From Acinetobacter sp. SFB (GTDB lineage: Bacteria; Pseudomonadota; Gammaproteobacteria; Pseudomonadales; Moraxellaceae), in contig NZ_LSZH01000012.1 in the NCBI RefSeq assembly GCF_001647545.1, forward strand, positions 1-64,000: DNA of 64,000 bases, in the 5' to 3' direction. This document shows, piece after piece, positions 1-64,000 of this stretch (position 1 is its first letter; the number at the start of each line of letters is the position of its first letter). The notes beneath the pieces are model-generated. The model made no database searches. It was not told the DNA's origin and worked only from the letters and a program-made list of their open reading frames with translations. A program made the translations under genes and the position numbers.

Positions 1-516
1 GTAAATGCTTATTGAATAAAGCTATACTAATGCAAACAATAATATAGGTAAAACAGTTTGTTTTTATTGTTATGATCGGATTTATAAATTTTTTGTTTTC
101 CTATGTGTTGGAATTCAATAAATCTGATTGATTAAAAAAAGCGTTTAAAATTAAAATAAAAAATAATAATGAAAAATTATGTGAAAGTTATCGTATTTCG
201 CATTTTCAGTCATGTTTTTATTAAGAAGTATTTATATTTTTTTAGTCTTATTAAATTAAAAAATTGTATCAAACTTTATAATTAAATTTAATTTATTGAT
301 TTTAAGTATTTTTGTATTTTTCTTGGCTTTTAAAATAAGGCTAGGCTTGCAGAAACTAGGATTAATATTTTGATTCAATATTCCGATTATAATAATAAGA
401 ACAAACTGTTGTACCTATTTTTTAATTTATCTTAGTGTTGTGCAAGTTTTAGGCTGTATGCCTAAAGTGTTTGCTTGAAATTGATTTATAAGGCTTTTTT
501 AAAGTGAGTTTTTGGG
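1..516. other. AT-rich region without a recognisable gene
   Basis: Very AT-rich with no open frame that looks coding on either strand. It probably holds the promoter for the GTPase gene that starts at 517, but no convincing -35/-10 pair stands out in such AT-rich sequence. No repeat or RNA gene was recognised. Confidence 0.5.
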
Positions 517-1059
517 GTGATATTACAGCGTTATAAAATTGTATTTGGAGGGACGATGGGTGCAGGGAAATCTGCTGCCATTAAAGTACTATCGGATATA
601 TCCGTTATATCTACGGAAGCGGTAAATACTGATACTGAAGCTCATAGTAAGTATTTGACCACTGTAGGCATCGATTATGGTGAAATCAGTTTAGATGATG
701 GTACTAAAATTGGCTTATACGGCACACCTGGACAAGACCGCTTTGACTTTGTTTGGCCGGTTGTTTGTCAAGGCGCTATCGGTATAGTGATATTAATTGA
801 TCATTCACGTAATGACCGATTACAAAACTTAGAATTCTATTTAAATGCTTTTAAAGCTTACGGACACAATATTGTTATTGGGGTGACCCATTTAGACAAA
901 AAGGATGATCAAGTCCTCAAGATCTATCGGGATTGGATGGCGTTATATGGTTATCAATATCCTTTGTTTGGCATAGATGCACGTCAACAAGATGATGTTC
1001 TACTGATGATTGAAACCTTAATCGCTTCAGTTGAAGTTCAGTCCAGATTAATTGTTTAG
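517..1059 (+). CDS. Small Ras/MglA-like GTPase
   Basis: A 180-residue single-domain GTPase. The P-loop GGTMGAGKS lies at residues 11-19. The switch II element is YGTPGQ (68-73), where the usual Asp of DxxG is missing, as in MglA-type proteins with a bare PGQ. A THLD guanine-specificity motif is at 124-127. The start is GTG. It leads a cluster with two Roadblock/LC7 proteins (1071 and 2563) and an unknown 320-aa protein. In the MglA/MglB system, GTPase and Roadblock partner control cell polarity and motility. A similar switch-and-regulator role here is inference, and no direct target can be read from the sequence. Confidence 0.75.
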   Translation: MILQRYKIVFGGTMGAGKSAAIKVLSDISVISTEAVNTDTEAHSKYLTTVGIDYGEISLDDGTKIGLYGTPGQDRFDFVWPVVCQGAIGIVILIDHSRNDRLQNLEFYLNAFKAYGHNIVIGVTHLDKKDDQVLKIYRDWMALYGYQYPLFGIDARQQDDVLLMIETLIASVEVQSRLIV

Positions 1060-1070
1060 ATAGGTGAAGT

Positions 1071-1477
1071 ATGTTTAAGGTCGAACACTCACAAAAAATT
1101 CCTCAATATTTAATTGACGAAGGTGAAAATCAAATTAGAGATTTACTTGATTCTGTCAATGGTGTGCGTTTTGTCATGTTGTGTTCGTCTGACGGTTTTG
1201 AATTGGCGTTGGTGAGTAAAAAAACTTAGATAATGCAGGAAAAGTTGCTGCAGTAGGCAGTTCCATTTTGGCCATGGTTTCGGCTTTTATGGCAGAAATA
1301 CCGCTTACTGGATGTCAAAATATAACTTTAGATGCCGATAACGGCAAAGTGATTTTGAGTACAGTCAGTCATACTGAACACCCCATGCTGATTGTTGTTT
1401 TGGCAGATTCAGATGCGTTGATTGGACATTTGTTGTATAGCGTAAAAAATACAGCCAAAACTCTTGCAAACCTATAA
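1071..1477 (+). pseudogene. Roadblock/LC7 protein, interrupted by a -1 frameshift
   Basis: Translation from ATG 1071 gives the first half of a Roadblock/LC7 domain (LLDSVNGVRFVMLCSSDGFE). It stops at a TAG near 1228, just after a run of seven A. The -1 frame continues at once with the second half (NAGKVAAVGSSILAMVSAFM, then the PMLIVVLAD strand) to 1477, giving about 135 residues in all. One extra A would restore the frame. It follows the GTPase by 11 bases and would be its MglB-like partner. The break may be a real mutation, a sequencing error in the homopolymer, or slippage at the A run. The domain assignment is firm; functional status is open. Confidence 0.7.
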
Positions 1478-1545
1478 GTAAAGATATTTTAAAAAGGATT
1501 TGATTTGAAACGCTCAGCAGTAATGCTATGTACTAGTGAATTTTT

Positions 1546-2508
1546 ATGAAACAGTTATTAAATGTTGCAATATTTGGTTTCAGCCTAAATGTTATGGATC
1601 AAATTAAAAAACAAGTAGCTTATGCCGTGGCTGACAATGTACCGGTTAAGTGGTGCAATATTGCTGAAAAGAACATTGATTTACTATTGGTAAATGATGC
1701 ATTTTTTAATTCAAATAACATACAGCGTCTTATTGAACAGGATGTAAAAGCATATTTAAGACTCGAAAAACAGCAAGAGCGAGCAGGTCAAATTTCAGAA
1801 GACTGTTTATTTTATCCATTTAGCGAGTCAGACGATTTAGTCACTTGGATTCAGGAACAATTTTTTGACTATGAGTATCTGCCGCAATTTAATCTATCTA
1901 TGTCGAAGCAAAAACCAGACGATGCTGCCAGAGTTCAGCATGTTTTAGATGAAATATTTATCCCCAGAAATGGATTCATTCAATTGATGAATGAACATGG
2001 CTGTTTTGCCTTGGTAGATACCCGAACAGAACGTATTTGGCTAAATGATGAAAATACATTGATACGTTTTAATGCAAGTTTGAGCCAGATGTATGCAAAG
2101 AATCAATTTGTACAGGAATTTACCAAAGACCGGCATGCACAAGATTTGCTTGTGTGGCTTTGGCCAGTACTCAGACATTCCAATATTGAATTGGAAAAAA
2201 TTGATCACCATCAGTATTTTAAGCTAAATATTTGGCCTCAATTTGAAAAAGGTTTTGAACGCAAGAATTTATTGAAAATTGCTGCATGTTTTGCCCAAGG
2301 TGCAAAAGTAGCAGATGTAAAGCAATATCTTGAGCTGACAGATGAAACGGTTGAGCGCTTTATTTCAATTTTATTATTCATGCACTTGGGTGAAAAAATT
2401 GAGGCGAAACAAGCAATGTTCAATTCATCGGCAACACAGGATGATAGCTTCCAATTAAATAAACTTAAAAGTTTATTTGGCAAGCTGCGAAAAAAACTTG
2501 GACTTTAA
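1546..2508 (+). CDS. Hypothetical protein of the GTPase/Roadblock cluster
   Basis: A 320-residue soluble-looking protein with no signal peptide, membrane segment or motif that I recognise. The N-terminus (VAIFGFSLNVMDQI) and the following alternating strands could form a small alpha/beta domain. The C-terminal third is helical, with a winged-helix-like stretch around AKVADVKQYLELTDETVERF, and ends in a Lys-rich tail. It lies between the two Roadblock genes on the same strand with short gaps. It is therefore probably co-transcribed and acts with the GTPase, perhaps as effector or scaffold. That role is inference from position only. Confidence 0.6.
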   Translation: MKQLLNVAIFGFSLNVMDQIKKQVAYAVADNVPVKWCNIAEKNIDLLLVNDAFFNSNNIQRLIEQDVKAYLRLEKQQERAGQISEDCLFYPFSESDDLVTWIQEQFFDYEYLPQFNLSMSKQKPDDAARVQHVLDEIFIPRNGFIQLMNEHGCFALVDTRTERIWLNDENTLIRFNASLSQMYAKNQFVQEFTKDRHAQDLLVWLWPVLRHSNIELEKIDHHQYFKLNIWPQFEKGFERKNLLKIAACFAQGAKVADVKQYLELTDETVERFISILLFMHLGEKIEAKQAMFNSSATQDDSFQLNKLKSLFGKLRKKLGL

Positions 2509-2562
2509 TTTGTCCCCATATTACACACGGGAATATCCCATACTTTAGAAGAGAGAAAAGAA

Positions 2563-2919
2563 ATGGCACGTATCAGTTTAGATTCACTAACGACTATCGA
2601 TGGCTTTGTTGCTGTCGCGCTAGTTGATTCAGAAAGCGGTTTAGTATTGGCGGCAGAAGGCTCAGGTATTGATTTGGAGTTGGCAGCTGCAGGGAATACA
2701 GAAGTTATCCGTGCAAAACGCAAAGTTGCTAAAGCTTTAAAATTAGATGACAGTATTGAAGATATTTTGATTACTTTAGGTAAGCAATATCATTTAATTC
2801 GTCCTTTAGATTCAAATGAAGCGCTATTTTTGTATTTAGTGCTGGATCGTTCTAAAGCGAATTTAGCGATGTCTCGTTACGAGTTAAAAGCTTTTGAAAA
2901 AGAACTCGATTTTTCATAA
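2563..2919 (+). CDS. Roadblock/LC7 domain protein
   Basis: A 118-residue protein with a whole Roadblock/LC7 fold: an N-terminal helix, strands around [20 protein letters not shown], a central helix rich in Ala ([20 protein letters not shown]) and a C-terminal strand pair ([20 protein letters not shown]). Members of the family dimerise and bind small GTPases or act as their regulators. It is the second such gene of the cluster and is intact, unlike the copy at 1071. The cluster ends here with an intrinsic terminator. Confidence 0.75.
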
Positions 2920-2934
2920 GAACAAATAAATAAA

Positions 2935-2959
2935 GAAACCGCCATAAGGCGGTTTTTTA
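2935..2959 (+). terminator. Intrinsic terminator of the GTPase/Roadblock cluster
   Basis: Stem ACCGCC/GGCGGT with loop ATAA followed by a T run, 16 bases behind the Roadblock stop codon. Confidence 0.85.
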
Positions 2960-3009
2960 TATAAAATGCTATGCTTTAATTGAAAGAAAAATAAACTTCT
3001 TGGGATTTA

Positions 3010-3237
3010 ATGAGTCATATGGTTAAACAAGGTATTTATCAACACTATAAAGGCAATTTATATCAGGTATTTCATGTGGCAACCCATAGTGAAACGCGTG
3101 AAAAGCTTGTCGTCTATCAATGCTTGTATGGCGATTATTCTATGTGGGTACGTCCTTTAGCGATGTTTCAGGAAACAGTTACTCTAGCGGATGGTCAAAT
3201 TCTTCCGCGATTTAAATTGATTCAAGAAACTTCTTAA
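3010..3237 (+). CDS. DUF1653 domain protein
   Basis: A 75-residue protein that matches the DUF1653 pattern: an N-terminal GIYQHYKGNLYQVF strand pair, a central VVYQCLYGD segment, and a conserved WVRPLAMFQETV block near the C-terminus. Function is unknown; the family is small, cytosolic and widespread. The start at 3010 is preceded by GGGA five bases upstream. It stands alone between the Roadblock terminator and the methyltransferase gene. Confidence 0.8.
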   Translation: MSHMVKQGIYQHYKGNLYQVFHVATHSETREKLVVYQCLYGDYSMWVRPLAMFQETVTLADGQILPRFKLIQETS

Positions 3238-3298
3238 ATACAGACTTCTGACATGGATTAGTTAAACTTACAATCATGGCTAAATAGGGGCATCAGAT

Positions 3299-3889
3299 AT
3301 GAGTATGAGTTTGACATTTCAGCAACGCATGCAAGAGTTGTATCAAAGTTTTATCAAATTTGATGCATTACAACATGAGCGTATTCAGCGTTATAGAAAT
3401 ATTGAACCTGATTCTGCATTATTTTTAGCGATGCAAATTCGTATCCAGCAGTCGAAATCAATTTTAGAAATCGGAACCTCTACTGGTTATTCGACTTTAT
3501 GGCTGGCAAATGCAGCGCAAACTACACAAGGTCATGTAACCACACTTGAAATAGATCCATCACGCACTGCTCAGGCGCAACAATATGCACAAGAGTTGGC
3601 GTTGGATCAGGTGATTGATTTTTGGGTGGGGGATGCGCAAAATTTTCTTGAAAAATGTACCGATCAATATGATTTCATTCTGTTAGATGCCGAGCGTGAT
3701 GCTTATGTGGATTACTGGGCTTATCTGCAAAATATGATTCATCCGCAAGGCGGCGTTTTGATTGTGGACAATGTTATCTCGCATGCGGCAGAAGTGAAAA
3801 CCTTTATCGAATTAGTCAAAAATGATGGACGTTTCCTCACCCTGACGCTATCCAAAGGAGCGGGTTTGTTTATAATTTGCTATAAATAA
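3299..3889 (+). CDS. Class I SAM-dependent O-methyltransferase
   Basis: A 196-residue protein of the caffeoyl-CoA/catechol O-methyltransferase type (Methyltransf_3). Motif I, ILEIGTSTGYSTLWLA (residues 56-71), binds S-adenosylmethionine. An acidic TTLEID strand follows. DFILLDAERDAYVDYW contains the metal-ligand aspartate region, and GGVLIVDNV is the conserved post-catalytic strand. The length suits a minimal bacterial enzyme. Substrate is not predictable. It is monocistronic by appearance. Confidence 0.8.
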   Translation: MSMSLTFQQRMQELYQSFIKFDALQHERIQRYRNIEPDSALFLAMQIRIQQSKSILEIGTSTGYSTLWLANAAQTTQGHVTTLEIDPSRTAQAQQYAQELALDQVIDFWVGDAQNFLEKCTDQYDFILLDAERDAYVDYWAYLQNMIHPQGGVLIVDNVISHAAEVKTFIELVKNDGRFLTLTLSKGAGLFIICYK

Positions 3890-3957
3890 AATAATAACAA
3901 TACAAAATCGGGTTAAATTATAAATGAGGAAAATTGTCTTGGTTTACCGGATCTGAT

Positions 3958-4164
3958 TTATTGAATTGAAATACGGGTGAATTGAACATCGTATTCCAAG
4001 TATTTATGTACAAAAGCAGTTTTATCATTACAGCGCAGTAAATTATTATAGATAAATTGAGGGACAGGGTGATACAGCTCACCTGATCCGTTGTTATAAA
4101 AAATTTTCAAATAGCGTGAAGACGCGTTGTATTTATAAGAAGTGACAATAAGCATTGTTCCCAT
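3958..4164 (-). CDS. KTSC domain protein
   Basis: A 68-residue protein resembling the KTSC family: an N-terminal beta hairpin (YKYNASSRYLKIFYNNG), then YHPVPQFIYNNLLRC and a final block with a conserved aromatic, HKYLEYDVQFTRI. Family members occur alone or fused to lysyl-tRNA synthetase or nucleases, and their function is unclear. A GGAG box lies five bases before the ATG at 4164. Assignment is by pattern only. Confidence 0.6.
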   Translation of the reverse strand: MGTMLIVTSYKYNASSRYLKIFYNNGSGELYHPVPQFIYNNLLRCNDKTAFVHKYLEYDVQFTRISIQ

Positions 4165-4374
4165 AAGCGCTCCTTATTCTTTAATTCTATATACAGTATT
4201 GCATTGACTGCATAGTTTGAAACTAAGATAAAAGGGTCAGGGAATGTAGAGCAGAATTGTAATATTTTGAATAAAACAATAGGGCTATATCAACATGAAT
4301 CATACTTGCGATTTATTGTTGCATAATTTGAATTGAGCGGAAGAATTGAATATTTTACGTTTTATATAGTCCAT

Positions 4375-4404
4375 AAAAAACCGCGCTAAAAAGCGCGGTT
4401 TTTT
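4375..4404. terminator. Bidirectional terminator downstream of ahpC
   Basis: A seven-pair GC stem CCGCGCT/AGCGCGG with an AAAA loop, flanked by six A on one side and six T on the other, so it can work in both directions. It lies 24 bases behind the ahpC stop on the minus strand. Confidence 0.85.
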
Positions 4405-4427
4405 GAATCATTTCAATCTAATCTAAA

Positions 4428-4991
4428 TTAGATTTTACCTACTAGGTCGATTGAAGGAGCTAAAGTAGCATCGCCTTCTTTCCATTTAGCTGGGCAAACT
4501 TCACCTGGGTGAGCGTGAACATATTGAGCTGCTTTAACTTTACGAAGAAGTTCTGAAGCATCACGACCAACACCACCAGCGTTGATTTCAATGATTTGGA
4601 TTTTACCTTCTGGATCGATAACGAATGTACCACGATCTGCAAGGCCATCAGCTTCGATTAATACATCGAAGTTTTTAGCAAGCGTCCAGTTCGCATCACC
4701 CACCATTACATATTGGATTTTTTTAATTTCTTCTGAAGAATCATGCCAAGCTTTGTGCGTGAAGTGAGTGTCAGTAGAAACTGAATAAATTTCAACGCCC
4801 AATTTTTGGAATTCAGCGTAGTTGTCTGCAAGGTCACCAAGTTCAGTTGGGCAAACAAAAGTGAAGTCAGCTGGGTAGAAAAATACTACAGACCATTTGC
4901 CTTTAAGATCAGCTTCAGTTACTTCGATAAATTGACCATTTTGGAATGCAGTTGCTTTAAATGGTTTAACTTCTGTATTAATTAAGCTCAT
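4428..4991 (-). CDS. ahpC: Alkyl hydroperoxide reductase subunit C (2-Cys peroxiredoxin)
   Basis: Reduces H2O2, organic peroxides and peroxynitrite in the cytosol, normally recycled by AhpF. Starting at the second of two adjacent ATGs ([11 protein letters not shown]) gives 187 residues, the same length as E. coli AhpC. GGAGA lies six bases upstream of it. The peroxidatic Cys47 is in FTFVCPTE and the resolving Cys166 in [10 protein letters not shown]. No ahpF is nearby, as is common when AhpC is encoded alone. An OxyR-type site could lie in the 450-base upstream region, but I could not define one. Confidence 0.95.
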
Positions 4992-5030
4992 CATTGTCTC
5001 CATGATTGAGATTTGTATTTGATATGCCAA

Positions 5031-5479
5031 AGAATAGCGAATTTTTTGTTATTGGTGAAACAGTATTTTTATATAATTAAAATCGGAAAAACCGAATTAA
5101 CTATAATAAGGCTCACTATTCCACCAAATCTGATTGATTTATCTATTCAGGTCCATAAAAACAGGACTGAATGACAAAATATCAGTTTTTCAGCTTGCCT
5201 AAGAAGATGAAGGCTTAAGTACTAAAATTCAAGGGTAAATTATTTTTAATTAAATTTCTTTTTGCAGAATGAATTATTCTTAGATAAATCCTTCTTATTA
5301 GACAAAGGATATAACAAGCAGTATGTCGACTGGGTTGAATGATATCACCTATCGATTTAGCTTTATTGAATGGTTTGTTTTTTATACTTTTGCAGATTCT
5401 TTACATCAAACTTCCTCAATAAACATGGCACTGTCTTTCTCTCGAGAGCGTTACAGCGTAAAATATTCAGTTCAATTTT
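5031..5479. other. Divergent intergenic region between ahpC and hrpA
   Basis: About 450 AT-rich bases that must carry both the leftward ahpC promoter and the rightward hrpA promoter. I see no small gene, no strong hairpin and no clear operator. Confidence 0.4.
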
Positions 5480-8400
5480 TTGTTTTGGGATAAATTATCT
5501 GTGTTAAGTCATTTAAATGTAGATCAATGGGTCATGGCACGTGACCGTCATCGTTTAAATCGGCTACGCAAAGGTAAAGATGCCAACGAAAAACAGTATC
5601 AAGAATTATTAGAAAAATCGAATCATAAAGTTCGTGAGCGTCTATCGCATGTTCCGAACATCAAGCTCAATCAAGACCTTCCGGTTACCCAATATAAAGA
5701 CAAGCTGATTGAAGCGATTCAAAAGCATCAGGTCATTATTGTGGCCGGGGAAACCGGTTCGGGTAAAACTACACAGTTACCGCAAATTGCCATGCTTGCC
5801 GGGCGTGGTTTAACCGGCATGATTGGTCATACCCAACCGCGTCGACTGGCGGCACGTAGTGTATCGCAACGTATTGCTGAAGAAGTCGGTGAGAAACTGG
5901 GTGAATCCATTGGTTTTAAAATTCGTTTTAATGAACAGGGTTCGCAAGATTCGATTGTCCGTTTAATGACGGATGGTATTTTGCTGGCAGAATTATCCAA
6001 TGATCGATTCCTCACCAAATATGACACCATTATTATTGATGAAGCACATGAACGTTCTCTCAATATCGACTTTATCATGGGCTATCTCAAACAGCTTTTG
6101 CCTAAACGTCGTGATTTAAAAGTCATCATTACTTCAGCAACTCTAGATGTAAACCGCTTTAGCAGCTACTTTTTTGATGCCCCGATTTTTGAAGTCGAAG
6201 GTCGTAGCTTTCCTGTAGAGCTGCGTTATCGTCCAATTTCAGAAATGACCATTGGGGGTAGTGATGACGATGAATTTGATGACTTTGAAGAGAACCTGCC
6301 ACGTGCAGTGGTTCAAGCGGTCAATGAGTGTTTTCAGGATGCGCAGGAAAAAGGCCATCCTGAACATGCCGATATCCTGATTTTTGCTAGCACAGAACAG
6401 GAAATTCGAGAACTGCAAGAAACCTTGCAAAAGCATGGGCCACGGCATACCGAAATTTTACCCTTATATGCACGTTTGGCTTTGGCTGAACAGCAAAGAA
6501 TTTTTAATCCGGGTGGAAGCGGGAGACGCATTATTATTGCCACTAACGTGGCAGAAACGGCTTTAACCGTGCCTAATATTCGCTATGTAATTGACAGCGG
6601 ATTTGCCCGTATTTCACGTTACAGTTACCGTTCCCGTGTACAGCGCTTACCGATTGAGGCGGTATCACAAGCGGCAGCCAATCAGCGTAAAGGTCGTTGT
6701 GGCCGTATTGCCCCCGGTGTGTGTATTCGACTGTATTCAGAAGATGACTTTCTCAGCCGTCCTGAATTTACCGAACCAGAAATCAAGCGTACAAATTTGG
6801 CCTCTGTGATTTTGCAGATGCAAAGCCTGAATCTGGGCGAGCTGGAAAGTTTCGACTTTATTGAACCGCCAGATCATCGCTTGGTGAATGATGGTCGCAA
6901 GTTGCTGATTGAGCTTGGGGCGATGCATGAGAAAAATTCTTCTAAAGCGGAAGAAGAAAAATTATCTTCAAATTCTAGCTCTTCTAAAAAAGTGGGAACA
7001 CCTGGCGGACTAACCAAAATTGGTCAGCAAATGGCGAAAATGCCGATTGACCCACGGTTGGCCCGTATGATTTTAGGCGGCGCACATTTTGGTGTACTCA
7101 ATGAAATGCTGATTATTGTGGCTGCGCTGGCAGTGCAAGACCCGCGTGAACGTCCGGCCGATAAACAGACCCAAGCCGATCAGAAGCATGCGTTATTTAA
7201 GGAAGCTGATTCTGACTTTTTGTTTTACATCAAGTTATGGGAAACCTTGCAGAATAACCGTACTGCAATGAATGAAAAAAAACGTCGTGATTTTGCCCGT
7301 CAGCATTTTTTAAGCTGGTTACGTATACGTGAGTGGAAAAAAACGCATGAGCAATTAACAGAATTGGCTCAAGGTTTAAAACTTTCATTTAATGAGATAA
7401 GCGCTAATTATGAAAATTTACATCGGGCTTTATTGACCGGTTTACTTTCATTTATTGCCAATAAAACCGATGAAAAAAATGTCTATATGGCAGTGCGCCA
7501 GCAAAAAGCCCGCATTTTCCCGGCATCGACTTTGCATAAAGCCAGTGCGTCCTGGGTAATGGCTTTTGAGATGGTGGAAACCTCGCAAGTGTATTTGCGG
7601 ACTTTGGCGAAAATTGAACCTGAATGGATTTTACTCGCTGCACCTGATTTGCTGAAGCATCATTATTTTGAGCCGCATTGGTCGAAGAAAGCCGGTATTG
7701 TTAATTGTTATGACCAGATTTCATTATTTGGTTTAATCATCGAGCCGAAGCGTTTGATGAACTATGAAAAGGTGGATCAGCCAGCAGCGCATGAGATTTT
7801 CCTACGTGATGCTTTAACTACGGGTAATTTAGGCATTACCCCGCCATTCTTGAAGCATAACTTACTCAAGCTTGAAGAAGTGGAGCGTGTGGAAGATAAA
7901 CTGCGTCGTCGAGATCTGGTGGTAGATGAAGAAACCATCTATCAGTTCTATGCATCCAAAGTACCTGAAGAGGTCGCCAGCCGACGAACCTTTGAAGATT
8001 GGCGTGCAACGGTCGAACCGCAACATCCAGATTATTTATTTATCGATGATGATGCATTGTGGATGAATGATCGTCAAACTACCCAGCAATTCCCCGATTA
8101 TTTGCACAATGGTTCTTTACGCTTGGCGGCAAGTTATCGTTTTGATCCAAGTCATGATGAAGATGGTGCAACGGTTAAAATTCCAGTTCAGGCATTGCCC
8201 CAGGTGGATGAAAATATCTGGTCGTGGGGCATACCGGGTTGGCGTCAGAATTTGATTGAAGCGTTGTTAAAATCACTACCTAAAGATAAACGTCGTCATC
8301 TGGTTCCAATTCCGGATACTGCGCGTAAGCTGATGAACGGTATTGATGCGGTACATTTACGTGAGCACATTTTTAGTTATTTAGCTTTTCAGTTACGTGG

Positions 8401-9421
8401 CGAACAAATCACGGCTAAAGATTTTTCCTTTGATCGGGTTGATCAGTATTTGATGCCGTTCATTAAAGTCATTGACGAAAAAGGCCGGGTGCTTGAAAAA
8501 GGCCGCGATTTGGCTGAACTTAAAGCGCGTTGCCGTACAGAAACGCATAGTCCGGTGAAACAGCTCAAAGGTGAGTTTAAGACTTTCCCGGATAATTTTA
8601 CATTTGAAGCCTCACAAAAAGTGACAGGGGTGATTGTTAAGCAATATCAAGCTTTGGTTCCGACTAAAGCATTTGCAGAATTAAATGCAAAAGATGAATC
8701 CGGAGTGGTGATTCAAACCTTTAATGATCAGGCTGAAGCGATTCGTCAGCACCGGGAAGGGGTGATTCATCTGGTTTATATGCAGTTGGGCGACTTGGTT
8801 CGTCAACTGAAAAAACAGATTTCAAAACCACTGGCTTTGGCCTATTCACCGCTGGGTGACAAAGCTCAATTAGAACAAATGCTAGTGTATGCCACACTTC
8901 AATTGACAATAAATGAACTTCCTGTCAATGCTGAAGAGTTTCAAAAATTAATTTTAAATGTAAAAAAATCTTTCCTAACGCATGGACAAGAGGCATTATT
9001 AGTGCTGAGTGATATTTTTATCCAATGGCAGGATATTCGTCGGAAATTGTTGGTTTTAGACGATTCTCTGTTTGGGAAAAATATCGATGACATTGAAGAT
9101 CAGCTTGATTTAATGAATCTTTCCGACTTTGTGTATGTGAAATCTTCAGACATCTGGCAGGAATTCCCACGTTATTTAAAGGCATTGATCTTGCGTTTAG
9201 AGCGCTTGCCAAATAATCTACAAAGGGACAATTCTGCCATCGATCAAGTTGACCCCTGGATGGAAAAATTATTTAAGTTTAAAAATGACGTTCGCCTGAA
9301 AGAACTGTACTTCATGGTTGAAGAATTTCGTATTAATTTGTTCTCACAGCCAATGAAAACAAAGATGCCGGTTTCTCCAACCCGATTGCAGAAAGTATGG
9401 GATCAATTAGGCATCAGTTAA
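5480..9421 (+). CDS. hrpA: ATP-dependent RNA helicase HrpA
   Basis: A DEAH-box RNA helicase of about 1300 residues, the usual HrpA length; in E. coli HrpA acts on stalled ribosomes and mRNA. Walker A GETGSGKTT is at 90-98, DEAH at 187-190, SAT at 219-221, and motif VI is QRKGRCGR. Helicase-associated and OB-fold regions follow, then the long HrpA-type C-terminal domain. The open frame begins with TTG at 5480. GTG 5501 or ATG 5534 (MARDRHRLNRLRKG) are alternatives; comparison with E. coli, which has about 20 residues before this block, favours an upstream start. Single gene, followed at 29 bases by the ketoacyl synthase. Confidence 0.93.
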   Translation: MFWDKLSVLSHLNVDQWVMARDRHRLNRLRKGKDANEKQYQELLEKSNHKVRERLSHVPNIKLNQDLPVTQYKDKLIEAIQKHQVIIVAGETGSGKTTQLPQIAMLAGRGLTGMIGHTQPRRLAARSVSQRIAEEVGEKLGESIGFKIRFNEQGSQDSIVRLMTDGILLAELSNDRFLTKYDTIIIDEAHERSLNIDFIMGYLKQLLPKRRDLKVIITSATLDVNRFSSYFFDAPIFEVEGRSFPVELRYRPISEMTIGGSDDDEFDDFEENLPRAVVQAVNECFQDAQEKGHPEHADILIFASTEQEIRELQETLQKHGPRHTEILPLYARLALAEQQRIFNPGGSGRRIIIATNVAETALTVPNIRYVIDSGFARISRYSYRSRVQRLPIEAVSQAAANQRKGRCGRIAPGVCIRLYSEDDFLSRPEFTEPEIKRTNLASVILQMQSLNLGELESFDFIEPPDHRLVNDGRKLLIELGAMHEKNSSKAEEEKLSSNSSSSKKVGTPGGLTKIGQQMAKMPIDPRLARMILGGAHFGVLNEMLIIVAALAVQDPRERPADKQTQADQKHALFKEADSDFLFYIKLWETLQNNRTAMNEKKRRDFARQHFLSWLRIREWKKTHEQLTELAQGLKLSFNEISANYENLHRALLTGLLSFIANKTDEKNVYMAVRQQKARIFPASTLHKASASWVMAFEMVETSQVYLRTLAKIEPEWILLAAPDLLKHHYFEPHWSKKAGIVNCYDQISLFGLIIEPKRLMNYEKVDQPAAHEIFLRDALTTGNLGITPPFLKHNLLKLEEVERVEDKLRRRDLVVDEETIYQFYASKVPEEVASRRTFEDWRATVEPQHPDYLFIDDDALWMNDRQTTQQFPDYLHNGSLRLAASYRFDPSHDEDGATVKIPVQALPQVDENIWSWGIPGWRQNLIEALLKSLPKDKRRHLVPIPDTARKLMNGIDAVHLREHIFSYLAFQLRGEQITAKDFSFDRVDQYLMPFIKVIDEKGRVLEKGRDLAELKARCRTETHSPVKQLKGEFKTFPDNFTFEASQKVTGVIVKQYQALVPTKAFAELNAKDESGVVIQTFNDQAEAIRQHREGVIHLVYMQLGDLVRQLKKQISKPLALAYSPLGDKAQLEQMLVYATLQLTINELPVNAEEFQKLILNVKKSFLTHGQEALLVLSDIFIQWQDIRRKLLVLDDSLFGKNIDDIEDQLDLMNLSDFVYVKSSDIWQEFPRYLKALILRLERLPNNLQRDNSAIDQVDPWMEKLFKFKNDVRLKELYFMVEEFRINLFSQPMKTKMPVSPTRLQKVWDQLGIS

Positions 9422-9449
9422 CATAGCGCGATATTAGCAGGAGTTTTAC

Positions 9450-10559
9450 ATGGGCATTCGTATTACAGGTACTGGCCTTTATCATCCAGAAGAAGCCATT
9501 AGCAATGAAGAATTGGTTGCAAGTTTAAATGCTTATGTGGAACAGTTTAACCAGGACAATGCTGAAAAAATCGCAGCGGGTGAAATTGAAGAACGTCGTG
9601 GTTCAAATGCCGAATTTATTGAAAAAGCATCCGGTGTTAAAAGTCGTTATGTTGCTGAAAAGTCAGGGGTGCTCGATCCAAAACGACTATATCCACGTTT
9701 ACGTGAACGCAGTAATGATGAACTTTCCATTCAGGCAGAATGGGGCGTTACAGCTGCTAAACAGGCAATGGAAAATGCCGGTGTCACGGCCGAAGATATC
9801 GATGTTGTCATTCTTTCATGTTCTAACATCCAGCGGGCTTATCCTGCTGTAGCCATTGAAATTCAAACTGCTTTAGGTATTGAAGGCTATGCCTATGACA
9901 TGAATGTCGCCTGTTCTGCTGCGACATTTGGACTAAAACAGGCGGCTGATGCCATCAAATGTGGCGCACGCCGTGTACTGCTGGTGAATGTAGAAATTAC
10001 TTCGGGTCATACCGATTTCCGCTCACGTGACTGCCACTTTATTTTTGGTGATGTCGCAACAGCGTCTATTATTGAAGACACGGAAACTAAAACCGGTTTT
10101 GAAATTGTGGATACGCATTTATTCACCCAATTTTCAAACAACATTCGCAACAACTTTGGTTATTTAAACCGGAGTGAAGATGCGGTTGTAGATGACAAAC
10201 TGTTTCAGCAAGACGGTCGTAAAGTTTTTAAAGAAGTTTGTCCACTGGTTGCGAAAATCATTACCAAGCAACTTGAGAAAAACCAGATTGCACCGACCAA
10301 TGTGAAGCGTTTCTGGTTACACCAAGCCAATGCCAGCATGAATGATCTGATCTTAAAATATGTAGTCGGTAAAGATGCTGACCGTGCACTGGTGCCTATT
10401 ATTTTGGATGAGTTTGCCAATACGTCTTCTGCAGGTGTAATTATTGCCTTGCACCGTACTGCACATGAAGTAAATGACGGGGAATACGGTGTACTTTGCT
10501 CATTCGGTGCGGGTTATTCTGTCGGTTCGATTCTGGTACAAAAACACGTTGTTGCATAA
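9450..10559 (+). CDS. Beta-ketoacyl-ACP synthase III family protein (FabH-like)
   Basis: A 369-residue thiolase-fold condensing enzyme. The catalytic triad is visible: Cys155 in NVACSAAT, His291 in [11 protein letters not shown], and Asn324 in FANTSSAG. It is longer than E. coli FabH (317 residues) because of an insertion around residues 35-95, like the longer FabH-type enzymes of pseudomonads that start fatty acids from acyl-CoA. GGAG precedes the ATG. An acyltransferase gene follows directly, so the two may feed acyl chains into one lipid pathway. Which acyl-CoA it uses cannot be read from the sequence. Confidence 0.85.
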
Positions 10560-10570
10560 GGAACACTATA

Positions 10571-11332
10571 TTGCAGGTTGAGCATGATGCAAAATGGATT
10601 AAAGGCCTAAGTGCATTATCCAAACAGTATTTCACCCCCAGCTTTTTCAGTGCTGAACATATTGATGCATCCAAACCTGCAATGTATGTCGGTAATCACA
10701 CCCTGTATGGAATATTTGATTCACCCATCCTGATTGATTACCTCTATAACCAACATAAAGTGGCTGTGGTCAGTATTGCTGATCATGGCCATTTTTATTT
10801 GCCAGGCTGGCGCACCTTGTTTAAAAAATTTGGTGCGGTCGATGGCAATAAAGAATATATCCGTGCCGTGATGCAACAGGGTTATTCAATTCTGGTCTTT
10901 CCCGGTGGTGGACGAGAAGTCTTAAAAAGAAAAGGTGAGGCTTATCAGCTGATCTGGAAGCAGCGTTATGGTTTCTTAAAACTGGCGCAAGAATTTAACT
11001 ACGACATTGTTCCATTTGCAGCTTTGGGTGGTGATGACGTCTTTGAATTGGGTTTTGATGCCAATTCGATTATTGAAAGTCAATGGTTTCAAAAGCTTTT
11101 GAAAGTCCCTCAACTGGATAAATTACTCCGCCATGGTGATGTGATTCCTTCCTTGCCTAAAAACATTATCCCGAAACGATTACCTTTTTATTTTCAATTT
11201 ATGCCGCGACAAAATTTAATGCAGATTGAAAATTCCGAACAATTGAAAGATTTCCGCGACCTGATTCAGCAACAAATCTACGTCGGATTAGAACAGTTAA
11301 AACAACAACGTGAAAATGAAAAGCTTGATTAA
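10571..11332 (+). CDS. Lysophospholipid acyltransferase family protein (MGAT/TMEM68-like)
   Basis: An acyltransferase of the PlsC/LPLAT superfamily. The catalytic histidine block is GNHTLYGIFDSP, with His and Asp separated by six residues instead of the usual four. FPGGGREVLKRKGEAY is the glycine-rich FPGGxRE motif of the diacylglycerol/monoacylglycerol acyltransferase-like branch. TTG at 10571, with AAGGA about nine bases upstream, is the best start (about 253 residues), because the longer frame overlaps fabH. It is coupled to the FabH-like gene. A role in neutral lipid or phospholipid acylation is inference. Confidence 0.78.
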   Translation: MQVEHDAKWIKGLSALSKQYFTPSFFSAEHIDASKPAMYVGNHTLYGIFDSPILIDYLYNQHKVAVVSIADHGHFYLPGWRTLFKKFGAVDGNKEYIRAVMQQGYSILVFPGGGREVLKRKGEAYQLIWKQRYGFLKLAQEFNYDIVPFAALGGDDVFELGFDANSIIESQWFQKLLKVPQLDKLLRHGDVIPSLPKNIIPKRLPFYFQFMPRQNLMQIENSEQLKDFRDLIQQQIYVGLEQLKQQRENEKLD

Positions 11333-11498
11333 GTTTGATCAATATTTTATTTCTAATTTTTTGTAGTGGAAGATCAAATCATTAAGTTAAGTCTGGATAA
11401 ATGATCGGACAGGTTTGATTAAACTTTCCAGGCAGCATACAGTGGTTTCATTCTAATATTAAATTCATCTTAGGATGCTTGTTTAATTTGAGGCGAGT

Positions 11499-13064
11499 AT
11501 GGAACAGGATCGTTTAGTACCGCAGTATCCATTGATTGCGAAACAGTTACTCAGAATTTCTAAAAGTCTAAATGAGATTTTTCAAGATCAGCTCAAGATT
11601 GTCGGTGATCTGAATGCCCAAAATATGTTTCGTATTGATCAAGAGCGGCATGTTGTAAAAATAGCCAATGGTTTATTTCAACTCGAATTTCATTCACCAG
11701 CGTCAGATTTGAAAAGCATTTTGCAGTGTGATTTTTCTTATTTGGGGCAAAAAGCAGAATTAGTTGAAGAATTTATTCTGCATGATCTGTATTTTCTAAC
11801 CGGTGATTTAAAACTGCAACATTCATTATTTTTACGTCAAAAAGCCCAGCAATTTCGTCAACTGTTACTCGATCAGGTTTATTTGTGGGTCAATGGGGCT
11901 GAACGAGTCAGTGCTTATTTAAAATATCTGTGTGTAGATGAAGCTGAAATGATTGATCAGCTCATGATGAGTGCAGAGATTTATCACTCGAAAGTGCTGA
12001 CCGATTATGTGCGGAATAAATCGGCTTTGCCTGAAACTGTTGTACAAATGCTGCAACAGGTTTGCTCGATTCAAGTGGTATGTGGTGAGGAGTTTTTACC
12101 GATCCAGCCCTTGATGGAATGTCTGGATGAATTCTGTTTTAGCGCCTCGCAGTTTTTACCTGCCGCAATGTATCGCATTATGGCACTGTCATTTGAAGAA
12201 CGTTTTAATTTAAATGAGTTGATGGAACATCAAGATGATATCCAGTTGCTGTATCGGCATGCAGAAGAAAAATCACACTTATTAGGCTTCGTACGGTTAA
12301 TGCGCCGTGAACTTTGGCAACGTGATGACCTATTGTCAAAGCATAATTTTCTTCAGGCGACATCTACAGTTTGGCAGAAGAAAGTTGCAAAGATGCCATT
12401 ATTTGATTATCCACGTGCAGTGAACTGGTTGTTTAAACAATCAGGTGAGGTGGTGGATTGGCTCAGTCGCCATATTCAACACAGCAGTGTCAGGGTCGCT
12501 GTGACAGCTTTAAGTTTTGTGGATAGCAGTCAGGTTCATCCGCAGGTCATTTTAGCTACCTTGCAGTATTTTCAGCACTCTTCAGCGCGTATGTTCATTT
12601 ATAGCTGTCACTATTTTGCGATGCAAGAAGCTTGGTTTGAGCATGAAAACAATCTTAGTCTGTTACTTAAAGGCCAGAAACAAGCCTTAGATGATCATCG
12701 TATTGCAATCAGTCCGTCAATTTTGTATCTGGATGAATGGATGGAGCTGATGCAGAATGTCACCAAAGGGAACCAGCAAATCGTAAAAAGGGTCTATTTA
12801 CGTTTAAGTTGGGTAATGCAAGCTTATATGTTGTATCTACAGAAAATAACATACGCCTTACCTGAAGACTTAATGTTTTATATCCGCCCTGAAACCCATC
12901 AAAATCGTGATTTTTATATAGTATTGCAACGCTATAAAATGCAGCCGGATCAGTTTCGGCAAATCTTTTATTTACGTGAGCGACATGTAAGAGTGTCAGT
13001 TTTTGATTCCTATGTGCGGGATTATTTGGTTGATTATTTTACCGACAATAAAATGGTGCTCTAA
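11499..13064 (+). CDS. Hypothetical protein, 521 aa
   Basis: A soluble, mostly helical protein with no signal peptide, membrane helix or catalytic motif that I recognise. It is rich in Gln, Leu and Tyr, and the middle (residues 290-360) has repeated helix pairs reminiscent of HEAT-like folds, which is only an impression. It probably forms a pair with the 142-aa gene that begins 13 bases downstream. Base use matches neighbouring host genes, so it looks like a resident gene rather than a recent arrival. Confidence 0.6.
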   Translation: MEQDRLVPQYPLIAKQLLRISKSLNEIFQDQLKIVGDLNAQNMFRIDQERHVVKIANGLFQLEFHSPASDLKSILQCDFSYLGQKAELVEEFILHDLYFLTGDLKLQHSLFLRQKAQQFRQLLLDQVYLWVNGAERVSAYLKYLCVDEAEMIDQLMMSAEIYHSKVLTDYVRNKSALPETVVQMLQQVCSIQVVCGEEFLPIQPLMECLDEFCFSASQFLPAAMYRIMALSFEERFNLNELMEHQDDIQLLYRHAEEKSHLLGFVRLMRRELWQRDDLLSKHNFLQATSTVWQKKVAKMPLFDYPRAVNWLFKQSGEVVDWLSRHIQHSSVRVAVTALSFVDSSQVHPQVILATLQYFQHSSARMFIYSCHYFAMQEAWFEHENNLSLLLKGQKQALDDHRIAISPSILYLDEWMELMQNVTKGNQQIVKRVYLRLSWVMQAYMLYLQKITYALPEDLMFYIRPETHQNRDFYIVLQRYKMQPDQFRQIFYLRERHVRVSVFDSYVRDYLVDYFTDNKMVL

Positions 13065-13076
13065 AGTACCACCTGG

Positions 13077-13505
13077 ATGGGGCTGTTTCATCAAGCGATT
13101 CATTGGCATGCTCACCTCCAGAAACAGGAAATTATTGCGCAGTTAAAGAAAAATTATGCCGAAGTTGTATGGCAACCTCTGATGGTTGAGAAAAAGATTC
13201 AGTTTGCAGGCTGGAGTTTTGAGGAGTTGGCAGACTTAGACCGAATTATTGAAGAATCAAAATGGTGTCATCACTGTCTGGCTGTCAGCTATGCACAGCG
13301 AATTATTGACGGGGAATATGTGGCTTTTCATATGGCATCTGAAACCGGGATGCATCATATGACTTTGGGATGTCATTTACAGGGTAGCCAATTGGTCTAT
13401 GACCAGTTGGAATATTCACATAATAGAAAAGCTGAATATTTTTTTGTGAATGTCGCTTTACAATTTATCTCCTGGTTAAATGCACAGTTAATATCACTTA
13501 AGTGA
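13077..13505 (+). CDS. Hypothetical protein, 142 aa
   Basis: Starts 13 bases after the preceding gene and is probably co-transcribed with it. The protein has a WSFEELADLDRIIEESKWCH region and a YVAFHMASETGMHHMTLGCH strand-rich centre, with several His and Cys residues but no clear metal-binding pattern. No family is recognised. Confidence 0.55.
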   Translation: MGLFHQAIHWHAHLQKQEIIAQLKKNYAEVVWQPLMVEKKIQFAGWSFEELADLDRIIEESKWCHHCLAVSYAQRIIDGEYVAFHMASETGMHHMTLGCHLQGSQLVYDQLEYSHNRKAEYFFVNVALQFISWLNAQLISLK

Positions 13506-13593
13506 CAGTTGCTGTCGTTAAACTTTTTTCTGGGCTTAACTTTTAGGGAAAAAATCGTTAGGCTATAGCCGTTAATTTACGGTTATAGGTCTT

Positions 13594-15309
13594 ATGAAAC
13601 AAGAAACTGCACTCAAGCTTTTAAAAGCGGGCGAAAATGTCTTTTTAACAGGTTCGGCTGGTGCAGGGAAAACCTATACTCTCAATCAGTACATTAATTA
13701 TTTAAAAGTCCGTAAAGTACCGGTGGCCATTACGGCATCGACCGGTATTGCAGCCACGCATATGAACGGCATGACCATTCATACCTGGGCCGGGATTGGG
13801 ATCAAGGATTTTTTATCCGATGCTGATCTAAAAAACATGAAAGAGCGCAAATACTTAAAAGAGCATTTAGAAAATGCCCAAGTGCTGATTATTGATGAAA
13901 TTTCAATGTTGCATGCCAAGCAGTTGAATCTTGTCAATCAAGTTCTCAAATACTTCAAAGAAAGTGATGAAGCCTTTGGCGGCATTCAGGTCATTGTCGC
14001 AGGTGACTTCTTCCAGTTACCGCCAGTGGGTAAAAATGATGAACGCAACCGTGATAAATTCTGCTTTATGTCCGATTCGTGGGTCGAAGCCAAATTTCGC
14101 GTCTGTTATTTGACTGAGCAACATCGTCAAGGTAACGATTATTTAAATGACATCTTAAATGCAATTCGTAGTCAAAGTATTACAGCCGAGCATTTACAGG
14201 CTTTAGAACAAACCCGCCAGCAAGATATTGGCGAAACCTATACCCGTTTGTATACTCACAATATGGATGTGGATGCGATTAACTTTAAGCATCTGAATGC
14301 CATTGAGGCGGATGAGCGACAGTTTGAAGCGGTCTGTGATGGCAATGATAAACTGATTGAAACTTTAAAGTCATCCGTGCGTGCGCCGGAAAATCTTACC
14401 TTAAAGAAAAATGCCAAGGTTATGTTTGTGAAGAATAACTTTGATATGGGCTATATCAACGGCAGTTTAGGTGAGGTGATTGGTTTCGAAGAAGATGATG
14501 ATCATGGCATTTTACCTAAAGTAAAACTGACTGATGGTACAGTGCTGATTGTTCCACCTGAAACTTGGTCGGTAGATAACGATGCGGGTAAAACTATTGC
14601 CAGTTTTCAGCAAATTCCACTACGTTTGGCATGGGCAATTACCATTCATAAATCTCAAGGCATGACCCTGGAAGCGGCTGAAATTAATCTGGCGCATACT
14701 TTTGAAAAAGGTCAGGGCTATGTCGCAATATCACGGTTAAAAGCTTTAAGTGGCTTAAAACTGCTCGGAATTAATGAGCAGGCTTTGGAGCTGGATAGTT
14801 TGGCGATTAAAGCCGATCGACGTTTTCAGGAATTATCCCAAGAAGCCGAAAATCATTTTGAGTTGATTGATTTGGCGCCGCAACATAAAGCCTTTATTCG
14901 TCATTGTGGCGGTACCTTGAATGAAACTGAAATCCAGCGCAATGAGAAGAAAATCTCAAAAAGTGCTGGTAAAACCAATTATGCCACGGCAACCCTGGAT
15001 GAAACGCGTGAACTTTTTGTCGAAGGTTATGAAATTCAGGATATTGCGGTTGAGCGCGGCTTAACGCCTGCAACCATTATCAATCATTTGGCTAAATTGC
15101 ATAAAGAGCAGGGTCTGGATATTTCTGTTGCACATCCGGGTGAAGAGGTTGTAGAACAAGTGCGGAAAATTTATAAACGTTTAATGAAACGTCAAAGTCC
15201 TGAACATTTTAGTGAAGATGGAATCATTAAACTGCGTCCAATTGTGGAAGCGACTACACCGCGCATGGGGTATGATCAGGTGCGTCTGGCATTACTTTTT
15301 GTTGAATAG
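13594..15309 (+). CDS. Pif1/RecD2-like superfamily 1B helicase with C-terminal HTH
   Basis: A 571-residue AAA/SF1B helicase. Walker A is GSAGAGKTYT (residues 20-29), with motif Ia AITASTGIAATHMNG, Walker B LIIDEISMLHA, motif III VAGDFFQLPPVG, and a C-terminal UvrD-like block AWAITIHKSQGMTLE. This order is typical of Pif1-type 5'-3' DNA helicases. Near the C-terminus TLDETRELFVEGYEIQDIAV continues into a helix-turn-helix like the HTH_40 domain of RecQ-type helicases. It probably acts in replication-fork or recombination repair; precise substrate unknown. It stands as a single gene. Confidence 0.85.
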   Translation: MKQETALKLLKAGENVFLTGSAGAGKTYTLNQYINYLKVRKVPVAITASTGIAATHMNGMTIHTWAGIGIKDFLSDADLKNMKERKYLKEHLENAQVLIIDEISMLHAKQLNLVNQVLKYFKESDEAFGGIQVIVAGDFFQLPPVGKNDERNRDKFCFMSDSWVEAKFRVCYLTEQHRQGNDYLNDILNAIRSQSITAEHLQALEQTRQQDIGETYTRLYTHNMDVDAINFKHLNAIEADERQFEAVCDGNDKLIETLKSSVRAPENLTLKKNAKVMFVKNNFDMGYINGSLGEVIGFEEDDDHGILPKVKLTDGTVLIVPPETWSVDNDAGKTIASFQQIPLRLAWAITIHKSQGMTLEAAEINLAHTFEKGQGYVAISRLKALSGLKLLGINEQALELDSLAIKADRRFQELSQEAENHFELIDLAPQHKAFIRHCGGTLNETEIQRNEKKISKSAGKTNYATATLDETRELFVEGYEIQDIAVERGLTPATIINHLAKLHKEQGLDISVAHPGEEVVEQVRKIYKRLMKRQSPEHFSEDGIIKLRPIVEATTPRMGYDQVRLALLFVE

Positions 15310-15426
15310 GCTGACAGATTGTCAGGTTAACGTACTGCAATATATGATTAATTTTTAGAAAATTTCATATCCCAAGAGTCAAGTTACGCTACACTTAAAA
15401 ATCTTATTCAACAGTAACCCACGGAT

Positions 15427-16410
15427 ATGGAATTCAAAGCGTGGTACAAGCTTCGTAGATTTGTTTATGATACTTTGCATAACGATGACTATGAAAGTAA
15501 TTTTAGTCGCAACGTAAACGTCTTTCTTGTTTTATTGATTATTGGGAATACTGTTGCAGTTTTACTGGAATCGATTAATGATATTTATCTGTCGTACCAT
15601 GTGTTCTTTGATGCTTTTGAATTATTTTCCATCTTTATTTTTACCGCTGAATATTTATTAAGATTTTGGGCGGTTGCTGAAAAAAATCCGTTTAATAGTG
15701 CATGGAAAAATAGATGGTTGTGGGTGCGAAGTGGTGGTGCCATTATCGACTTACTTTCAATTTTACCCGCATACATCAACTTCTTTGTGCATATCGATTT
15801 ACGTTTCCTGCGGATTCTCAGATTATTTAGACTGCTTAAGCTGACACGTTATTTTGTATCGTTACAAATTTTGTTGCGTGTGATTGAACGTGAAAAAGGC
15901 GCATTTCAAGCGGTTATTTTTATTTTACTGATTATGATAGTGATGGCAGCAGCTGGAGTATATGTTGTTGAAAATAAAGCACAGCCAGAAGTATTTAGCT
16001 CAATTCCTGCTTCTATGTGGTGGGCAGTGGTCACCCTAACTACAGTCGGTTATGGTGATGTTACGCCAATCACACCGTTGGGTCGGTTTTTGGGGGCATT
16101 GATTACAATTTTAGGTGTCGGTTTGGCTGCACTTCCCGCGGGTATTCTGGCGACTGGTTTGGCGAGTGAGCTTGAGCTGCGTAAGCAAAAGTTAGAATCG
16201 AAATTTCGTGAACTTTTACAGGTCGCAGAAATTGATTTTTTTACTGATGCGGAAAAAATTGAAAACTTGCGTAAAGAAGTAGGGCTGACTGTTGAGCAGA
16301 CACAGGATATTGTATTACAGCTCATTCGTGAGCGTAAGGAAGAAGAATTAGAGCAAGAAAGGAATAAATATTGTTTCTGTCCGCATTGTGGGCATAAGCT
16401 GCCTGATTAA
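15427..16410 (+). CDS. Voltage-gated potassium channel (Kv-type)
   Basis: A 327-residue six-helix ion channel of the inner membrane. S1-S3 are hydrophobic helices in the first 120 residues. S4 carries regularly spaced arginines (LRFLRILRLFRLLKLTRY). The pore loop holds the K+ selectivity filter TVGYGD. S6 follows, then a cytosolic coiled-coil tail. The last residues, CFCPHCGHKLPD, form a small zinc-ribbon-like knuckle, an uncommon ending for this family. It works as a tetramer. A terminator follows. Confidence 0.88.
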   Translation: MEFKAWYKLRRFVYDTLHNDDYESNFSRNVNVFLVLLIIGNTVAVLLESINDIYLSYHVFFDAFELFSIFIFTAEYLLRFWAVAEKNPFNSAWKNRWLWVRSGGAIIDLLSILPAYINFFVHIDLRFLRILRLFRLLKLTRYFVSLQILLRVIEREKGAFQAVIFILLIMIVMAAAGVYVVENKAQPEVFSSIPASMWWAVVTLTTVGYGDVTPITPLGRFLGALITILGVGLAALPAGILATGLASELELRKQKLESKFRELLQVAEIDFFTDAEKIENLRKEVGLTVEQTQDIVLQLIRERKEEELEQERNKYCFCPHCGHKLPD

Positions 16411-16462
16411 AGTTCTAGAATTACAGCAAAAAAAGAATCGATGATGAAGTCGAAAATCTAAA

Positions 16463-16492
16463 AAGAGGAAGTATTCGCTTCCTCATTTTTTA
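16463..16492 (+). terminator. Intrinsic terminator after the K+ channel gene
   Basis: Stem GAGGAAG/CTTCCTC with loop TATTCG followed by five T. It ends directly at the remnant of the opposing mhpB-like gene and may have served both. Confidence 0.8.
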
Positions 16493-16917
16493 TCATTTAG
16501 GTTCAGCGGTCATCATGCCCATACCGGCAATCCATTCCTGAATCGGTTCGTAGTAATGTACTTCTGAAGTATATTCACCACTTGCAGATTTAAAGTGCTT
16601 TAATAAGTCTTTAGCCCATTCCGGGTTCAGTGGTAGCCCGGCTGATAGTTACCATCTGCCCGACGTTGTTCGACTGCAATGACTTTAGAATAACGGAATA
16701 ACGATCTAATAGACCTTCACAAAATACATCTAGCGGTTGAGTAAAACCGTGATCAGCCTGCACGATAGGAAAAGGAAACATCAATATCGCGCTCTAGGTA
16801 ATGTTCAATTAAGCCGAGTGCTTTATCATCTGGAATATTTAATGGAGCAGGCCCGTAGTTCCAGTCATCTGCAGCAGTTGCGCGTACACCGACACAAAGA
16901 CTTGGCACTATTGCTTT
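16493..16917 (-). pseudogene. Remnant of an mhpB-like class III extradiol dioxygenase gene
   Basis: On the minus strand three separate reading frames carry pieces collinear with MhpB (2,3-dihydroxyphenylpropionate 1,2-dioxygenase): PSLCVGVRATAADDW and a following DIDVSFSY block, then QADHGFTQPLDVF with the conserved metal-site region, then PLNPEWAKDLL and finally YYEPIQEWIAGMGMM before the stop at 16493. Two or more frameshifts and large deletions leave about 425 bases of an expected 900 or more. It cannot make an enzyme. Intact relatives open the ring of catechol-type acids made from phenylpropanoids. No other mhp gene lies nearby. Confidence 0.75.
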
Positions 16918-17227
16918 TCATTTCGATAAGACTAAGACCAAAATTTTAAAGCTGTTCGCGTTTTTAAGTGAATGTGTTATCCATCGCGAATTAAATATTT
17001 TTGTGGCATTCAATAGATTAGAAAAAAGAATAAATGAGGTAATGGAGAGAATTGAAGAAACATTCAGCATTGGTGAATTTGGCACATCATAAAATTAATA
17101 CTTTGCGTTCAAAAATTAATTTGTTATGTTGTTTAGGAATAAAAATAATTTGAATCATTTTTAAAATAGAAAATAAGATAATTTTTCTATTATTCAAAAC
17201 AATTAAAAAAATAAAAGGGAAGAATTT
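16918..17227. other. Gene-free gap upstream of the YDYG-repeat protein
   Basis: AT-rich sequence that may include the eroded N-terminal part of the mhpB-like gene. No coding pattern or stable hairpin was recognised. AAGGGAAG just before 17228 is a good ribosome site for the next gene. Confidence 0.4.
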
Positions 17228-17590
17228 ATGAAACATTATCAGAGAGCTGCTCTAGCATTAGTGGTTGCCAAGCTCGAATTTGGTAACACTAAATCCAATA
17301 TTTATGATTATAACGAAAGCGTTTATCCTCAGATCAGCGGCAATGTAAATCAACAGGAAGCTAAACTTTTTGATTATCATCGATCGGTCATTTTTGAGGG
17401 ACGAAATACTGGTCGAGAATTCAATTTATATGATTATGGCCATAGTGAATTTATCAGTTTAAAAAAGAAAGGCGTAAAAAAATATGAAGGTTATCATTAT
17501 GGCAATTCCAGTTATTTTGAGATCACCATTTCAGGTTCTACCTTAAGTTTTTATGATTTTGGCACTGAGCAATATTATCGTTTTTCTTAG
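17228..17590 (+). CDS. Hypothetical protein with YDYG-type repeats
   Basis: A 120-residue protein made almost wholly of five imperfect repeats with the core (I/L/F)YDYxxSxY: NIYDYNESVY, KLFDYHRSVIF, NLYDYGHSEFI, YHYGNSSYFEI and SFYDFGTEQYY. The pattern suggests a repeated beta hairpin. The first 15 residues (MKHYQRAALALVVAK) are weakly hydrophobic, but there is no clear signal peptide. A strong Shine-Dalgarno lies before the ATG. It sits between two decayed genes. No function can be assigned. Confidence 0.55.
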   Translation: MKHYQRAALALVVAKLEFGNTKSNIYDYNESVYPQISGNVNQQEAKLFDYHRSVIFEGRNTGREFNLYDYGHSEFISLKKKGVKKYEGYHYGNSSYFEITISGSTLSFYDFGTEQYYRFS

Positions 17591-17669
17591 TAGCTGATCT
17601 ATTTTATCTTATATTAAATAATCCCTAAAAATAGGCTATCTTTGCTTTGAAATACCTGACCGTAGTCAA

Positions 17670-18070
17670 TTATGCAGCGTCAGTCAATTCTTCATCAACT
17701 TGTTGTGCCCTTTTAGTCGCCAAGTCACGTGTTATTAAATCACAGTCTGGATTCCCCATACGCATTAAGCATGATATCTGTATCCACCGTGATGATTTGC
17801 GGCAAGCAGTCTTTAAAGTCCGAATAGCTCGTGTAGCTAAGAATCAGAGTATGTTTTTATTGCTATTTAAATAGAGTTTGAATGACTTCATTGCTCAATC
17901 CCAGTATTCGATCTGATTCATTTTATCTAGCGCTAAGCCTTCATGAACACGGCTTCATCAATCTGGATAATTACCAAACCAGCATCATTTTTTTTCTTCA
18001 GTAAATTTAAGTTCCTGTTTCGACCCAACCCTTGAATAGCCAAGAACATGACAAGTAATAAGCATGAGGT
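17670..18070 (-). pseudogene. metE: Remnant of metE (cobalamin-independent methionine synthase)
   Basis: Minus-strand fragments in changing frames follow the MetE order. At 18050 downward, CHVLGYSRVGSKQELKF matches the MetE N-terminus. AGLVIIQIDEAVF matches the IDEP block. At 17850 downward, TSYSDFKDCLPQIITVDTDI matches the CYSxFxD...DAD zinc-domain region. NPDCDLITRDLATKRAQQVD matches the VNPDCGLKTR C-terminus, with a stop at 17670. About 400 bases remain of some 2.3 kb, so large internal deletions have occurred besides frameshifts. It faces away from metR, the usual divergent metE-metR layout. The cell must rely on another methionine synthase such as MetH (inference). Confidence 0.75.
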
Positions 18071-18231
18071 TTTGTTACATGACTATTCTTTTTACGAAAA
18101 AATCATTAAATAAAAAATGAAAATAACTCATTATTTTTATGCTAAGATTAATTTAATTCATTCTATGTTTTACAGTTTTGGGCTTTCTCATATCAAGCTC
18201 AAAATATACGCTTTGTTGGAATTTTATTTAT

Positions 18232-19152
18232 ATGCTAGAAATTCGCCATTTAAAAACACTGACTGCTTTACGTGAGCATGGTTCATTAGTAGCTGCGGCC
18301 AATGATTTGTGTTTAACCCCATCGGCCATTTCCCATCAGCTGAAAGAACTGGATCACTGGTATGGGGTGGAGGTGGTGAATCGCCGTAGTCGTCCTGTGA
18401 CTTTTTCAAATGTAGGACAGCGTTTACTGAAACTGGCAGATGATGTATTGCCGCAAATTCAGATTACTCAAACTGATATTACCCGTATTGTGCATGGTCA
18501 AACCGGGCGTATTATTTTTTCGTCAGAATGTCATAGTTGTTTTGACTGGTTGATGCCTTTGCTTAACCAATATCGTCATCTATATCCAGACGTTGATCTG
18601 GACTTTGCATCAGGTTTTGAAGCTAATCCACATGAACTTTTGCAAAATGCAGAATTTGACATGTTGATTACTGCAGATCCGATTGCATTAAAAGGCATCG
18701 AATATTTCCCGATTTTTGAATATGAATCACGTTTGGTTTTATCCAATACTCATCACTTGGTTCGTGCCGAACGTATTACCGTTCAAGAGTTGGCAGAGGA
18801 AACCCTAATTACATATCCAGTAGATAAACACCGTCTAGATATCATGGCGAAACTGTTTATTCCTGCAAATATTCAACCGAAGCACGTACGCACCACAGAT
18901 TTAACTCAGATGCTGATTCAATTGGTGGCGAGTGGTCGAGGTATTGCGGCACTTCCAGATTGGGTGGTAAATGAATATGAGCAAAAAGGGTGGGTGACTT
19001 CACGCCGTTTAGATTGCGTCTCTGCTACAGGTTTGCGCCGTACTTTATATGCTGGCTATAGAACCGAAGAGAAAGAGAAAAGTTACTTTGAAGGTTTCTT
19101 AAAGCAATTGGCTAAATTCTCGCAAAAGCGTAATCAGTATTATTCTGCATAA
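18232..19152 (+). CDS. metR: LysR-type regulator MetR
   Basis: LysR-family activator of methionine synthesis genes that responds to homocysteine. Starting at ATG 18232 (MLEIRHLKTLTALREHGSL) aligns with E. coli MetR and gives 306 residues. The N-terminal HTH is LVAAANDLCLTPSAISHQLK. The effector domain carries MetR-like landmarks: SECHSCFDWLMPLL, DFASGFEANPHELLQ, LITADPI, and VASGRGIAALPDWVV. The gene is intact, although its usual divergent target metE beside it is destroyed, so it probably serves targets elsewhere. Confidence 0.88.
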   Translation: MLEIRHLKTLTALREHGSLVAAANDLCLTPSAISHQLKELDHWYGVEVVNRRSRPVTFSNVGQRLLKLADDVLPQIQITQTDITRIVHGQTGRIIFSSECHSCFDWLMPLLNQYRHLYPDVDLDFASGFEANPHELLQNAEFDMLITADPIALKGIEYFPIFEYESRLVLSNTHHLVRAERITVQELAEETLITYPVDKHRLDIMAKLFIPANIQPKHVRTTDLTQMLIQLVASGRGIAALPDWVVNEYEQKGWVTSRRLDCVSATGLRRTLYAGYRTEEKEKSYFEGFLKQLAKFSQKRNQYYSA

Positions 19153-19183
19153 ATAGAGTAGATCATTCATTTAAAAAAAAGAG

Positions 19184-19238
19184 GCCATCAATAGAACAGA
19201 TGAGTTGGCTTATTAACTTATCTGTTATTGGTTTTTTT
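19184..19238 (+). terminator. Terminator-like hairpin after metR
   Basis: A long imperfect stem pairing CAATAGAACAGATGAGTT with AACTTATCTGTTATTG, closed by a short loop and followed by seven T. Confidence 0.65.
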
Positions 19239-19304
19239 AAATGAGATAATAAAAAATTTCACAAAGACTGAATCTTAAGCGGAGTAAAGCAGTACTCATA
19301 ATTA

Positions 19305-19757
19305 TTAAGAATATCCGATAAACAGGGTCAATATACCTGCGGCAATTAAAGGGCCGACCGGCACACCGCGCAATACCGCAACGCCTGCAACCGTACCAAT
19401 CAATAATCCTGCAACCACATCAGGTTGATTGCTCATGAGTTTAACTCCACGACCACCGAGCCAAGCAACTAGAACACCAATCGCAATTGCCAGCAAAGAT
19501 TTCCAGCTCATAAAGGATTTTAAAATCGCATCTCCCGGAATTTTTCCACTAGCAATCGGGGTCAAAACACCAATGGTTAAAATGATGATACCGATATTTA
19601 AACCGTGTTGTTGCAAATAAGGGAAAAATTCACTCAAAGGGGTAATGCGAAAAACAATTAAAACACCCGCAGCAATCGTCACGGCACTATTATGACTAAA
19701 GATACCGCAAGCCAATAAAACCAAAAGAACGATCAAATTTAAATCTAAATTGGACAT
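19305..19757 (-). CDS. DUF441 family inner-membrane protein (YeaL-like)
   Basis: A 150-residue polytopic membrane protein with about four hydrophobic helices, matching the DUF441/YeaL family in length and in conserved blocks such as GILTLFIGY at the C-terminus, [20 protein letters not shown], and [10 protein letters not shown]. Function is unknown in all members. It is convergent with metR and appears to be monocistronic. Confidence 0.85.
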
Positions 19758-19899
19758 TATTTTTTAAGGGAGAGTGACGTAAATAATCGCTATTGTAACG
19801 GGTTTTGAGTCTAGATTTATCTTAAACAAAGTGAACAATAAAATTAGTCTGCATTTCAGTATAGAATGCGCCTTTCTGGATGGTTAAGAGGTTAGGTTT

Positions 19900-20610
19900 A
19901 TGTTCTTGGAAAAGATGTTGCAATCGCAAGGTTTCGGTTCGCGTAAACATTGCCAGCAGCTCATTAAAAATGGTGTGATTGCCATCAACGGTGACGTCAT
20001 CATCAATGCAAAACATAAACTTGATTTAAGTAATTTAAGTTTTTCAGTGCATGGCGAAAGTTTTGATTATCGTGAAAAGGTTTATATTGCTTTAAACAAG
20101 CCTCAAGATTATGAATGTTCTCATCAGGCGACTCATCATTTTAGTGTGTTTGACCTTTTTAATGATGTGTTGATGAATCGTGGTTTGCAATGTGTAGGAC
20201 GTCTAGATCAGGACACCAGTGGGCTTTTATTACTCACGGATGATGGCCAGTTTCTACAAGCGCTAACGCATCCGAAAAAACATGTGGCAAAAGTCTATCG
20301 AATGAAAACCGCCGACCCTGTGACAGAGCAACAGATTCAGCAATTGCAGCAGGGCGTAGAATTACGTAATGAGTCAGGTATTTTTGCAGCGACCGATGTG
20401 ATTCAGCTTTCGGAAAATGAATTACAGTTGACCATTCATCAAGGTGTTTATCATCAGGTGAAACGGATGTTGGCTGCGGTGGGAAATAAAGTTGAACAAT
20501 TGCATCGCCAACAAATTGGTGCTTTGGCACTTCCTGAATTAGAGCAAGGCAAGTGGATTTATTTAACTGAAGAACAAGTCGAACTCGCCAAGACACGCAT
20601 GACTATTTAA
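19900..20610 (+). CDS. rsuA: 16S rRNA pseudouridine(516) synthase RsuA
   Basis: Converts U516 of 16S rRNA to pseudouridine during small-subunit assembly. An N-terminal S4 RNA-binding domain (residues 1-60, MLQSQGFGSRKHCQQLIKNG) precedes the synthase domain, whose catalytic Asp lies in GRLDQDTSGLLLLTDDG. VYHQVKRMLAAVGNKV is the conserved C-terminal RsuA block. The length of 236 residues fits RsuA. Its 3' end overlaps the opposing GNAT gene by eight bases. Confidence 0.88.
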   Translation: MFLEKMLQSQGFGSRKHCQQLIKNGVIAINGDVIINAKHKLDLSNLSFSVHGESFDYREKVYIALNKPQDYECSHQATHHFSVFDLFNDVLMNRGLQCVGRLDQDTSGLLLLTDDGQFLQALTHPKKHVAKVYRMKTADPVTEQQIQQLQQGVELRNESGIFAATDVIQLSENELQLTIHQGVYHQVKRMLAAVGNKVEQLHRQQIGALALPELEQGKWIYLTEEQVELAKTRMTI

Positions 20611-21046
20611 GGAAGCAATGATAAGTTTGAAATTCATCATCTTTTACAAAGCCCATTTGCTCATAGAGTTGATGTGATTGGTAATTGGTTTTTTGCGTCT
20701 CTAAACTAATGCGTAATGCATTTTCATGTCGTGCAAATAAAATAGCGGTATCAATCAGTTGTTTTGCCGAACCCTGACGTCTATAGGTTGGGGTGACATA
20801 CACATCATCCAAAATATAATAGATTGAACAAGCGACTGAAGAAAAACCTAAATAAAGTAAAACAAAACCGGTAAAAACATCATCTTTAACATGAATAAAA
20901 ATCACGCTTTCCTGATTTTCAAAGCGCTGTTTTAAGAATTGATAAGATGCGTTTAAGTTGGAAGAAGCACCATAAAATTGGCGATATTCATCGAATAAAA
21001 CTGCAAGAGGATGTAGGTCTTCTAGCGTTGCACGTCTTACGATCAT
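20603..21046 (-). CDS. GNAT family N-acetyltransferase
   Basis: A 147-residue acetyltransferase. The start is taken at the second ATG (MIVRRATLEDL), which has GGAG six bases upstream. The acetyl-CoA loop is visible as VTPTYRRQGSAKQLIDTAI (Q/RxxGx(A)), preceded by the YILDDVYV strand. LETQKTNYQSHQLYEQMGF is the C-terminal GNAT block. Substrate is unknown. It overlaps rsuA tail to tail. Confidence 0.8.
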   Translation of the reverse strand: MIVRRATLEDLHPLAVLFDEYRQFYGASSNLNASYQFLKQRFENQESVIFIHVKDDVFTGFVLLYLGFSSVACSIYYILDDVYVTPTYRRQGSAKQLIDTAILFARHENALRISLETQKTNYQSHQLYEQMGFVKDDEFQTYHCFLK

Positions 21047-21136
21047 TCTATACTCCATGCTTTTTTTGTCTTTGCATGAAGCATAACTAATTTTTTATAT
21101 TCAGTTTTTTAAAATTTGTTTGTAAATGCGACACTG

Positions 21137-21472
21137 TTAAGTTTTGTCACTTTCACCCAAGATGGCATTCAGCTCTTCAAATAAATCTAAATGGTCATCG
21201 TCCAAAATAAACTCTTCCTCAGCATCAATGGATTGTTCTGCTTCACCATTTAAAAGGGTTTGCTGTTGCTTTAATTTCCGAATCTTATACAGCTGTTCAA
21301 GGTTAATACTCTGATTTTCAATGGAAAAGGGGATGGATTTAGTTAGCACGACTTGTTTGAAAAATAGTCGTACTGCTTGTGCTGGCGTAATCCCCAATTG
21401 TTTAAACACTGCAAAAGCATGTTTTTTCTCTTGGGAGTCAAGTCTTATTTGATAAACTTCGGTTTTTCTCAT
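21137..21472 (-). CDS. RelB/DinJ-like antitoxin without an adjacent toxin
   Basis: The N-terminal 50 residues fit the ribbon-helix-helix RelB/DinJ pattern: a beta strand VYQIRLDSQ, then FKQLGITPAQAVRLFFKQVV, then SIPFSIE. The protein is 111 residues, longer than DinJ, with a Gln-rich linker and a strongly acidic C-terminal tail (DAEEEFILDDDHLDLFEEL). No RelE/YafQ-like gene lies up- or downstream. It may be an orphan antitoxin, or a DNA-binding regulator that has lost or never had a toxin. Confidence 0.65.
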   Translation of the reverse strand: MRKTEVYQIRLDSQEKKHAFAVFKQLGITPAQAVRLFFKQVVLTKSIPFSIENQSINLEQLYKIRKLKQQQTLLNGEAEQSIDAEEEFILDDDHLDLFEELNAILGESDKT

Positions 21473-21587
21473 AATTTTCTGAATACATCTAATTACTTAA
21501 CTTTTCAGCATTTATTTTAATCAAATCTAATGTAATTTCAATATTCATACACTACATTTACGAAAATAAATTGTAATGACACGGTTA

Positions 21588-22526
21588 TTACATGTTCAAT
21601 TCAAAGTTAGATGAAAATTCCATCTCCTGAAAAGTAATGGGATCGTTAAAGCAGATATGTTTTGCTAAAAGCTGAAGAGGTGCGGAAAAGTCATCTTCCC
21701 TTTTATGCTGTACCACCGGATAAAAAGGATCATTTTTTATCGCAATGCCTAAACTGTTCAAATGAACGCGCAATTGATGCTGCTTACCGGTGATCGGTTT
21801 AAGTTCATATTTCCCCCAAACTGAATCATGTTCTATTAAATGAATTTCTGTTTCGCTATTTATTTGCCCTTCAACCACTTGCATCGTATAAAAGGGTTGA
21901 CCTTTTTCCATTCGATAACGGGTATAGCAGGGAAATGTTAAATCTGCATGAAAAGGTGCAATAGCATGGTAGGTTTTTTTAACTTGACGTTGGGCAAACA
22001 TTTCCTGATAGACAGCGCGAGTAGAAGCTTGTTTGGAGAATAAAACCACACCCGCAGTTTCACGATCTAAACGGTGAATAGGGGTTAAGAATTCATTACC
22101 GGTTTGTTTTTTTAAACGCACCAAAAGTGTTTCTTGAACATATTGGCCAGTCGGACTGATGGTTAAGAAATGCGGTTTATCAATGACCAGTAAGTGTTCA
22201 TTTTCAAATAAAATTTCATGTTCAAAAGGCACATTTATTTCGTGTGCTAGAAAACGGTAATAAAACACGTGGCTATTGTCGATATATGCAGAGCTTAAGT
22301 TTAATACTTGACCTAAAGCATCATAAATTAATCCGTCAGCAAAACGTTGTTGCCATTCAGTGGATTTAATATGTGCAAACTGCTGACATAAATATTGATA
22401 GACAGTTGTCGGCGTAGGCTTCATTTTAGGAAGAAATACTTTGCTTGCGCTTACGCCATCAATCATGGGCGGTATGAAATTATCGTTACTCATTGATTTG
22501 TATGTATCTTTAATAATTTCATTCAT
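21588..22526 (-). CDS. RluA family pseudouridine synthase
   Basis: A 312-residue rRNA/tRNA pseudouridine synthase. The catalytic motif IHRLDRETAGVVLFSK contains the essential Asp. VIDKPHFLTISPTG is the upstream RluA signature, and the C-terminal block GKQHQLRVHLNSLGIAI is typical. It lacks an obvious S4 domain at the N-terminus but carries about 90 extra residues there. Translation may begin at residue 12 (MSNDNF). It is the last host gene before the prophage, divergent from the integrase. Confidence 0.82.
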   Translation of the reverse strand: MNEIIKDTYKSMSNDNFIPPMIDGVSASKVFLPKMKPTPTTVYQYLCQQFAHIKSTEWQQRFADGLIYDALGQVLNLSSAYIDNSHVFYYRFLAHEINVPFEHEILFENEHLLVIDKPHFLTISPTGQYVQETLLVRLKKQTGNEFLTPIHRLDRETAGVVLFSKQASTRAVYQEMFAQRQVKKTYHAIAPFHADLTFPCYTRYRMEKGQPFYTMQVVEGQINSETEIHLIEHDSVWGKYELKPITGKQHQLRVHLNSLGIAIKNDPFYPVVQHKREDDFSAPLQLLAKHICFNDPITFQEMEFSSNFELNM

Positions 22527-22594
22527 TTACTTAAAATTCTTTAAACGTGAATAGACAATAATAAACATTAATATTTGCGAATATCTGCATTTTG

Positions 22595-22611
22595 TGCAAC
22601 CTTATTGCAAC
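22595..22611. repeat. Candidate attL core
   Basis: TGCAACCTTATTGCAAC lies between the host pseudouridine synthase and the integrase ATG. Sixteen of its 17 bases recur at 54527-54543 just outside the last phage gene, in direct orientation. That spacing brackets every phage gene. The core is not a tRNA end, so the attB type is unusual and unproven. Confidence 0.5.
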
Positions 22612-22632
22612 TTCAAATCTATGGTTGCAATC

Positions 22633-23781
22633 ATGGGCACAGTCACTAAACGAGTTACAACAAAAGGTGAAGTTCGCTATAGGGCTTTAATTCAAGTGCG
22701 CAAGCAGGATATAGATTTCAGTGAATCAAAAACCTTCAGTAAAAAATCTTTTGCGGAAGCCTGGCTTAAAAAAAGAGAAGCAGAACTTGAAGTAAATCCG
22801 GACATATTATTAGGCAAAGTCAAAGCAAAGTCTATCCGGCTTTCTGAAGCAATTGATCGATATATTGAAGATGTAAACGGAATCGGCACCAGTAAACTTT
22901 ATAAATTACAGTTCATAAAAACATATGATTTTGCGCAAAAAAGATTAGCAGAATTAACACGTGAAGATTATGCCCAGTACACAATAACAAGAAGACGCGG
23001 TGATCCCATCAAAGGTCTTGAACCTATTTCAAAGGCAACTGCAGAACAAGATCTTCAATTTTTGAGAAGTGTATTAAATCATGCCGAACTTGTACTGAAC
23101 GAACCTAATGCCATCAATGAGCTGAATTTAGCAATGCGTGGCCTTAGAAATGCGCGTCAAATTGATAGATCAGAATCTCGTGAACGCCTTCCAACCTCAA
23201 TCGAGCTTCAGACATTAACAAACCATTTTTATTCACTGTGGTTGCGACCAAATGCCACCATGCCGCTGCACTTAATTATGTGGCTTGCTATCTATACATC
23301 TAGAAGACGTGGTGAGCTATTTAGGCTACGTTTGGATGACTATGATGCAGAACATGGGGTTTGGATGGTTCGAGATTTAAAGAGTCCTAAAGGTTCAAAA
23401 GGGAATAACAAACGTTTTAAAGTTAATGAAAAAGCAAAACAAATCATTGAGCAGTTGTTAGATCCGACCGTTAGAAAAAAAATGATGCGCTTAGGAGGTG
23501 ATGAAAGTTTGTTATTACCACTGGATGCTTCATCTACTACACGTATATTCACCAATGCTTGTAAAATTCATGGTATCGATGACTTGTGGTGGCATGATCT
23601 GCGTCATGAAGCTGCTACACGTTTTGCGGAACAAGGTCTTACTATTCCTCAAATTCAGCAATACACTTTGCATGACAGCTGGGGCAGTCTACAAAGATAT
23701 GTAAATTTGGATCTGATCCGAAAGAAAGTATTAGATTATAAAGATGCTATAAAAATAGCTAAAAATGTGGAAAATATTTAA
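22633..23781 (+). CDS. int: Tyrosine recombinase, phage integrase
   Basis: Site-specific recombinase that inserts and excises the phage. Start is taken at ATG 22633 (MGTVTKRVTTKGEVRYRALI), giving 382 residues; a longer GTG frame would run through the att core. An N-terminal AP2/arm-binding-like strand domain and a SAM-like core-binding domain (residues 60-170) precede the catalytic domain. Active-site residues are visible: Arg in TSRRRGELFRLRLDD, HxxR in WHDLRHEAATRF, the second His in LHDSWGSLQRY, and the Tyr nucleophile in that RYV. Confidence 0.92.
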   Translation: MGTVTKRVTTKGEVRYRALIQVRKQDIDFSESKTFSKKSFAEAWLKKREAELEVNPDILLGKVKAKSIRLSEAIDRYIEDVNGIGTSKLYKLQFIKTYDFAQKRLAELTREDYAQYTITRRRGDPIKGLEPISKATAEQDLQFLRSVLNHAELVLNEPNAINELNLAMRGLRNARQIDRSESRERLPTSIELQTLTNHFYSLWLRPNATMPLHLIMWLAIYTSRRRGELFRLRLDDYDAEHGVWMVRDLKSPKGSKGNNKRFKVNEKAKQIIEQLLDPTVRKKMMRLGGDESLLLPLDASSTTRIFTNACKIHGIDDLWWHDLRHEAATRFAEQGLTIPQIQQYTLHDSWGSLQRYVNLDLIRKKVLDYKDAIKIAKNVENI

Positions 23782-23792
23782 GACAAAAATAA

Positions 23793-23810
23793 AGCCTCTA
23801 ATCAGAGGCT
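23793..23810 (-). terminator. Terminator at the end of the leftward phage operon
   Basis: Stem AGCCTCT/AGAGGCT with a four-base loop. The minus strand continues with TTTATTTTT, so it mainly ends the leftward operon. It also lies just behind the integrase stop and may act on both. Confidence 0.7.
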
Positions 23811-23882
23811 TGTGATGATTTTTTTGTATTTTCCAACTAATAAAGATTCCAGAAGATCTTTTACTTGTTCAAGATTGATCAT
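23802..23882 (-). CDS. Possible 26-aa peptide gene after the methyltransferase
   Basis: ATG overlaps the TGA of the methyltransferase gene (ATGA) and opens a 26-residue frame beginning MINLEQVKDLLESLLVGKYK, ending inside the terminator stem. The coupling and amphipathic helix look gene-like, but the size makes chance likely. Confidence 0.35.
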   Translation of the reverse strand: MINLEQVKDLLESLLVGKYKKIITSL

Positions 23883-25324
23883 GCTGCCCCTCGATATTTA
23901 TTTTCATGTTTAAAGTTTGCCTCTACCAATGCACGAGCCAATTGTGGACAAACAGAATTACCCACCATTCGCGTTTGCTCAGTCTTGGTTAGATTTATTT
24001 TTTGACCGTGCTCATTCGTGCCGTGACTAAAAATGTATGTTTCTGGAAAACCTTGCGCCTTAAATAGCTCAACCGGTTGCAACATGCGGAAGCCAATATC
24101 TGCAATTTGATAGTCTTGCTGTCCAATAGTTACCAAACCAAAACGGTCACGAGTTGGTATGGTTCTTAAAGGCTCATCCACAGAATTTCCATCTTTTTCA
24201 TTCCCATAAAATGCGGTAAGGAATGCGCGAACTTCTGCGAATTGATTGACGGTCGTAAGCGTATGCATAGGCTCATCAAGATCCTGACCAATACAGCCAT
24301 TTTTCATTTTTGATAAGTGACTGACCACAAGTGAGTTGTGATCTTTGGCGGTAATGGTATGAACAGGTTCAGCTAAATCACTACCAGTCACACCTGTATA
24401 ATTTTTAGCAAGGAAAGCTGAAATAAGTGCGTGATGACCACCTTTTGTTTGGGCGCAAATAGTTCTTAAAGGCTCATCTATTGGCATTGAGCGTTTATTG
24501 GATGCATTAGCACATTCGGTTAATACTGGAGCAACGCTATTTACAACAAATGGCTTTTTATTATTAAAAACGAATTTCTTTAAACCTCCTGCAATACGCT
24601 CCATAGTTGCGGTAGCTAGTGGTCGCTTGCGTGTAAATATACTTGGGCAATCAAGCGACCAATCAATGCATTCAGCTGCAGTACGCCATGGTTTTAATTT
24701 TCCTTTTTTTACCTGGATAGAATCAGGATGGCCATGCGTTTGTTCTGGCCATTGAATTTTTAAACCATCTCGACGAGCAACCAAAAAGAAACGCTTACGT
24801 ATTGTTGGTGATCCATAGTCACATGCACGTAATTCACGATAATCAACTATGTAACCTTGGTTTTTTAGTGCATTAACAAAGCTTTTAAATGTACGTCCTT
24901 TTTGCTTAGGACATGGCTTGCCTTCACTATCTAAACCACCCCAAGTTTTAAACTCTTCTACATTCTCTAGCATAATGACTCGAGGACGTGCTTTAGCTGC
25001 CCAGCGCAATGCTACCCATGCAAGACCACGAATTTTCTTTTCTACAGGCTTGCTTCCTTTTGCCTTGGAAAAGTGTTTGCAGTCTGGTGAAAGCCAAACA
25101 AGACCGACTGGTTGATTTCCTGTGACTTCAATTGGATCAATATCCCAAACACTTTCACAATAATGTTTAGTTTCTGGATGATTGATACGGTGCATTGCTA
25201 AAGCTTTGGCATCATGATTTATGGCTACATCAACAGGGCGATTGAATGCTTGCTCAAGTCCAGTTGATGTACCGCCACCGCCAGCAAAGTTGTCGATGAT
25301 TAATTCATGCGGTAATAAATCCAT
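23879..25324 (-). CDS. C5 cytosine DNA methyltransferase, phage orphan
   Basis: A cytosine-5 DNA methyltransferase of 481 residues from ATG 25324. Motif I is IIDNFAGGGGTSTGLEQAF. The catalytic loop has SPDCKHFSKAKGSKP in place of the usual PCQ. Motif VI is VIMLENVEEF, and motif VIII is ELRACDYGSPTIRKRFF. RMVGNSVCPQLARALV is motif X. The middle target-recognition region repeats the LDEPMHTLTT / VDEPLRTIPT pattern several times. No nuclease partner is nearby, so it likely protects phage DNA from host restriction. It is coupled to the upstream gene by overlapping codons. Confidence 0.88.
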   Translation of the reverse strand: MDLLPHELIIDNFAGGGGTSTGLEQAFNRPVDVAINHDAKALAMHRINHPETKHYCESVWDIDPIEVTGNQPVGLVWLSPDCKHFSKAKGSKPVEKKIRGLAWVALRWAAKARPRVIMLENVEEFKTWGGLDSEGKPCPKQKGRTFKSFVNALKNQGYIVDYRELRACDYGSPTIRKRFFLVARRDGLKIQWPEQTHGHPDSIQVKKGKLKPWRTAAECIDWSLDCPSIFTRKRPLATATMERIAGGLKKFVFNNKKPFVVNSVAPVLTECANASNKRSMPIDEPLRTICAQTKGGHHALISAFLAKNYTGVTGSDLAEPVHTITAKDHNSLVVSHLSKMKNGCIGQDLDEPMHTLTTVNQFAEVRAFLTAFYGNEKDGNSVDEPLRTIPTRDRFGLVTIGQQDYQIADIGFRMLQPVELFKAQGFPETYIFSHGTNEHGQKINLTKTEQTRMVGNSVCPQLARALVEANFKHENKYRGAA

Positions 25325-25761
25325 CACGCCATCGCTTCCTTTTTACGCTGAATAATTATTTTTCGGCACTCAATACAGTGATGCTTTCCAGATATATAAA
25401 ACTTAAATTCAGTTAATCCATGTTTAACGCATTTTCCAGTGAATGTTTGCTTTCCAGCTAGAGTTGCTTCAAGTTTCGCATCAAAGTTAAATTTCATACG
25501 TTTTTGATCAGTAGTTAAAGGTCTTTCGGTATTTTTTAAAACAGGCCGATTAAGACTGATAGATTGGGTCATCATGTCACGCATATTTTGTTGACCTGTC
25601 TTATAGCCGTTTTCAACTTTTTGACTAATACCAGACTGACCAAAAGGAATTTGTACTGGCTCTTTTTTGCCTTGTGCTTTTAAAAACTTTTCAACTGATT
25701 CAGCAATAGCAGCTGATTCACCTTGTTTTTTAAATATTATATGGTCCAAATTAGTTTGCAT
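25324..25761 (-). CDS. Phage hypothetical protein with C-terminal zinc-finger-like motif
   Basis: About 145 residues from ATG 25761, which has GGTG seven bases upstream and overlaps the preceding gene. The N-terminal two thirds are polar and Lys/Gln-rich. The C-terminus holds GKCVKHGLTEFKFYISGKHH followed by CIECRK, a Cys/His arrangement like a small zinc ribbon. It probably binds nucleic acid or protein; nothing more specific can be claimed. Confidence 0.6.
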   Translation of the reverse strand: MQTNLDHIIFKKQGESAAIAESVEKFLKAQGKKEPVQIPFGQSGISQKVENGYKTGQQNMRDMMTQSISLNRPVLKNTERPLTTDQKRMKFNFDAKLEATLAGKQTFTGKCVKHGLTEFKFYISGKHHCIECRKIIIQRKKEAMA

Positions 25762-26044
25762 ATTGTTCACCATTCATTGCTTTGTGATCTTGCAATGCGA
25801 TTTGACTTTGTTGATCTAGATAGGCACCCAATTGAATGAGATTCACCATCCATTTAGCTTTTTTTGTATTTTCAGATTTGAAAACAGGAAATGGCAAATC
25901 GAGTTTATTGGCACGTCGATTTGCGTCTGCAATTTTCATATGACTAAAATAATCATTCACAATAGTTTCAAGAGGAACGACTGGTGATCCATAACGAATT
26001 AATAGGGCGTGAAATGAATTGATTTGCGGTACGAATGTATTCAT
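25751..26044 (-). CDS. PrtN-like (pyocin activator) family protein
   Basis: A 97-residue protein that follows the PrtN pattern: a short N-terminus, LLIRYGSPVVPLETIVNDYF, then ADANRRANKLDLPFPVFKSE, and NLIQLGAYLDQQ. In Pseudomonas PrtN activates pyocin genes by binding DNA. Small PrtN relatives are common in prophages. Here it lies in the repressor-controlled leftward operon, so a regulatory or excisionase-like role is plausible but inferred. Confidence 0.7.
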   Translation of the reverse strand: MNTFVPQINSFHALLIRYGSPVVPLETIVNDYFSHMKIADANRRANKLDLPFPVFKSENTKKAKWMVNLIQLGAYLDQQSQIALQDHKAMNGEQYAN

Positions 26045-26232
26045 TAAATAGCTCCCATTTCTTTCATTACACGCTCAGCGGTCGAGCGATCTACAGTGAT
26101 GGGCACAACAGATTGATTCATCATGTGGAAAGCAAGAATATTGCACTCGCCTTGTTCGCGAATAACCACATTGTTTAAATTGTCAGTATTCACGAAGTGC
26201 TTAGCATTATTTAAATCTGTGAACTGAAGCAT
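26044..26232 (-). CDS. Phage hypothetical protein, 62 aa
   Basis: Small beta-rich protein (LQFTDLNNAKHFVNTDNLNN, NVVIREQGECNILAFH, VPITVDRSTAERVMKEMG). Its ATG overlaps the stop of the upstream 53-aa gene (TAATG) and its own end touches the PrtN-like gene, so it is part of a tight operon. No family recognised. Confidence 0.55.
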   Translation of the reverse strand: MLQFTDLNNAKHFVNTDNLNNVVIREQGECNILAFHMMNQSVVPITVDRSTAERVMKEMGAI

Positions 26233-26393
26233 TAGCGATTCTCCGATTCGTTTTTGATTTTGAGCGCTGCAGCTTTTTTATTGATATTTTTAACTTCATT
26301 CATCAATAACTTAAAAAGCATCACAGCAATGAGTGCGCTGGGAACAACAATGAAAAAAAAGACAGCAATATGGCCATAGTTAAGATTTCCCAT
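26232..26393 (-). CDS. Phage small membrane protein, 53 aa
   Basis: ATG 26393 opens a 53-residue frame with one clear transmembrane helix (IAVFFFIVVPSALIAVMLF) and a basic, Lys-rich C-terminal tail. It overlaps the upstream gene by 14 bases and its TAA shares a base with the next ATG, which supports real coupling. It could be an exclusion or holin-like small membrane protein, but that is a guess. Confidence 0.55.
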   Translation of the reverse strand: MGNLNYGHIAVFFFIVVPSALIAVMLFKLLMNEVKNINKKAAALKIKNESENR

Positions 26394-26670
26394 GAGCTTG
26401 TTCCTTGGCTAGATTTTCAATGTATATGTAGGCTTCCAACATTTTCACGGTTGCTATTTTGGGTGTAACCAGATCAATTCGAATTTTTTCAATTCGTTGT
26501 GCTGGATTACGCCAGGCATGTATATAGCCACCTTTGAATACATAAATATTGAGTTCATTTTTTGTCGGGTATAACGACATGTTGACTTCAAAATCAGCAT
26601 TTGAATGAACCATGCATAAGCGTGAAATATTGGCAATTCCAGTTAATACCTGGACATCAATTTGAGTCAT
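26380..26670 (-). CDS. Phage hypothetical protein, 96 aa
   Basis: A 96-residue protein of the leftward operon, apparently an alpha/beta domain (VNMSLYPTKNELNIYVFKGG, then KIRIDLVTPKIATVKMLEAY). It overlaps genes on both sides by a few bases. No recognised family; tight packing is the main support. Confidence 0.5.
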   Translation of the reverse strand: MTQIDVQVLTGIANISRLCMVHSNADFEVNMSLYPTKNELNIYVFKGGYIHAWRNPAQRIEKIRIDLVTPKIATVKMLEAYIYIENLAKEQAHGKS

Positions 26671-26888
26671 GGGGCATACCTATTGGCTTCAAGGTATGTT
26701 CTGTAATATTTAGCTTCATCAGCATTTTGTAAAACAGGCTCATGTTTCACCAAGCAATGGCCACATTCTTCATCTTTGAAATTTGAACATTTGTCCTGGC
26801 ATGGATGTGATGTGCGTTTAAGCTGTGGCCAAGAATCAATTTCTGATTGTCCTGGCACAATACTTTCAGGCGTTTCAGTTAGATTCAT
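26667..26888 (-). CDS. Phage Cys-rich hypothetical protein, 73 aa
   Basis: A 73-residue protein with four clustered cysteines (HPCQDKCSNFKDEECGHCLV), which could bind zinc or an iron-sulfur cluster. Four-base overlaps with both neighbours show operon coupling. No family recognised. Confidence 0.55.
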   Translation of the reverse strand: MNLTETPESIVPGQSEIDSWPQLKRTSHPCQDKCSNFKDEECGHCLVKHEPVLQNADEAKYYRTYLEANRYAP

Positions 26889-27202
26889 GCTGAATCTCCA
26901 ATAGTTTGAAGGCGTACAGCAGCAGCAATTTCATCAAGCCATTTAACTTTTTCTGAAATATCAATGAACTCAAAATCTATTGCAGCATCGATAAACGCAT
27001 TTGCTTGTGCAATTGCAGTTGTGAATTCATGTTGATTAGTAGCGGCTTTTATGGCTTTAACGGCATATAAAATTTGGGACACGGCCTTTGTTCTATAAAA
27101 GATCTGATCATTAACTTTTGGTTGAGCAAAATCTGCAGAAAATAGGCGATTTACAATAATTTGATCAAATTGATCCTGAGATTTTTCAGATGATGTAAAC
27201 AT
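26885..27202 (-). CDS. Phage hypothetical protein, first gene of the leftward operon
   Basis: A 105-residue helical protein (YAVKAIKAATNQHEFTTAIA, INVKWLDEI-like end) with no recognised domain. It is the first gene behind the leftward promoter at 27238-27290 and so would be expressed earliest after induction, a position where lambdoid phages often carry anti-host or recombination functions. The role is unknown. Confidence 0.55.
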   Translation of the reverse strand: MFTSSEKSQDQFDQIIVNRLFSADFAQPKVNDQIFYRTKAVSQILYAVKAIKAATNQHEFTTAIAQANAFIDAAIDFEFIDISEKVKWLDEIAAAVRLQTIGDSA

Positions 27203-27237
27203 GGTTTTTTCCTAACTAAAATTAATTTATGCCTATA

Positions 27238-27290
27238 AACTAACTTTGGTTAGATTTATTGTCAATATATTTAACTAATAAAAGTTAGTT
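27238..27290 (-). promoter_or_regulatory. Leftward early promoter with two repressor operators
   Basis: On the minus strand TTGACA (27265-27260) is a perfect -35, with TAGTTT 17 bases later as the -10 position. One operator-like 18-mer, AACTAACTTTGGTTAGAT (27238-27255, plus-strand reading), lies between and over the -10. A second, AACTAATAAAAGTTAGTT (27273-27290), lies upstream of the -35. Both match the perfect palindrome found at 28076. Confidence 0.7.
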
Positions 27291-27310
27291 TTAATATTGT
27301 GGATATAAAA

Positions 27311-27332
27311 AAACCCAGAATAATCTGAGTTT
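27311..27332 (-). terminator. Terminator of the repressor gene
   Basis: Minus-strand hairpin AACTCAGA/TCTGGGTT followed by T-rich sequence, 24 bases past the repressor stop codon. Confidence 0.7.
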
Positions 27333-27355
27333 TATAAAAATTAAGAAGTTTAAAA

Positions 27356-28009
27356 TTATAAGAATTTTTTACTAGGTGTAAATTTGCCTACGTATTTTCC
27401 CTTATATTCTGAATTTTCTTTTAAAGGAATGATATTAGGCTGATAATTTTCATTTAATGCCTTTAAGTAAGTAGTATTAAACTCTCTCACCAGTGCTTTA
27501 AATGTAGCCTCGTCGTCTTGACATACGACTATCATTTCGCCTGTTTGTACAGAATTAAAGTCAACATCTGGATCAATACAAATAAAATCACCATCATTAA
27601 AATAAGGTGAATTACTAATACCTTGAGCAATTAAATAAAAACTATTTTTACCTGCTTCAGGTGGTGAGGGTAGCCATTGCTCAATATCATGAGCGGAGAT
27701 TGATCGCACATTTGTCATTGTGCCGCATTGGACATGAGTCAAAACCGGTAGCATCCTCGTTACTGGTCTAAAATCCTTTATATTTTCTAAAGATTCTTCT
27801 TTTCCATACATTATAAAGTCAATAGTCGTATCAAGTGTAGGTGCAAGAATATTTAGATATTCCAATTTAGGAGTATTTACATCTTTTTCCCAGTGTACAA
27901 CTGCGGCATCAGATATGCCTAAAGTTTTTGCAATATCTTTTTGAGTAAGCTTTTTATCTTTTCTTAATTTACGGATTCTTGATCCGATTGTACTGATTGT
28001 GGATTCCAT
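27356..28009 (-). CDS. cI: CI-like phage repressor (XRE HTH plus S24 peptidase)
   Basis: A 217-residue repressor that keeps the prophage silent. The N-terminal XRE helix-turn-helix is LTQKDIAKTLGISDAAVVHW (21-40). The C-terminal S24/LexA-like domain shows a Cys95-Gly96 cleavage bond in HVQCGT, the serine of ISNSPYFNDGD (Ser132) where LexA has GDSM, and Lys171 in ATFKALV. RecA-stimulated self-cleavage is therefore expected. It lies between operator pairs and is transcribed leftward from a promoter (TTAACT, 18 bases, TATAAG) whose -10 overlaps an operator, pointing to autoregulation. Confidence 0.88.
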   Translation of the reverse strand: MESTISTIGSRIRKLRKDKKLTQKDIAKTLGISDAAVVHWEKDVNTPKLEYLNILAPTLDTTIDFIMYGKEESLENIKDFRPVTRMLPVLTHVQCGTMTNVRSISAHDIEQWLPSPPEAGKNSFYLIAQGISNSPYFNDGDFICIDPDVDFNSVQTGEMIVVCQDDEATFKALVREFNTTYLKALNENYQPNIIPLKENSEYKGKYVGKFTPSKKFL

Positions 28010-28026
28010 GGCTCAGTCTCAATAAT

Positions 28027-28093
28027 AACTAACTTATATTAGTTGTTGACTAACTAAGTTAAATTGTATTTAATTAACTAACTTAAGTTAGTT
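28027..28093. promoter_or_regulatory. Rightward early promoter, repressor promoter and operators
   Basis: AACTAACTTAAGTTAGTT at 28076-28093 is a perfect 18-bp palindrome ending two bases before the cro-like ATG at 28096. AACTAACTTATATTAGTT (28027-28044) differs from it at two positions, and a looser copy lies at 28048-28064. The rightward promoter is TTGACT (28046) with TTTAAT (28069) at 17-base spacing. The repressor's own promoter reads leftward through the first site. Confidence 0.8.
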
Positions 28094-28107
28094 TTATGGA
28101 AAATATA

Positions 28108-28323
28108 ATGACTAGAGATGAAGCCATTACTTTGCTTGGTTGTTCTTTATCTGAGCTTGCAGACAAGCTCGAAATTACAACAGCAGCAGTCGCCCGTTGG
28201 AATCCAAACCAAATTCCACTACTTCGGGAAGCACAAGTTCGTGCTTTGGCAGAGGGAAAGCCGGCAATTGGTTTGATTCCGCAGTCAAATGTAAGTCGTC
28301 AAGTTGCTGAAAGTAATATCTAA
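28108..28323 (+). CDS. Cro-like DNA-binding protein
   Basis: First gene right of the operators. It has about 71 residues from ATG 28108, or 75 if the ATG at 28096, directly against the operator, is used. It has a Cro/YdaS-like helix-turn-helix (DEAITLLGCSLSELADKLEI and the following TTAAVARWN). By position it should oppose the CI-like repressor and promote lytic growth; this is standard for lambdoid phages but inferred here. Confidence 0.72.
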   Translation: MTRDEAITLLGCSLSELADKLEITTAAVARWNPNQIPLLREAQVRALAEGKPAIGLIPQSNVSRQVAESNI

Positions 28324-28341
28324 ATTAGGAGTAAATTGGAT

Positions 28342-28851
28342 ATGAACGTTTTTTTATCAAATTATGCTGCTGAAAATGCTGTACTACCTTTGGATGTTTC
28401 AATCTACCGCGCCTGTAAAGACTTACATGGAAGCAAAGCTGCTATTGCTGAAATAAATGGGTTTAATCCAATGGTATTTAGTAAGTGTGTTGACATCAAC
28501 AATACCCAATATCACTTGCATCCAGAGCATATCGAAGCAGTTCTTCATTACACAAAAGATAAGCGGATTTTAGAAAGCCTTGCTTCAGCTCATGGCCAAG
28601 TTGTCTTTTTTGAATATAAAAATGATGTAGATATTAAAAATTTTGATTTTCTTTCTAAGGTTGGAAAGGTGTCAAAAAAAGTTGGTGAATTATTCGATGG
28701 TCTTAGTGAATCGTTGAGTGACGGAAAAATATCAAGTATAGAAATGGCAATGCTAGAAAAGCATGCAATGGAATTAATTGGGGCTGTGGCTGCATTAAAG
28801 AAAATTGCAAAAATCAAATCTGAAAAAGATCTTCAAGTAGAGGGGGAGTGA
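28342..28851 (+). CDS. CII family phage regulatory protein
   Basis: About 169 residues, of the P2-type Phage_CII family: SIYRACKDLHGSKAAIAEIN and NGFNPMVFSKCVDINN form an HTH-like region, followed by YHLHPEHIEAVLHYTKDKRI and a helical C-terminus. AGGAG lies upstream. Either TTG 28336 or ATG 28342 can be the start. It probably governs early transcription or establishment of lysogeny. It precedes the primase gene by three bases. Confidence 0.7.
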   Translation: MNVFLSNYAAENAVLPLDVSIYRACKDLHGSKAAIAEINGFNPMVFSKCVDINNTQYHLHPEHIEAVLHYTKDKRILESLASAHGQVVFFEYKNDVDIKNFDFLSKVGKVSKKVGELFDGLSESLSDGKISSIEMAMLEKHAMELIGAVAALKKIAKIKSEKDLQVEGE

Positions 28852-28854
28852 TCA

Positions 28855-29757
28855 ATGGCTTTAACTTTTGATCAAGTTCGGGATTCTGCTTTAGGAAAAT
28901 GGAAAGACCTTATTTTCCCTGCATTCGGAATTAATGTTCCAGCCAAGAAAAATCAACATGGACCATGTCCAATTTGTGGTGGGACTGATCGATTCCGTTG
29001 CGATGATAAGCAAGGTAAAGGCACTTGGATCTGCAACCAATGTAATTCAGGTGATGGTTTCGCACTAATTGAAAAATCAAGAAATATGGATTATTCAACG
29101 GTTTTGAAGGAAGTAGGGGCTGTATTAGGCTTATCAAATGAAACCAAAGTTACGGATGAAGATCGTAAAAAATGGCGTGAAAAAGCGGCACAGCAGCAAC
29201 GCCAGGCTGAATTTGAAGAGCGTAAAGCACAGGAAAGTGCAGCAAAACGTGCGGAACGTATGTGGAAAGGCAAGTCTGTAGAACGTGATTGTCCATATTT
29301 GGATCGAAAGCATGTAAAAAACCACGGCTGTAAAATTAATGGCAAAGGTAACTTGCTTGTGCCACTTTTTGATATTGATGGTCATATTTGGAATATGCAG
29401 GAAATTCATGTAGATGGTTATAAGCCATATTTGACGGGCGCACGTGTCAATGATTGCTTTTACATTATTGGTGAGATTACTTCAGCAGATCAAATTGTCT
29501 GTATCGCAGAAGGTTATGCGACTGGTGCGAGTGTTTATGAAGCAACTGGCTATACAACAATCGTTGCCTTTCAATCTGGAAATATTGACAAGGTCGGTAT
29601 TGCAGTTCGTTCCAAATATCCAAAATTACAACTTGTTTACTGTGCTGATGATGATAGTGCAACTTTAGATGCAGGTATAAAAGCTGCGAATAAAGCTGTG
29701 GCTGCTACAGGCGGGATTATTGTATTACCCGATTTTAAAACAGTGGAGCACGTATGA
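28855..29757 (+). CDS. Phage primase (zinc-finger plus Toprim)
   Basis: A 300-residue replicative primase. The zinc finger is CPICGGTDRFRCDDKQGKGT followed by WICNQC (residues 42-64 region). A Lys/Gln/Ala-rich helical linker follows, then the Toprim domain with IVCIAEGYATGAS (Glu), and the QLVYCADDDSA acidic pair. It is like the alpha-type primases of phages and plasmids that make RNA primers for replication. It overlaps the helicase gene by ATGA. Confidence 0.85.
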   Translation: MALTFDQVRDSALGKWKDLIFPAFGINVPAKKNQHGPCPICGGTDRFRCDDKQGKGTWICNQCNSGDGFALIEKSRNMDYSTVLKEVGAVLGLSNETKVTDEDRKKWREKAAQQQRQAEFEERKAQESAAKRAERMWKGKSVERDCPYLDRKHVKNHGCKINGKGNLLVPLFDIDGHIWNMQEIHVDGYKPYLTGARVNDCFYIIGEITSADQIVCIAEGYATGASVYEATGYTTIVAFQSGNIDKVGIAVRSKYPKLQLVYCADDDSATLDAGIKAANKAVAATGGIIVLPDFKTVEHV

Positions 29758-31571
29758 GTATTGAAGAAAATAACGAGCAGCCACAAGTCATATCTAAGCC
29801 ACCATCTGATTTTAATGATCTTCATGTATTAGCGGGTTTAAGTGAAGTTCGTCGGCAGATCGAAACGGCAATCTCAACATCTAATTTTGCTTTTGTTTTT
29901 TCCCCGCACCCCTTTGATTTAGCTGACCAGAATTTAGGGAAAATGGCAGAAAATCATGCAAATATCGGCTATTCCGATAGTGGTTTTCAGCTAGATTATG
30001 CACCGCCCATGAATGGCCATTCTGAAACTGGTCAGCAGCAAATAGCGGGGAGTGGGGAAAATCAAAATATTCCTGAACCAAATGATCCTATGGAAAAAAT
30101 AAATGATGCATTAAAACGTTATGCGGTGATTGCTTGTAGTAATGATGCATTTGATTTAAAAACCAAACATAAGTTTAAAATTTCATCGCTAAAGCATACT
30201 TTGGGTAGTGTTTATAAGCACTGGTATAATCATCATTTTCGTCAAACTATTGAAAAAGAGGAAGTTGAACAATTACTTATAGATGGTGCGGGGTTTGTTG
30301 CACCGAATATGAGTAAAAATTGTATTTTGTTAAAAGGTGAAACATTTTTATATGATAAATCTTTGAATCGAGTCGTGTCTTGGTCTGCTTCTCAATTGAT
30401 GTATCCACATGAATATAAAAAATGGATTGAAAGTCCGACCCGTAGCGAAATTGATTATGAAAAACTCATTTTTGATCCAACTCGAAAGATTGATATAGAT
30501 CCAAACTATATCAATACATTTGAAGGTTATGCTGTTAATGAGCTATTGAATCAAGATCAGCAGAGGCTTGAATATTCACTGGTAAGGTCACGTTGTGCAG
30601 GCATTTTAAAAATGATCTGGTGCTTGTGTAACGGTGATCTAGATATTCAACGTTGGTTGCTTCAATGGTTAGCGTACCCATTACAAAATGAAGGTCAAAA
30701 GGCACATAGTGCGGTACTTATGGCGAGTCATATTCAAGGCTCGGGTAAAACCACATTGTTTGAAAAAGTCATGGGCGGTATTTATGGTAAATATCATCGC
30801 GTTATTACTTCACAAGAATTAGAAAGTCCACAATTTAACGGTTGGTTAAATAATGCTGCCTTTATTTTTGGTGAAGAAATCGCAACGAATGCCACAAAAT
30901 ATAATGTTACGCCCTATCTAAATGCCTTAATTACAGCCAAAAGCGTAACAATCAATGAGAAGCAACGTCCTCAAAAACAAGTGCCTGCATATTTCAATAT
31001 GGCATTTGCTTCAAATGAAAATATTCCATTTCCATTACATGGCGAGGCACGTCGGTGGTTCGTCATTGCACCGCAATCCAAACTGGATGAAAGATTAAGT
31101 GAGCAAGTATATTCAGAAATAGCGGGAGATGGATTGGATGCGTTTTACACTTATTTATTAACTGTTCCCTTAGAGGAATTTAAACATGACAAGCCACCAG
31201 TGACTGATGCAAAACGAGCGTTAATGAATGCAAGTAAGCGATCTATCGAGGTTTTTATTGATGAATGGCTCATTGGTGAAACTAAATATAAGTGTATTAG
31301 TTGTAAGGCGCAGCAGCTTTATGATGCTTATAAAGAGTGGGCATCTTCAACTTTGGAGCATAAGTATTCTTATCGAAAATTTACGGAGGACTTAAAGAAA
31401 ATTGAGGGTGTGACGTTAATTGAGAAGCAAAAATGGCGATATATCAAAGAACAGGGCCAGTCTTTGATTGTAAGCATTGGTGACTGTCCAGATGGCAAAA
31501 CTGCTATTGAGTGGTATGGCGAATGTGTGAATGAGTTTGATAGAGGTGCACCTAATGTTCTTGACAAATAA
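29754..31571 (+). CDS. Phage DUF5906-type superfamily 3 primase-helicase
   Basis: A 605-residue replication protein. The C-terminal ATPase shows Walker A SHIQGSGKTTLFEKVMGG and the B-type AAFIFGEEIA, with FNMAFASNENIPFPL as sensor region, the layout of NrS-1-like/DUF5906 helicases. The N-terminal 200 residues are variable. It should unwind the phage DNA next to the primase made from the preceding gene. The repeat cluster right behind it may be its origin. Confidence 0.85.
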   Translation: MSIEENNEQPQVISKPPSDFNDLHVLAGLSEVRRQIETAISTSNFAFVFSPHPFDLADQNLGKMAENHANIGYSDSGFQLDYAPPMNGHSETGQQQIAGSGENQNIPEPNDPMEKINDALKRYAVIACSNDAFDLKTKHKFKISSLKHTLGSVYKHWYNHHFRQTIEKEEVEQLLIDGAGFVAPNMSKNCILLKGETFLYDKSLNRVVSWSASQLMYPHEYKKWIESPTRSEIDYEKLIFDPTRKIDIDPNYINTFEGYAVNELLNQDQQRLEYSLVRSRCAGILKMIWCLCNGDLDIQRWLLQWLAYPLQNEGQKAHSAVLMASHIQGSGKTTLFEKVMGGIYGKYHRVITSQELESPQFNGWLNNAAFIFGEEIATNATKYNVTPYLNALITAKSVTINEKQRPQKQVPAYFNMAFASNENIPFPLHGEARRWFVIAPQSKLDERLSEQVYSEIAGDGLDAFYTYLLTVPLEEFKHDKPPVTDAKRALMNASKRSIEVFIDEWLIGETKYKCISCKAQQLYDAYKEWASSTLEHKYSYRKFTEDLKKIEGVTLIEKQKWRYIKEQGQSLIVSIGDCPDGKTAIEWYGECVNEFDRGAPNVLDK

Positions 31572-31624
31572 ACTGAATATATCTAAGATTTATTTCGCAA
31601 AAGCAATGGCTTACATTGCATTAC

Positions 31625-31931
31625 AGGTGAATGAAAGGAATAACAAAAACGCTCGTTCACCTGTTCGTTCACCTAGTAAATCTATGAATCGTAATGATTT
31701 AATAGTGATAGGTGAACGAGAGAACCAAATTTCTCGCGCACATGTGGGAAATTATTTTGCATCTCATCTTCTTGTTCTTCTGTTTATATCATTCTATTAT
31801 TTATTTTTTATCTTACGCGCGCATATTTTTTTATTCACTCGTTCACTTTTAATAAATAAAATATTAAAAACAAATACTTATGAGGTGAATGACTTAAAAG
31901 ACTCATTCACTAGTCGTTCACCTGTTCACTT
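31625..31931. repeat. Iteron-like repeat cluster, candidate replication origin
   Basis: The 10-mer TCGTTCACCT occurs at 31653, 31665 and 31914, and inverted (AGGTGAACGA) at 31710. Near copies are at 31625 and 31883 (AGGTGAATGA), 31839 (TCGTTCACTT), 31903 (TCATTCACTA), with a half copy at 31924. The stretch between is extremely AT-rich. Such dense short repeats in both orientations beside an AT-rich block and directly behind the helicase gene fit a phage origin. No annotated gene is convincing here. Confidence 0.6.
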
Positions 31932-31953
31932 TTATAATTAAAAGGGCTGACCA

Positions 31954-32421
31954 ATGGAAAAATATATTCGTTTATTAAATCCAAAATCCGTAAATTATGA
32001 AGCAGATCGGGTTGATGGTGGTTCTCCATCCTTGACAGCGCAAGATGTATTACTTGCTATGAGTTACGCTAAATTATCTCCAGTCCAGGATAATTTAATT
32101 CGTTTGAAATGTTTTGGCGCTAATTCATCAAATAATATTTTAAAGATGAGTACAGCACTCTTACCAAAGTATCGAGAAAGATTAGATCGTGTTAATCCAG
32201 ATTATCATTTTACTGTTGTTAAAATAGCTATTCTTGAATTCTGTGCCGTGCCTGGGGATTACAAACCTTCTGTACGTGGACGTGGTGTATTAGGTGGCGT
32301 GAGTTATCTAGTCATCCATCGTCACTTAGATAATCACATAAATCATGTATTAGAAAATTTAAATCAGGAATTAGAATTAGCTTTTGAAAAGATATTTTTT
32401 CAGCTGAATAAGACTAATTAA
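31954..32421 (+). CDS. Phage hypothetical protein, candidate late regulator
   Basis: A 155-residue protein with no recognised domain; SPSLTAQDVLLAMSYAKLSP and the helical C-terminus are faintly like lambdoid antitermination proteins, but the likeness is weak. It is the last gene of the early rightward region. It is followed at ten bases by a strong promoter with a repressor operator and then a leader terminator, the same layout as lambda Q-pR'-tR'. Position is the main argument for calling it a late regulator. Confidence 0.45.
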   Translation: MEKYIRLLNPKSVNYEADRVDGGSPSLTAQDVLLAMSYAKLSPVQDNLIRLKCFGANSSNNILKMSTALLPKYRERLDRVNPDYHFTVVKIAILEFCAVPGDYKPSVRGRGVLGGVSYLVIHRHLDNHINHVLENLNQELELAFEKIFFQLNKTN

Positions 32422-32430
32422 AATTAGTAT

Positions 32431-32459
32431 TTGACACTGAAACAAATTTAAGTTAGTTT
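32431..32459 (+). promoter_or_regulatory. Late promoter candidate with a repressor-type operator
   Basis: A perfect -35 TTGACA (32431) stands 17 bases before TAGTTT, exactly as in the leftward early promoter. The 18-mer AACAAATTTAAGTTAGTT (32441-32458) matches the palindromic operator at 16 of 18 positions and sits at the same offset from the -35 as in the leftward promoter. Confidence 0.6.
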
Positions 32460-32460
32460 T

Positions 32461-32566
32461 TACCACAATGGAAAACTATATCAAAGCGCTGTAGTTTCCC
32501 TTAGAACCGAAAGGTTCTCTTTCATAACCGCATGTTTACCTCAGAGGTACATGCGGTTTTTTTTAT
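32461..32566 (+). ncRNA. Short leader RNA ended by a strong terminator
   Basis: Downstream of the promoter at 32431 lies a hairpin AGAACC-GAAA-GGTTCT with a GNRA tetraloop (32503-32518). A long stem follows, AACCGCATGT/ACATGCGGTT with an inner ACC/GGT pair (32526-32558), then eight T. Any transcript would stop after about 100 bases unless antiterminated. This resembles the lambda 6S leader and tR'. Existence of the RNA is inferred. Confidence 0.55.
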
Positions 32567-32576
32567 GGGGATATCT

Positions 32577-32744
32577 ATGCAACCGATTGTCAAAATTCAA
32601 GTGAAATTATCTAAACGTAAGATTGCATTGATTTATGCAGCGATCTTGATTGAGAAAGCAGCTCGAGCAGTTGCTAATAAAATTATTAAACGTTCGATTG
32701 AGGTGTCTCCAGTTGAAAGCAAAGAAAGCACCGCAACGAGCTAA
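32577..32744 (+). CDS. Phage hypothetical small basic protein, 55 aa
   Basis: Starts at ATG 32577 behind GGGG. The peptide MQPIVKIQVKLSKRKIALIY is followed by a helical, basic segment with a weakly hydrophobic centre. It overlaps the HNH gene by 32 bases. No family recognised. Confidence 0.45.
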   Translation: MQPIVKIQVKLSKRKIALIYAAILIEKAARAVANKIIKRSIEVSPVESKESTATS

Positions 32745-33303
32745 ACGTCCATGCCTGGTGAGCAGCTGCAAAGAGTACTCAACCAATCAAGGTTATTGCG
32801 ATAAACATCAAGATAAAATTAGAAAGAAAGATCGTGATCGTGGTACTTCACATCAACGTGGATACGATGCACGTTGGAACAAGGCACGTATTGAACACTT
32901 GGATGCAGATCCGTTGTGTGTTGATTGTTCTAAACGAGATTACATAACGCCTGCAACTGTTGTCGATCACATCGTTCCACACAAGGGCAATGAAGAGTTG
33001 TTCTGGGATCAAAGTAATTGGCAATCATTATGCAAGCCATGTCATGACCGTAAGACAGCAAGTGAAGACATGGGCAGTTGGTCTCCAGTAGTTAGTACTT
33101 CAAGCAAAGCAAACCGTGATAGTAAGAATCCATTTGAATTGCATGATCGTGTCCTGGTTGCCACTGAATATGCTGAAGACTGTTTGATGTGTGATGACAA
33201 GGCAGTGTTCACAGTAATTGAAACTCATCTGAATACATTGTTTGTTCAAGACAAAGATGGCAATGGTGGCCGACTGCATCACTCACACTTCAAGCGAGCG
33301 TGA
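32713..33303 (+). CDS. HNH endonuclease of the packaging module
   Basis: An HNH nuclease located just upstream of the terminase genes, as in HK97-type cos phages where it is needed for DNA cleavage during packaging. The N-terminal zinc site is CLVSSCKEYSTNQGYCDKH. The HNH core is CVDCSKR, then VVDHIVPHKG, and NWQSLCKPCHDRKT. TTG 32713 preceded by GAGGTG is the best start (about 196 residues). The longer ATG frame from 32650 lies within the previous gene. An extra 50-residue C-terminal domain is present. Confidence 0.85.
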   Translation: MKAKKAPQRAKRPCLVSSCKEYSTNQGYCDKHQDKIRKKDRDRGTSHQRGYDARWNKARIEHLDADPLCVDCSKRDYITPATVVDHIVPHKGNEELFWDQSNWQSLCKPCHDRKTASEDMGSWSPVVSTSSKANRDSKNPFELHDRVLVATEYAEDCLMCDDKAVFTVIETHLNTLFVQDKDGNGGRLHHSHFKRA

Positions 33304-33305
33304 AT

Positions 33306-33521
33306 ATGGAACAAGAAATAATTCTACTTGGTGATCCGGTTGTCTATCGTGATGACTTGAAAGGTTTCGATTGTGTTGGTGTTGTCACCAAGTCTACTGG
33401 CTCAACACTTCAAGTACTTTGGAATGATGAACAACATCCACGTACTGAACAATATGATCGGCTTCGAGTTGCTTCACTGGATGAAGTTGATGCTCAGTGT
33501 CGATTGATACGAAAGGATTGA
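33306..33521 (+). CDS. Phage hypothetical protein, 71 aa
   Basis: A short acidic protein coupled to the HNH gene. LGDPVVYRDDLKGFDCVGVV and STLQVLWNDE suggest a small SH3-like barrel, similar to the last part of the HNH protein (ELHDRVLVATEYAEDCLMCD), so the two may be related by duplication. No function assigned. Confidence 0.5.
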   Translation: MEQEIILLGDPVVYRDDLKGFDCVGVVTKSTGSTLQVLWNDEQHPRTEQYDRLRVASLDEVDAQCRLIRKD

Positions 33522-33525
33522 GTGC

Positions 33526-33813
33526 ATGTGTAAATCGATTGGTTCTGGAAAGGATGATTACTACAGAAATATTGGTAAAAGTATTAAACATTCAGCGGAA
33601 AATGCTAAAAAGTGTTCAATGAATCATGAGCTTCATTGTTGTCATCGTCCTATTCCACCTGAAGTTGACCGGCCACCAATAATTATTGCTGGGCCAGATA
33701 TAACGATGTCTGGATCATTCATTGAAGCTACTAGACCTAGCTGCTATCTAGTTTGGTTCTTTGGTTTTTGTTTTGGAATTGCTGTTAGAGATATATTTTC
33801 AAATTTTATCTGA
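33526..33813 (+). CDS. Phage hypothetical protein with C-terminal membrane segment
   Basis: A 95-residue protein. A polar N-terminus with a Cys/His cluster (KKCSMNHELHCCHRPIPPEV) leads to one hydrophobic helix (YLVWFFGFCFGIAV). It is placed between HNH and the terminase small subunit. No family recognised. Confidence 0.45.
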   Translation: MCKSIGSGKDDYYRNIGKSIKHSAENAKKCSMNHELHCCHRPIPPEVDRPPIIIAGPDITMSGSFIEATRPSCYLVWFFGFCFGIAVRDIFSNFI

Positions 33814-33951
33814 GTTAGGGGATAGGGGGTCAAAAGTTAAAAAGACTCTCTCAGAAAAGACCGCCCCCCCGTCAAATTTGTGCGTGGTCATAATTCCATA
33901 GGGGGGTATACCTCTAATATTTAAATAGTTTTAGATTTTTTGGAGGTTTTT
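33814..33951. promoter_or_regulatory. Candidate cos region upstream of terS
   Basis: A gene-free stretch with opposed runs: GGGGG near 33825, a run of about eight C near 33862, and GGGGGG at 33901, then TATACC. Such GC runs are conspicuous in this AT-rich phage. HNH plus a P27-type small terminase flank it, a setting where cos sites lie in HK97-like phages. GGAGG of the terS ribosome site is at the end. Confidence 0.45.
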
Positions 33952-34470
33952 ATGTCAAATGCTGGAAGACCTCCCAAGTCATTGCAAGAAAAAGTCATGA
34001 GCGGTTCAAGAATTCGAAGTGATCGTGATGAAGATGCTCAAGTAGCAAATGCTGCAGTAGATTTGGGATTACCCCCATGCCCAACATGGCTAAACGCAAA
34101 GGCAAAAAAACATTGGGATATGTTGGGGCCAAAGTTAGTACAGGCTGGATTACTTGCTGTTGTGGATGGTGATGTTTTTGGACTTCATTGCGACAACATG
34201 GCTGTTTATGAAACCGTGATGGAAAAATTAGTAGATATTGATAAATGGGTTTCAAAAACTCCGAATGGTTTTGAGGTGCAAGCAGCTTGGCTTCAGATCC
34301 GCAACAAAGTTCAAGAACAAATTATCAGAACTGCACGTGAGTTTGGTTTAACACCAGCTGCTCGTTCAAGCGTCAAAGTGAATAAACAACAGCAATTAGA
34401 TTTATTAGGTGCTGAAGCATCTACCACCAGTAATAACGATCCATATCAAAATTATGGGTTAAGGAATTAG
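33952..34470 (+). CDS. terS: Terminase small subunit (P27 family)
   Basis: A 172-residue DNA-recognition subunit of the packaging motor. Start ATG 33952 (MSNAGRPPKS) has GGAGG six bases upstream. It shows the P27 family features: a basic N-terminal GRPPK patch, PCPTWLNAKAKKHWDMLGP, and TAREFGLTPAARSSVKV near the C-terminus. It precedes terL by one shared base. Confidence 0.9.
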   Translation: MSNAGRPPKSLQEKVMSGSRIRSDRDEDAQVANAAVDLGLPPCPTWLNAKAKKHWDMLGPKLVQAGLLAVVDGDVFGLHCDNMAVYETVMEKLVDIDKWVSKTPNGFEVQAAWLQIRNKVQEQIIRTAREFGLTPAARSSVKVNKQQQLDLLGAEASTTSNNDPYQNYGLRN

Positions 34471-36320
34471 TGATTTTTATGCGCGATTATTTTCAAATTG
34501 CGCTTCAGTATTGTGACGATGTACGAACTGGAGTGCGTACAGCCGGAAAACTGGAAAAACTTGCAGTAAAAAGATTCTTAAATGATTTAACCCGTTCAGG
34601 TTGTTCAACGATTTCTGATAATCCAGAAGTTGAATCTTTGTTGGTCAAACTAAAAGTAAGTACTAAGCCTGCAGATATTGGATTTGATTATGATTTTGAT
34701 GAAGATCGTGCAAGACATGCATGTTTTTTTGTCGAAACATGCCCTCACGTTTCTGGTGACTTAGCAAAATTAAAACCAGATGGCACACGTAATTTAATGA
34801 TTATGGAACCATGGCAGGTTTTCGCAACAGTCAATATTTTTGGTTGGATAGACTCAGATGGTTTGAGACGATTTTTATATTTCTATATTGAGGTCGCTAA
34901 AAAAAATGGAAAGTCTACATGGATTGCAGCATTGGGCCTTTATATGGCCTTTATCGATGGTGAAATGGGGGCGGAAGTATATTCCGCTGCAACTTCTAAA
35001 GAACAAGCAAATATCATTTTCCGCACTGCAAATAAAATGGTTGAGCTATCACCTTTCATGCAGCAGCGTTTTGGAATTGAAGCATCTAAATATTCAATTT
35101 TTCAGCCAACATCAGGTTCATTTTTTAAATCGTTATCACAAGATCGGGGCGGGACAAAAGACGGTCTGAATGTACACATGGCCGTTATTGATGAATTACA
35201 TGCGCACAAAGATTCGAGCATGTATGACATTACTGCGGATGGTATTGCTGCCAGATCTCAACCATTAGTTGGTGCGATTAGTACAGCGGGTGATGACAAT
35301 TTAGGCGTGTGTTATCGGGAAAGAACTACTGTGGAAAATGTACTGTTAGGTAAAGCAGTACATGAGCAATACTTCGGCATGATTTTCTGTTTAGACCGTG
35401 GCGATGATTGGAAAGATGCCAAAAATTGGCCTAAAGCCAATCCGAACTACGGTGTATCAGTCACAGTTAAATACTTACAGGCCAAATTTGAAAAAGTCAT
35501 TATCTCACCTTCTCAAGAAGCTTTTTATCGTCAAAAACACTTGAATGAGTGGGTTGGTGCAGTGAATGGTTGGATTTCCCCATCATCATGGGAGAAATGC
35601 TATAGAGCCGTTAAAGAAGAAGACTTTAAAGGTCTACCAAATTTTGGCGGTTATGACTTGGCAAGTCGTTTGGACTTAGCAAGTTGGGTTTCATTACGGC
35701 CTCGCCTTGAAGAAGATGAGAAAATTCACTGGCATGCATTTGCTCATTCATACATTAATGAAAATGTAATTAAGACCAAACAAGCAATTAATGGCGAAAA
35801 ACGTCCTGATGAATATCCTGTTTGGAGAGATCAAGGATGGTTAATTGAAACCCCTGGTGAATCTACAGACTACAAACGTATTCAGCGTGATATTGAAAAT
35901 GCACATATTGAAAGTCCTTTTTATGAAATAGGCCACGACCGATATCATGCCGAGCAAGTTACAGCCAATCTTTTAGAAGAGGGCTTGAGTGTCATAGAAA
36001 TACCTCAAACGACAGAATATTTGAGTCCAGCTATGAGGTGGATTGAAGTATTGATTGCTGAAGGAAGATTTCATCATTCTGGCGATCCAGTTTTAACTTG
36101 GTGTATGACGAATATCGTTGTGAAGCCAGATGCAAAGGAAAATATTTTCCCTCGTAAAATTTCCCCTGGTAAAAAAATTGATGCAGGAATTGGAACAATT
36201 ACTGCTGCAGCACGTGCTCGTCATTTCGATGATGAAAGTGTTTTTGATTTAATCCCTGGAGATGATTCGGGAAGTGTTGATGACTGGTTGAAAGACATGA
36301 TCAAGGTGAAAAAGCGATGA
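34470..36320 (+). CDS. terL: Terminase large subunit
   Basis: ATPase and nuclease of DNA packaging, 616 residues. The Walker A variant is VAKKNGKSTWIAA, and Walker B is MAVIDELHAH. The C-terminal nuclease region contains GGYDLASRLDLAS and an acidic HDRYHAEQV block. GTG 34470 or ATG 34479 can be the start. It overlaps the portal gene by four bases. The type is Terminase_1/HK97-like. Confidence 0.92.
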   Translation: MIFMRDYFQIALQYCDDVRTGVRTAGKLEKLAVKRFLNDLTRSGCSTISDNPEVESLLVKLKVSTKPADIGFDYDFDEDRARHACFFVETCPHVSGDLAKLKPDGTRNLMIMEPWQVFATVNIFGWIDSDGLRRFLYFYIEVAKKNGKSTWIAALGLYMAFIDGEMGAEVYSAATSKEQANIIFRTANKMVELSPFMQQRFGIEASKYSIFQPTSGSFFKSLSQDRGGTKDGLNVHMAVIDELHAHKDSSMYDITADGIAARSQPLVGAISTAGDDNLGVCYRERTTVENVLLGKAVHEQYFGMIFCLDRGDDWKDAKNWPKANPNYGVSVTVKYLQAKFEKVIISPSQEAFYRQKHLNEWVGAVNGWISPSSWEKCYRAVKEEDFKGLPNFGGYDLASRLDLASWVSLRPRLEEDEKIHWHAFAHSYINENVIKTKQAINGEKRPDEYPVWRDQGWLIETPGESTDYKRIQRDIENAHIESPFYEIGHDRYHAEQVTANLLEEGLSVIEIPQTTEYLSPAMRWIEVLIAEGRFHHSGDPVLTWCMTNIVVKPDAKENIFPRKISPGKKIDAGIGTITAAARARHFDDESVFDLIPGDDSGSVDDWLKDMIKVKKR

Positions 36321-37570
36321 GTAAAAAGCGCGATACGGTAAAAATTCGTGATAAAACCAATCGCGATAAGCTGAAGGTTCGTGGAACTGGACCAACGCAA
36401 GATAAAACGGGAACGACCATTATTGATCGTCCCCGTTCTAGTTTTAAAACTGCTAAACCTGTCTCTTTTGACAGTGCTATGACATTAAGTGCGGTTTTTG
36501 CTTGTGTCAAAATCTTGACAGAGTCTGTTGCTACTCTTCCATTGCAAATGTTCCAGTTGAAGTCTGATGGAACACGTGCTCAGGTCAAAGATCATGATGT
36601 AATTCGCCTGTTATACAACAAACCTAATCGTTATCAAACACGAGTAGAGTTCTTTGAACAACTCATGTTGAATCTGGTTGCAGGAAATGCATATGTTAAG
36701 AAAGATTTTATAGGAAAAAAGCTGGTCAGTTTACAGGTGATCAACTCAGGTTCAGTAGATCCTAGTATCCGTGAAGATGGTGCACCGTTGTATAAGTGCA
36801 AAATTGGTAATAAAACAGTTGAATATACAGATGAAGAAATCTGGCATATCAAGCTTTTTGGCACCGGTTTTGTAGGAATGTCTCCTATTGCTTATGGAGC
36901 GCAATCAATCGGTATTGGTTTGGCTGGGAGTGATAAGACTTCACGTTTGATGTCAAATGGTGCAAAGCCTACAGGAGCTATTTTGACACCAAAATGGCTT
37001 AAGAAAGATCAGCGTGACGAAATCCGGTCTGAAATGGACATGCTCGTTAATGGTGATGATGGTGATATGCCAGTTCTTGAAGGAAATATGAAGTTTGAGC
37101 AAATCAGCCTGACTCCAGAAGATCTTGAACTTATCGAAATTCGAAAGTTAGCCGTTGAAGAAGCTTGCCGTTATTTTGGTGTGAATCCAATTTTAATTTT
37201 TAGTACAGATTCAAGTACGACATGGGGTAGCGGCATTGAACAGCTTGTCGATGGTTTTCATAAATTTGGATTAAGGCCTTATTTGGAGCGTATTGAAGAG
37301 AGTGCTCGTATTCACCTGCTGCAGCGACATGAATGGGATGAATATGAGTTCGAATTTAAAACTAAAGATTTGTTGAGAGCTTCATATCTTGAAAGGATTA
37401 AATCCAACAAAGATCGGATTTTAAGTGGTCAAGCAACTATGAATGAAATTCGGGTTGAAGAGGGTGATACCCCAATTACAAATGCAGACTTTTTATTAGC
37501 CCCGGTAAATATGACAACAGCCGACCGTATGAAAAAAGGTAATTATGGAGTGAAAGCTGATGAAAAATAA
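36317..37570 (+). CDS. HK97-type portal protein
   Basis: A 417-residue portal forming the dodecameric DNA gate of the head. MTLSAVFACVKILTESVATL at residues 55-75 is the HK97 portal N-terminal signature. LVAGNAYVKKDF and the Gly-rich central loop are followed by VEEACRYFGVNPILIFSTDS. The order TerL-portal-protease-capsid is canonical. It overlaps the protease gene by 11 bases. Confidence 0.92.
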   Translation: MSKKRDTVKIRDKTNRDKLKVRGTGPTQDKTGTTIIDRPRSSFKTAKPVSFDSAMTLSAVFACVKILTESVATLPLQMFQLKSDGTRAQVKDHDVIRLLYNKPNRYQTRVEFFEQLMLNLVAGNAYVKKDFIGKKLVSLQVINSGSVDPSIREDGAPLYKCKIGNKTVEYTDEEIWHIKLFGTGFVGMSPIAYGAQSIGIGLAGSDKTSRLMSNGAKPTGAILTPKWLKKDQRDEIRSEMDMLVNGDDGDMPVLEGNMKFEQISLTPEDLELIEIRKLAVEEACRYFGVNPILIFSTDSSTTWGSGIEQLVDGFHKFGLRPYLERIEESARIHLLQRHEWDEYEFEFKTKDLLRASYLERIKSNKDRILSGQATMNEIRVEEGDTPITNADFLLAPVNMTTADRMKKGNYGVKADEK

Positions 37571-38303
37571 ATTGCAAATGCGAGATAAGTTCTCGCCTAA
37601 TTTGCCAAAAGTGCATTGCCGTCGAATGCCTATTGCTGCTGAAAATCTGCGTTTCATCAACAAAGATGAAAAAACAGGTGTTGTGAAAATTAGTGGTTAT
37701 GCAGTCAAGTGGGATTCAATTAATTATCACGGTGAAAAATTTATTCGGGGTGCATTCGCTGAGGTCTGTGCTGCATTTGCAGCGGGAACCAAGAAAATTC
37801 ATGCTTATTATAATCATGGATGGCGTTTGTGGTATGTCGATGCCCAGTTAGCTATGCGCATTGGTAAATACACAGTAATTAAAGAAGATGATATCGGTCT
37901 TTATATTGAACTGGAATTTACACCAGGATTGGCTATTGCTGAATCAGTTGCTGCAATGGTTCGTCATGGAACAGTAGATGGGTTTTCAATTGCGTTTTAT
38001 CCGGCCAATGATATTGATGTGATGGACAAGGGTGCATACGTTGAAATTAAACGTGCTGATATGTACGAAATCAGTGTTGTGGATGAACCCTCTGATGACG
38101 CTGCACGTGTAATAAGTGAAGAAACGATTCAAGCAATTAAATCAGATGATGATGCTGAAGCAATTTTACGTTCACTTGGGCTGCATGGAGACTATGCAGA
38201 GAAATTTCTAACACGTTACACCGACATTCATAAGCCTAAAGAAGATCCACCACCAAAAACTGAACCTAAAGCAGATCCTTTCGCATTTCTAGATAAATGC
38301 TGA
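37560..38303 (+). CDS. HK97-type prohead protease
   Basis: A 247-residue U35/S78 serine protease that trims the capsid scaffold. The beta strands around VKISGYAVKWDSINYHGEKF, the catalytic His in AYYNHG, and the Ser in VDGFSIAFYP are visible, with SVVDEPSDDAARV at the end of the fold. A Pro-rich tail follows. It lies between portal and capsid as expected. Confidence 0.9.
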   Translation: MKNKLQMRDKFSPNLPKVHCRRMPIAAENLRFINKDEKTGVVKISGYAVKWDSINYHGEKFIRGAFAEVCAAFAAGTKKIHAYYNHGWRLWYVDAQLAMRIGKYTVIKEDDIGLYIELEFTPGLAIAESVAAMVRHGTVDGFSIAFYPANDIDVMDKGAYVEIKRADMYEISVVDEPSDDAARVISEETIQAIKSDDDAEAILRSLGLHGDYAEKFLTRYTDIHKPKEDPPPKTEPKADPFAFLDKC

Positions 38304-38326
38304 TCTAAACACTTAACTTAAAACAT

Positions 38327-38352
38327 ACCCCGCATTTTTGCGGGTTTTTCAT
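38327..38352 (+). terminator. Terminator-like hairpin between protease and capsid genes
   Basis: Stem CCCGC/GCGGG with loop ATTTTT and a T5 run, in the direction of late transcription. Confidence 0.65.
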
Positions 38353-38373
38353 TTTCTATGCATGGAAAAATAT

Positions 38374-39681
38374 ATGAAAGCACTTTCAAAAAGCACGATG
38401 GCCCTAGCAACTTCAACTATGGCAAATCAAAATCCAGCTCCTTTTAAAAATCTGCTTGCCCGTGATACTTCACAGTTGGATCAGTATGCGATTCAATTGC
38501 GCGATCGTGTGAGCCAAATGGATACCTTGCTTGAGCGTTATCGCGATCGTTTATCTGCCTTGGATGAATTACCAGCTGATTTGAAAAAAGATCTGGAAGA
38601 CCGTTCAACAGAAGTTAAAAAACTTACTGGCGAAATTGAACAAATCCAACAAAAATTAGTGGATGGTATTCATGATCGCAGCAAAAGTCAGCAAGATACA
38701 ATTGCTGCCGCGCTAATCCGTAACAAGGATGCCGTGGACTATGCAAAAACAATGCATACCCGTAACGGTAATAAAAAAGATGCGGTGGTATTTGAAGGAC
38801 TGAATGCCCGTAATGTGATTACATTAGGCGGTATGGGTACAAATGCAGTATTTGCACAAAACGATTTGAATCGTACTGCGCGTGCAATGCCTTTATCTGT
38901 TATCGATTTGATTAACTGGGGAACCACACAGGAAGCTGTTGCGTACTTCTTGCGTGAATCCACTTATGACATCATGGCTGATATTGCACCAGAAAATACT
39001 GACAAGCCTGAGTCTGATTTCGAATTTGGTGTAGTCAGCTTAAATGTGGGTGTAATTGCTCACTGGATTCGTGCATCTAAACAGGTTTTAGCAGATATGC
39101 CTGCATTGGCAAACTATCTCGAAACCCGTATGGCATATGGCGTTCGTTTTAAACTTGAATACTATGTCGTAAATGGTCATACACCAGCACAAGGTCAGCA
39201 AAAAATCTTCAGTGGACTGCTTGAGCCTTTAAACCATCAAACAGTGGTAGCCGATTCTGCTGATACAGCAATTGACGTGATTAACAAAGCAAAATATGAA
39301 GCTGCTGCCTCATATGTGCTTCCAGATTCAATTCTGTTGAACCCTAAAGACTGGGGTGCGATTGAACGTATCAAAGGTACAGATGGTCATTATATCTTTG
39401 GTGCACCTGGTGCTGCTGTTCAACCAGTACTTTGGGGCTTGCCAGTCGTATTTGCTGCCTCTATGCCAGAAGGTAAATATTGGGTCGGTAACTTGGCGCT
39501 TGGCTTCGATGGTTTAATTCGTGAAGATGTCAATATCACTGTCTCAACTGAAGATGGTAATAACATCACGAAAAACCTTGTCACTATTCTTGCTGAAATG
39601 CGCGCAGCTGGTGCTGTTGTTCTTCCAGAAGCATGTGTGGCTGGTGATCTTCCAGAAGTTGAAGAACCTGTCATTCCTTAA
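38374..39681 (+). CDS. HK97-type major capsid protein
   Basis: The main shell protein. Start at ATG 38374 (MKALSKSTMALA) follows the terminator; earlier TTG/ATG codons lie in or next to the hairpin. The first 120 residues are a coiled-coil-rich scaffold (delta) domain, SALDELPADLKKDLEDRSTE, removed by the protease. The capsid fold follows with ALPLSVIDLINWGTT-type sequence, the E-loop, and NPKDWGAIERIKG plus LWGLPVVFAASMPEGKYWVG near the end. About 435 residues. Confidence 0.9.
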   Translation: MKALSKSTMALATSTMANQNPAPFKNLLARDTSQLDQYAIQLRDRVSQMDTLLERYRDRLSALDELPADLKKDLEDRSTEVKKLTGEIEQIQQKLVDGIHDRSKSQQDTIAAALIRNKDAVDYAKTMHTRNGNKKDAVVFEGLNARNVITLGGMGTNAVFAQNDLNRTARAMPLSVIDLINWGTTQEAVAYFLRESTYDIMADIAPENTDKPESDFEFGVVSLNVGVIAHWIRASKQVLADMPALANYLETRMAYGVRFKLEYYVVNGHTPAQGQQKIFSGLLEPLNHQTVVADSADTAIDVINKAKYEAAASYVLPDSILLNPKDWGAIERIKGTDGHYIFGAPGAAVQPVLWGLPVVFAASMPEGKYWVGNLALGFDGLIREDVNITVSTEDGNNITKNLVTILAEMRAAGAVVLPEACVAGDLPEVEEPVIP

Positions 39682-39694
39682 TTGGTTTATTTGA

Positions 39695-39724
39695 AAAAAG
39701 CTCTCACTTGAGGGCTTTTTTTTA
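39695..39724 (+). terminator. Terminator-like hairpin after the capsid gene
   Basis: Stem AGCTCTC/GAGGGCT (one G-T pair) with an ACTT loop and a T8 run. Confidence 0.65.
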
Positions 39725-39755
39725 CCTCTTTTTATGTCAAAAAAAGGCTTTTTTT

Positions 39756-40058
39756 ATGAGTGACTATATCGAATTGCCAGAAGTAAAAACGCATTTACGT
39801 GTTTTGCATGCACGTGATGACAGCTATATCCAGTTACTCACCAAAGCAGCTTTTGAAAATGTAGAGAATTTCATTGACCGTCCTTTAAGTGAACTTTTCG
39901 ATGATTCAGGTGATATTCCTTCCAGTCTAAAAGCAGCTGCATTGCTCATGGTGGGTGATCTGTATTCAAACCGATCTGATGTTGTTGTCGGGACCATTGT
40001 TGCTGTAAATCCAACAACAGAACGTTTAATGCTGCCATATCGAAAAATGGGGGTATGA
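39756..40058 (+). CDS. Head-tail connector protein (gp6-like)
   Basis: A 100-residue protein from ATG 39756 (MSDYIELPEVKTHLRVL). The IELPEVKTHLRV ... DDSYIQLLTKAAFENVENFI pattern is the Phage_connect_1/gp6 signature of the adaptor ring beneath the portal. It follows the capsid gene, as in HK97. Confidence 0.85.
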   Translation: MSDYIELPEVKTHLRVLHARDDSYIQLLTKAAFENVENFIDRPLSELFDDSGDIPSSLKAAALLMVGDLYSNRSDVVVGTIVAVNPTTERLMLPYRKMGV

Positions 40059-40059
40059 C

Positions 40060-40419
40060 ATGCAACCAGGGTCTTTTAACCATTATGTAGAAATTCAGAA
40101 AAAAAAGGTTGCAAGAGCAACAGATGGTTCGGGTGATCGGATAACAGAATATATAACAGAATTTCCAGTGTATGCCGACAAGGTTGCTTTATCAGTTAGA
40201 GATTTTGTTGCATCACGTGCCACCCAAAATGCAGTTTCTGAAAAATTCCAAATCAGATTTACAGATGTGCCACCAGGTATTAATTGGCTAGATTATCGTT
40301 TGTTCTGTGATGGGCTTTATTATCGAATAATTGGTCCATTAACTGATAATAAAGGTGGTAATAACTGGGTCACATTGGTTTGTGAAAGTGGGGTGTCTGT
40401 ATGGCAGGATCGAAATTAA
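40060..40419 (+). CDS. Head closure protein (gp16/SPP1-type)
   Basis: A 119-residue head-tail joining protein: PGSFNHYVEIQKKKVARATD at the start and RFTDVPPGINWLDYRLFCDG, then YYRIIGPLTDN, match the Phage_H_T_join family. It closes the neck below the connector. It overlaps the next gene by 19 bases. Confidence 0.8.
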   Translation: MQPGSFNHYVEIQKKKVARATDGSGDRITEYITEFPVYADKVALSVRDFVASRATQNAVSEKFQIRFTDVPPGINWLDYRLFCDGLYYRIIGPLTDNKGGNNWVTLVCESGVSVWQDRN

Positions 40420-40889
40420 CAGGCTTGGATGAAGTTCTAACACGTATAGAAAAAATGCGAGTTGGAACACAAAATAAACATATTCGCAAAGCATTGCGAA
40501 AAAGTATGGTTCCTGTTCGTGATCAAGCGAAATTAAATGCTAAAACGATTGATGATTATAAGACTGCTTCAGAAATTCATAAGAATATTGTAATTCGAGC
40601 AGGCAAGACAAAAGAAAAAGGAGTCCTAAAAATACGTGTTGGGGTAAAGCATGGTGGTGAATTTTGGAAATCTAATAAAAAAATGCAGCGTAAAGGCCGT
40701 GGGCGTTTAGAAAATCCGCATTATGATGCTCTTCAAAATGATACTCGGTACTTTTGGTTAGTAGAGCTGGGTACATCAAAAACAGCTGCTCAACCGTATT
40801 TAAGACCAGCCTTTGAACAAAAAAAGGACGAAGCTCAAGCTATTTTTACTGCTGAACTTAAAAAAGCAATTTTGGAGGAATTACGCTGA
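40401..40889 (+). CDS. HK97 gp10 family tail/neck protein
   Basis: A 162-residue protein. LTGLDEVLTRIEKMRVGTQN and KALRKSMVPVRDQAKLNAKT at the N-terminus, with YFWLVELGTSKTAAQPYLRP near the C-terminus, are hallmarks of the HK97-gp10_like family at the head-tail interface. One base is shared with the next gene. Confidence 0.85.
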   Translation: MAGSKLTGLDEVLTRIEKMRVGTQNKHIRKALRKSMVPVRDQAKLNAKTIDDYKTASEIHKNIVIRAGKTKEKGVLKIRVGVKHGGEFWKSNKKMQRKGRGRLENPHYDALQNDTRYFWLVELGTSKTAAQPYLRPAFEQKKDEAQAIFTAELKKAILEELR

Positions 40890-41257
40890 TGTTGATTATT
40901 CCTTTAGAAAGTCTATGTGAAGCAGATTATTTGCTTAAACAGCTTTTGAGTGATAGTGAAGGTTTAAAAGTTGCAGAATTTGATGCAGATAACATTCCAT
41001 CTGCACCTTATACATGTTGGCAAATTATTAATGCCAATCCTGAACAGTATCTTTCTGATCGATCAGATATGGATGATATCTATGTACAAATTGATATATA
41101 TGCATCAAAAAAAGCTGAAGCTCGGCAAATAGCGAAATTGATGAGAAATGCAATTGAAGAGGATTGCTATATCGAAAGCTATACCGGTACTGAAAAAGAA
41201 CCTGAAACTAATTTATACCGTATTCGATTAGATACCCGATGGTATGAAGAACCTTAA
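40889..41257 (+). CDS. Tail terminator/completion protein (DUF3168-like)
   Basis: A 122-residue protein with SAPYTCWQIINANPEQYLSD and MDDIYVQIDIYASKKAEARQ, the pattern of DUF3168/gpU-like tail completion proteins that cap the tail tube. Position before the tail tube gene fits. Confidence 0.8.
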   Translation: MLIIPLESLCEADYLLKQLLSDSEGLKVAEFDADNIPSAPYTCWQIINANPEQYLSDRSDMDDIYVQIDIYASKKAEARQIAKLMRNAIEEDCYIESYTGTEKEPETNLYRIRLDTRWYEEP

Positions 41258-41273
41258 ATAATTTAATCACATG

Positions 41274-41297
41274 ACCACCGGAAGGTGGTTTTTTTTG
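41274..41297 (+). terminator. Terminator-like hairpin before the tail tube gene
   Basis: Stem ACCACC/GGTGGT with a GGAA tetraloop and a long T run; the tail tube ribosome site GGAG follows immediately. Confidence 0.7.
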
Positions 41298-41308
41298 GAG
41301 TTAAAACT

Positions 41309-41821
41309 ATGGCGCGTCGTACACAAGGCTCCATGCTTTGGTTTGTAGCCAAAACTGCTGCAGATCCAGCAGTATATGAACTTGTAAAAGTGGGTTGTCC
41401 TCTAAACTTTAAACCAGGCACTGATTCAAAAGATAAAATTGAAGATACTTGCCTGGAAGAAGAAGAGTATAAAACCTATATGGAAGGTGGTGGGCTGTCT
41501 GATACAGGTTCTGCAACTTTTGATATTAATGCCGACCCTGCAATCGAGTCACATGGTCGACTTTATGACATGGTTGGCGGAGAAGGGGTTACTTGGATTA
41601 AAGGTTGGGCAGGTAAAACCAAGGGTAGTGTCAAAGCTATTGTGCCTACTGTTGATGCTGCGACTGGTGAAGTTACCTTACCACCGACTCGGAGCTGGAG
41701 TAAATTCAAGGGTTATGTTGAGTCATTTCCTATGGATAGTGAAGCCAATTCAGTTGTTAAAACCACTGTAACCATTCAACGCCAAACAAAAGTTGAATGG
41801 ATTCGTGAAACTGCACCTTAA
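41309..41821 (+). CDS. Phage tail tube protein
   Basis: A 170-residue major tail protein from ATG 41309, with GGAG eight bases upstream. MARRTQGSMLWFVAKTAADP, VGCPLNFKPGTDSKDKIEDT, and GSATFDINADPAIES fit the lambda gpV-like tail tube family. It forms the stacked rings of the tail tube. Confidence 0.85.
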   Translation: MARRTQGSMLWFVAKTAADPAVYELVKVGCPLNFKPGTDSKDKIEDTCLEEEEYKTYMEGGGLSDTGSATFDINADPAIESHGRLYDMVGGEGVTWIKGWAGKTKGSVKAIVPTVDAATGEVTLPPTRSWSKFKGYVESFPMDSEANSVVKTTVTIQRQTKVEWIRETAP

Positions 41822-41837
41822 TTATTAATTCAATATA

Positions 41838-41861
41838 CGCCCCGAAAGGGGCTATTTTTTT
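41838..41861 (+). terminator. Terminator-like hairpin after the tail tube gene
   Basis: Stem GCCCC/GGGGC with a GAAA tetraloop followed by TATTTTTTT. Confidence 0.75.
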
Positions 41862-41872
41862 GGAATATACCC

Positions 41873-42403
41873 ATGACAATTCTTGATCCACAAGCTTTAC
41901 AAGCAAAAGTTAAAAAATGCACAGAAGAAAAAGCAGTTCTAAAAGATATTGAATTTGTTGAAAATGGTGTTCTGGTAAAAGGGAAAGTCTTTGTAAAAAA
42001 ACTGGGTTTTCTTGAAGTTGAAGAAATTGATAATAGTTATACGTGGGAAAATGATCCAGACGATGACGGTATGATGCGGGTTAAAAGTATTAATCACCAC
42101 CGCATTCGGGCTGCACAAATTTTTGGAACAATTTGTGTAGATGAAGATGGAAAATTATTTTTTGAGTCCGTAGAACAAGTACTTAAATCTTATCCAGCAA
42201 TGTGTAAAGCAATGTGGACTGTCTCAAATGAACTTAATGTGTTTGTGGGAAAGTTGACGACGACGACTTCGAAAGACACGAACTCTGGGCAGAACTTGCA
42301 ATCAACGGAATCGGCGGAAATACCATCGAAACCTGTAAGAAAACGCTCTCAAACTGGGAATACAGATTCTGGGAAAGCTATCGAGACCGAAGAGGGAGCT
42401 TAA
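41873..42403 (+). CDS. Tail assembly chaperone, zero-frame product (gpG-like)
   Basis: A 176-residue protein placed between tail tube and tape measure, the spot of lambda G. The first 125 residues are a compact domain (FVKKLGFLEVEEIDNSYTWE, HHRIRAAQIFGTICVDEDGK). The end is low-complexity Thr/Ser/Lys sequence, typical for a zero frame that overlaps a second coding frame. It chaperones the tape measure during tail assembly (family knowledge). Confidence 0.82.
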   Translation: MTILDPQALQAKVKKCTEEKAVLKDIEFVENGVLVKGKVFVKKLGFLEVEEIDNSYTWENDPDDDGMMRVKSINHHRIRAAQIFGTICVDEDGKLFFESVEQVLKSYPAMCKAMWTVSNELNVFVGKLTTTTSKDTNSGQNLQSTESAEIPSKPVRKRSQTGNTDSGKAIETEEGA

Positions 42404-42567
42404 ATTCCGGTTTACGTATTGACGAAGCTCTGGCTGAATTGAAATTAATGTTTGCTCAGGCAAATGGTGTAGAGGGTGCTGAAATATGGGATTTTCTACC
42501 TTATCACGATGCACCTGAACTGACATTTGAAGAAGCCCGTGAAATGTATGAAGATCAAGAAATTTAG
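41873..42567 (+). CDS. Tail assembly chaperone, -1 frameshift fusion (gpGT-like)
   Basis: A -1 shift at GGGAAAG (42247-42253, read G GGA AAG) joins the first 127 residues to a second frame that begins VDDDDFERHELWAELAINGI and ends at the TAG 42565-42567, giving about 231 residues. The downstream frame has no start of its own and is typical of T-domains (LWAELAINGIGGNTI). The heptamer is the one lambda uses for G-GT. The fusion product binds the tape measure and tail tube. Confidence 0.85.
42247..42253 (+). promoter_or_regulatory. Programmed -1 frameshift slippery heptamer
   Basis: GGGAAAG in the zero frame reads G GGA AAG, which fits X XXY YYZ. The downstream -1 frame stays open for more than 300 bases with coherent protein sequence. 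Confidence 0.85.
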
Positions 42568-42592
42568 CCGTCTGTAAAGATGGCTTTTTTTT
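42566..42592 (+). terminator. Terminator after the tail chaperone
   Basis: Stem AGCCGTCT/AGATGGCT with a GTAA loop and eight T, beginning in the stop codon of the frameshift product. Confidence 0.75.
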
Positions 42593-42641
42593 GGACATTA
42601 AATTAGTATTTTTCCCATAAATATATAGATGGGGTTTGAAC

Positions 42642-43214
42642 TTGAAAAAAATATTTTTTATATTGGGAATACTAATTTTTTGTAGCATATTATTTTTATT
42701 AGGAAAAGTTATTTATTTTAAATTTCAAATAAATAGTATTAATAAGGAAAATGCTTCTAATAGCCTTAAATTTGAAAGATTGATTTTTAACAAAGCTGAA
42801 AAATCATTGAAAACTAATGATTTGATCTTTGTATGTGAACTTACAAAATCATTAATGCGGGATGGTGTAAGTGTTCAAGATATATACGAATCAAGCATTA
42901 AAAATAGTAAAAAATTCAAAGATTTTGTAGAGGATATAAAAAAAGAAATTACCAAAGATGAATCTTTGAAAAAATTTATGGCTAATGGAAGTTCAAAAGA
43001 AAATGCAATTATTATTAATTATTTATGTACATTAAAAGATTGGGAAACTCAGACTTCAAAGTCTGTTTATAATAAATTTTTAACGAAAAAATATCAGTTG
43101 GATACAGACTTTGATTCAATTAGTTTTGTTGATATGCGACATATATCTGAAGCTGATTATAAGGAATTTTTGAAATTCAAAGCAGCTGAACGGGAATTTA
43201 GAAATAAGTTCTAA
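42642..43214 (+). CDS. Moron-like membrane-anchored protein
   Basis: About 190 residues, starting at TTG 42642 (GGGG seven bases upstream) or TTG 42636. An N-terminal membrane anchor (KKIFFILGILIFCSILFLLG) leads to a Lys- and Asn-rich helical domain. Codon use is more AT-rich than its neighbours. It is flanked by terminators on both sides and interrupts the universally conserved chaperone/tape-measure order. This is the mark of a moron, perhaps expressed in the lysogen. The domain after the anchor may face the periplasm. Function unknown. Confidence 0.65.
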   Translation: MKKIFFILGILIFCSILFLLGKVIYFKFQINSINKENASNSLKFERLIFNKAEKSLKTNDLIFVCELTKSLMRDGVSVQDIYESSIKNSKKFKDFVEDIKKEITKDESLKKFMANGSSKENAIIINYLCTLKDWETQTSKSVYNKFLTKKYQLDTDFDSISFVDMRHISEADYKEFLKFKAAEREFRNKF

Positions 43215-43231
43215 TCAATATTAGTTATTGA

Positions 43232-43255
43232 AGCCCACATAGGTGGGTTTTTTTA
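43232..43255 (+). terminator. Terminator after the moron-like gene
   Basis: Stem CCCAC/GTGGG with an ATAG loop and seven T, just before the tape measure ribosome site. Confidence 0.7.
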
Positions 43256-43271
43256 TATCTGGAGAAAGTAA

Positions 43272-46200
43272 ATGGCGGGTGAATTAGGCGTTTTGACATT
43301 AGACATGGTTGCTCGAACGGTTAATTTTGATCAGCCATTAATGAAATCTGAAAAACAGGCAGAAGTATCCAGTAAAAATATTGCTTCATCTTTTGAAAAA
43401 ATTGAAAAGCAGTCTGCAAGTACTTCTAAAGCTGTGGCATTTATGGGTTCATCCCTTAAAGCGTCCATTGCCGCTATTTCTATTTCTTCAATTGTCAGTA
43501 TTGCAGATGGTTACACACAAACAGCAGCACGTATTCAAAATGCAACCACCAGTACTGCTGAATATGATCAGGTACAAAAGCACTTATATGAAACTGCCAA
43601 TGGTACTTATCGTTCATTGAAAGAAGCTCAAGAAGTATATTTGGGCACTTCTGGCGGGCTTAAAGAACTGGGTTATAACACTCAAGCTGTATTGGCCATT
43701 TCAGATTCACTGTCTTATTCATTTGTACATAATGCAACATCAGTAGACAAAGCACAGTCTGCAATGGATGCATATGGAAAGATTCTAGATAAGGGTAAAG
43801 TGGAAGCGGATGCCTGGTTTAGTTTGATGGTAGCGGCACCGAATATCTTGAATGATGTTTCCAATGCAACCGGTAAAAGTACGCAAGAAATTCGTAAATT
43901 AGGTGCAGAAGGTAAACTTGCTGCTGCAGATCTGCACAAAGGCCTATTGATGTCGCGTGATGCAAATAAGGCACTCGCAGATGTAATGGTCAATAGTGCA
44001 GCTGATGGTGGACAAAAATTATCAAATGCGATTGAACGTACCGTAGGTGAATTAAACAAAGGTAGTGGTGCAACAGGTATTTTTGCTGAGGGATTAGGAT
44101 TAATCGCTGATAATATTAATTTAGTTTCTGGTGCTGTTGCAGTCGGTGCAGTGGGGTATTTAACAGCAGCCATCGTTTCTAAAAGTGCTGCATTAAAAGA
44201 AGGTGTCATCTCTTCTATTGCATCGCGTCAGGCGACTATTGCTGAAATACAAGCGCAAGTTCAAGCTACGGGTGTGGAGGCTTTACGTCAAAAACAGCTT
44301 GTGTTGTTAGCAGCATCTGAAATTAATATGGCACGCGCGGCATATAATAGTGCAACTACAGCAACAGCACGGACGGCAGCTATTCAGCGTCTTACTGCCG
44401 CTGAAATTGCTCATGAAATTCAAATTAAGCGTTCAGCTGTTTCAACAGATATTTATACAGCTTCACAAACTCGACTTGCAGCAGCTGGACGCATGTCATT
44501 GGGTGTATTAGGTGGCCCGGTTGGTCTAGGCATTATCGTTGCAACTGTTGCAGCTGGCTATTTGATGATGCGTGATAATACAGTGAAAGCGACTGATTCA
44601 CTGGCCAGTCAGATTCCAACAGTTTCACAACTGACTCAGGAATACCAAAAGCTTAATGAACAACAGTTAATCACTGAACGTACCAAAATTAAGAACTCAA
44701 TGGCTGAAAATCGTGAGGAAATTAAACAGACGATTAATGCGTTGGGTGATCTTAAAGTCACTTGGGATCTGGGTTTTGATGTTTCAAAATGGACTAAATA
44801 CAACAGTATTTTAGAAGACCTTAAAAATGGGGCCATTTCGGGCAATGAAGCATTAGCTGAGTTCAATAAAATGGGTTTGAGTAGCCCCATTATTGAAAAA
44901 GTTGCTGATTTAACGACCAATCTTGATCAGAATAAAGCTGCTTTAGATAAAAATTCTCAAGCTGCCGGTACGGTCAATAATCAGCTAAATATTACTGCTA
45001 ATGCTGCCAATAATGCTGCTGGAGCTGTCCGTGGTAAAGCTAATGCCATGACTGTTGATGCAGCCAATACGCGTAATGCAGCAGCTGCAAACTCTGAATA
45101 CACCACATCTTTGGGTAAACAGCTTTGGAATGAGCAGTTTAAGAATGCACTTATAACCAAGCATAATAAAAGTCAGTCAGAAGCAAATCTGTTGTTGGAT
45201 GCATACAACAAAAATGCTGAGAAAGGCTATGTTGGTGTTACTGCTGAACAAAAGAAAAAAATTGGTGGAATTGAGTCTGAACGTGTTGCTATGGAAAATA
45301 GAGCTGAGGCTCAGCGAAAGGCTGACCAATTAGCTACTAAATCGGCTCGTTCAGGTGAAAGTGAAGCGAAACGTAGAGCGAAAGAAGCTGCATCTGAGGC
45401 CAAACGCCAGGCCCAAGAAGCTGAAAGTGTGCGTAAAGAGATATTGCAGAATCAATATGATATTTCTTATCGTTATGCGAATCGAACTTCCAAAATGGAA
45501 TCTGATCTTATTAAAGAGCAGAGTGAAATTCGTAAAGCTTATGCACAAGATCCTGCTGCTTCAGAAATGTATTTAGCATCTGCTAAACAGCGTCATGATG
45601 ATGCTTTAAAACTTTATGATGCTCAACTTGGCCAGGAACTTTATTCATTTAAAATGAATGAAGAGGAAAAGTTGAATATTGAACGTAACATTGAACTAAT
45701 GCGTATTAAAACTTCAACTGACTACTCGGATGAAGAGAAAAAATCACGTATTAAGGCTTTATCTGAACGTCATAATCATGAAATGGCTTGGCTGAATCTA
45801 GAACAGTTACAGCGTTTAAACGATGCACAATCTTCATTTCAATCTGATATTCAGCGTGTTACATCAAAATATGAATTTGAGCGGGAGCAAATCCGTCTTA
45901 CAAAAGCATATTCTGACGACATGAAGGATGCACTGATTGGCGCATCTTATAAAACTCAAGATCGTGAAAATGATGAGGGCCGAGTATCTGCATGGTCTAA
46001 TTATCAAGGTGCAATAGGGATAGACACCAGTGCAGAGGATGAGCAGCGTAGTCGTGGCGAAGCTATTCAAGCAGCATATGATTGGCAGTTGATTACTCAA
46101 GAAGATTATCAACAAAAAATGCTACAAAGTGAACAGCGTTATTTTATGGCTAAGGCTCAATTGGGTATAGCTTCAATGCAAACAACGATGGGTGGCTGGG

Positions 46201-46784
46201 CAGATGTTTTTAAAAATTTGCTTGGTGAAAGTTCATCTTATTATCAAGCTGCTTTTGCAATGGAACGCGGTTTTGCTGTAGCTAAAGCAATGGTTAATGC
46301 TCCATTGGTTTACACAGAAACTTATGCAGCATTGGCAGGTATTCCTTATATCGGACCTTACATTGCACAACCTGCTGCAATTGCAGCTGCAGGATTGCAA
46401 GTAGTGCAGGCAGGTATTGCTGGAAATGTCGGCTTCTATGGTGGTGGTTATACAGGTGATGGCGGAAAGTATGAATATGCAGGTCCAGCACATAAAGGCG
46501 AAGTTGTGTTTTCGCAAGAAGATATCAAGCGCTGGGGTGGTGTTGCGAATGTTGAAGCTATTCGTAATCAGCGATCTATTCCAAACTTATCGCCTAAGGT
46601 TGGAAATGGTTTATCTGGACGCGAAGTGAAGGCTCAGCAAGCTTCACAAAACGTCAACCTGAATCCAAACTTCGTCATTGTTGATGAGCGTGAAAAACTC
46701 GGAGATTACCTGTATGGACCAGATGGCAAGAAAGCCTTTGTGAAATTCTTTAAACAGAATCGCAGGGAATTAGGACTTGCATAG
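43272..46784 (+). CDS. Tape measure protein
   Basis: A 1170-residue protein that sets tail length. The N-terminus has the tape-measure domain (GVLTLDMVARTVNFDQPLMK ... ATGKSTQEIRKLGAEGKLAA). Hydrophobic segments lie around residues 275-305 and 405-435 (GVLGGPVGLGIIVATVAAGY). A long Ala/Lys/Glu coiled coil (residues 680-760) follows, and a Gly-rich region near 1030-1070 precedes the tail. At about 0.15 nm per residue the tail would be near 175 nm (inference). The last 38 residues are echoed in the next small gene. Confidence 0.92.
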   Translation: MAGELGVLTLDMVARTVNFDQPLMKSEKQAEVSSKNIASSFEKIEKQSASTSKAVAFMGSSLKASIAAISISSIVSIADGYTQTAARIQNATTSTAEYDQVQKHLYETANGTYRSLKEAQEVYLGTSGGLKELGYNTQAVLAISDSLSYSFVHNATSVDKAQSAMDAYGKILDKGKVEADAWFSLMVAAPNILNDVSNATGKSTQEIRKLGAEGKLAAADLHKGLLMSRDANKALADVMVNSAADGGQKLSNAIERTVGELNKGSGATGIFAEGLGLIADNINLVSGAVAVGAVGYLTAAIVSKSAALKEGVISSIASRQATIAEIQAQVQATGVEALRQKQLVLLAASEINMARAAYNSATTATARTAAIQRLTAAEIAHEIQIKRSAVSTDIYTASQTRLAAAGRMSLGVLGGPVGLGIIVATVAAGYLMMRDNTVKATDSLASQIPTVSQLTQEYQKLNEQQLITERTKIKNSMAENREEIKQTINALGDLKVTWDLGFDVSKWTKYNSILEDLKNGAISGNEALAEFNKMGLSSPIIEKVADLTTNLDQNKAALDKNSQAAGTVNNQLNITANAANNAAGAVRGKANAMTVDAANTRNAAAANSEYTTSLGKQLWNEQFKNALITKHNKSQSEANLLLDAYNKNAEKGYVGVTAEQKKKIGGIESERVAMENRAEAQRKADQLATKSARSGESEAKRRAKEAASEAKRQAQEAESVRKEILQNQYDISYRYANRTSKMESDLIKEQSEIRKAYAQDPAASEMYLASAKQRHDDALKLYDAQLGQELYSFKMNEEEKLNIERNIELMRIKTSTDYSDEEKKSRIKALSERHNHEMAWLNLEQLQRLNDAQSSFQSDIQRVTSKYEFEREQIRLTKAYSDDMKDALIGASYKTQDRENDEGRVSAWSNYQGAIGIDTSAEDEQRSRGEAIQAAYDWQLITQEDYQQKMLQSEQRYFMAKAQLGIASMQTTMGGWADVFKNLLGESSSYYQAAFAMERGFAVAKAMVNAPLVYTETYAALAGIPYIGPYIAQPAAIAAAGLQVVQAGIAGNVGFYGGGYTGDGGKYEYAGPAHKGEVVFSQEDIKRWGGVANVEAIRNQRSIPNLSPKVGNGLSGREVKAQQASQNVNLNPNFVIVDEREKLGDYLYGPDGKKAFVKFFKQNRRELGLA

Positions 46785-46810
46785 GCTCACTTCGGTGGGC
46801 TTTTATTTTA
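46784..46810 (+). terminator. Terminator-like hairpin after the tape measure gene
   Basis: Stem GCTCAC/GTGGGC with a TTCG tetraloop and TTTTATTTTA. Confidence 0.65.
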
Positions 46811-46831
46811 TCTATTTTAGAGAATTTAAAT

Positions 46832-47023
46832 ATGAAAACATTAATTGTCTTAGGTGCAGGTATTGCACTTGGATTTGCTCTTAAAAAACCGGAGAAAATA
46901 AAAGAACCCCGTTTTGTTATTGTCGATGAACGCGAAAATCTGGGTGAACACCTCTTTGGTCGCGAGGGTAAAGAGGCTTTCGTAAAATTCCTTAAGCAAA
47001 ATCCTACAAACTTAGGTCAATAA
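46832..47023 (+). CDS. Small membrane protein sharing the tape measure C-terminus
   Basis: A 63-residue protein. Residues 1-20 (MKTLIVLGAGIALGFALKKP) form a membrane anchor or signal peptide. The remaining part, FVIVDERENLGEHLFGREGK and a following EAFVKFLKQN, repeats the very end of the tape measure (FVIVDEREKLGDYLYGPDGK, KAFVKFFKQN). It thus looks like a duplicated C-terminal segment on a new anchor. Role unknown. Confidence 0.65.
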   Translation: MKTLIVLGAGIALGFALKKPEKIKEPRFVIVDERENLGEHLFGREGKEAFVKFLKQNPTNLGQ

Positions 47024-47047
47024 CTAAAGTTTTTATTCGAGGACAAA

Positions 47048-48262
47048 ATGAAAATACAAACGTCACAATTTGGCGAGGTGCACGTATTAACAAATTGCCC
47101 TCTGTTAAGTTCAACCGAGCGCCTGGAATGGATGACTGAAGTTCATGAGTCATATGGTGGTAGTGAAGACCGTTACCCGCTACGTGATACACCTCGCCAG
47201 ATCCTAAGCTTTAACTATGTGCAGATGCGTAAAGCAATGGGTGACATGTTTCACATGCTGTCTGCCAATTTGCGCGGGCAGTGGGGTATACCGCTGCGAC
47301 AGGTCAAGCGGGCTATTCCAGATATTGTCGATGATGATTACCTCATTCTCTATACAACAGCCACCATAGCCGACCTTAGAGTCGGTTTTGCTTTTATTGA
47401 GAGCAGGGAAGGTGGTCAGGTGGTTGAGATTATTGAGCGTGGCCGCTACATCATTATCCAGGAAGAAATCCGCGATCCTGAAACCGATGAGATTATTCAG
47501 GAGTTGGAAACTGAGTATCAGGACGGCTTTCGCCTGGCTGCAAATATCACAGCGACCAATGCGGTGATGATGCCGTTACGGATCTGCATTATTGATGGTG
47601 ATGCTTCGGTTAATGCCGGTGGTTTTTGGTCCAATGCTTCAATGGTTTTTCGTGTACTGGCTGAAGACTTACCGGAACATTCAGGTGATATTCCAGTGCA
47701 GTACAAAGACAACGATATTTACTTTAAACCGTTGCTGCTCGATGGCGACTCGATTGAAATCAGCATGAGTCAGCATCAAAACGTAGTGGATAACAGTGTC
47801 GGCAGCTTTCAGTCATTTACCCATCACAGCAAGGTAAAGCAGTCCAAGCCGTTTAAATCTTTAATTCGGACATGGGATGAGTTTCAGGAATTTAGACGCT
47901 TTCTGTTTCGTCGGGGTGGTCGATACCGTCCGTTCTGGTTGCCACTTTATGAAAAGCAGCTGAATATTTTAAACACCGGCTATATCAGCACCAGTTTAAG
48001 CACAAATACCAAATATCTGGTTGAGGCTGATCGCAAACATATTGCAGTCAAACGTAAAGACGGCAGCTGGACAGCGCATGAAATTACAGCGAGAACAGGC
48101 GGCTCATTGACTGTTTCACCTTCAATTAATGCTCAGCGCAATGATATTCAAACCATCTGCTATATGGGCCTTTATCGCTTTGATGCAGACCAGCTTGAAT
48201 TTCAATTTTTGGGCGCGGGGATTAGTCAGGTCACGGTGCCAATTCTGGAGTTAGAAAGCTAA
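47048..48262 (+). CDS. Distal tail protein / tail tip component
   Basis: A 404-residue protein in the slot between tape measure and the DUF2163-type protein, typical of tail-tip assembly in this phage type. An immunoglobulin-like strand-rich middle and WDEFQEFRRFLFRRGGRYRP followed by FWLPLY support a tail-tip role. Its stop overlaps the next start by a base. GC is higher than in flanking phage genes, possibly reflecting a different module history. Confidence 0.7.
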   Translation: MKIQTSQFGEVHVLTNCPLLSSTERLEWMTEVHESYGGSEDRYPLRDTPRQILSFNYVQMRKAMGDMFHMLSANLRGQWGIPLRQVKRAIPDIVDDDYLILYTTATIADLRVGFAFIESREGGQVVEIIERGRYIIIQEEIRDPETDEIIQELETEYQDGFRLAANITATNAVMMPLRICIIDGDASVNAGGFWSNASMVFRVLAEDLPEHSGDIPVQYKDNDIYFKPLLLDGDSIEISMSQHQNVVDNSVGSFQSFTHHSKVKQSKPFKSLIRTWDEFQEFRRFLFRRGGRYRPFWLPLYEKQLNILNTGYISTSLSTNTKYLVEADRKHIAVKRKDGSWTAHEITARTGGSLTVSPSINAQRNDIQTICYMGLYRFDADQLEFQFLGAGISQVTVPILELES

Positions 48263-49179
48263 TGGATATTCGTGTAGAGCTTTATCAGTTTAAGCATGGG
48301 GAAAAGGCGTGGTATTTCACTAATCATCGTAAAGATGTCACGCACAACGGCAACACATATAAATCTGTACGTGGCTTGGATCGTGATGCCATTGAAGATG
48401 CCGACATTGATAAGTGTGAAATTGAGGTCACTTTTCCGCAAAGCACTTTAAGAAATGAAGTTGGCGATAGCTTCACCCGTATATTCCTCAACAAGATTTA
48501 CTTTGAGTCGGTTTATTTGACGGTACTTGAGCTCGAGAAAAACGAAACTCTGGTGCTGTTTATTGGCCGCGTGACTCAACCCAAGTTTGATGATAATGCC
48601 GATACATTGACTTTGATTTGCTCCACCGGTGAATCCTATTTAAACCGGACTATCTTGGTTAGAAAGTTCCAGAAAACCTGTCCAAATTCAATCTATGACC
48701 GTTGGTGTGGATTGAAATTTGAAGACTGGGCTTTTGATGTCACTGTCACTGCAATCAATGGACTGACGATCACATTTACGGTCAATCCCACTCAAGTGAA
48801 AGATGAAGACGGTAATCTGGTATTTATTCAAGTACCTGTGCTAGATGAACTAGGGCAGCCTGTTTTAGATGTAAATGGGCAGCAGACCTATACAGATGGA
48901 GATCCAGTGATGGAAACCAAAACCTATGCTGCAGGTTACCTGAATCGTGGTCTGTTTAAAAAATTGGGTGTCTATACTTTCATTGCGGGAAATACGGAAA
49001 ATTCAGTCAGCTTATATCGACAGCATGTCGATTTAAAAGTCGGTGATGTCATTCAGCTGGCACCCGGTTGTGACCAATCATTAAAAACCTGCCATGAAAA
49101 ATTTAACAATGCTGTCCGATTTGCCGGACACCCCTATATACCCGGTGAAAACCCGGTGATGACGCAATTAATTAAGTGA
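48262..49179 (+). CDS. DUF2163/BR0599 family tail protein
   Basis: A 305-residue protein. The N-terminal DUF2163-like part (VTHNGNTYKSVRGLDRDAIE) is followed by the cysteine block CSTGESYLNRTILVRKFQKT, then CPNSIYDRWC, and a C-terminal PGCDQSLKTCHEKFNNAVRF FGHPYIPG-type ending characteristic of the BR0599 domain (the four Cys probably bind a metal or cluster). It forms part of the tail tip hub. Confidence 0.85.
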   Translation: MDIRVELYQFKHGEKAWYFTNHRKDVTHNGNTYKSVRGLDRDAIEDADIDKCEIEVTFPQSTLRNEVGDSFTRIFLNKIYFESVYLTVLELEKNETLVLFIGRVTQPKFDDNADTLTLICSTGESYLNRTILVRKFQKTCPNSIYDRWCGLKFEDWAFDVTVTAINGLTITFTVNPTQVKDEDGNLVFIQVPVLDELGQPVLDVNGQQTYTDGDPVMETKTYAAGYLNRGLFKKLGVYTFIAGNTENSVSLYRQHVDLKVGDVIQLAPGCDQSLKTCHEKFNNAVRFAGHPYIPGENPVMTQLIK

Positions 49180-49187
49180 GGTGATCT

Positions 49188-49433
49188 ATGATTATTGCAC
49201 CATGGCTTATTTATGCATTTTTAGCTGTCACGGCTGCAATGATGGTTTATACATACGTCTCAATGCGCAAAATGCAGAAGAAAAACGGTCAGACAGCCAA
49301 TCAACTAGATGGCACGATTGCCGATGAAGGTACTTCATTTAGTGACATTGCCGGCAGTCCGCACATGTATGGAAATATTACCCATATGTGGGGAAAAACC
49401 ACCACACCGATTAAATCGAAGGGTGGTAAATAA
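49188..49433 (+). CDS. Phage small membrane protein, 81 aa
   Basis: An N-terminal transmembrane helix (APWLIYAFLAVTAAMMVYTY) and a Ser/Gly-rich soluble tail (GTSFSDIAGSPHMYGNITHM). Such a protein lies before the hub protein in related siphophages. It shares its last base with the next ATG. Function unknown. Confidence 0.6.
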   Translation: MIIAPWLIYAFLAVTAAMMVYTYVSMRKMQKKNGQTANQLDGTIADEGTSFSDIAGSPHMYGNITHMWGKTTTPIKSKGGK

Positions 49434-49621
49434 TGAAAATTTATATGTCTGATATACGAAAAGCCAAAATGTGTGCTCGCGGATCGCGGGCCTTTTTTTT
49501 GTCTCAAGGCTGGGACTGGCAGGACTTTCTTAAAAATGGAATTGAGCTTGAAGTTGTGAAAGCATCAAAAGATGCCATGGCGCAGCAGGTTGTGGAGGCG
49601 GTAGAAAATGGGCGGAAGTAG
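49433..49621 (+). CDS. Phage hypothetical protein, 62 aa
   Basis: Small protein with FFLSQGWDWQDFLKNGIELE, a pattern I associate with short genes placed before the tail tip protein of siphophages. It overlaps the tail protein gene by 14 bases. Function unknown. Confidence 0.6.
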   Translation: MKIYMSDIRKAKMCARGSRAFFLSQGWDWQDFLKNGIELEVVKASKDAMAQQVVEAVENGRK

Positions 49622-52406
49622 CAGTCAAGTAACAGGACATAGATATTTCACAAATTTTCTCATGTTTATTGGCAATCCAATTGAGAAGATGCTCGGGATT
49701 AACTTTGATAAACGTGGCTGGATATCGACTTTTGTCGATGAAAATGGAAATGCTTTAGCTCAAGGCGTTATTAATGCACCTAATTTGTATGGGGAAAATG
49801 AAGGCGGTGTTGCTGGAACAGTTCATGTTCAATATGGCAGAGATAATCAAGCTGTATTGCCATTTTATAAAGACTATATGGAGTCTATGGGGCTTCAGGC
49901 TTCTGCCTATCCATATCAATCCTATTTGGCCTTTACAGGACTGGGCAAAGTTAATACAGGTAATGGCTGGATAGATGGTGCTTTTGGTGCATTAGCAGGC
50001 CACATGAATGAGGCTTTTTACCTCGGTAACACAGGTTATATGAAAGAAATGCTGCTTTGGCCAAAGCGAACAAGAATCAGAAATGATGGTCGCAGACAGT
50101 GGTATGAAGTACGCGGGGATGGGGCAATTGTTTGTGAAATTGATGCAACATTAATCCCAAGCGAATACATGGGAAAGATTGCCCAAATTGAAGCAAACCC
50201 ACCACAAAACAAGTGGTACGGAACCAGCAATCAGGATAATCAATACTACGAATTCACACAGAATGGGTTAATTAGCGGGTATGTTCAAGATTTTTACTCT
50301 CAATTTGGTGGGTATGGTAAAGAAGGCCGTGTAAAAACAACTTTTCCAAATCTTGATGGCTTGGTGATGGAGGTTGAAATTTGGGGTGATGATGGAATTT
50401 CATTTTTTGACTGGAAAGGTGGCGGCTTTACTATGGTGCGTGAGTGGTCTCAGCAATCATATGTCACTTGCCGGAAATACTGGATTATTTTTGATCCTCT
50501 ATATCCTGATAAGAGCCTAAGTTTTGGTATTACAGACCAAATTCCAGGAGGGTCAAATTCAAATCATAAATGTGTGATTTGGGCTAGGCTTGTTCTTGAT
50601 CCGTGGTCAGGTACTGGTAGCAGCAACGATGTTAGGGCAGTAGATATTAATCCAATCCATAAGATCCGTGAAATTCTCACTGATGACACGGCAATGAATA
50701 AACCTGAATCTTCTGTGAATGATGTAAATTTCATTAAAGCAGCAGACTGGATTTGGAATGAAGGGTTGGGGGTTTCATGGTCTATTACTGAGAAATCCTG
50801 TATTGATGCCATTAATGAGCTTTGCTATCACATCGAAGCTGGTATTCGTGTTAATCGTCAAACTGGTCTTTATGAAATGGTTTTATTTCGTGACAACTGG
50901 TTTGCTGAAGATGAAATACATACGATCACTGAAAGCAAAATCAAAAGCATGCAGTATGAGATTACCAATGCTGATGAAGTCATTAATCAGGCCAATGTAA
51001 ATTATTACGATCGTGCCAATATTAAAAACTCATCATTCTCCATTTCTGAAAATGGCCTAATTCAAACATTAGGCAGAGTGAATGCTGAAACTTTAGATTT
51101 TCCCTATTTTATGAATATGCGTAATGCTGAGGTTGTTGCGAACTGGAAGCTCAAGCAGTTATCTACCGGAGCTTTTAAGGGGTCATTCACAACAGGTTGG
51201 CGCGAGGCGCGAAAATGGAATCGTTATGACCTGATCCGGCTACCTTGGTCTAAGCGATGGACTGGAACTATTTTGGTTCGCATTATGAGTATTAATCTTG
51301 GCGGTCCAACGAATAATGAAGTGACAATTGAGTTTATCGAGGTTGTTCCAGCAACTGGGATGATGAATACATCCATCGTTGCGGATGATCAAATCAATAC
51401 TCAACCGGAAGCACCAAAGCCATGTAATGCTAAAGTATTTGAGCTTCCATATTTTGAAGCAGTGCAAGCTTTTGGTGAGCGCGAAGTAAATGCTGAGATT
51501 TCTGATACTCCAGAAGCGGGCTATTTATGTGCTATTGCCGAGAAGCCGCAAAATAACTCACTGAGCGCTGCTTTATATGTAGATAACGGGAACGGTTTTG
51601 AGCGGGTGACAACTATTAATTACTGCGAAACCGCTTATTTAGATCAAGCTATTGATCGCATAAGCAGGACATTCACTGTTAAAAATATTGGCAATATAGC
51701 ATCGGTACGTACTGGTAGTCAGATTTTTATCAATGATGAAATCATGGTCTATCAGTCTTACGATGCTGAAACCAAAGCTTTAACAGTCAAACGTGGCGCG
51801 CTTGACTCAGCTCTACAAAACCATGCCTTAAACTCAATTTTATACCTTGCTGATGACTTTGTTGCTATTGATCAAACACTTTATACACAGAGTGAAATCA
51901 TTAATGCAAAAGTTTTGACAACTACGCCGAGCGGTGTTCTTGCTTTAAGTGATGCAGCAACTCATGGAGTTGAATTTAATGCTCGTGCCATCCGTCCATA
52001 TCCGCCAGCAAACGTAAAAATTAATAATGCGTACTGGCCTGAAGAAATTGAAACAGATCTGGTCTTAACTTGGGTTGATCGAAACCGCTTGCAGCAAACA
52101 GGAGGTGAAATTATCGGGTGGTATGAGGGCAATGTAAGCATTGAACCGAACACACAAACGCATTTAATTTTATCTCAACTTGATGAAAATGATAATGAAC
52201 TAGCAACCTCAAATGCAAATGTAACTGGCGCAACAAGCTACACAATGCCAATTTCTGCAATGCAGGCTTCTACTCGCACAGTAAGAGTCACTTTAAAAAC
52301 GATACGCGATGGTTATGAGTGTTTAAATCCTTTTAATCACACCATTGAATTATCTCAATTCTTCTCAGCACCATACAATCTAACAGTTGAGTTTAAAAAT
52401 GACTAA
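49608..52406 (+). CDS. Tail tip / host-specificity protein (gpJ-like)
   Basis: A 932-residue protein that forms the tail spike hub. It starts MGGSSSQVTGHRYF. The first 550 residues match the central gpJ-type hub domain (WIWNEGLGVSWSITEKSCID, GIRVNRQTGLYEMVLFRDNW). Late strand-rich, fibronectin-like segments occur from 750 on (ANVKINNAYWPEEIETDLVL). This is the part that determines host contact. It overlaps the fibre gene by eight bases. Confidence 0.85.
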   Translation: MGGSSSQVTGHRYFTNFLMFIGNPIEKMLGINFDKRGWISTFVDENGNALAQGVINAPNLYGENEGGVAGTVHVQYGRDNQAVLPFYKDYMESMGLQASAYPYQSYLAFTGLGKVNTGNGWIDGAFGALAGHMNEAFYLGNTGYMKEMLLWPKRTRIRNDGRRQWYEVRGDGAIVCEIDATLIPSEYMGKIAQIEANPPQNKWYGTSNQDNQYYEFTQNGLISGYVQDFYSQFGGYGKEGRVKTTFPNLDGLVMEVEIWGDDGISFFDWKGGGFTMVREWSQQSYVTCRKYWIIFDPLYPDKSLSFGITDQIPGGSNSNHKCVIWARLVLDPWSGTGSSNDVRAVDINPIHKIREILTDDTAMNKPESSVNDVNFIKAADWIWNEGLGVSWSITEKSCIDAINELCYHIEAGIRVNRQTGLYEMVLFRDNWFAEDEIHTITESKIKSMQYEITNADEVINQANVNYYDRANIKNSSFSISENGLIQTLGRVNAETLDFPYFMNMRNAEVVANWKLKQLSTGAFKGSFTTGWREARKWNRYDLIRLPWSKRWTGTILVRIMSINLGGPTNNEVTIEFIEVVPATGMMNTSIVADDQINTQPEAPKPCNAKVFELPYFEAVQAFGEREVNAEISDTPEAGYLCAIAEKPQNNSLSAALYVDNGNGFERVTTINYCETAYLDQAIDRISRTFTVKNIGNIASVRTGSQIFINDEIMVYQSYDAETKALTVKRGALDSALQNHALNSILYLADDFVAIDQTLYTQSEIINAKVLTTTPSGVLALSDAATHGVEFNARAIRPYPPANVKINNAYWPEEIETDLVLTWVDRNRLQQTGGEIIGWYEGNVSIEPNTQTHLILSQLDENDNELATSNANVTGATSYTMPISAMQASTRTVRVTLKTIRDGYECLNPFNHTIELSQFFSAPYNLTVEFKND

Positions 52407-53193
52407 TAGACTTGAAATGAATTGGAAGCTTGACGGCTTTGTTGATGAGCAGCGTTATTATTGCTCTGAAACACCGATTGATAAAAGCAGCTTGCCAGCG
52501 CCAAAAGCAGTGCTGGCAGGTTATGCAAGGGATTATGTTGATACAGATGTTGTCGCTAACAAAACATATTACGTAAGATTTAGTTCAGTAAAAAATGGGG
52601 TTGAGAAAATCAGCGGTGAAGTACAAGTTAAAGCGTCTGTTGTAGATCCAAATTTTAAAGTTAAACTGATCACTCAGAATGGAGTTCTTGTTGATAATGG
52701 TTATTCAGAATTCATTTGGACTAAAGTGGGAGTGGTTAATTACAATGAAAATAATGAGTTAGCTTTTAATCAAAGTGCTTATCTGAAATCAGATAAAATA
52801 TTTAACTTTAACGCTGACTTCGAGTTTGAATTTGAGTTCTATATAGCGTCGTCTGCAACAGATGCATATTTTGGCATTGTAAAAAATACAGAAACAGTGT
52901 GGGAGAGTGGTGGCTTTCAGATATCAATCGGAGGGACCAATGTTGGATATGAGTCAAATAAACTTTTATGCGGTTTTTATGGGTCAGGTTCAATAGTTAG
53001 TTCAGCTAACATTGATAGAAATATATGGACTAGTGCAAAAGTAACTCGCATTTCAGGGGTATACACTCTTTATTTGAATGAAGTGCGGACAGCGTCTGGA
53101 TCTAGCAACCAGAACCCGACTAGCGGAATATTGGTTGTAGGACCGTCTATGTCAACAGGCCCGATCAAAATACGTAATTTTAAATGTAAGTAG
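52399..53193 (+). CDS. Tail fibre protein with LamG/ConA-like C-terminal domain
   Basis: A 264-residue protein from ATG 52399 (MTNRLEMNWKLDGF). The first 90 residues form a fibronectin-like domain (RDYVDTDVVANKTYYVRFSS). The second half looks like a lectin-type beta sandwich (DFEFEFEFYIASSATDAYFG, VSSANIDRNIWTSAKVTRIS, YTLYLNEVRT). It probably binds capsule or surface glycan (inference). Confidence 0.7.
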   Translation: MTNRLEMNWKLDGFVDEQRYYCSETPIDKSSLPAPKAVLAGYARDYVDTDVVANKTYYVRFSSVKNGVEKISGEVQVKASVVDPNFKVKLITQNGVLVDNGYSEFIWTKVGVVNYNENNELAFNQSAYLKSDKIFNFNADFEFEFEFYIASSATDAYFGIVKNTETVWESGGFQISIGGTNVGYESNKLLCGFYGSGSIVSSANIDRNIWTSAKVTRISGVYTLYLNEVRTASGSSNQNPTSGILVVGPSMSTGPIKIRNFKCK

Positions 53194-53219
53194 TTTTTAA
53201 ATCTCCAGTAAAACGTGTC

Positions 53220-53241
53220 AGCCCCAAAACGGGGTTTTTTA
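53220..53241 (+). terminator. Terminator-like hairpin before the lysis genes
   Basis: Stem CCCC/GGGG with an AAAAC loop and six T. Confidence 0.55.
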
Positions 53242-53263
53242 TTGCCAAAATTTAGGGGGCGCG

Positions 53264-53524
53264 ATGTCAAACGCGACACAAGTAGTAGATGTTTCAGGAC
53301 CGGTAGCAACCACAGCAGGAACAGGCATCACCATTGCATCATGGTTAGCAACATGGGATTGGGGTTTTTTAATTGGTGTAATAATCGGTTTATGTGGCCT
53401 GGTTATTAGCTTTCTCAACTACCTATCAAACCGACAATTTCAAAAGCGCAAAGATCAGCGCGAAGATGAATTACATCAATTAGAAAAGAAAAAGTTAGAG
53501 GGCTTGTGCAATGTCAAAGAGTAA
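53264..53524 (+). CDS. Holin (small one-pass membrane protein)
   Basis: An 86-residue protein. One strong transmembrane helix (WGFLIGVIIGLCGLVISFLN) precedes a highly charged C-terminal tail (RKDQREDELHQLEKKKLEGL). The first 35 residues are mildly hydrophobic and could form a second segment. It overlaps the endolysin gene by 14 bases, the usual holin-endolysin coupling. Confidence 0.75.
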   Translation: MSNATQVVDVSGPVATTAGTGITIASWLATWDWGFLIGVIIGLCGLVISFLNYLSNRQFQKRKDQREDELHQLEKKKLEGLCNVKE

Positions 53525-54014
53525 ATATGCAGTCGTACTATTAGCAGCTTCGGCTGCTTTTTTTACGTCTTTAGAAATACATGAAGGCTATTCTGCAAAG
53601 CCTTATAAAGATTCAGGTGGGGTAATTACCCAGGGCATCGGATCTACAGTCAAGCCTAATGGCCAACCAATCAAAATTACAGATGCGTCAATTACCCGAA
53701 AAACTGCTCAAGAATGGGCAAAAGCACACGTATCAAAGGATGAGATTGTTTTTCGTAAATCACTGCAGGGTGTGAAATTGTCTCAAATTGAATATGACAC
53801 CTATTTGGATTTTTCATACAACTTCGGTCAATCTAACTGGCAGTCATCATCGATGCTTCGCAATCTAAAATCAGGCCAATATATACAGGCCTGTGATTCA
53901 TTGTTGAAATGGAAATATGTGGCTAAGCGTGATTGTTCAGTTAGATCTAATAATTGCTATGGGGTTTGGACTCGTCAAGTTGAGCGTCACTCTAAGTGCA
54001 TGGGGGCACAATAA
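53511..54014 (+). CDS. SAR endolysin (GH24 lysozyme)
   Basis: A 167-residue muramidase. The catalytic triad Glu25-Asp34-Thr40 has the T4-like spacing E-8-D-5-T (LEIHEGYSAKPYKDSGGVIT). The N-terminus YAVVLLAASAAFFTSL is weakly hydrophobic and Ala/Ser-rich, as in signal-arrest-release endolysins exported by Sec and held in the membrane until lysis. Extra Cys residues (CSVRSNNCYG) may help regulation. It shares bases with Rz. Confidence 0.88.
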   Translation: MSKSKYAVVLLAASAAFFTSLEIHEGYSAKPYKDSGGVITQGIGSTVKPNGQPIKITDASITRKTAQEWAKAHVSKDEIVFRKSLQGVKLSQIEYDTYLDFSYNFGQSNWQSSSMLRNLKSGQYIQACDSLLKWKYVAKRDCSVRSNNCYGVWTRQVERHSKCMGAQ

Positions 54015-54508
54015 TGCCATTACTTATCTGGAAATTTAAACACTGGATCGCAATTGCGGTCCTTTCTTTTATCTGTCTTGGACAACTTGCTTACACAAAC
54101 CACTTAAGCGGAAAACTTCAGGTTGCTGAAGCTGCATGTGATTCACGTGTGGCCAAAGCCATCAAACCTTATGAAGATGCAATTGATCAGGCTCAAACAG
54201 AAAAAGCCACCATCATGCAAACATGGTCAAATAAATACATAGAGGTAGAACAAAATGCGATTAAAAAAATACAAGATGCGAATGCTGCCGCTCGTAGTGC
54301 TGATGTGGCTGCTAGTGGGCTGTCAAAGCAACTCAGTGAAGCCAAAAAACGTTTGTCCACAGCTTCCCATCAAACCATCGTTGAGTACACCATTACCAAC
54401 AGTGAGTTACTCGAAGCATGCACAGCAGAATATCGAAGCATGGCAGAAAAAGCAGATGGCCACGCAATTGATGTCGAGCGATTAAGTGAAGTATGGCCCT
54501 CATTTTGA
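54014..54508 (+). CDS. Rz: Inner-membrane spanin Rz
   Basis: A 164-residue i-spanin from ATG 54014, which shares its A with the endolysin stop. An N-terminal transmembrane helix (WIAIAVLSFICLGQLAYTN) is followed by an Ala/Lys/Gln-rich periplasmic coiled coil (QTEKATIMQTWSNKYIEVEQ onward). With the o-spanin it fuses inner and outer membranes at lysis. The o-spanin is embedded in this gene. Confidence 0.85.
   Translation: MPLLIWKFKHWIAIAVLSFICLGQLAYTNHLSGKLQVAEAACDSRVAKAIKPYEDAIDQAQTEKATIMQTWSNKYIEVEQNAIKKIQDANAAARSADVAASGLSKQLSEAKKRLSTASHQTIVEYTITNSELLEACTAEYRSMAEKADGHAIDVERLSEVWPSF
54255..54485 (+). CDS. Rz1: Outer-membrane spanin Rz1, nested in Rz
   Basis: A 76-residue lipoprotein in the +1 frame, wholly inside Rz. 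The signal peptide MRLKKYKMRMLPLVVLMWLL ends in the lipobox LLVGC. The mature part is Pro-rich (PKNVCPQLPIKPSLSTPLP), the mark of Rz1. GAGGT lies about eight bases before the ATG. It pairs with Rz in the periplasm. Confidence 0.85.
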   Translation: MRLKKYKMRMLPLVVLMWLLVGCQSNSVKPKNVCPQLPIKPSLSTPLPTVSYSKHAQQNIEAWQKKQMATQLMSSD

Positions 54509-54520
54509 GGGTTTTATTTT
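54495..54520 (+). terminator. Terminator at the end of the phage late operon
   Basis: Stem CCCTC/GAGGG with an ATTTT loop followed by TTTTATTTTTTT, overlapping the Rz stop codon. Confidence 0.75.
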
Positions 54521-54526
54521 TTTGTC

Positions 54527-54543
54527 TGCAACTTTATTGCAAC
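54527..54543. repeat. Candidate attR core
   Basis: TGCAACTTTATTGCAAC, direct repeat with one mismatch of 22595-22611. Beyond it the sequence turns into the host promoter region of tsaE. Confidence 0.5.
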
Positions 54544-54793
54544 CTTGGAATAGTTATATAATTATAAATTATTGAATATATTTCAAATAATATAAAATAT
54601 CTTCCCATCAATCATTGGCGGAATAAATTCAGTGCTGGTCATGTGATTTGTCTTGGATCAATCTGTCGTTAATTAAAATGAATGATATTTACAAGGAAAT
54701 GTAGGAAAAGTTACACATTTAGAAGTGTGAGCATGGGCAATAAAGCGGTGCGATGCTATCATAATTGGTCTTTGGAATCATGTCGGGAATAAT

Positions 54794-55270
54794 ATGCAGT
54801 ATTCATTTAATTTGGCCTTGAATAATGAAGACGATACCCAAAATCTAGCACAGGTTTTGGCGCAGCATTTTAACACGGGCGTGGTTTATTTAATTGGTGA
54901 TTTAGGCGCAGGGAAAACCACACTGACCCGCTATTTCTTGCAAAGTTTAGGGCATCAGGGTGCAGTAAAAAGTCCCACTTATACCTTGGTTGAACCGTAC
55001 CATATTAATGGTAAAGATATCTTTCATTTCGATTTATACCGCTTAAACGACCCTTATGAACTTGAGCTGATGGGGATTCGTGATTATTTAGAAACGCCAG
55101 AGGCGCTATTTCTATTTGAATGGCCTTCAAAAGGTGGCGATGAAATTCCACCAGCTGACCTGATTATTAATATTGAAAAGTCTGAAGATGAGCTGACACG
55201 TACAGCAAGTTTAAGTTTTGCATCAGCAGCATTAAACCAAGCATTAGAGAGTCATTTTAACAATGCGTAA
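54794..55270 (+). CDS. tsaE: tRNA threonylcarbamoyladenosine biosynthesis ATPase TsaE
   Basis: A 158-residue P-loop ATPase of the TsaBDE complex that makes t6A37 on ANN-decoding tRNAs. Walker A is GDLGAGKTTLTRYFLQSLG (residues 35-53). VKSPTYTLVEPY and HFDLYRL, then LFLFEWPSKGG, are family motifs. The upstream 250 bases hold its promoter and the phage junction. It overlaps mutL by eight bases. Confidence 0.93.
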   Translation: MQYSFNLALNNEDDTQNLAQVLAQHFNTGVVYLIGDLGAGKTTLTRYFLQSLGHQGAVKSPTYTLVEPYHINGKDIFHFDLYRLNDPYELELMGIRDYLETPEALFLFEWPSKGGDEIPPADLIINIEKSEDELTRTASLSFASAALNQALESHFNNA

Positions 55271-57221
55271 TGATTTAAGCGAACGTCGTATTCATACCCT
55301 TAATCCTGCTCTGGCGAACCAGATTGCGGCAGGCGAGGTGATTGAACGTCCTGCATCGGTGGTGAAAGAATTATTAGAAAATTCAATTGATGCGGGTGCG
55401 ACCGAACTTATTATTCGTGTTGAACAAGGTGGTAGTACCTTAATTGAAATCATAGACAATGGTCATGGAGTTCATCCAGATGATTTAGCGCTGGCCGTCA
55501 TGCGTCATGCCACCAGCAAAATTCATACTGCAGATGATTTACAGGCCATTGTTAGTTTGGGGTTTCGTGGAGAAGCTTTGGCTTCGATTGCGGCAGTTTC
55601 ACGGTTAACCCTGACCAGCAGCCAGAATGAGGATGGAATCGGTTATCGGGTGGAAGTAAATGGTACCGCTTTTGATCATCAGGAAATTCAGGCAGTCGCG
55701 ACTCAAAAAGGCACCCATATCCGGATTCAGGATCTGTTTTTTAATGTGCCGGCACGTCGAAAATTTTTAAAAAAGCAGGGCACTGAGTTTGGACATATTG
55801 AAGAAATTGTCCGTCGTCTGGCCTTAACCCATTTTGATATCCGTTTTGTTTTAGAGCATAACAATAATATCAGGTTGAACTTGCCGCTGGCTGATAGTGG
55901 CGAACTCCGTTTTCAGCGTGTTCAGCAGTTGTTAGGTCGTCAATTTACTGAAAATGCCTATTGGATGGATGCCGATAGTATCAGCATGCGTCTATCTGGT
56001 TGGCTCGGTCATCCATCCGATGCACGTTCACAAGCGGATTTGCAGTATGTCTACGTAAATGGGCGTATTGTGAAAGATAAAACCATCTCTCATGCTTTGC
56101 GTATGGCTTACGACGGGATTCTGCATGGTCATCAGCATGCTGCATATTTGCTGTTTTTAGAAGTTGATCCTGAAAATGTTGATGTTAATGTACATCCGAC
56201 CAAACATGAAATTCGTTTTCTAAATCAGCGTGAAGTGCATGAGTTTGTGCGTCATTTTGCCAAAGAAACTTTGTCTCAGTTTCAAACCGCAAGTGCTGAC
56301 TTGGCCCAAGCCATGAAAGTGCAAGAGGCAGATGCTCACCATCCTCAAACGCAACTTCCGCGTTATCAGGAGCAGTTTCAACTGCATCGTGCTGTAGAGA
56401 CTTTGGAGCCAGCCATGGCAGCTCAGTCATCTACTGAGTTATTAACGGATTTCAACGCCAGTAGTCCGCAGCCTGTTCAATATTCAGCTCAGTCTTCGCA
56501 AAGTCGCTATACAGGTTCGCAGCAGCTCAATAATGCGTTGCAAAGTTATTTGGCGCCATTACGTGAATCTACTTCGTCGAATGCAAATGCAGCGTTGAAT
56601 CAATTTGAACCAAGTACAGCTGTTCAAGTCGATGAACATCCATTGGGGATTGCGATTGCACAATTGCATGGAATCTATATCCTGGCGCAAAACACCGAAG
56701 GCTTGATTATTATTGATATGCATGCCGCACATGAGCGGATTGTATTGCAACAAATGAAAGCCGCTTGGGATAAACCGGAATTCTGGACTTCACAGCAGCT
56801 GCTCATTCCCAAAGTGATCAGTATCAGTCGTATGCAAGCCATGCGGGTAGATGACCTGAAAGATCAACTTGCGCGTTTAGGTCTAGAAATTGACCAATAT
56901 GGCGACGAACAAGTGATTGTGCGTGGGGTGCCTGCCATTTTACATAAGGCCGATTTTGAATCTTTAGTGCCAGAATTGCTAAATGATTTAGACCCAAGTG
57001 ATGAAGCCCAAGGCTTGTTGCAAAAGCGTGATCAAATTTTGGCGGGAATGGCCTGTCATGGCGCAGTTCGTGCACATCGGATATTGAGCCTTTCGGAAAT
57101 GAATGCACTGCTGCGTCAAATGGAACAAACCGAATTTGCCAGTCAGTGTAATCATGGACGTCCAACCTGGCGTGCCTTTCCACTTTCACAATTAGATAAA
57201 CTTTTTGCTCGAGGAGAGTAG
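55263..57221 (+). CDS. mutL: DNA mismatch repair protein MutL
   Basis: A 652-residue mismatch-repair coordinator. The GHKL ATPase motifs are visible: VVKELLENSIDAGAT, IDNGHGV, and SLGFRGEALASIA. A polar linker (residues 340-450) leads to the C-terminal dimer domain. At residue 485 DMHAAHERIVLQ resembles the endonuclease motif DQHA(X)2E(X)4E, with Met for Gln and Gln for the last Glu. ACHGAVRA and QCNHGRPTW are conserved ending blocks. Its stop codon is six bases before the miaA ATG. Confidence 0.93.
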   Translation: MRNDLSERRIHTLNPALANQIAAGEVIERPASVVKELLENSIDAGATELIIRVEQGGSTLIEIIDNGHGVHPDDLALAVMRHATSKIHTADDLQAIVSLGFRGEALASIAAVSRLTLTSSQNEDGIGYRVEVNGTAFDHQEIQAVATQKGTHIRIQDLFFNVPARRKFLKKQGTEFGHIEEIVRRLALTHFDIRFVLEHNNNIRLNLPLADSGELRFQRVQQLLGRQFTENAYWMDADSISMRLSGWLGHPSDARSQADLQYVYVNGRIVKDKTISHALRMAYDGILHGHQHAAYLLFLEVDPENVDVNVHPTKHEIRFLNQREVHEFVRHFAKETLSQFQTASADLAQAMKVQEADAHHPQTQLPRYQEQFQLHRAVETLEPAMAAQSSTELLTDFNASSPQPVQYSAQSSQSRYTGSQQLNNALQSYLAPLRESTSSNANAALNQFEPSTAVQVDEHPLGIAIAQLHGIYILAQNTEGLIIIDMHAAHERIVLQQMKAAWDKPEFWTSQQLLIPKVISISRMQAMRVDDLKDQLARLGLEIDQYGDEQVIVRGVPAILHKADFESLVPELLNDLDPSDEAQGLLQKRDQILAGMACHGAVRAHRILSLSEMNALLRQMEQTEFASQCNHGRPTWRAFPLSQLDKLFARGE

Positions 57222-57227
57222 TTGTAC

Positions 57228-58172
57228 ATGTCAAATCAATTGCCGGTCATCAATTTAATGGGACCAACTGCAAGTGGTAAAACCGCTTTGGCATGTCAAC
57301 TTTATGAGCAAGGTCATTTTGAACTTATCTCCGTCGATTCTGCGCTGGTTTATAAAGATATGGATATTGGTACAGCCAAACCGACCAAAGAGGAACAGGC
57401 ACGTTATCCGCATCATCTGATTGATATTATTACACCGTTAGAAGTGTATTCGGCAGCCAATTTTGTCGAAGATGCCTGTACCTTGATTGACGATATGCAT
57501 GCACGGGGTAAAACACCCATTTTAGTGGGTGGAACCATGTTGTATTTCAAAGCCTTGCTAGAAGGATTGTCGAGCAATTTACCCAGTGCTGATCATGCCA
57601 TCAGAGCTGAAATCGAAGCACAAGCAGAGCGGGAGGGCTGGGAGGCGGTTTACGCAGAATTGTGTGCAGTAGATCCATTGGCTGGGCAGAAATTTAAGAG
57701 CAGCGATAAGCAAAGAATCATTCGTGCATTAGAAGTATTTAAGCTTACAGGACAGCCGATTACAAAATTACAAGCTGAACAACCTAAAAATGTACCATAT
57801 CGTTACACTTTTCATAATCATGCTTTATTGCCTGATCGTGTAGAATTACATAAACGTATAGAGATGCGACTTAAAACTATGTGGGATATCGGATTTTTAC
57901 ATGAAGTGGAAGGTCTGATTGGAAAATACGATTTAAATGATAATTTACCCTCCATGCGCTCTGTCGGTTATCGTCAAACTTTAGAATTCCTGCAAAAAAG
58001 TGATCAAAGTAACGAAAAACGGCAAGAAATGGAGGATAAGTCCTTGTTTGCGACACGACAACTTGCAAAACGTCAATATACATGGTTAAGATCTTTGCAA
58101 GAATCGCATAGTTTTAAAACATATTTGACGATAACGCAGGCTCAAGAAGACTTGCGAAACTGTTACGGATAA
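57228..58172 (+). CDS. miaA: tRNA dimethylallyltransferase MiaA
   Basis: Adds the isopentenyl group to A37 of UNN-decoding tRNAs. From ATG 57228 ([20 protein letters not shown]) it has 314 residues. The P-loop is [11 protein letters not shown]; the [16 protein letters not shown] and HHLIDI blocks, with [14 protein letters not shown], are family marks. [12 protein letters not shown] near the end is the conserved C-terminal block. Co-transcription with mutL and hfq is typical. Confidence 0.93.
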
Positions 58173-58262
58173 AGCAAAATTTAGTAACTGTCTTTTTATA
58201 ATTTTTATTTGAAAAATAGAGATAGTTTTTGCGCTGATTTTTAAATTTTTTGGAGTTATAAC

Positions 58263-58790
58263 ATGTCTAAAGGTCAAACTTTACAAGATCCGTTCTTGAA
58301 TTCTCTCCGTAAGGAACGTATCCCTGTTTCTATCTTCCTTGTTAACGGTATTAAATTGCAAGGTCATATTGAATCTTTTGATCAATATGTCGTTTTATTA
58401 AAAAATACTGTAAGCCAAATGGTTTACAAACATGCGATTTCTACAGTAGTTCCTGCACGTAACCCACGTCCTGCCGGTGCTCCTGCCGGTGCTCAAGGCG
58501 CTCCTGGTAGCTTTGGTGCTCAAGGCGGTCAAGGTGGCTTCGGCGGTCAACCTGGTGGCTTTGGTGGTCAAGGCGGCTTCGGTGGTCAACCTGGCGGCTT
58601 CGGTGGTCAAGGTGGCTTCGGCGGTCAACCTGGCGGCTTCGGTGGTCAAGGCGGCTTCGGTGGTCAACCTGGCGGCTTCGGTGGTCAAGGTGGCTTCGGT
58701 GGTCAAGGTGGCTTCAGTGGTCAATCTACTCCAGGTTTCGAAGGCGAAACAAAATTTGAAGATTCTCAAGACGACGAAAACAATCGTTAA
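58263..58790 (+). CDS. hfq: RNA chaperone Hfq with extended glycine-rich tail
   Basis: Hexameric RNA chaperone for small RNA regulation. Residues 1-70 carry the Sm fold (Sm1 [20 protein letters not shown], Sm2 [10 protein letters not shown]) with the QxxxN-type proximal site residues. The tail of about 105 residues is repeats of [14 protein letters not shown], ending in an acidic DSQDDENNR tip. E. coli Hfq has 102 residues; Acinetobacter proteins are longer by such a tail. The tip probably autoregulates RNA release (known for other Hfq tails). Confidence 0.95.
58533..58733 (+). repeat. Tandem 42-bp repeats in the hfq tail
   Basis: About four copies of a 42-base unit (14 codons) encode [14 protein letters not shown]. 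Copies differ mostly at third bases. Such an array can change copy number by slippage. Confidence 0.8.
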
Positions 58791-58804
58791 TTGTTAATTT
58801 TTGG

Positions 58805-58832
58805 AAACCTCTCCTTGTGAGAGGTTTTTTTT
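58805..58832 (+). terminator. Intrinsic terminator of hfq
   Basis: Stem AAACCTCTC/GAGAGGTTT with a CTTGT loop and a T8 run. Confidence 0.85.
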
Positions 58833-59379
58833 ATTTAAATATTTATGGTTTTAAAGTTAATCTGTGCATATATACTTGTGTGACAATATTACCCAAGTAA
58901 AAGTCAATTGTTAAAATAACATTCGAACGATTTACTTTTAGAAAGATTCTCATAACTTTATTCCGAAATACTACTCAGTAATTAAGAAGTTTTATTTTTG
59001 ACCTCTAAGTAGTAAAATTTTTGAAATAGTTAGCTTTAATTGAAAATAATATTGATTCAGAATGGCTATACATTCATTAAATTTTTTTGAACATATAATT
59101 ATATTGCTAATATGAAAAAGTCAAAATATCTTAAAAGAGATTAACGGAAACAATCCAAAAAATTATTTGCCAGTAGATGCAAATAGCAATCCTATGCCAC
59201 CAATTGTTGAGGTTCCATTACATAAATTTCCAAGTTTTCTCATAACACAGACTAAAATAATACGATGAAATTTTATTGCTTTTTAATATTTTTATCTGCA
59301 TATACATTGAAAAATATGAACAGAACCTAGATAAATTTGCCCAATTCTTATGTAAAGACCGCCTCAATGTTTATGCAAT
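58833..59379. other. AT-rich intergenic stretch with a possible decayed ORF
   Basis: Between the hfq terminator and the surA terminator there is no full gene. From about 59128 to 59268 the plus strand reads coherently (INGNNPKNYLPVDANSNPMP, PIVEVPLHKF) without a proper start, the look of a gene remnant. The rest is AT-rich without recognisable features. Confidence 0.4.
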
Positions 59380-59413
59380 AAAAAACCAGTTACTCGTCGC
59401 AACTGGTTTTTTT
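59380..59413. terminator. Terminator downstream of surA
   Basis: Stem AAACCAGTT/AACTGGTTT with a nine-base loop and flanking A and T runs on either side, so it works mainly for the leftward surA transcript. Confidence 0.8.
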
Positions 59414-59432
59414 AATGCTAAGCCAATTAAGT

Positions 59433-60737
59433 TTATTTATTTTTTTTACGATCCAGACTTGGGTCTTTAATCTCGACAAAAGCATTGCTACGGATTTCAC
59501 GTAACCAGCTATCTAGCTCTGCATCGAACTGGCGTTCACCCAGAATTTGACGTGCCATACGTTCTTGATATTCACGCGTCATATCCTTTTGGCGAATATC
59601 TGTCACTTGTAGAATGTGCCAGCCAAATTGGGACTGGAATGGGGCACTGGTTTGACCTACAGGCGTACTTTTCATTTGAGCTTCAAACTCAGGCACCATC
59701 ACACCCGGATTCACCCAGCCCAAGCTACCGCCATCGCGAGCAGAACCTGGGTCATTTGAGAAAGTTGATGCCAGTACTGCAAAATCTTCACCTGCTTTCA
59801 AACGATTGTAGATGCTGTCAATTTGTTGTTTCGCATTTTCAGGACTAACGACTTCAGTAGGTTGAATCAAAATATGGCGTACTTGATATTGAGGCACAAT
59901 GGCTTTTTGCTCTGCACCTTTACGATCTAACAGTTTTAGAACATGTATACCATCTTGAACCTTGATCAAGTCCGTAGTTTGCCCAACCTTTAGAGGGCTT
60001 ACGCGTGCTGCAAGCTCGGTTGGAATTTCGGATAGATTACGGAAACCCATATCTGCACTTTCAACTTTTATACCATTGGCTGTAAATTTTTTATCAATTG
60101 CAGCAATATCATTACTGTCTTTTAACGCAGTCTTTACCTGTTCTGCAACTTTTTCAATATTTTTATCACCCGAAATACGGACATGCAGCACGTGAACTTG
60201 CTGGCCTAATGCTGCTTGACCTTGTGGTGTTTTTAGAAAATTTTCTACATCTTGGTCACTAATTTTAATGCGTGACATCACCATTTGTTGACGTTGGCGA
60301 TTGATGGCTAAATCTTCAGCAATACGATTGCGTAGCGATTCATACGTTCCAGGTGCAATAGCATCAAGTTTTTGTTGAAATGCTTCTAAACTCTTGCTGC
60401 CAGATTGGCTGGCTACTTTAAGCACAGCTTCATTCAGCTCTTTTTCATTAGGCTTGATATTGTAGCGTTTGACTTGTTCAAGTTGTGCTTGGCGAGTAAT
60501 CAGCTGATCTAGAGCTTGTTGTTGCAAAAATTGTTCTGGCGGAACTTGTTTTTTTTGAGCTTCAAGTTGTTGCTTTATTTCTGCCACACTTTGATCTAAA
60601 TCACTTTTTAAAATGACAGTGCTATCTACCAAAGCAACAACTTCGTCTGTTGTTTGCGCGAATGTAGTCATTGATGAAGAGAGGGCTAAAGCAAGAGCAG
60701 TCGCTTTGAAAAAATGTTTTAACTGTATTGTCTTCAT
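59433..60737 (-). CDS. surA: Periplasmic chaperone/peptidylprolyl isomerase SurA
   Basis: Periplasmic folding factor for outer-membrane beta barrels such as LptD. Translation from ATG 60737 (MKTIQLKHFFKATALALALS) gives 434 residues with a signal peptide cut near FAQ-TT. The SurA N-terminal domain (VALVDSTVILKSDLDQSV) and two parvulin domains follow; the second shows VRHILIQPTEV, DPGSARDGGSLGWVNPGVMV and FGWHILQV. TAATG overlap with lptD indicates translational coupling. Confidence 0.92.
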   Translation of the reverse strand: MKTIQLKHFFKATALALALSSSMTTFAQTTDEVVALVDSTVILKSDLDQSVAEIKQQLEAQKKQVPPEQFLQQQALDQLITRQAQLEQVKRYNIKPNEKELNEAVLKVASQSGSKSLEAFQQKLDAIAPGTYESLRNRIAEDLAINRQRQQMVMSRIKISDQDVENFLKTPQGQAALGQQVHVLHVRISGDKNIEKVAEQVKTALKDSNDIAAIDKKFTANGIKVESADMGFRNLSEIPTELAARVSPLKVGQTTDLIKVQDGIHVLKLLDRKGAEQKAIVPQYQVRHILIQPTEVVSPENAKQQIDSIYNRLKAGEDFAVLASTFSNDPGSARDGGSLGWVNPGVMVPEFEAQMKSTPVGQTSAPFQSQFGWHILQVTDIRQKDMTREYQERMARQILGERQFDAELDSWLREIRSNAFVEIKDPSLDRKKNK

Positions 60738-63196
60738 TAACGTTCTGTCCAAGATTGATTAATTTTATTAAAACCTAGAATGCGATTTTCTAGTAATGAT
60801 GAAAGCTTTTTATTGAAACCACCTAAACCTTTCAGGCTGATTTCCGCCATAATGGCGCGTTTGGCATTTACGCCTTCCGCCTTCACATCGTCTAGGTCAT
60901 TATAGTAAGAGCGTCCATAAACTGAAATGCCCCAGCAACATGCTTCATAATTTACACCCAACAGGTATTCACGTGCGACGTTGTTTTCTAAGTCATATTG
61001 AGCATGTCCCATAATTCGCCAGTTGTTAGATACAGGCTGAATGAAGGATGCAACGACTTGATCATATTGCTTTTGTCTATTTGGAATATCTTTGCGATAG
61101 AAGTAACCCACGTTATATAGATTACCTTGAGCGCCGGTGTAATAGAGTTGCAAGTCACGTTGAGCATTGTCACCATTTGACATCCATGCCGAGTTGGCTC
61201 CAATGGTGAAATTTTGTGACAGTTGGCTAGAAACACTTACAACAGGGCCGGTATGACGTTCAGTATCAAACTGATCAGGTTCATTTTCTAAATTTACACG
61301 ACGATCTTCAAAGTAAAAGCTTTGTCCGATACTGGTTTTTAAGCGTTCCAGACCAATTTCATCAAATAGGCTATAACTTAGACCTAAAGATAAGAAATTG
61401 TTGTCTTCTAAACGGTCATGACCATAAAAGCGACGCGGGCTGAATAATTGATCATAATTGATTGATGCAGTTGTCGAGTCAAAATTTGGGTAACCCTCTT
61501 GGTTTTTATACGGTGCATAGGCGTAAAATGCACGTGGAGTGAGGGTTTGCAGGTACTTCCCATCTTTTTCAAAGATCAAGCCGGTATCTAAAGTAAATTG
61601 CGGTACAGTGACCGATTGATTTTCATTTGAAGAATTAATGTTCTGGTTGGCATTAATTGTGTCTTGATCATAGAAAGTGTTGACGTTACGAAGCGATACT
61701 TCAGGAATAACGAATGACCATGGGTTACGGTAGTTATATCGAACAGAAAAGTCATTATAAATACGGGTACCGCTTGGTTCAAACGAGCCTGTATTCGCTG
61801 TATTGGAAAGATTAATATCTTTTTTAAAGTAAGCAGTATCGTTATTAAATTCGTATTGTAAACCTAGTGGGTTGCCTGTTTTATAATTTAACAGGAACTG
61901 GGGTAAACGGGCATAAGGACGGTCTTCATCAGAGACAGACTGATCTAGTGTTTGGAAGTCCTCAACTTTTAACTGGGCTTTTAAACCGGGAATACCATTT
62001 TTATAGTTAAGTTCCCAAGAACGACGCAAGTTTAAGTCGGTCTTCGAATTAGGGTTGTTATTTAAATCAGCTAAATAATCTTTATCTGAGACATAGTTAT
62101 AATCTAAATTAGTAGAAAATTGATCGTTAATTTGCCATTGATGTAGTAGATGTAATTCTTTACGGTCTTGACCCTCATATTGGTCATCCGAAGCTAAATA
62201 ACCGCCGCTAATCACACCTGAACCGAAATTTTTTGTTAAATAACGGAATTCGCCTTGCAGCATTGGTCCACGATCAGCAATATATCGCGGAGTAACGGTA
62301 GCATCATAATTTGGTGCCAGATTTAAATATACTGGAACAGCAAGTTCTACACCACCATCGTTAGTAAAGCCGAAACTTGGTGTCAAAATACCCGTTGTAC
62401 GACGGTCATCAATCGGAAAATTAAAGTAAGGAACTGCTAAGACGGGAACATCTTTAACATATAGTTTAGTTCCGCGCGTTTCGCCGCGACCGGTTTCTTG
62501 ATTTAAAGTGATTTTATCTGCTTGAATTTTCCAGGTTGGCGTTTCATCGGGTGGGCAGGTGCTATATGTGGCATTGTTCATTACCACAACATTGTCAGAG
62601 GTGCGGGCAATTTTTTCAGCATGACCATGCGCATGTTGTTGTTCAGAAATATAGAAGCTGTTTTTTAAATCGCCTTGCTGGGTTTTTAGGTTGTAATTAA
62701 TTTGATCACTTTGTGCGAGTAATCCGGCTTGCGCCATTTGCACACGACCTTCAGCATTGGCAAAAGTTTGGGTCTGATCAATGGTGATTTTATCGGCACG
62801 AATTTGACGACCTTGTTGATCAATTAATACGTTGCCTTGAAGGACAGAGTCACCATTAGGATCGTAATGACCATAATCGGCAGTAACCACTGACGTGGCT
62901 GCTGAAGCATCAATGGCTTTGGTTTCTGGGCTAATCGGCGTAACCCAGGCACCTTGACAATAAGCGGAACTTAAATGTTTTCCCTGACGTTGCTGAGCTT
63001 CAGGTGATGATTTATCAACATAATATTGTTCAAAAAATTGTTGCCCCGGATAAGCTTCCTGAATGCTGTCCTTCATTTTCTGATTGTCGACAGTCGAAGC
63101 TGGAAGTGTGGACTCAGCATAGCTTGAAATCGAGCTGCCACATAGAAGGGTCAAGATGGCAGTCGCTAAAGGATTAAATTTAAACTGATGCTTCAT
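60737..63196 (-). CDS. lptD: LPS-assembly protein LptD
   Basis: Outer-membrane translocon that with LptE delivers LPS/LOS to the surface. From ATG 63196 (MKHQFKFNPLATAILTLLCG) it has 819 residues including a signal peptide. An OstA/LptA-like jellyroll (LQGNVLIDQQGRQIRADKIT) follows, then the beta-barrel with alternating strands. Cys residues near both ends (AYCQG, CPPDET, YEACCWG) include the disulfide pairs used in maturation. The order lptD-surA is that of E. coli. Confidence 0.93.
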   Translation of the reverse strand: MKHQFKFNPLATAILTLLCGSSISSYAESTLPASTVDNQKMKDSIQEAYPGQQFFEQYYVDKSSPEAQQRQGKHLSSAYCQGAWVTPISPETKAIDASAATSVVTADYGHYDPNGDSVLQGNVLIDQQGRQIRADKITIDQTQTFANAEGRVQMAQAGLLAQSDQINYNLKTQQGDLKNSFYISEQQHAHGHAEKIARTSDNVVVMNNATYSTCPPDETPTWKIQADKITLNQETGRGETRGTKLYVKDVPVLAVPYFNFPIDDRRTTGILTPSFGFTNDGGVELAVPVYLNLAPNYDATVTPRYIADRGPMLQGEFRYLTKNFGSGVISGGYLASDDQYEGQDRKELHLLHQWQINDQFSTNLDYNYVSDKDYLADLNNNPNSKTDLNLRRSWELNYKNGIPGLKAQLKVEDFQTLDQSVSDEDRPYARLPQFLLNYKTGNPLGLQYEFNNDTAYFKKDINLSNTANTGSFEPSGTRIYNDFSVRYNYRNPWSFVIPEVSLRNVNTFYDQDTINANQNINSSNENQSVTVPQFTLDTGLIFEKDGKYLQTLTPRAFYAYAPYKNQEGYPNFDSTTASINYDQLFSPRRFYGHDRLEDNNFLSLGLSYSLFDEIGLERLKTSIGQSFYFEDRRVNLENEPDQFDTERHTGPVVSVSSQLSQNFTIGANSAWMSNGDNAQRDLQLYYTGAQGNLYNVGYFYRKDIPNRQKQYDQVVASFIQPVSNNWRIMGHAQYDLENNVAREYLLGVNYEACCWGISVYGRSYYNDLDDVKAEGVNAKRAIMAEISLKGLGGFNKKLSSLLENRILGFNKINQSWTER

Positions 63197-63316
63197 TTGT
63201 CTCATTAACCAAGTATGCTTAATCGCAATTAATTATTCTCGCATCATAGAGAAAAAGTTTATAAGTGGCTACACTTAGTACTTTAAAAACTCAGCCTGTT
63301 TTAGAATTTATCGCAA

Positions 63317-64000
63317 ATGAAAACACAACGTGAACAAATCATATATACATGGATTACATCTGTACTTGATTCAGATCAATTTGAAATTAATTTTTTGCCA
63401 GGCGATGCAAGCTTCCGTCGTTATGCACGAATCAAGTTGAATAATAAAACATTTATGCTCATGGATGCACCACCAGAAAAAGAAGATTGTGTGCCTTTTG
63501 TGACGATTGACCAGTTTTTCGATAGTCAGGGCGTTCGCGTTCCGCATATTGTCGCTAAAGACTTGCAGCAAGGCTTTTTATTGCTAGAAGATTTTGGTGA
63601 TATTTTGCTCTCAACCTTGCTGAACGATGACACGGTTGATGCCTATTATGCACAAAGCTTTAAACAGTTGATCGAATTACAGGCAATTGATGGCACAGAA
63701 AATTTCCCGGCTTATTCCTATGAGAAACTCATTTCTGAAATGGAATTGCTCACAGACTGGATGCTGCCTTCATTAAATATTCAACCCACTCAAGATGAGC
63801 AGGCATTAATTAAACGTACCTTTGCAATTTTGGCCAATGCAGCATTGGCGCAACCGCAAGTGATTGTGCATCGCGATTTTCATAGCCGTAACCTGATGAA
63901 AATTGAAGGCGAGACCGATCTTGGCGTAATTGATTTTCAGGATGCGGTGATTGGTGCAGATACTTACGATTTAATCTCGATTACCCGTGATGCTTATGTA
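63317..64000 (+). CDS. amgK: AmgK-like sugar kinase (APH family), cut by the window end
   Basis: Aminoglycoside-phosphotransferase-fold kinase. From ATG 63317 it runs 228 codons to the window edge. It opens with FLPGDASFRRYARIKLNNKT, has LLLEDFGDILLSTLL and the catalytic loop VIVHRDFHSRNLMK followed by GVIDFQDAVIGADTYDLIS, which carries the metal-binding DFQDA. Divergent from lptD, as amgK-murU is in pseudomonads and Acinetobacter, so it is probably N-acetylmuramate/N-acetylglucosamine anomeric kinase of cell-wall recycling. The 3' end is not in the window. Confidence 0.82.
   Translation, partial: MKTQREQIIYTWITSVLDSDQFEINFLPGDASFRRYARIKLNNKTFMLMDAPPEKEDCVPFVTIDQFFDSQGVRVPHIVAKDLQQGFLLLEDFGDILLSTLLNDDTVDAYYAQSFKQLIELQAIDGTENFPAYSYEKLISEMELLTDWMLPSLNIQPTQDEQALIKRTFAILANAALAQPQVIVHRDFHSRNLMKIEGETDLGVIDFQDAVIGADTYDLISITRDAYV

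Follow-up and report, generated by a model that had tools for sequence, protein, structure and literature searches.

Predicted repressor operators at an antiterminator-type late promoter in a lambda-like Acinetobacter prophage and its relatives

The late region of a lambda-like Acinetobacter prophage is very probably held under two serial locks, one being the prophage repressor acting on predicted operators at the late promoter itself and the other a leader terminator that a Q-type antiterminator would override; this reading rests mainly on comparisons of related sequences, together with a modelled protein fold. In the lambda model, the late genes are under Q antitermination at a promoter without repressor sites. 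The prophage lies in the window, the whole 64,000-nucleotide stretch of DNA analysed here, and comprises genes for a repressor, Cro-like, CII-like, primase and helicase-like proteins, followed by late genes (Table 1). The repressor also matches PHROG 4, 'transcriptional repressor' (E 3e-39).

Table 1. Coordinates in the window of the prophage genes and of the observed and predicted control elements of the early and late promoters
Feature	Coordinates	Strand	Basis or remark
pL predicted operators 27238-27255 and 27273-27290, around TTGACA 27265-27260	27238-27290	-	Each 3 mismatches from AACTAACTTAAGTTAGTT
Repressor, HTH and S24 peptidase domain (C2/CI type)	27356-28009	-	Pfam Peptidase_S24 7e-14, HTH_3 8e-11
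pR region: predicted operators 28027-28044 and 28076-28093; TTGACT 28046-28051, TTTAAT 28069-28074	28027-28093	+	2 and 0 mismatches
Cro-like	28096-28323		
CII-like	28336-28851		
Primase	28855-29757		
Helicase-like DUF5906 protein	29754-31571		
Q-like antiterminator (predicted), 155 aa	31954-32421	+	Fold match; adjoins late promoter in relatives too
Upstream predicted repressor operator GACTAATTAAAATTAGTA	32412-32429	+	pL/pR motif; same offset as upstream pR operator
Late promoter TTGACA-N17-TAGTTT; TTGACA 32431-32436, TAGTTT 32454-32459	32431-32459	+	Sequence
Inner predicted repressor operator AACAAATTTAAGTTAGTT, over spacer and -10	32441-32458	+	2 mismatches from pR site
CCACAATG, -10-like element in first transcribed bases	32464-32471	+	A, A, T at anchor positions 1, 3, 5
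Tetraloop hairpin AGAACC-GAAA-GGTTCT	32503-32518	+	6 pairs conserved, covariation
Intrinsic terminator (tR'-like), stem 32526-32558, T run to 32564	32526-32564	+	RNA fold; 11 pairs, 7 T
First late ORF, 55 aa	32577-32744	+	Same frame as ORF listed at 32532-32744
Late genes: HNH, terminase small and large subunits, portal	32650-37570	+	Domain/PHROG matches

The hexamers and spacer that the sequence-only reading had placed at 32431 are there as described, with a transcription start expected near 32466. The claim that spacing and operator offset repeat those of the leftward early promoter also holds: on the minus strand, pL has the same hexamers (TTGACA 27265-27260, TAGTTT 27242-27237) separated by N17, and its inner operator (27255-27238) begins 10 nt after the start of the -35, as at the late promoter. 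A single operator matching 16 of 18 positions had been proposed; that site stands, differing from the pR site AACTAACTTAAGTTAGTT at 2 of 18 positions, but a second one had been overlooked. This upstream site is a palindrome that shares bases with the stop codon of the 31954 gene. It begins 19 nt before the late -35 does, the same offset at which the upstream pR operator (28027-28044) precedes TTGACT at 28046. The -10 is poor (3/6), which is why a generic promoter scan omits the late promoter; the scan finds no plus-strand promoter between 32424 and 36000, and this result is to be read with the fact that it misses the late promoter and the bulged terminator as well.

A palindromic operator motif was trained on pL and pR alone and scored along positions 20000-45000 of the window. 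Each of the two late-promoter sites outscores all of the approximately 24,260 other positions, and with a pooled class motif the inner site is likewise unequalled (rank 0 of 24,403 positions). The late-promoter sites share the motif of the pL and pR sites, the property by which operators of the resident repressor are recognized here. In the 3.31-Mb genome, four places lie within two mismatches of AACTAACTTAAGTTAGTT, namely two in pR, the inner late-promoter site and one on another contig (C14:223517-223534). Allowing three mismatches gives 10 places, five of them in the prophage, against 15 for a reversed control pattern, so that the three-mismatch count alone is meaningless. When the six annotated operators of lambda are used in the same way, the best score at pR' is 4.7 bits and is equalled by 31 of 11,695 other positions in this one phage; pR' thus fails the operator test, in agreement with the earlier remark that lambda lacks repressor control of its late promoter.

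Searches with the Q-like protein and its alignment yielded 86 loci (74 from IMG/VR, 11 from genomes and the window), some of them copies of one phage, which hold 48 distinct late promoters. The order Q gene, promoter, -10-like element, terminator and late genes is found in the window and in 47 of the 48 distinct relatives, the remaining contig (L106) ending inside the Q gene; this count of 47 is partly a matter of construction, since the script that located the promoters looked close to the Q stop codon for the sequence best matching TTGACA plus CACAATG (scores 10-13 of 13). A -35 of the form TTGAC(A/T/G) is kept in all 47 distinct relatives covering the region. A nucleotide similarity search of isolated phages returned four records, all matching the HNH gene stretch only. 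A distant member (E 7e-9) occurs in another genus of the family (genome G192, loci L116 and L122), where a TTGACA promoter, a CATAATC leader start, a hairpin with T run and an HNH gene lie downstream of the Q-like gene on a contig that ends before the repressor.

By best match, the repressors of these phages fall into type 1, which is that of the window and has operator subclasses A, B and C, and types 2, 3 and 4, type 4 standing at 37-38% to the type-3 query. Judged by eye, types 2-4 look like diverged members of one family and type 1 like a separate one. The pL/pR operators of type 1 are AACTAACTTAAGTTAGTT (1A), AATTAAGTTAACTTAATT (1B) and ATCTAAGTTAACTTAGAT (1C); those of the other types, assigned partly by eye, are AATACC..GGTATT or AAAAAGGTATT (type 2), ATCAAC..GTTGAT or ATCACC..GGTGAT (type 3) and AACCT..AGGT (type 4). 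Matching motifs occur at the late promoters, for example TAAAAAGGTATTTTTAGTATTGACA in the type-2 phage L012 and AATCAACTTAAAGTTTATTT before the -35 in the type-3 phage L033.

The operator test covered 42 of the 48 promoters and left out L052, L086, L088 and L099, where no repressor was found, L106, whose contig ends inside the Q gene, and L049, whose repressor lies at a contig edge; the entries L001-L012 had been superseded by longer stretches of the same contigs. With class motifs built from pL and pR only, the best late site is unequalled in 33 of the 42 loci, among 8,574-24,403 other positions each. Rank 0 is reached in 25 of 26 type-1, 5 of 6 type-2 and 3 of 6 type-3 loci (the others ranking 10, 4 and 1), and in 0 of 4 type-4 loci, where L065-L068 rank only 27, 6, 3 and 2; the script-derived type-4 motif is GC-rich and may be off register. 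Other motif widths and site numbers give rank 0 in 26, 32, 37 and 28 of the 42, type 3 being the most setting-dependent (1/6 to 6/6 at rank 0; ranks 0 to 84 with motif width). After thinning to less than 90% repressor identity (27 of 42 loci), rank 0 is kept in 23 of 27, and the motif of a locus's own type is best, ties counted, in 26 of 27, with 0 of 20,000 label shuffles as good. Within type 1, the 1A motif outscores the own subclass in 3 of 17 loci (L014, L046 and L032) and ranks 0 in 26 of 26, so that the tracking of subclasses is partial. Direct repressor control of the late promoter, which the sequence-only reading had proposed, is thus supported by a predicted operator that tracks the cognate repressor in relatives.

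The leader begins with CACAATG or a near variant, of which anchor positions 1, 3 and 5 (A, A and T) do not vary in any of the 47 distinct leaders. This -10-like element is a candidate sigma-dependent pause signal: counted on the sequence, it lies 33 nt from the start of the -35, and its lambda pR' counterpart CAACGATG lies at 34. The available text of PMC9371919 describes sigma-dependent pausing and AlpA loading as using a -10-like element at such a position. The tetraloop hairpin keeps its six pairs in 13 of 13 aligned leaders, which were hand-picked from the 47 and are in some cases nearly identical, and three of the pairs have changes on both sides; in some relatives, such as L029 and L034, the hairpin is a full terminator. 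In RNA folding, the leader has a z value of -5.67 and its 3' part (32500-32566) one of -6.28, with 0 of 200 shuffles as stable in each case. Of the 47 leaders, 33 have one terminator-like hairpin with T run, 10 have two and 3 have three (46 in all), L104 alone having none, and the terminators vary in sequence and number. The first late ORF starts 12 nt past the T run and an in-frame ATG at 32565 is closer still, a gap so short that no other promoter fits there.

The 155-residue product of the gene at 31954 is probably a Q-type antiterminator, as its modelled fold suggests. Its sequence belongs to no family in Pfam, NCBIfam or PHROGs (E up to 0.01), finds no relative in the PDB by sequence profile (best E 1.4) and is not matched by tblastn in any of 50,697 deposited phage records. 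PHROG 127, 'anti-termination protein Q-like', matches 9 of 32 relatives weakly (best E 0.039) and the window protein over residues 2-39 (E 0.073); hhalign aligns the same N-terminal stretch with lambda Q at E 0.015 but with a probability of 3%. A family of unknown function, PHROG 11372, is matched by 6 of the 32 relatives, at best with E 0.0013. An AlphaFold2 model built from 32 sequences (mean pLDDT 82.7; residues 16-23 under 50) shows the strongest similarity with lambda Q in loading complexes (Z 9.6 over 145 residues, rmsd 4.3; a second lambda Q, Z 9.5) and with AlpA (Z 8.3 and 8.1), the next of 941 aligned chains having a Z of 5.4. For helical models, Z values below about 13 in this tool can reflect a common arrangement, and the match is trusted because of the gap (8.1 versus 5.4) that lies below the four antiterminator entries. 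The top three Foldseek matches are also AlpA and lambda Q entries, at insignificant E values of 0.09-0.29, and among viral structures the second Foldseek match is named 'Antitermination protein Q' (E 0.007). The Q-pR'-tR' geometry and the 100-base leader with tetraloop hairpin and strong terminator, both part of the sequence-only reading, therefore appear well founded: the predicted fold is Q/AlpA-like, the -10-like element has the lambda spacing, the hairpin covaries, the leader folds strongly and the terminator precedes the first late ORF.

A search for PHROG 127 in 19 relatives gave four matches to its middle part, in ORFs of 375-379 residues, and gave hits in 11 of 14 control genomes as well; these were set aside as DnaJ-like zinc motifs. 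The Q-like proteins look mosaic, the first ~25 residues being common to L047 and L105 and to L065 and L093 while the C-terminal halves differ. Relatives are carried by 74 IMG/VR contigs as against none of the 50,697 phage records, and the phage group of this protein seems to be without an isolated representative in that phage collection.

The operator-like sequences might instead be a Q-binding element whose likeness to repressor operators is incidental, given that the QBE of lambda and the AlpA binding element (ABE) lie between -35 and -10 (for the ABE, the accessible part of PMC7969949). The inner site occupies the same place, and the left half of this site keeps an A(A/G/C)CA(A/G)A-like sequence throughout the repressor subclasses; the position of the ABE is the reason for reading this half as possibly shared with a Q-binding element. 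As an account of the sites as a whole, this explanation is quite unlikely. Partial Mantel tests, run on 42 loci with 999 permutations and without correction for phylogeny, represented the repressor by its N-terminal part. The 42 nt before the -35, where the upstream site lies, go with the repressor when Q is controlled for (r 0.67, p 0.001) and hardly with Q when the repressor is controlled for (r 0.11, p 0.03), and the -10 side behaves alike (r 0.56, p 0.001 versus r 0.07, p 0.10). For the initial transcribed element the relation is reversed, with r 0.33 (p 0.001) against Q given the repressor and r 0.00 (p 0.50) against the repressor given Q. Moreover, the upstream site falls outside the spacer, and phages L065-L068 have the Q closest to the window's query (48%), yet a type-4 repressor and no type-1 operator. 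These sequence comparisons suggest that, over four repressor types, the late-promoter site varies in step with the repressor and not with Q, whereas the early transcribed element follows Q; on the Mantel results, operator likeness as a by-product of Q descent was rejected. That an AT-rich promoter resembles an operator by mere chance is hardly credible. Genome matches within three mismatches do not exceed the reversed control (10 versus 15), but the two sites, which are independent, both come first in the locus, and relatives repeat the match with different motifs (33 of 42 loci; 0 of 20,000 shuffles). An artefact of AT-rich promoters was rejected likewise, the ranking using positions of the same locus and lambda failing the test.

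The repressor of lambda loops between oL and oR, and the predicted late operators of the prophage lie ~4-5 kb from pL and pR. The late sites could on this model be bound mainly as looping or auxiliary operators that aid repression of pL and pR, with late shut-off secondary, but we consider this unlikely: one site runs into the -10 and its partner lies directly against the -35, the arrangement of pL and pR, so that polymerase would be blocked, and the best site also adjoins the -35 in the type 2-4 phages examined. The 100-nt transcript, being compact, strongly folded and terminated, and carrying a covarying hairpin, has the looks of a repressor-controlled small RNA or of a simple attenuated leader that does without Q-type antitermination. 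Such an interpretation is very improbable in view of the gene of Q-like predicted fold directly upstream, the late ORFs 12 nt past the T run and the location of the most constant bases at the transcript start, at the spacing of the lambda pause element, while the terminators vary in sequence and number.

Under the preferred reading of two serial locks, the repressor would bind 32412-32429 and 32441-32458 in the lysogen and, just as at pL and pR, deny RNA polymerase access to the late promoter, until DNA damage led to cleavage of the S24-type repressor and freed the promoter. Polymerase would then start near 32466, pause at the -10-like CACAAT element and halt at the terminator (32526-32564) unless loaded with the 31954 Q-like protein; the Q-modified polymerase would continue into the HNH, terminase and head genes.

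The layout shares with lambda Q-pR'-tR' an upstream Q gene, a TTGAC-N17 promoter, a -10-like element at nearly equal distance, a terminator and late genes. However, lambda pR' is without a CI operator, whereas the prophage late promoter has predicted operators, and the region is therefore better described as pR' plus a repressor lock than as a plain lambda pR'. Phages 186 and P1 resemble the prophage in that the lysogeny repressor acts directly on the late-control step, CI of phage 186 doing so at pB; in both, the repressed promoter is that of the late activator gene and not an antiterminator-dependent late promoter. C1 of P1 binds operators in the genome and represses nearby promoters, according to the available text of PMC8198154. 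The telomere phages phiKO2 and N15, which have the CB repressor, likewise combine several repressor operators with a putative antiterminator q; the sections of PMC4997575 at hand place three of five CB sites between cB and cro and two upstream of repA, and mention none at the late promoter. The 31954 protein has two cysteines only and no room for the zinc finger said, in the portion of PMC9371919 that covers it, to be inserted in lambda Q.

In the alp locus of Pseudomonas aeruginosa, as presented in excerpts of PMC7969949 and PMC9371919, AlpR is cleaved on DNA damage, AlpA is an antiterminator, and a sigma-dependent pause and the terminator tB lie downstream of the alpB promoter. The predicted control of the prophage would share with it an antiterminator of the same predicted fold, a repressor cleaved on DNA damage, a binding element between -35 and -10, a sigma-dependent pause and a downstream terminator. 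AlpR is said to bind the AlpA-dependent alpB promoter (PMC7969949, citing a 2015 paper). The alp locus is a host cell-death locus, whereas phage late genes are concerned here, and those excerpts describe no retention through exchanged repressors, in contrast to the retention across repressor types observed in these phages. A repressor at an antiterminator-dependent promoter thus has a precedent, to judge from the same excerpts, at a host locus, so that what we regard as new is the application to phage late promoters and, chiefly, the persistence of the arrangement when repressors are exchanged. The portions available of PMC9371919, PMC9998450, PMC12796719, PMC11150451, PMC4997575, PMC8198154 and PMC7326022 contain no repressor on an antiterminator-dependent phage late promoter, and in the mainly open-access, partly accessible literature covered, in which primed promoter names are unsearchable, no Q-dependent late promoter of a phage was found described as carrying a repressor operator.

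Retention of the predicted repressor lock through at least four repressor types points to selection for the double lock. A tentative and rather doubtful proposal is that the lock serves as an insulation device, each phage keeping its own operator on the late promoter and changing it along with any exchange of repressor: phages with different repressors have leaders and Q-loading signals in common, so that the late genes of a resident prophage would otherwise be open to trans-activation by a foreign Q. Two of these Q genes were never found in one genome, each of the 13 genomes with a match, out of 348 of the family, having a single one; the chief sources of foreign Q would therefore be infecting phages or other Q families, which counts against insulation. 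The double lock makes the question of why an already terminated promoter should be repressed a testable one, for which the 42 phages with matched repressors and sites form a ready comparative system. The analysis also brings to light what is probably a Q family of Acinetobacter prophages, hitherto unannotated.

Some further features of the sequence deserve mention. The place on contig C14 (223517-223534) is the sole one outside the prophage that lies within two mismatches of the repressor operator. In the window, repeats TCGTTCACCTGTTC, AGGTGAATGA and TTCACYYGTTCACTTTTA (31625-31934) separate the helicase gene from the Q-like gene, and relatives have different repeated units in the equivalent place, for example GTTACGGG in L024 and GTGAATGAT in L019; as a guess, the primase-helicase may use these repeats as the iterons of its replication origin. 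Where the helicase gene ends, ~365 nt ahead of the Q-like gene, TTGACA-N17-TAAGAT (31561-31589) matches a promoter at 10 of 12 positions and is possibly a separate promoter for Q.
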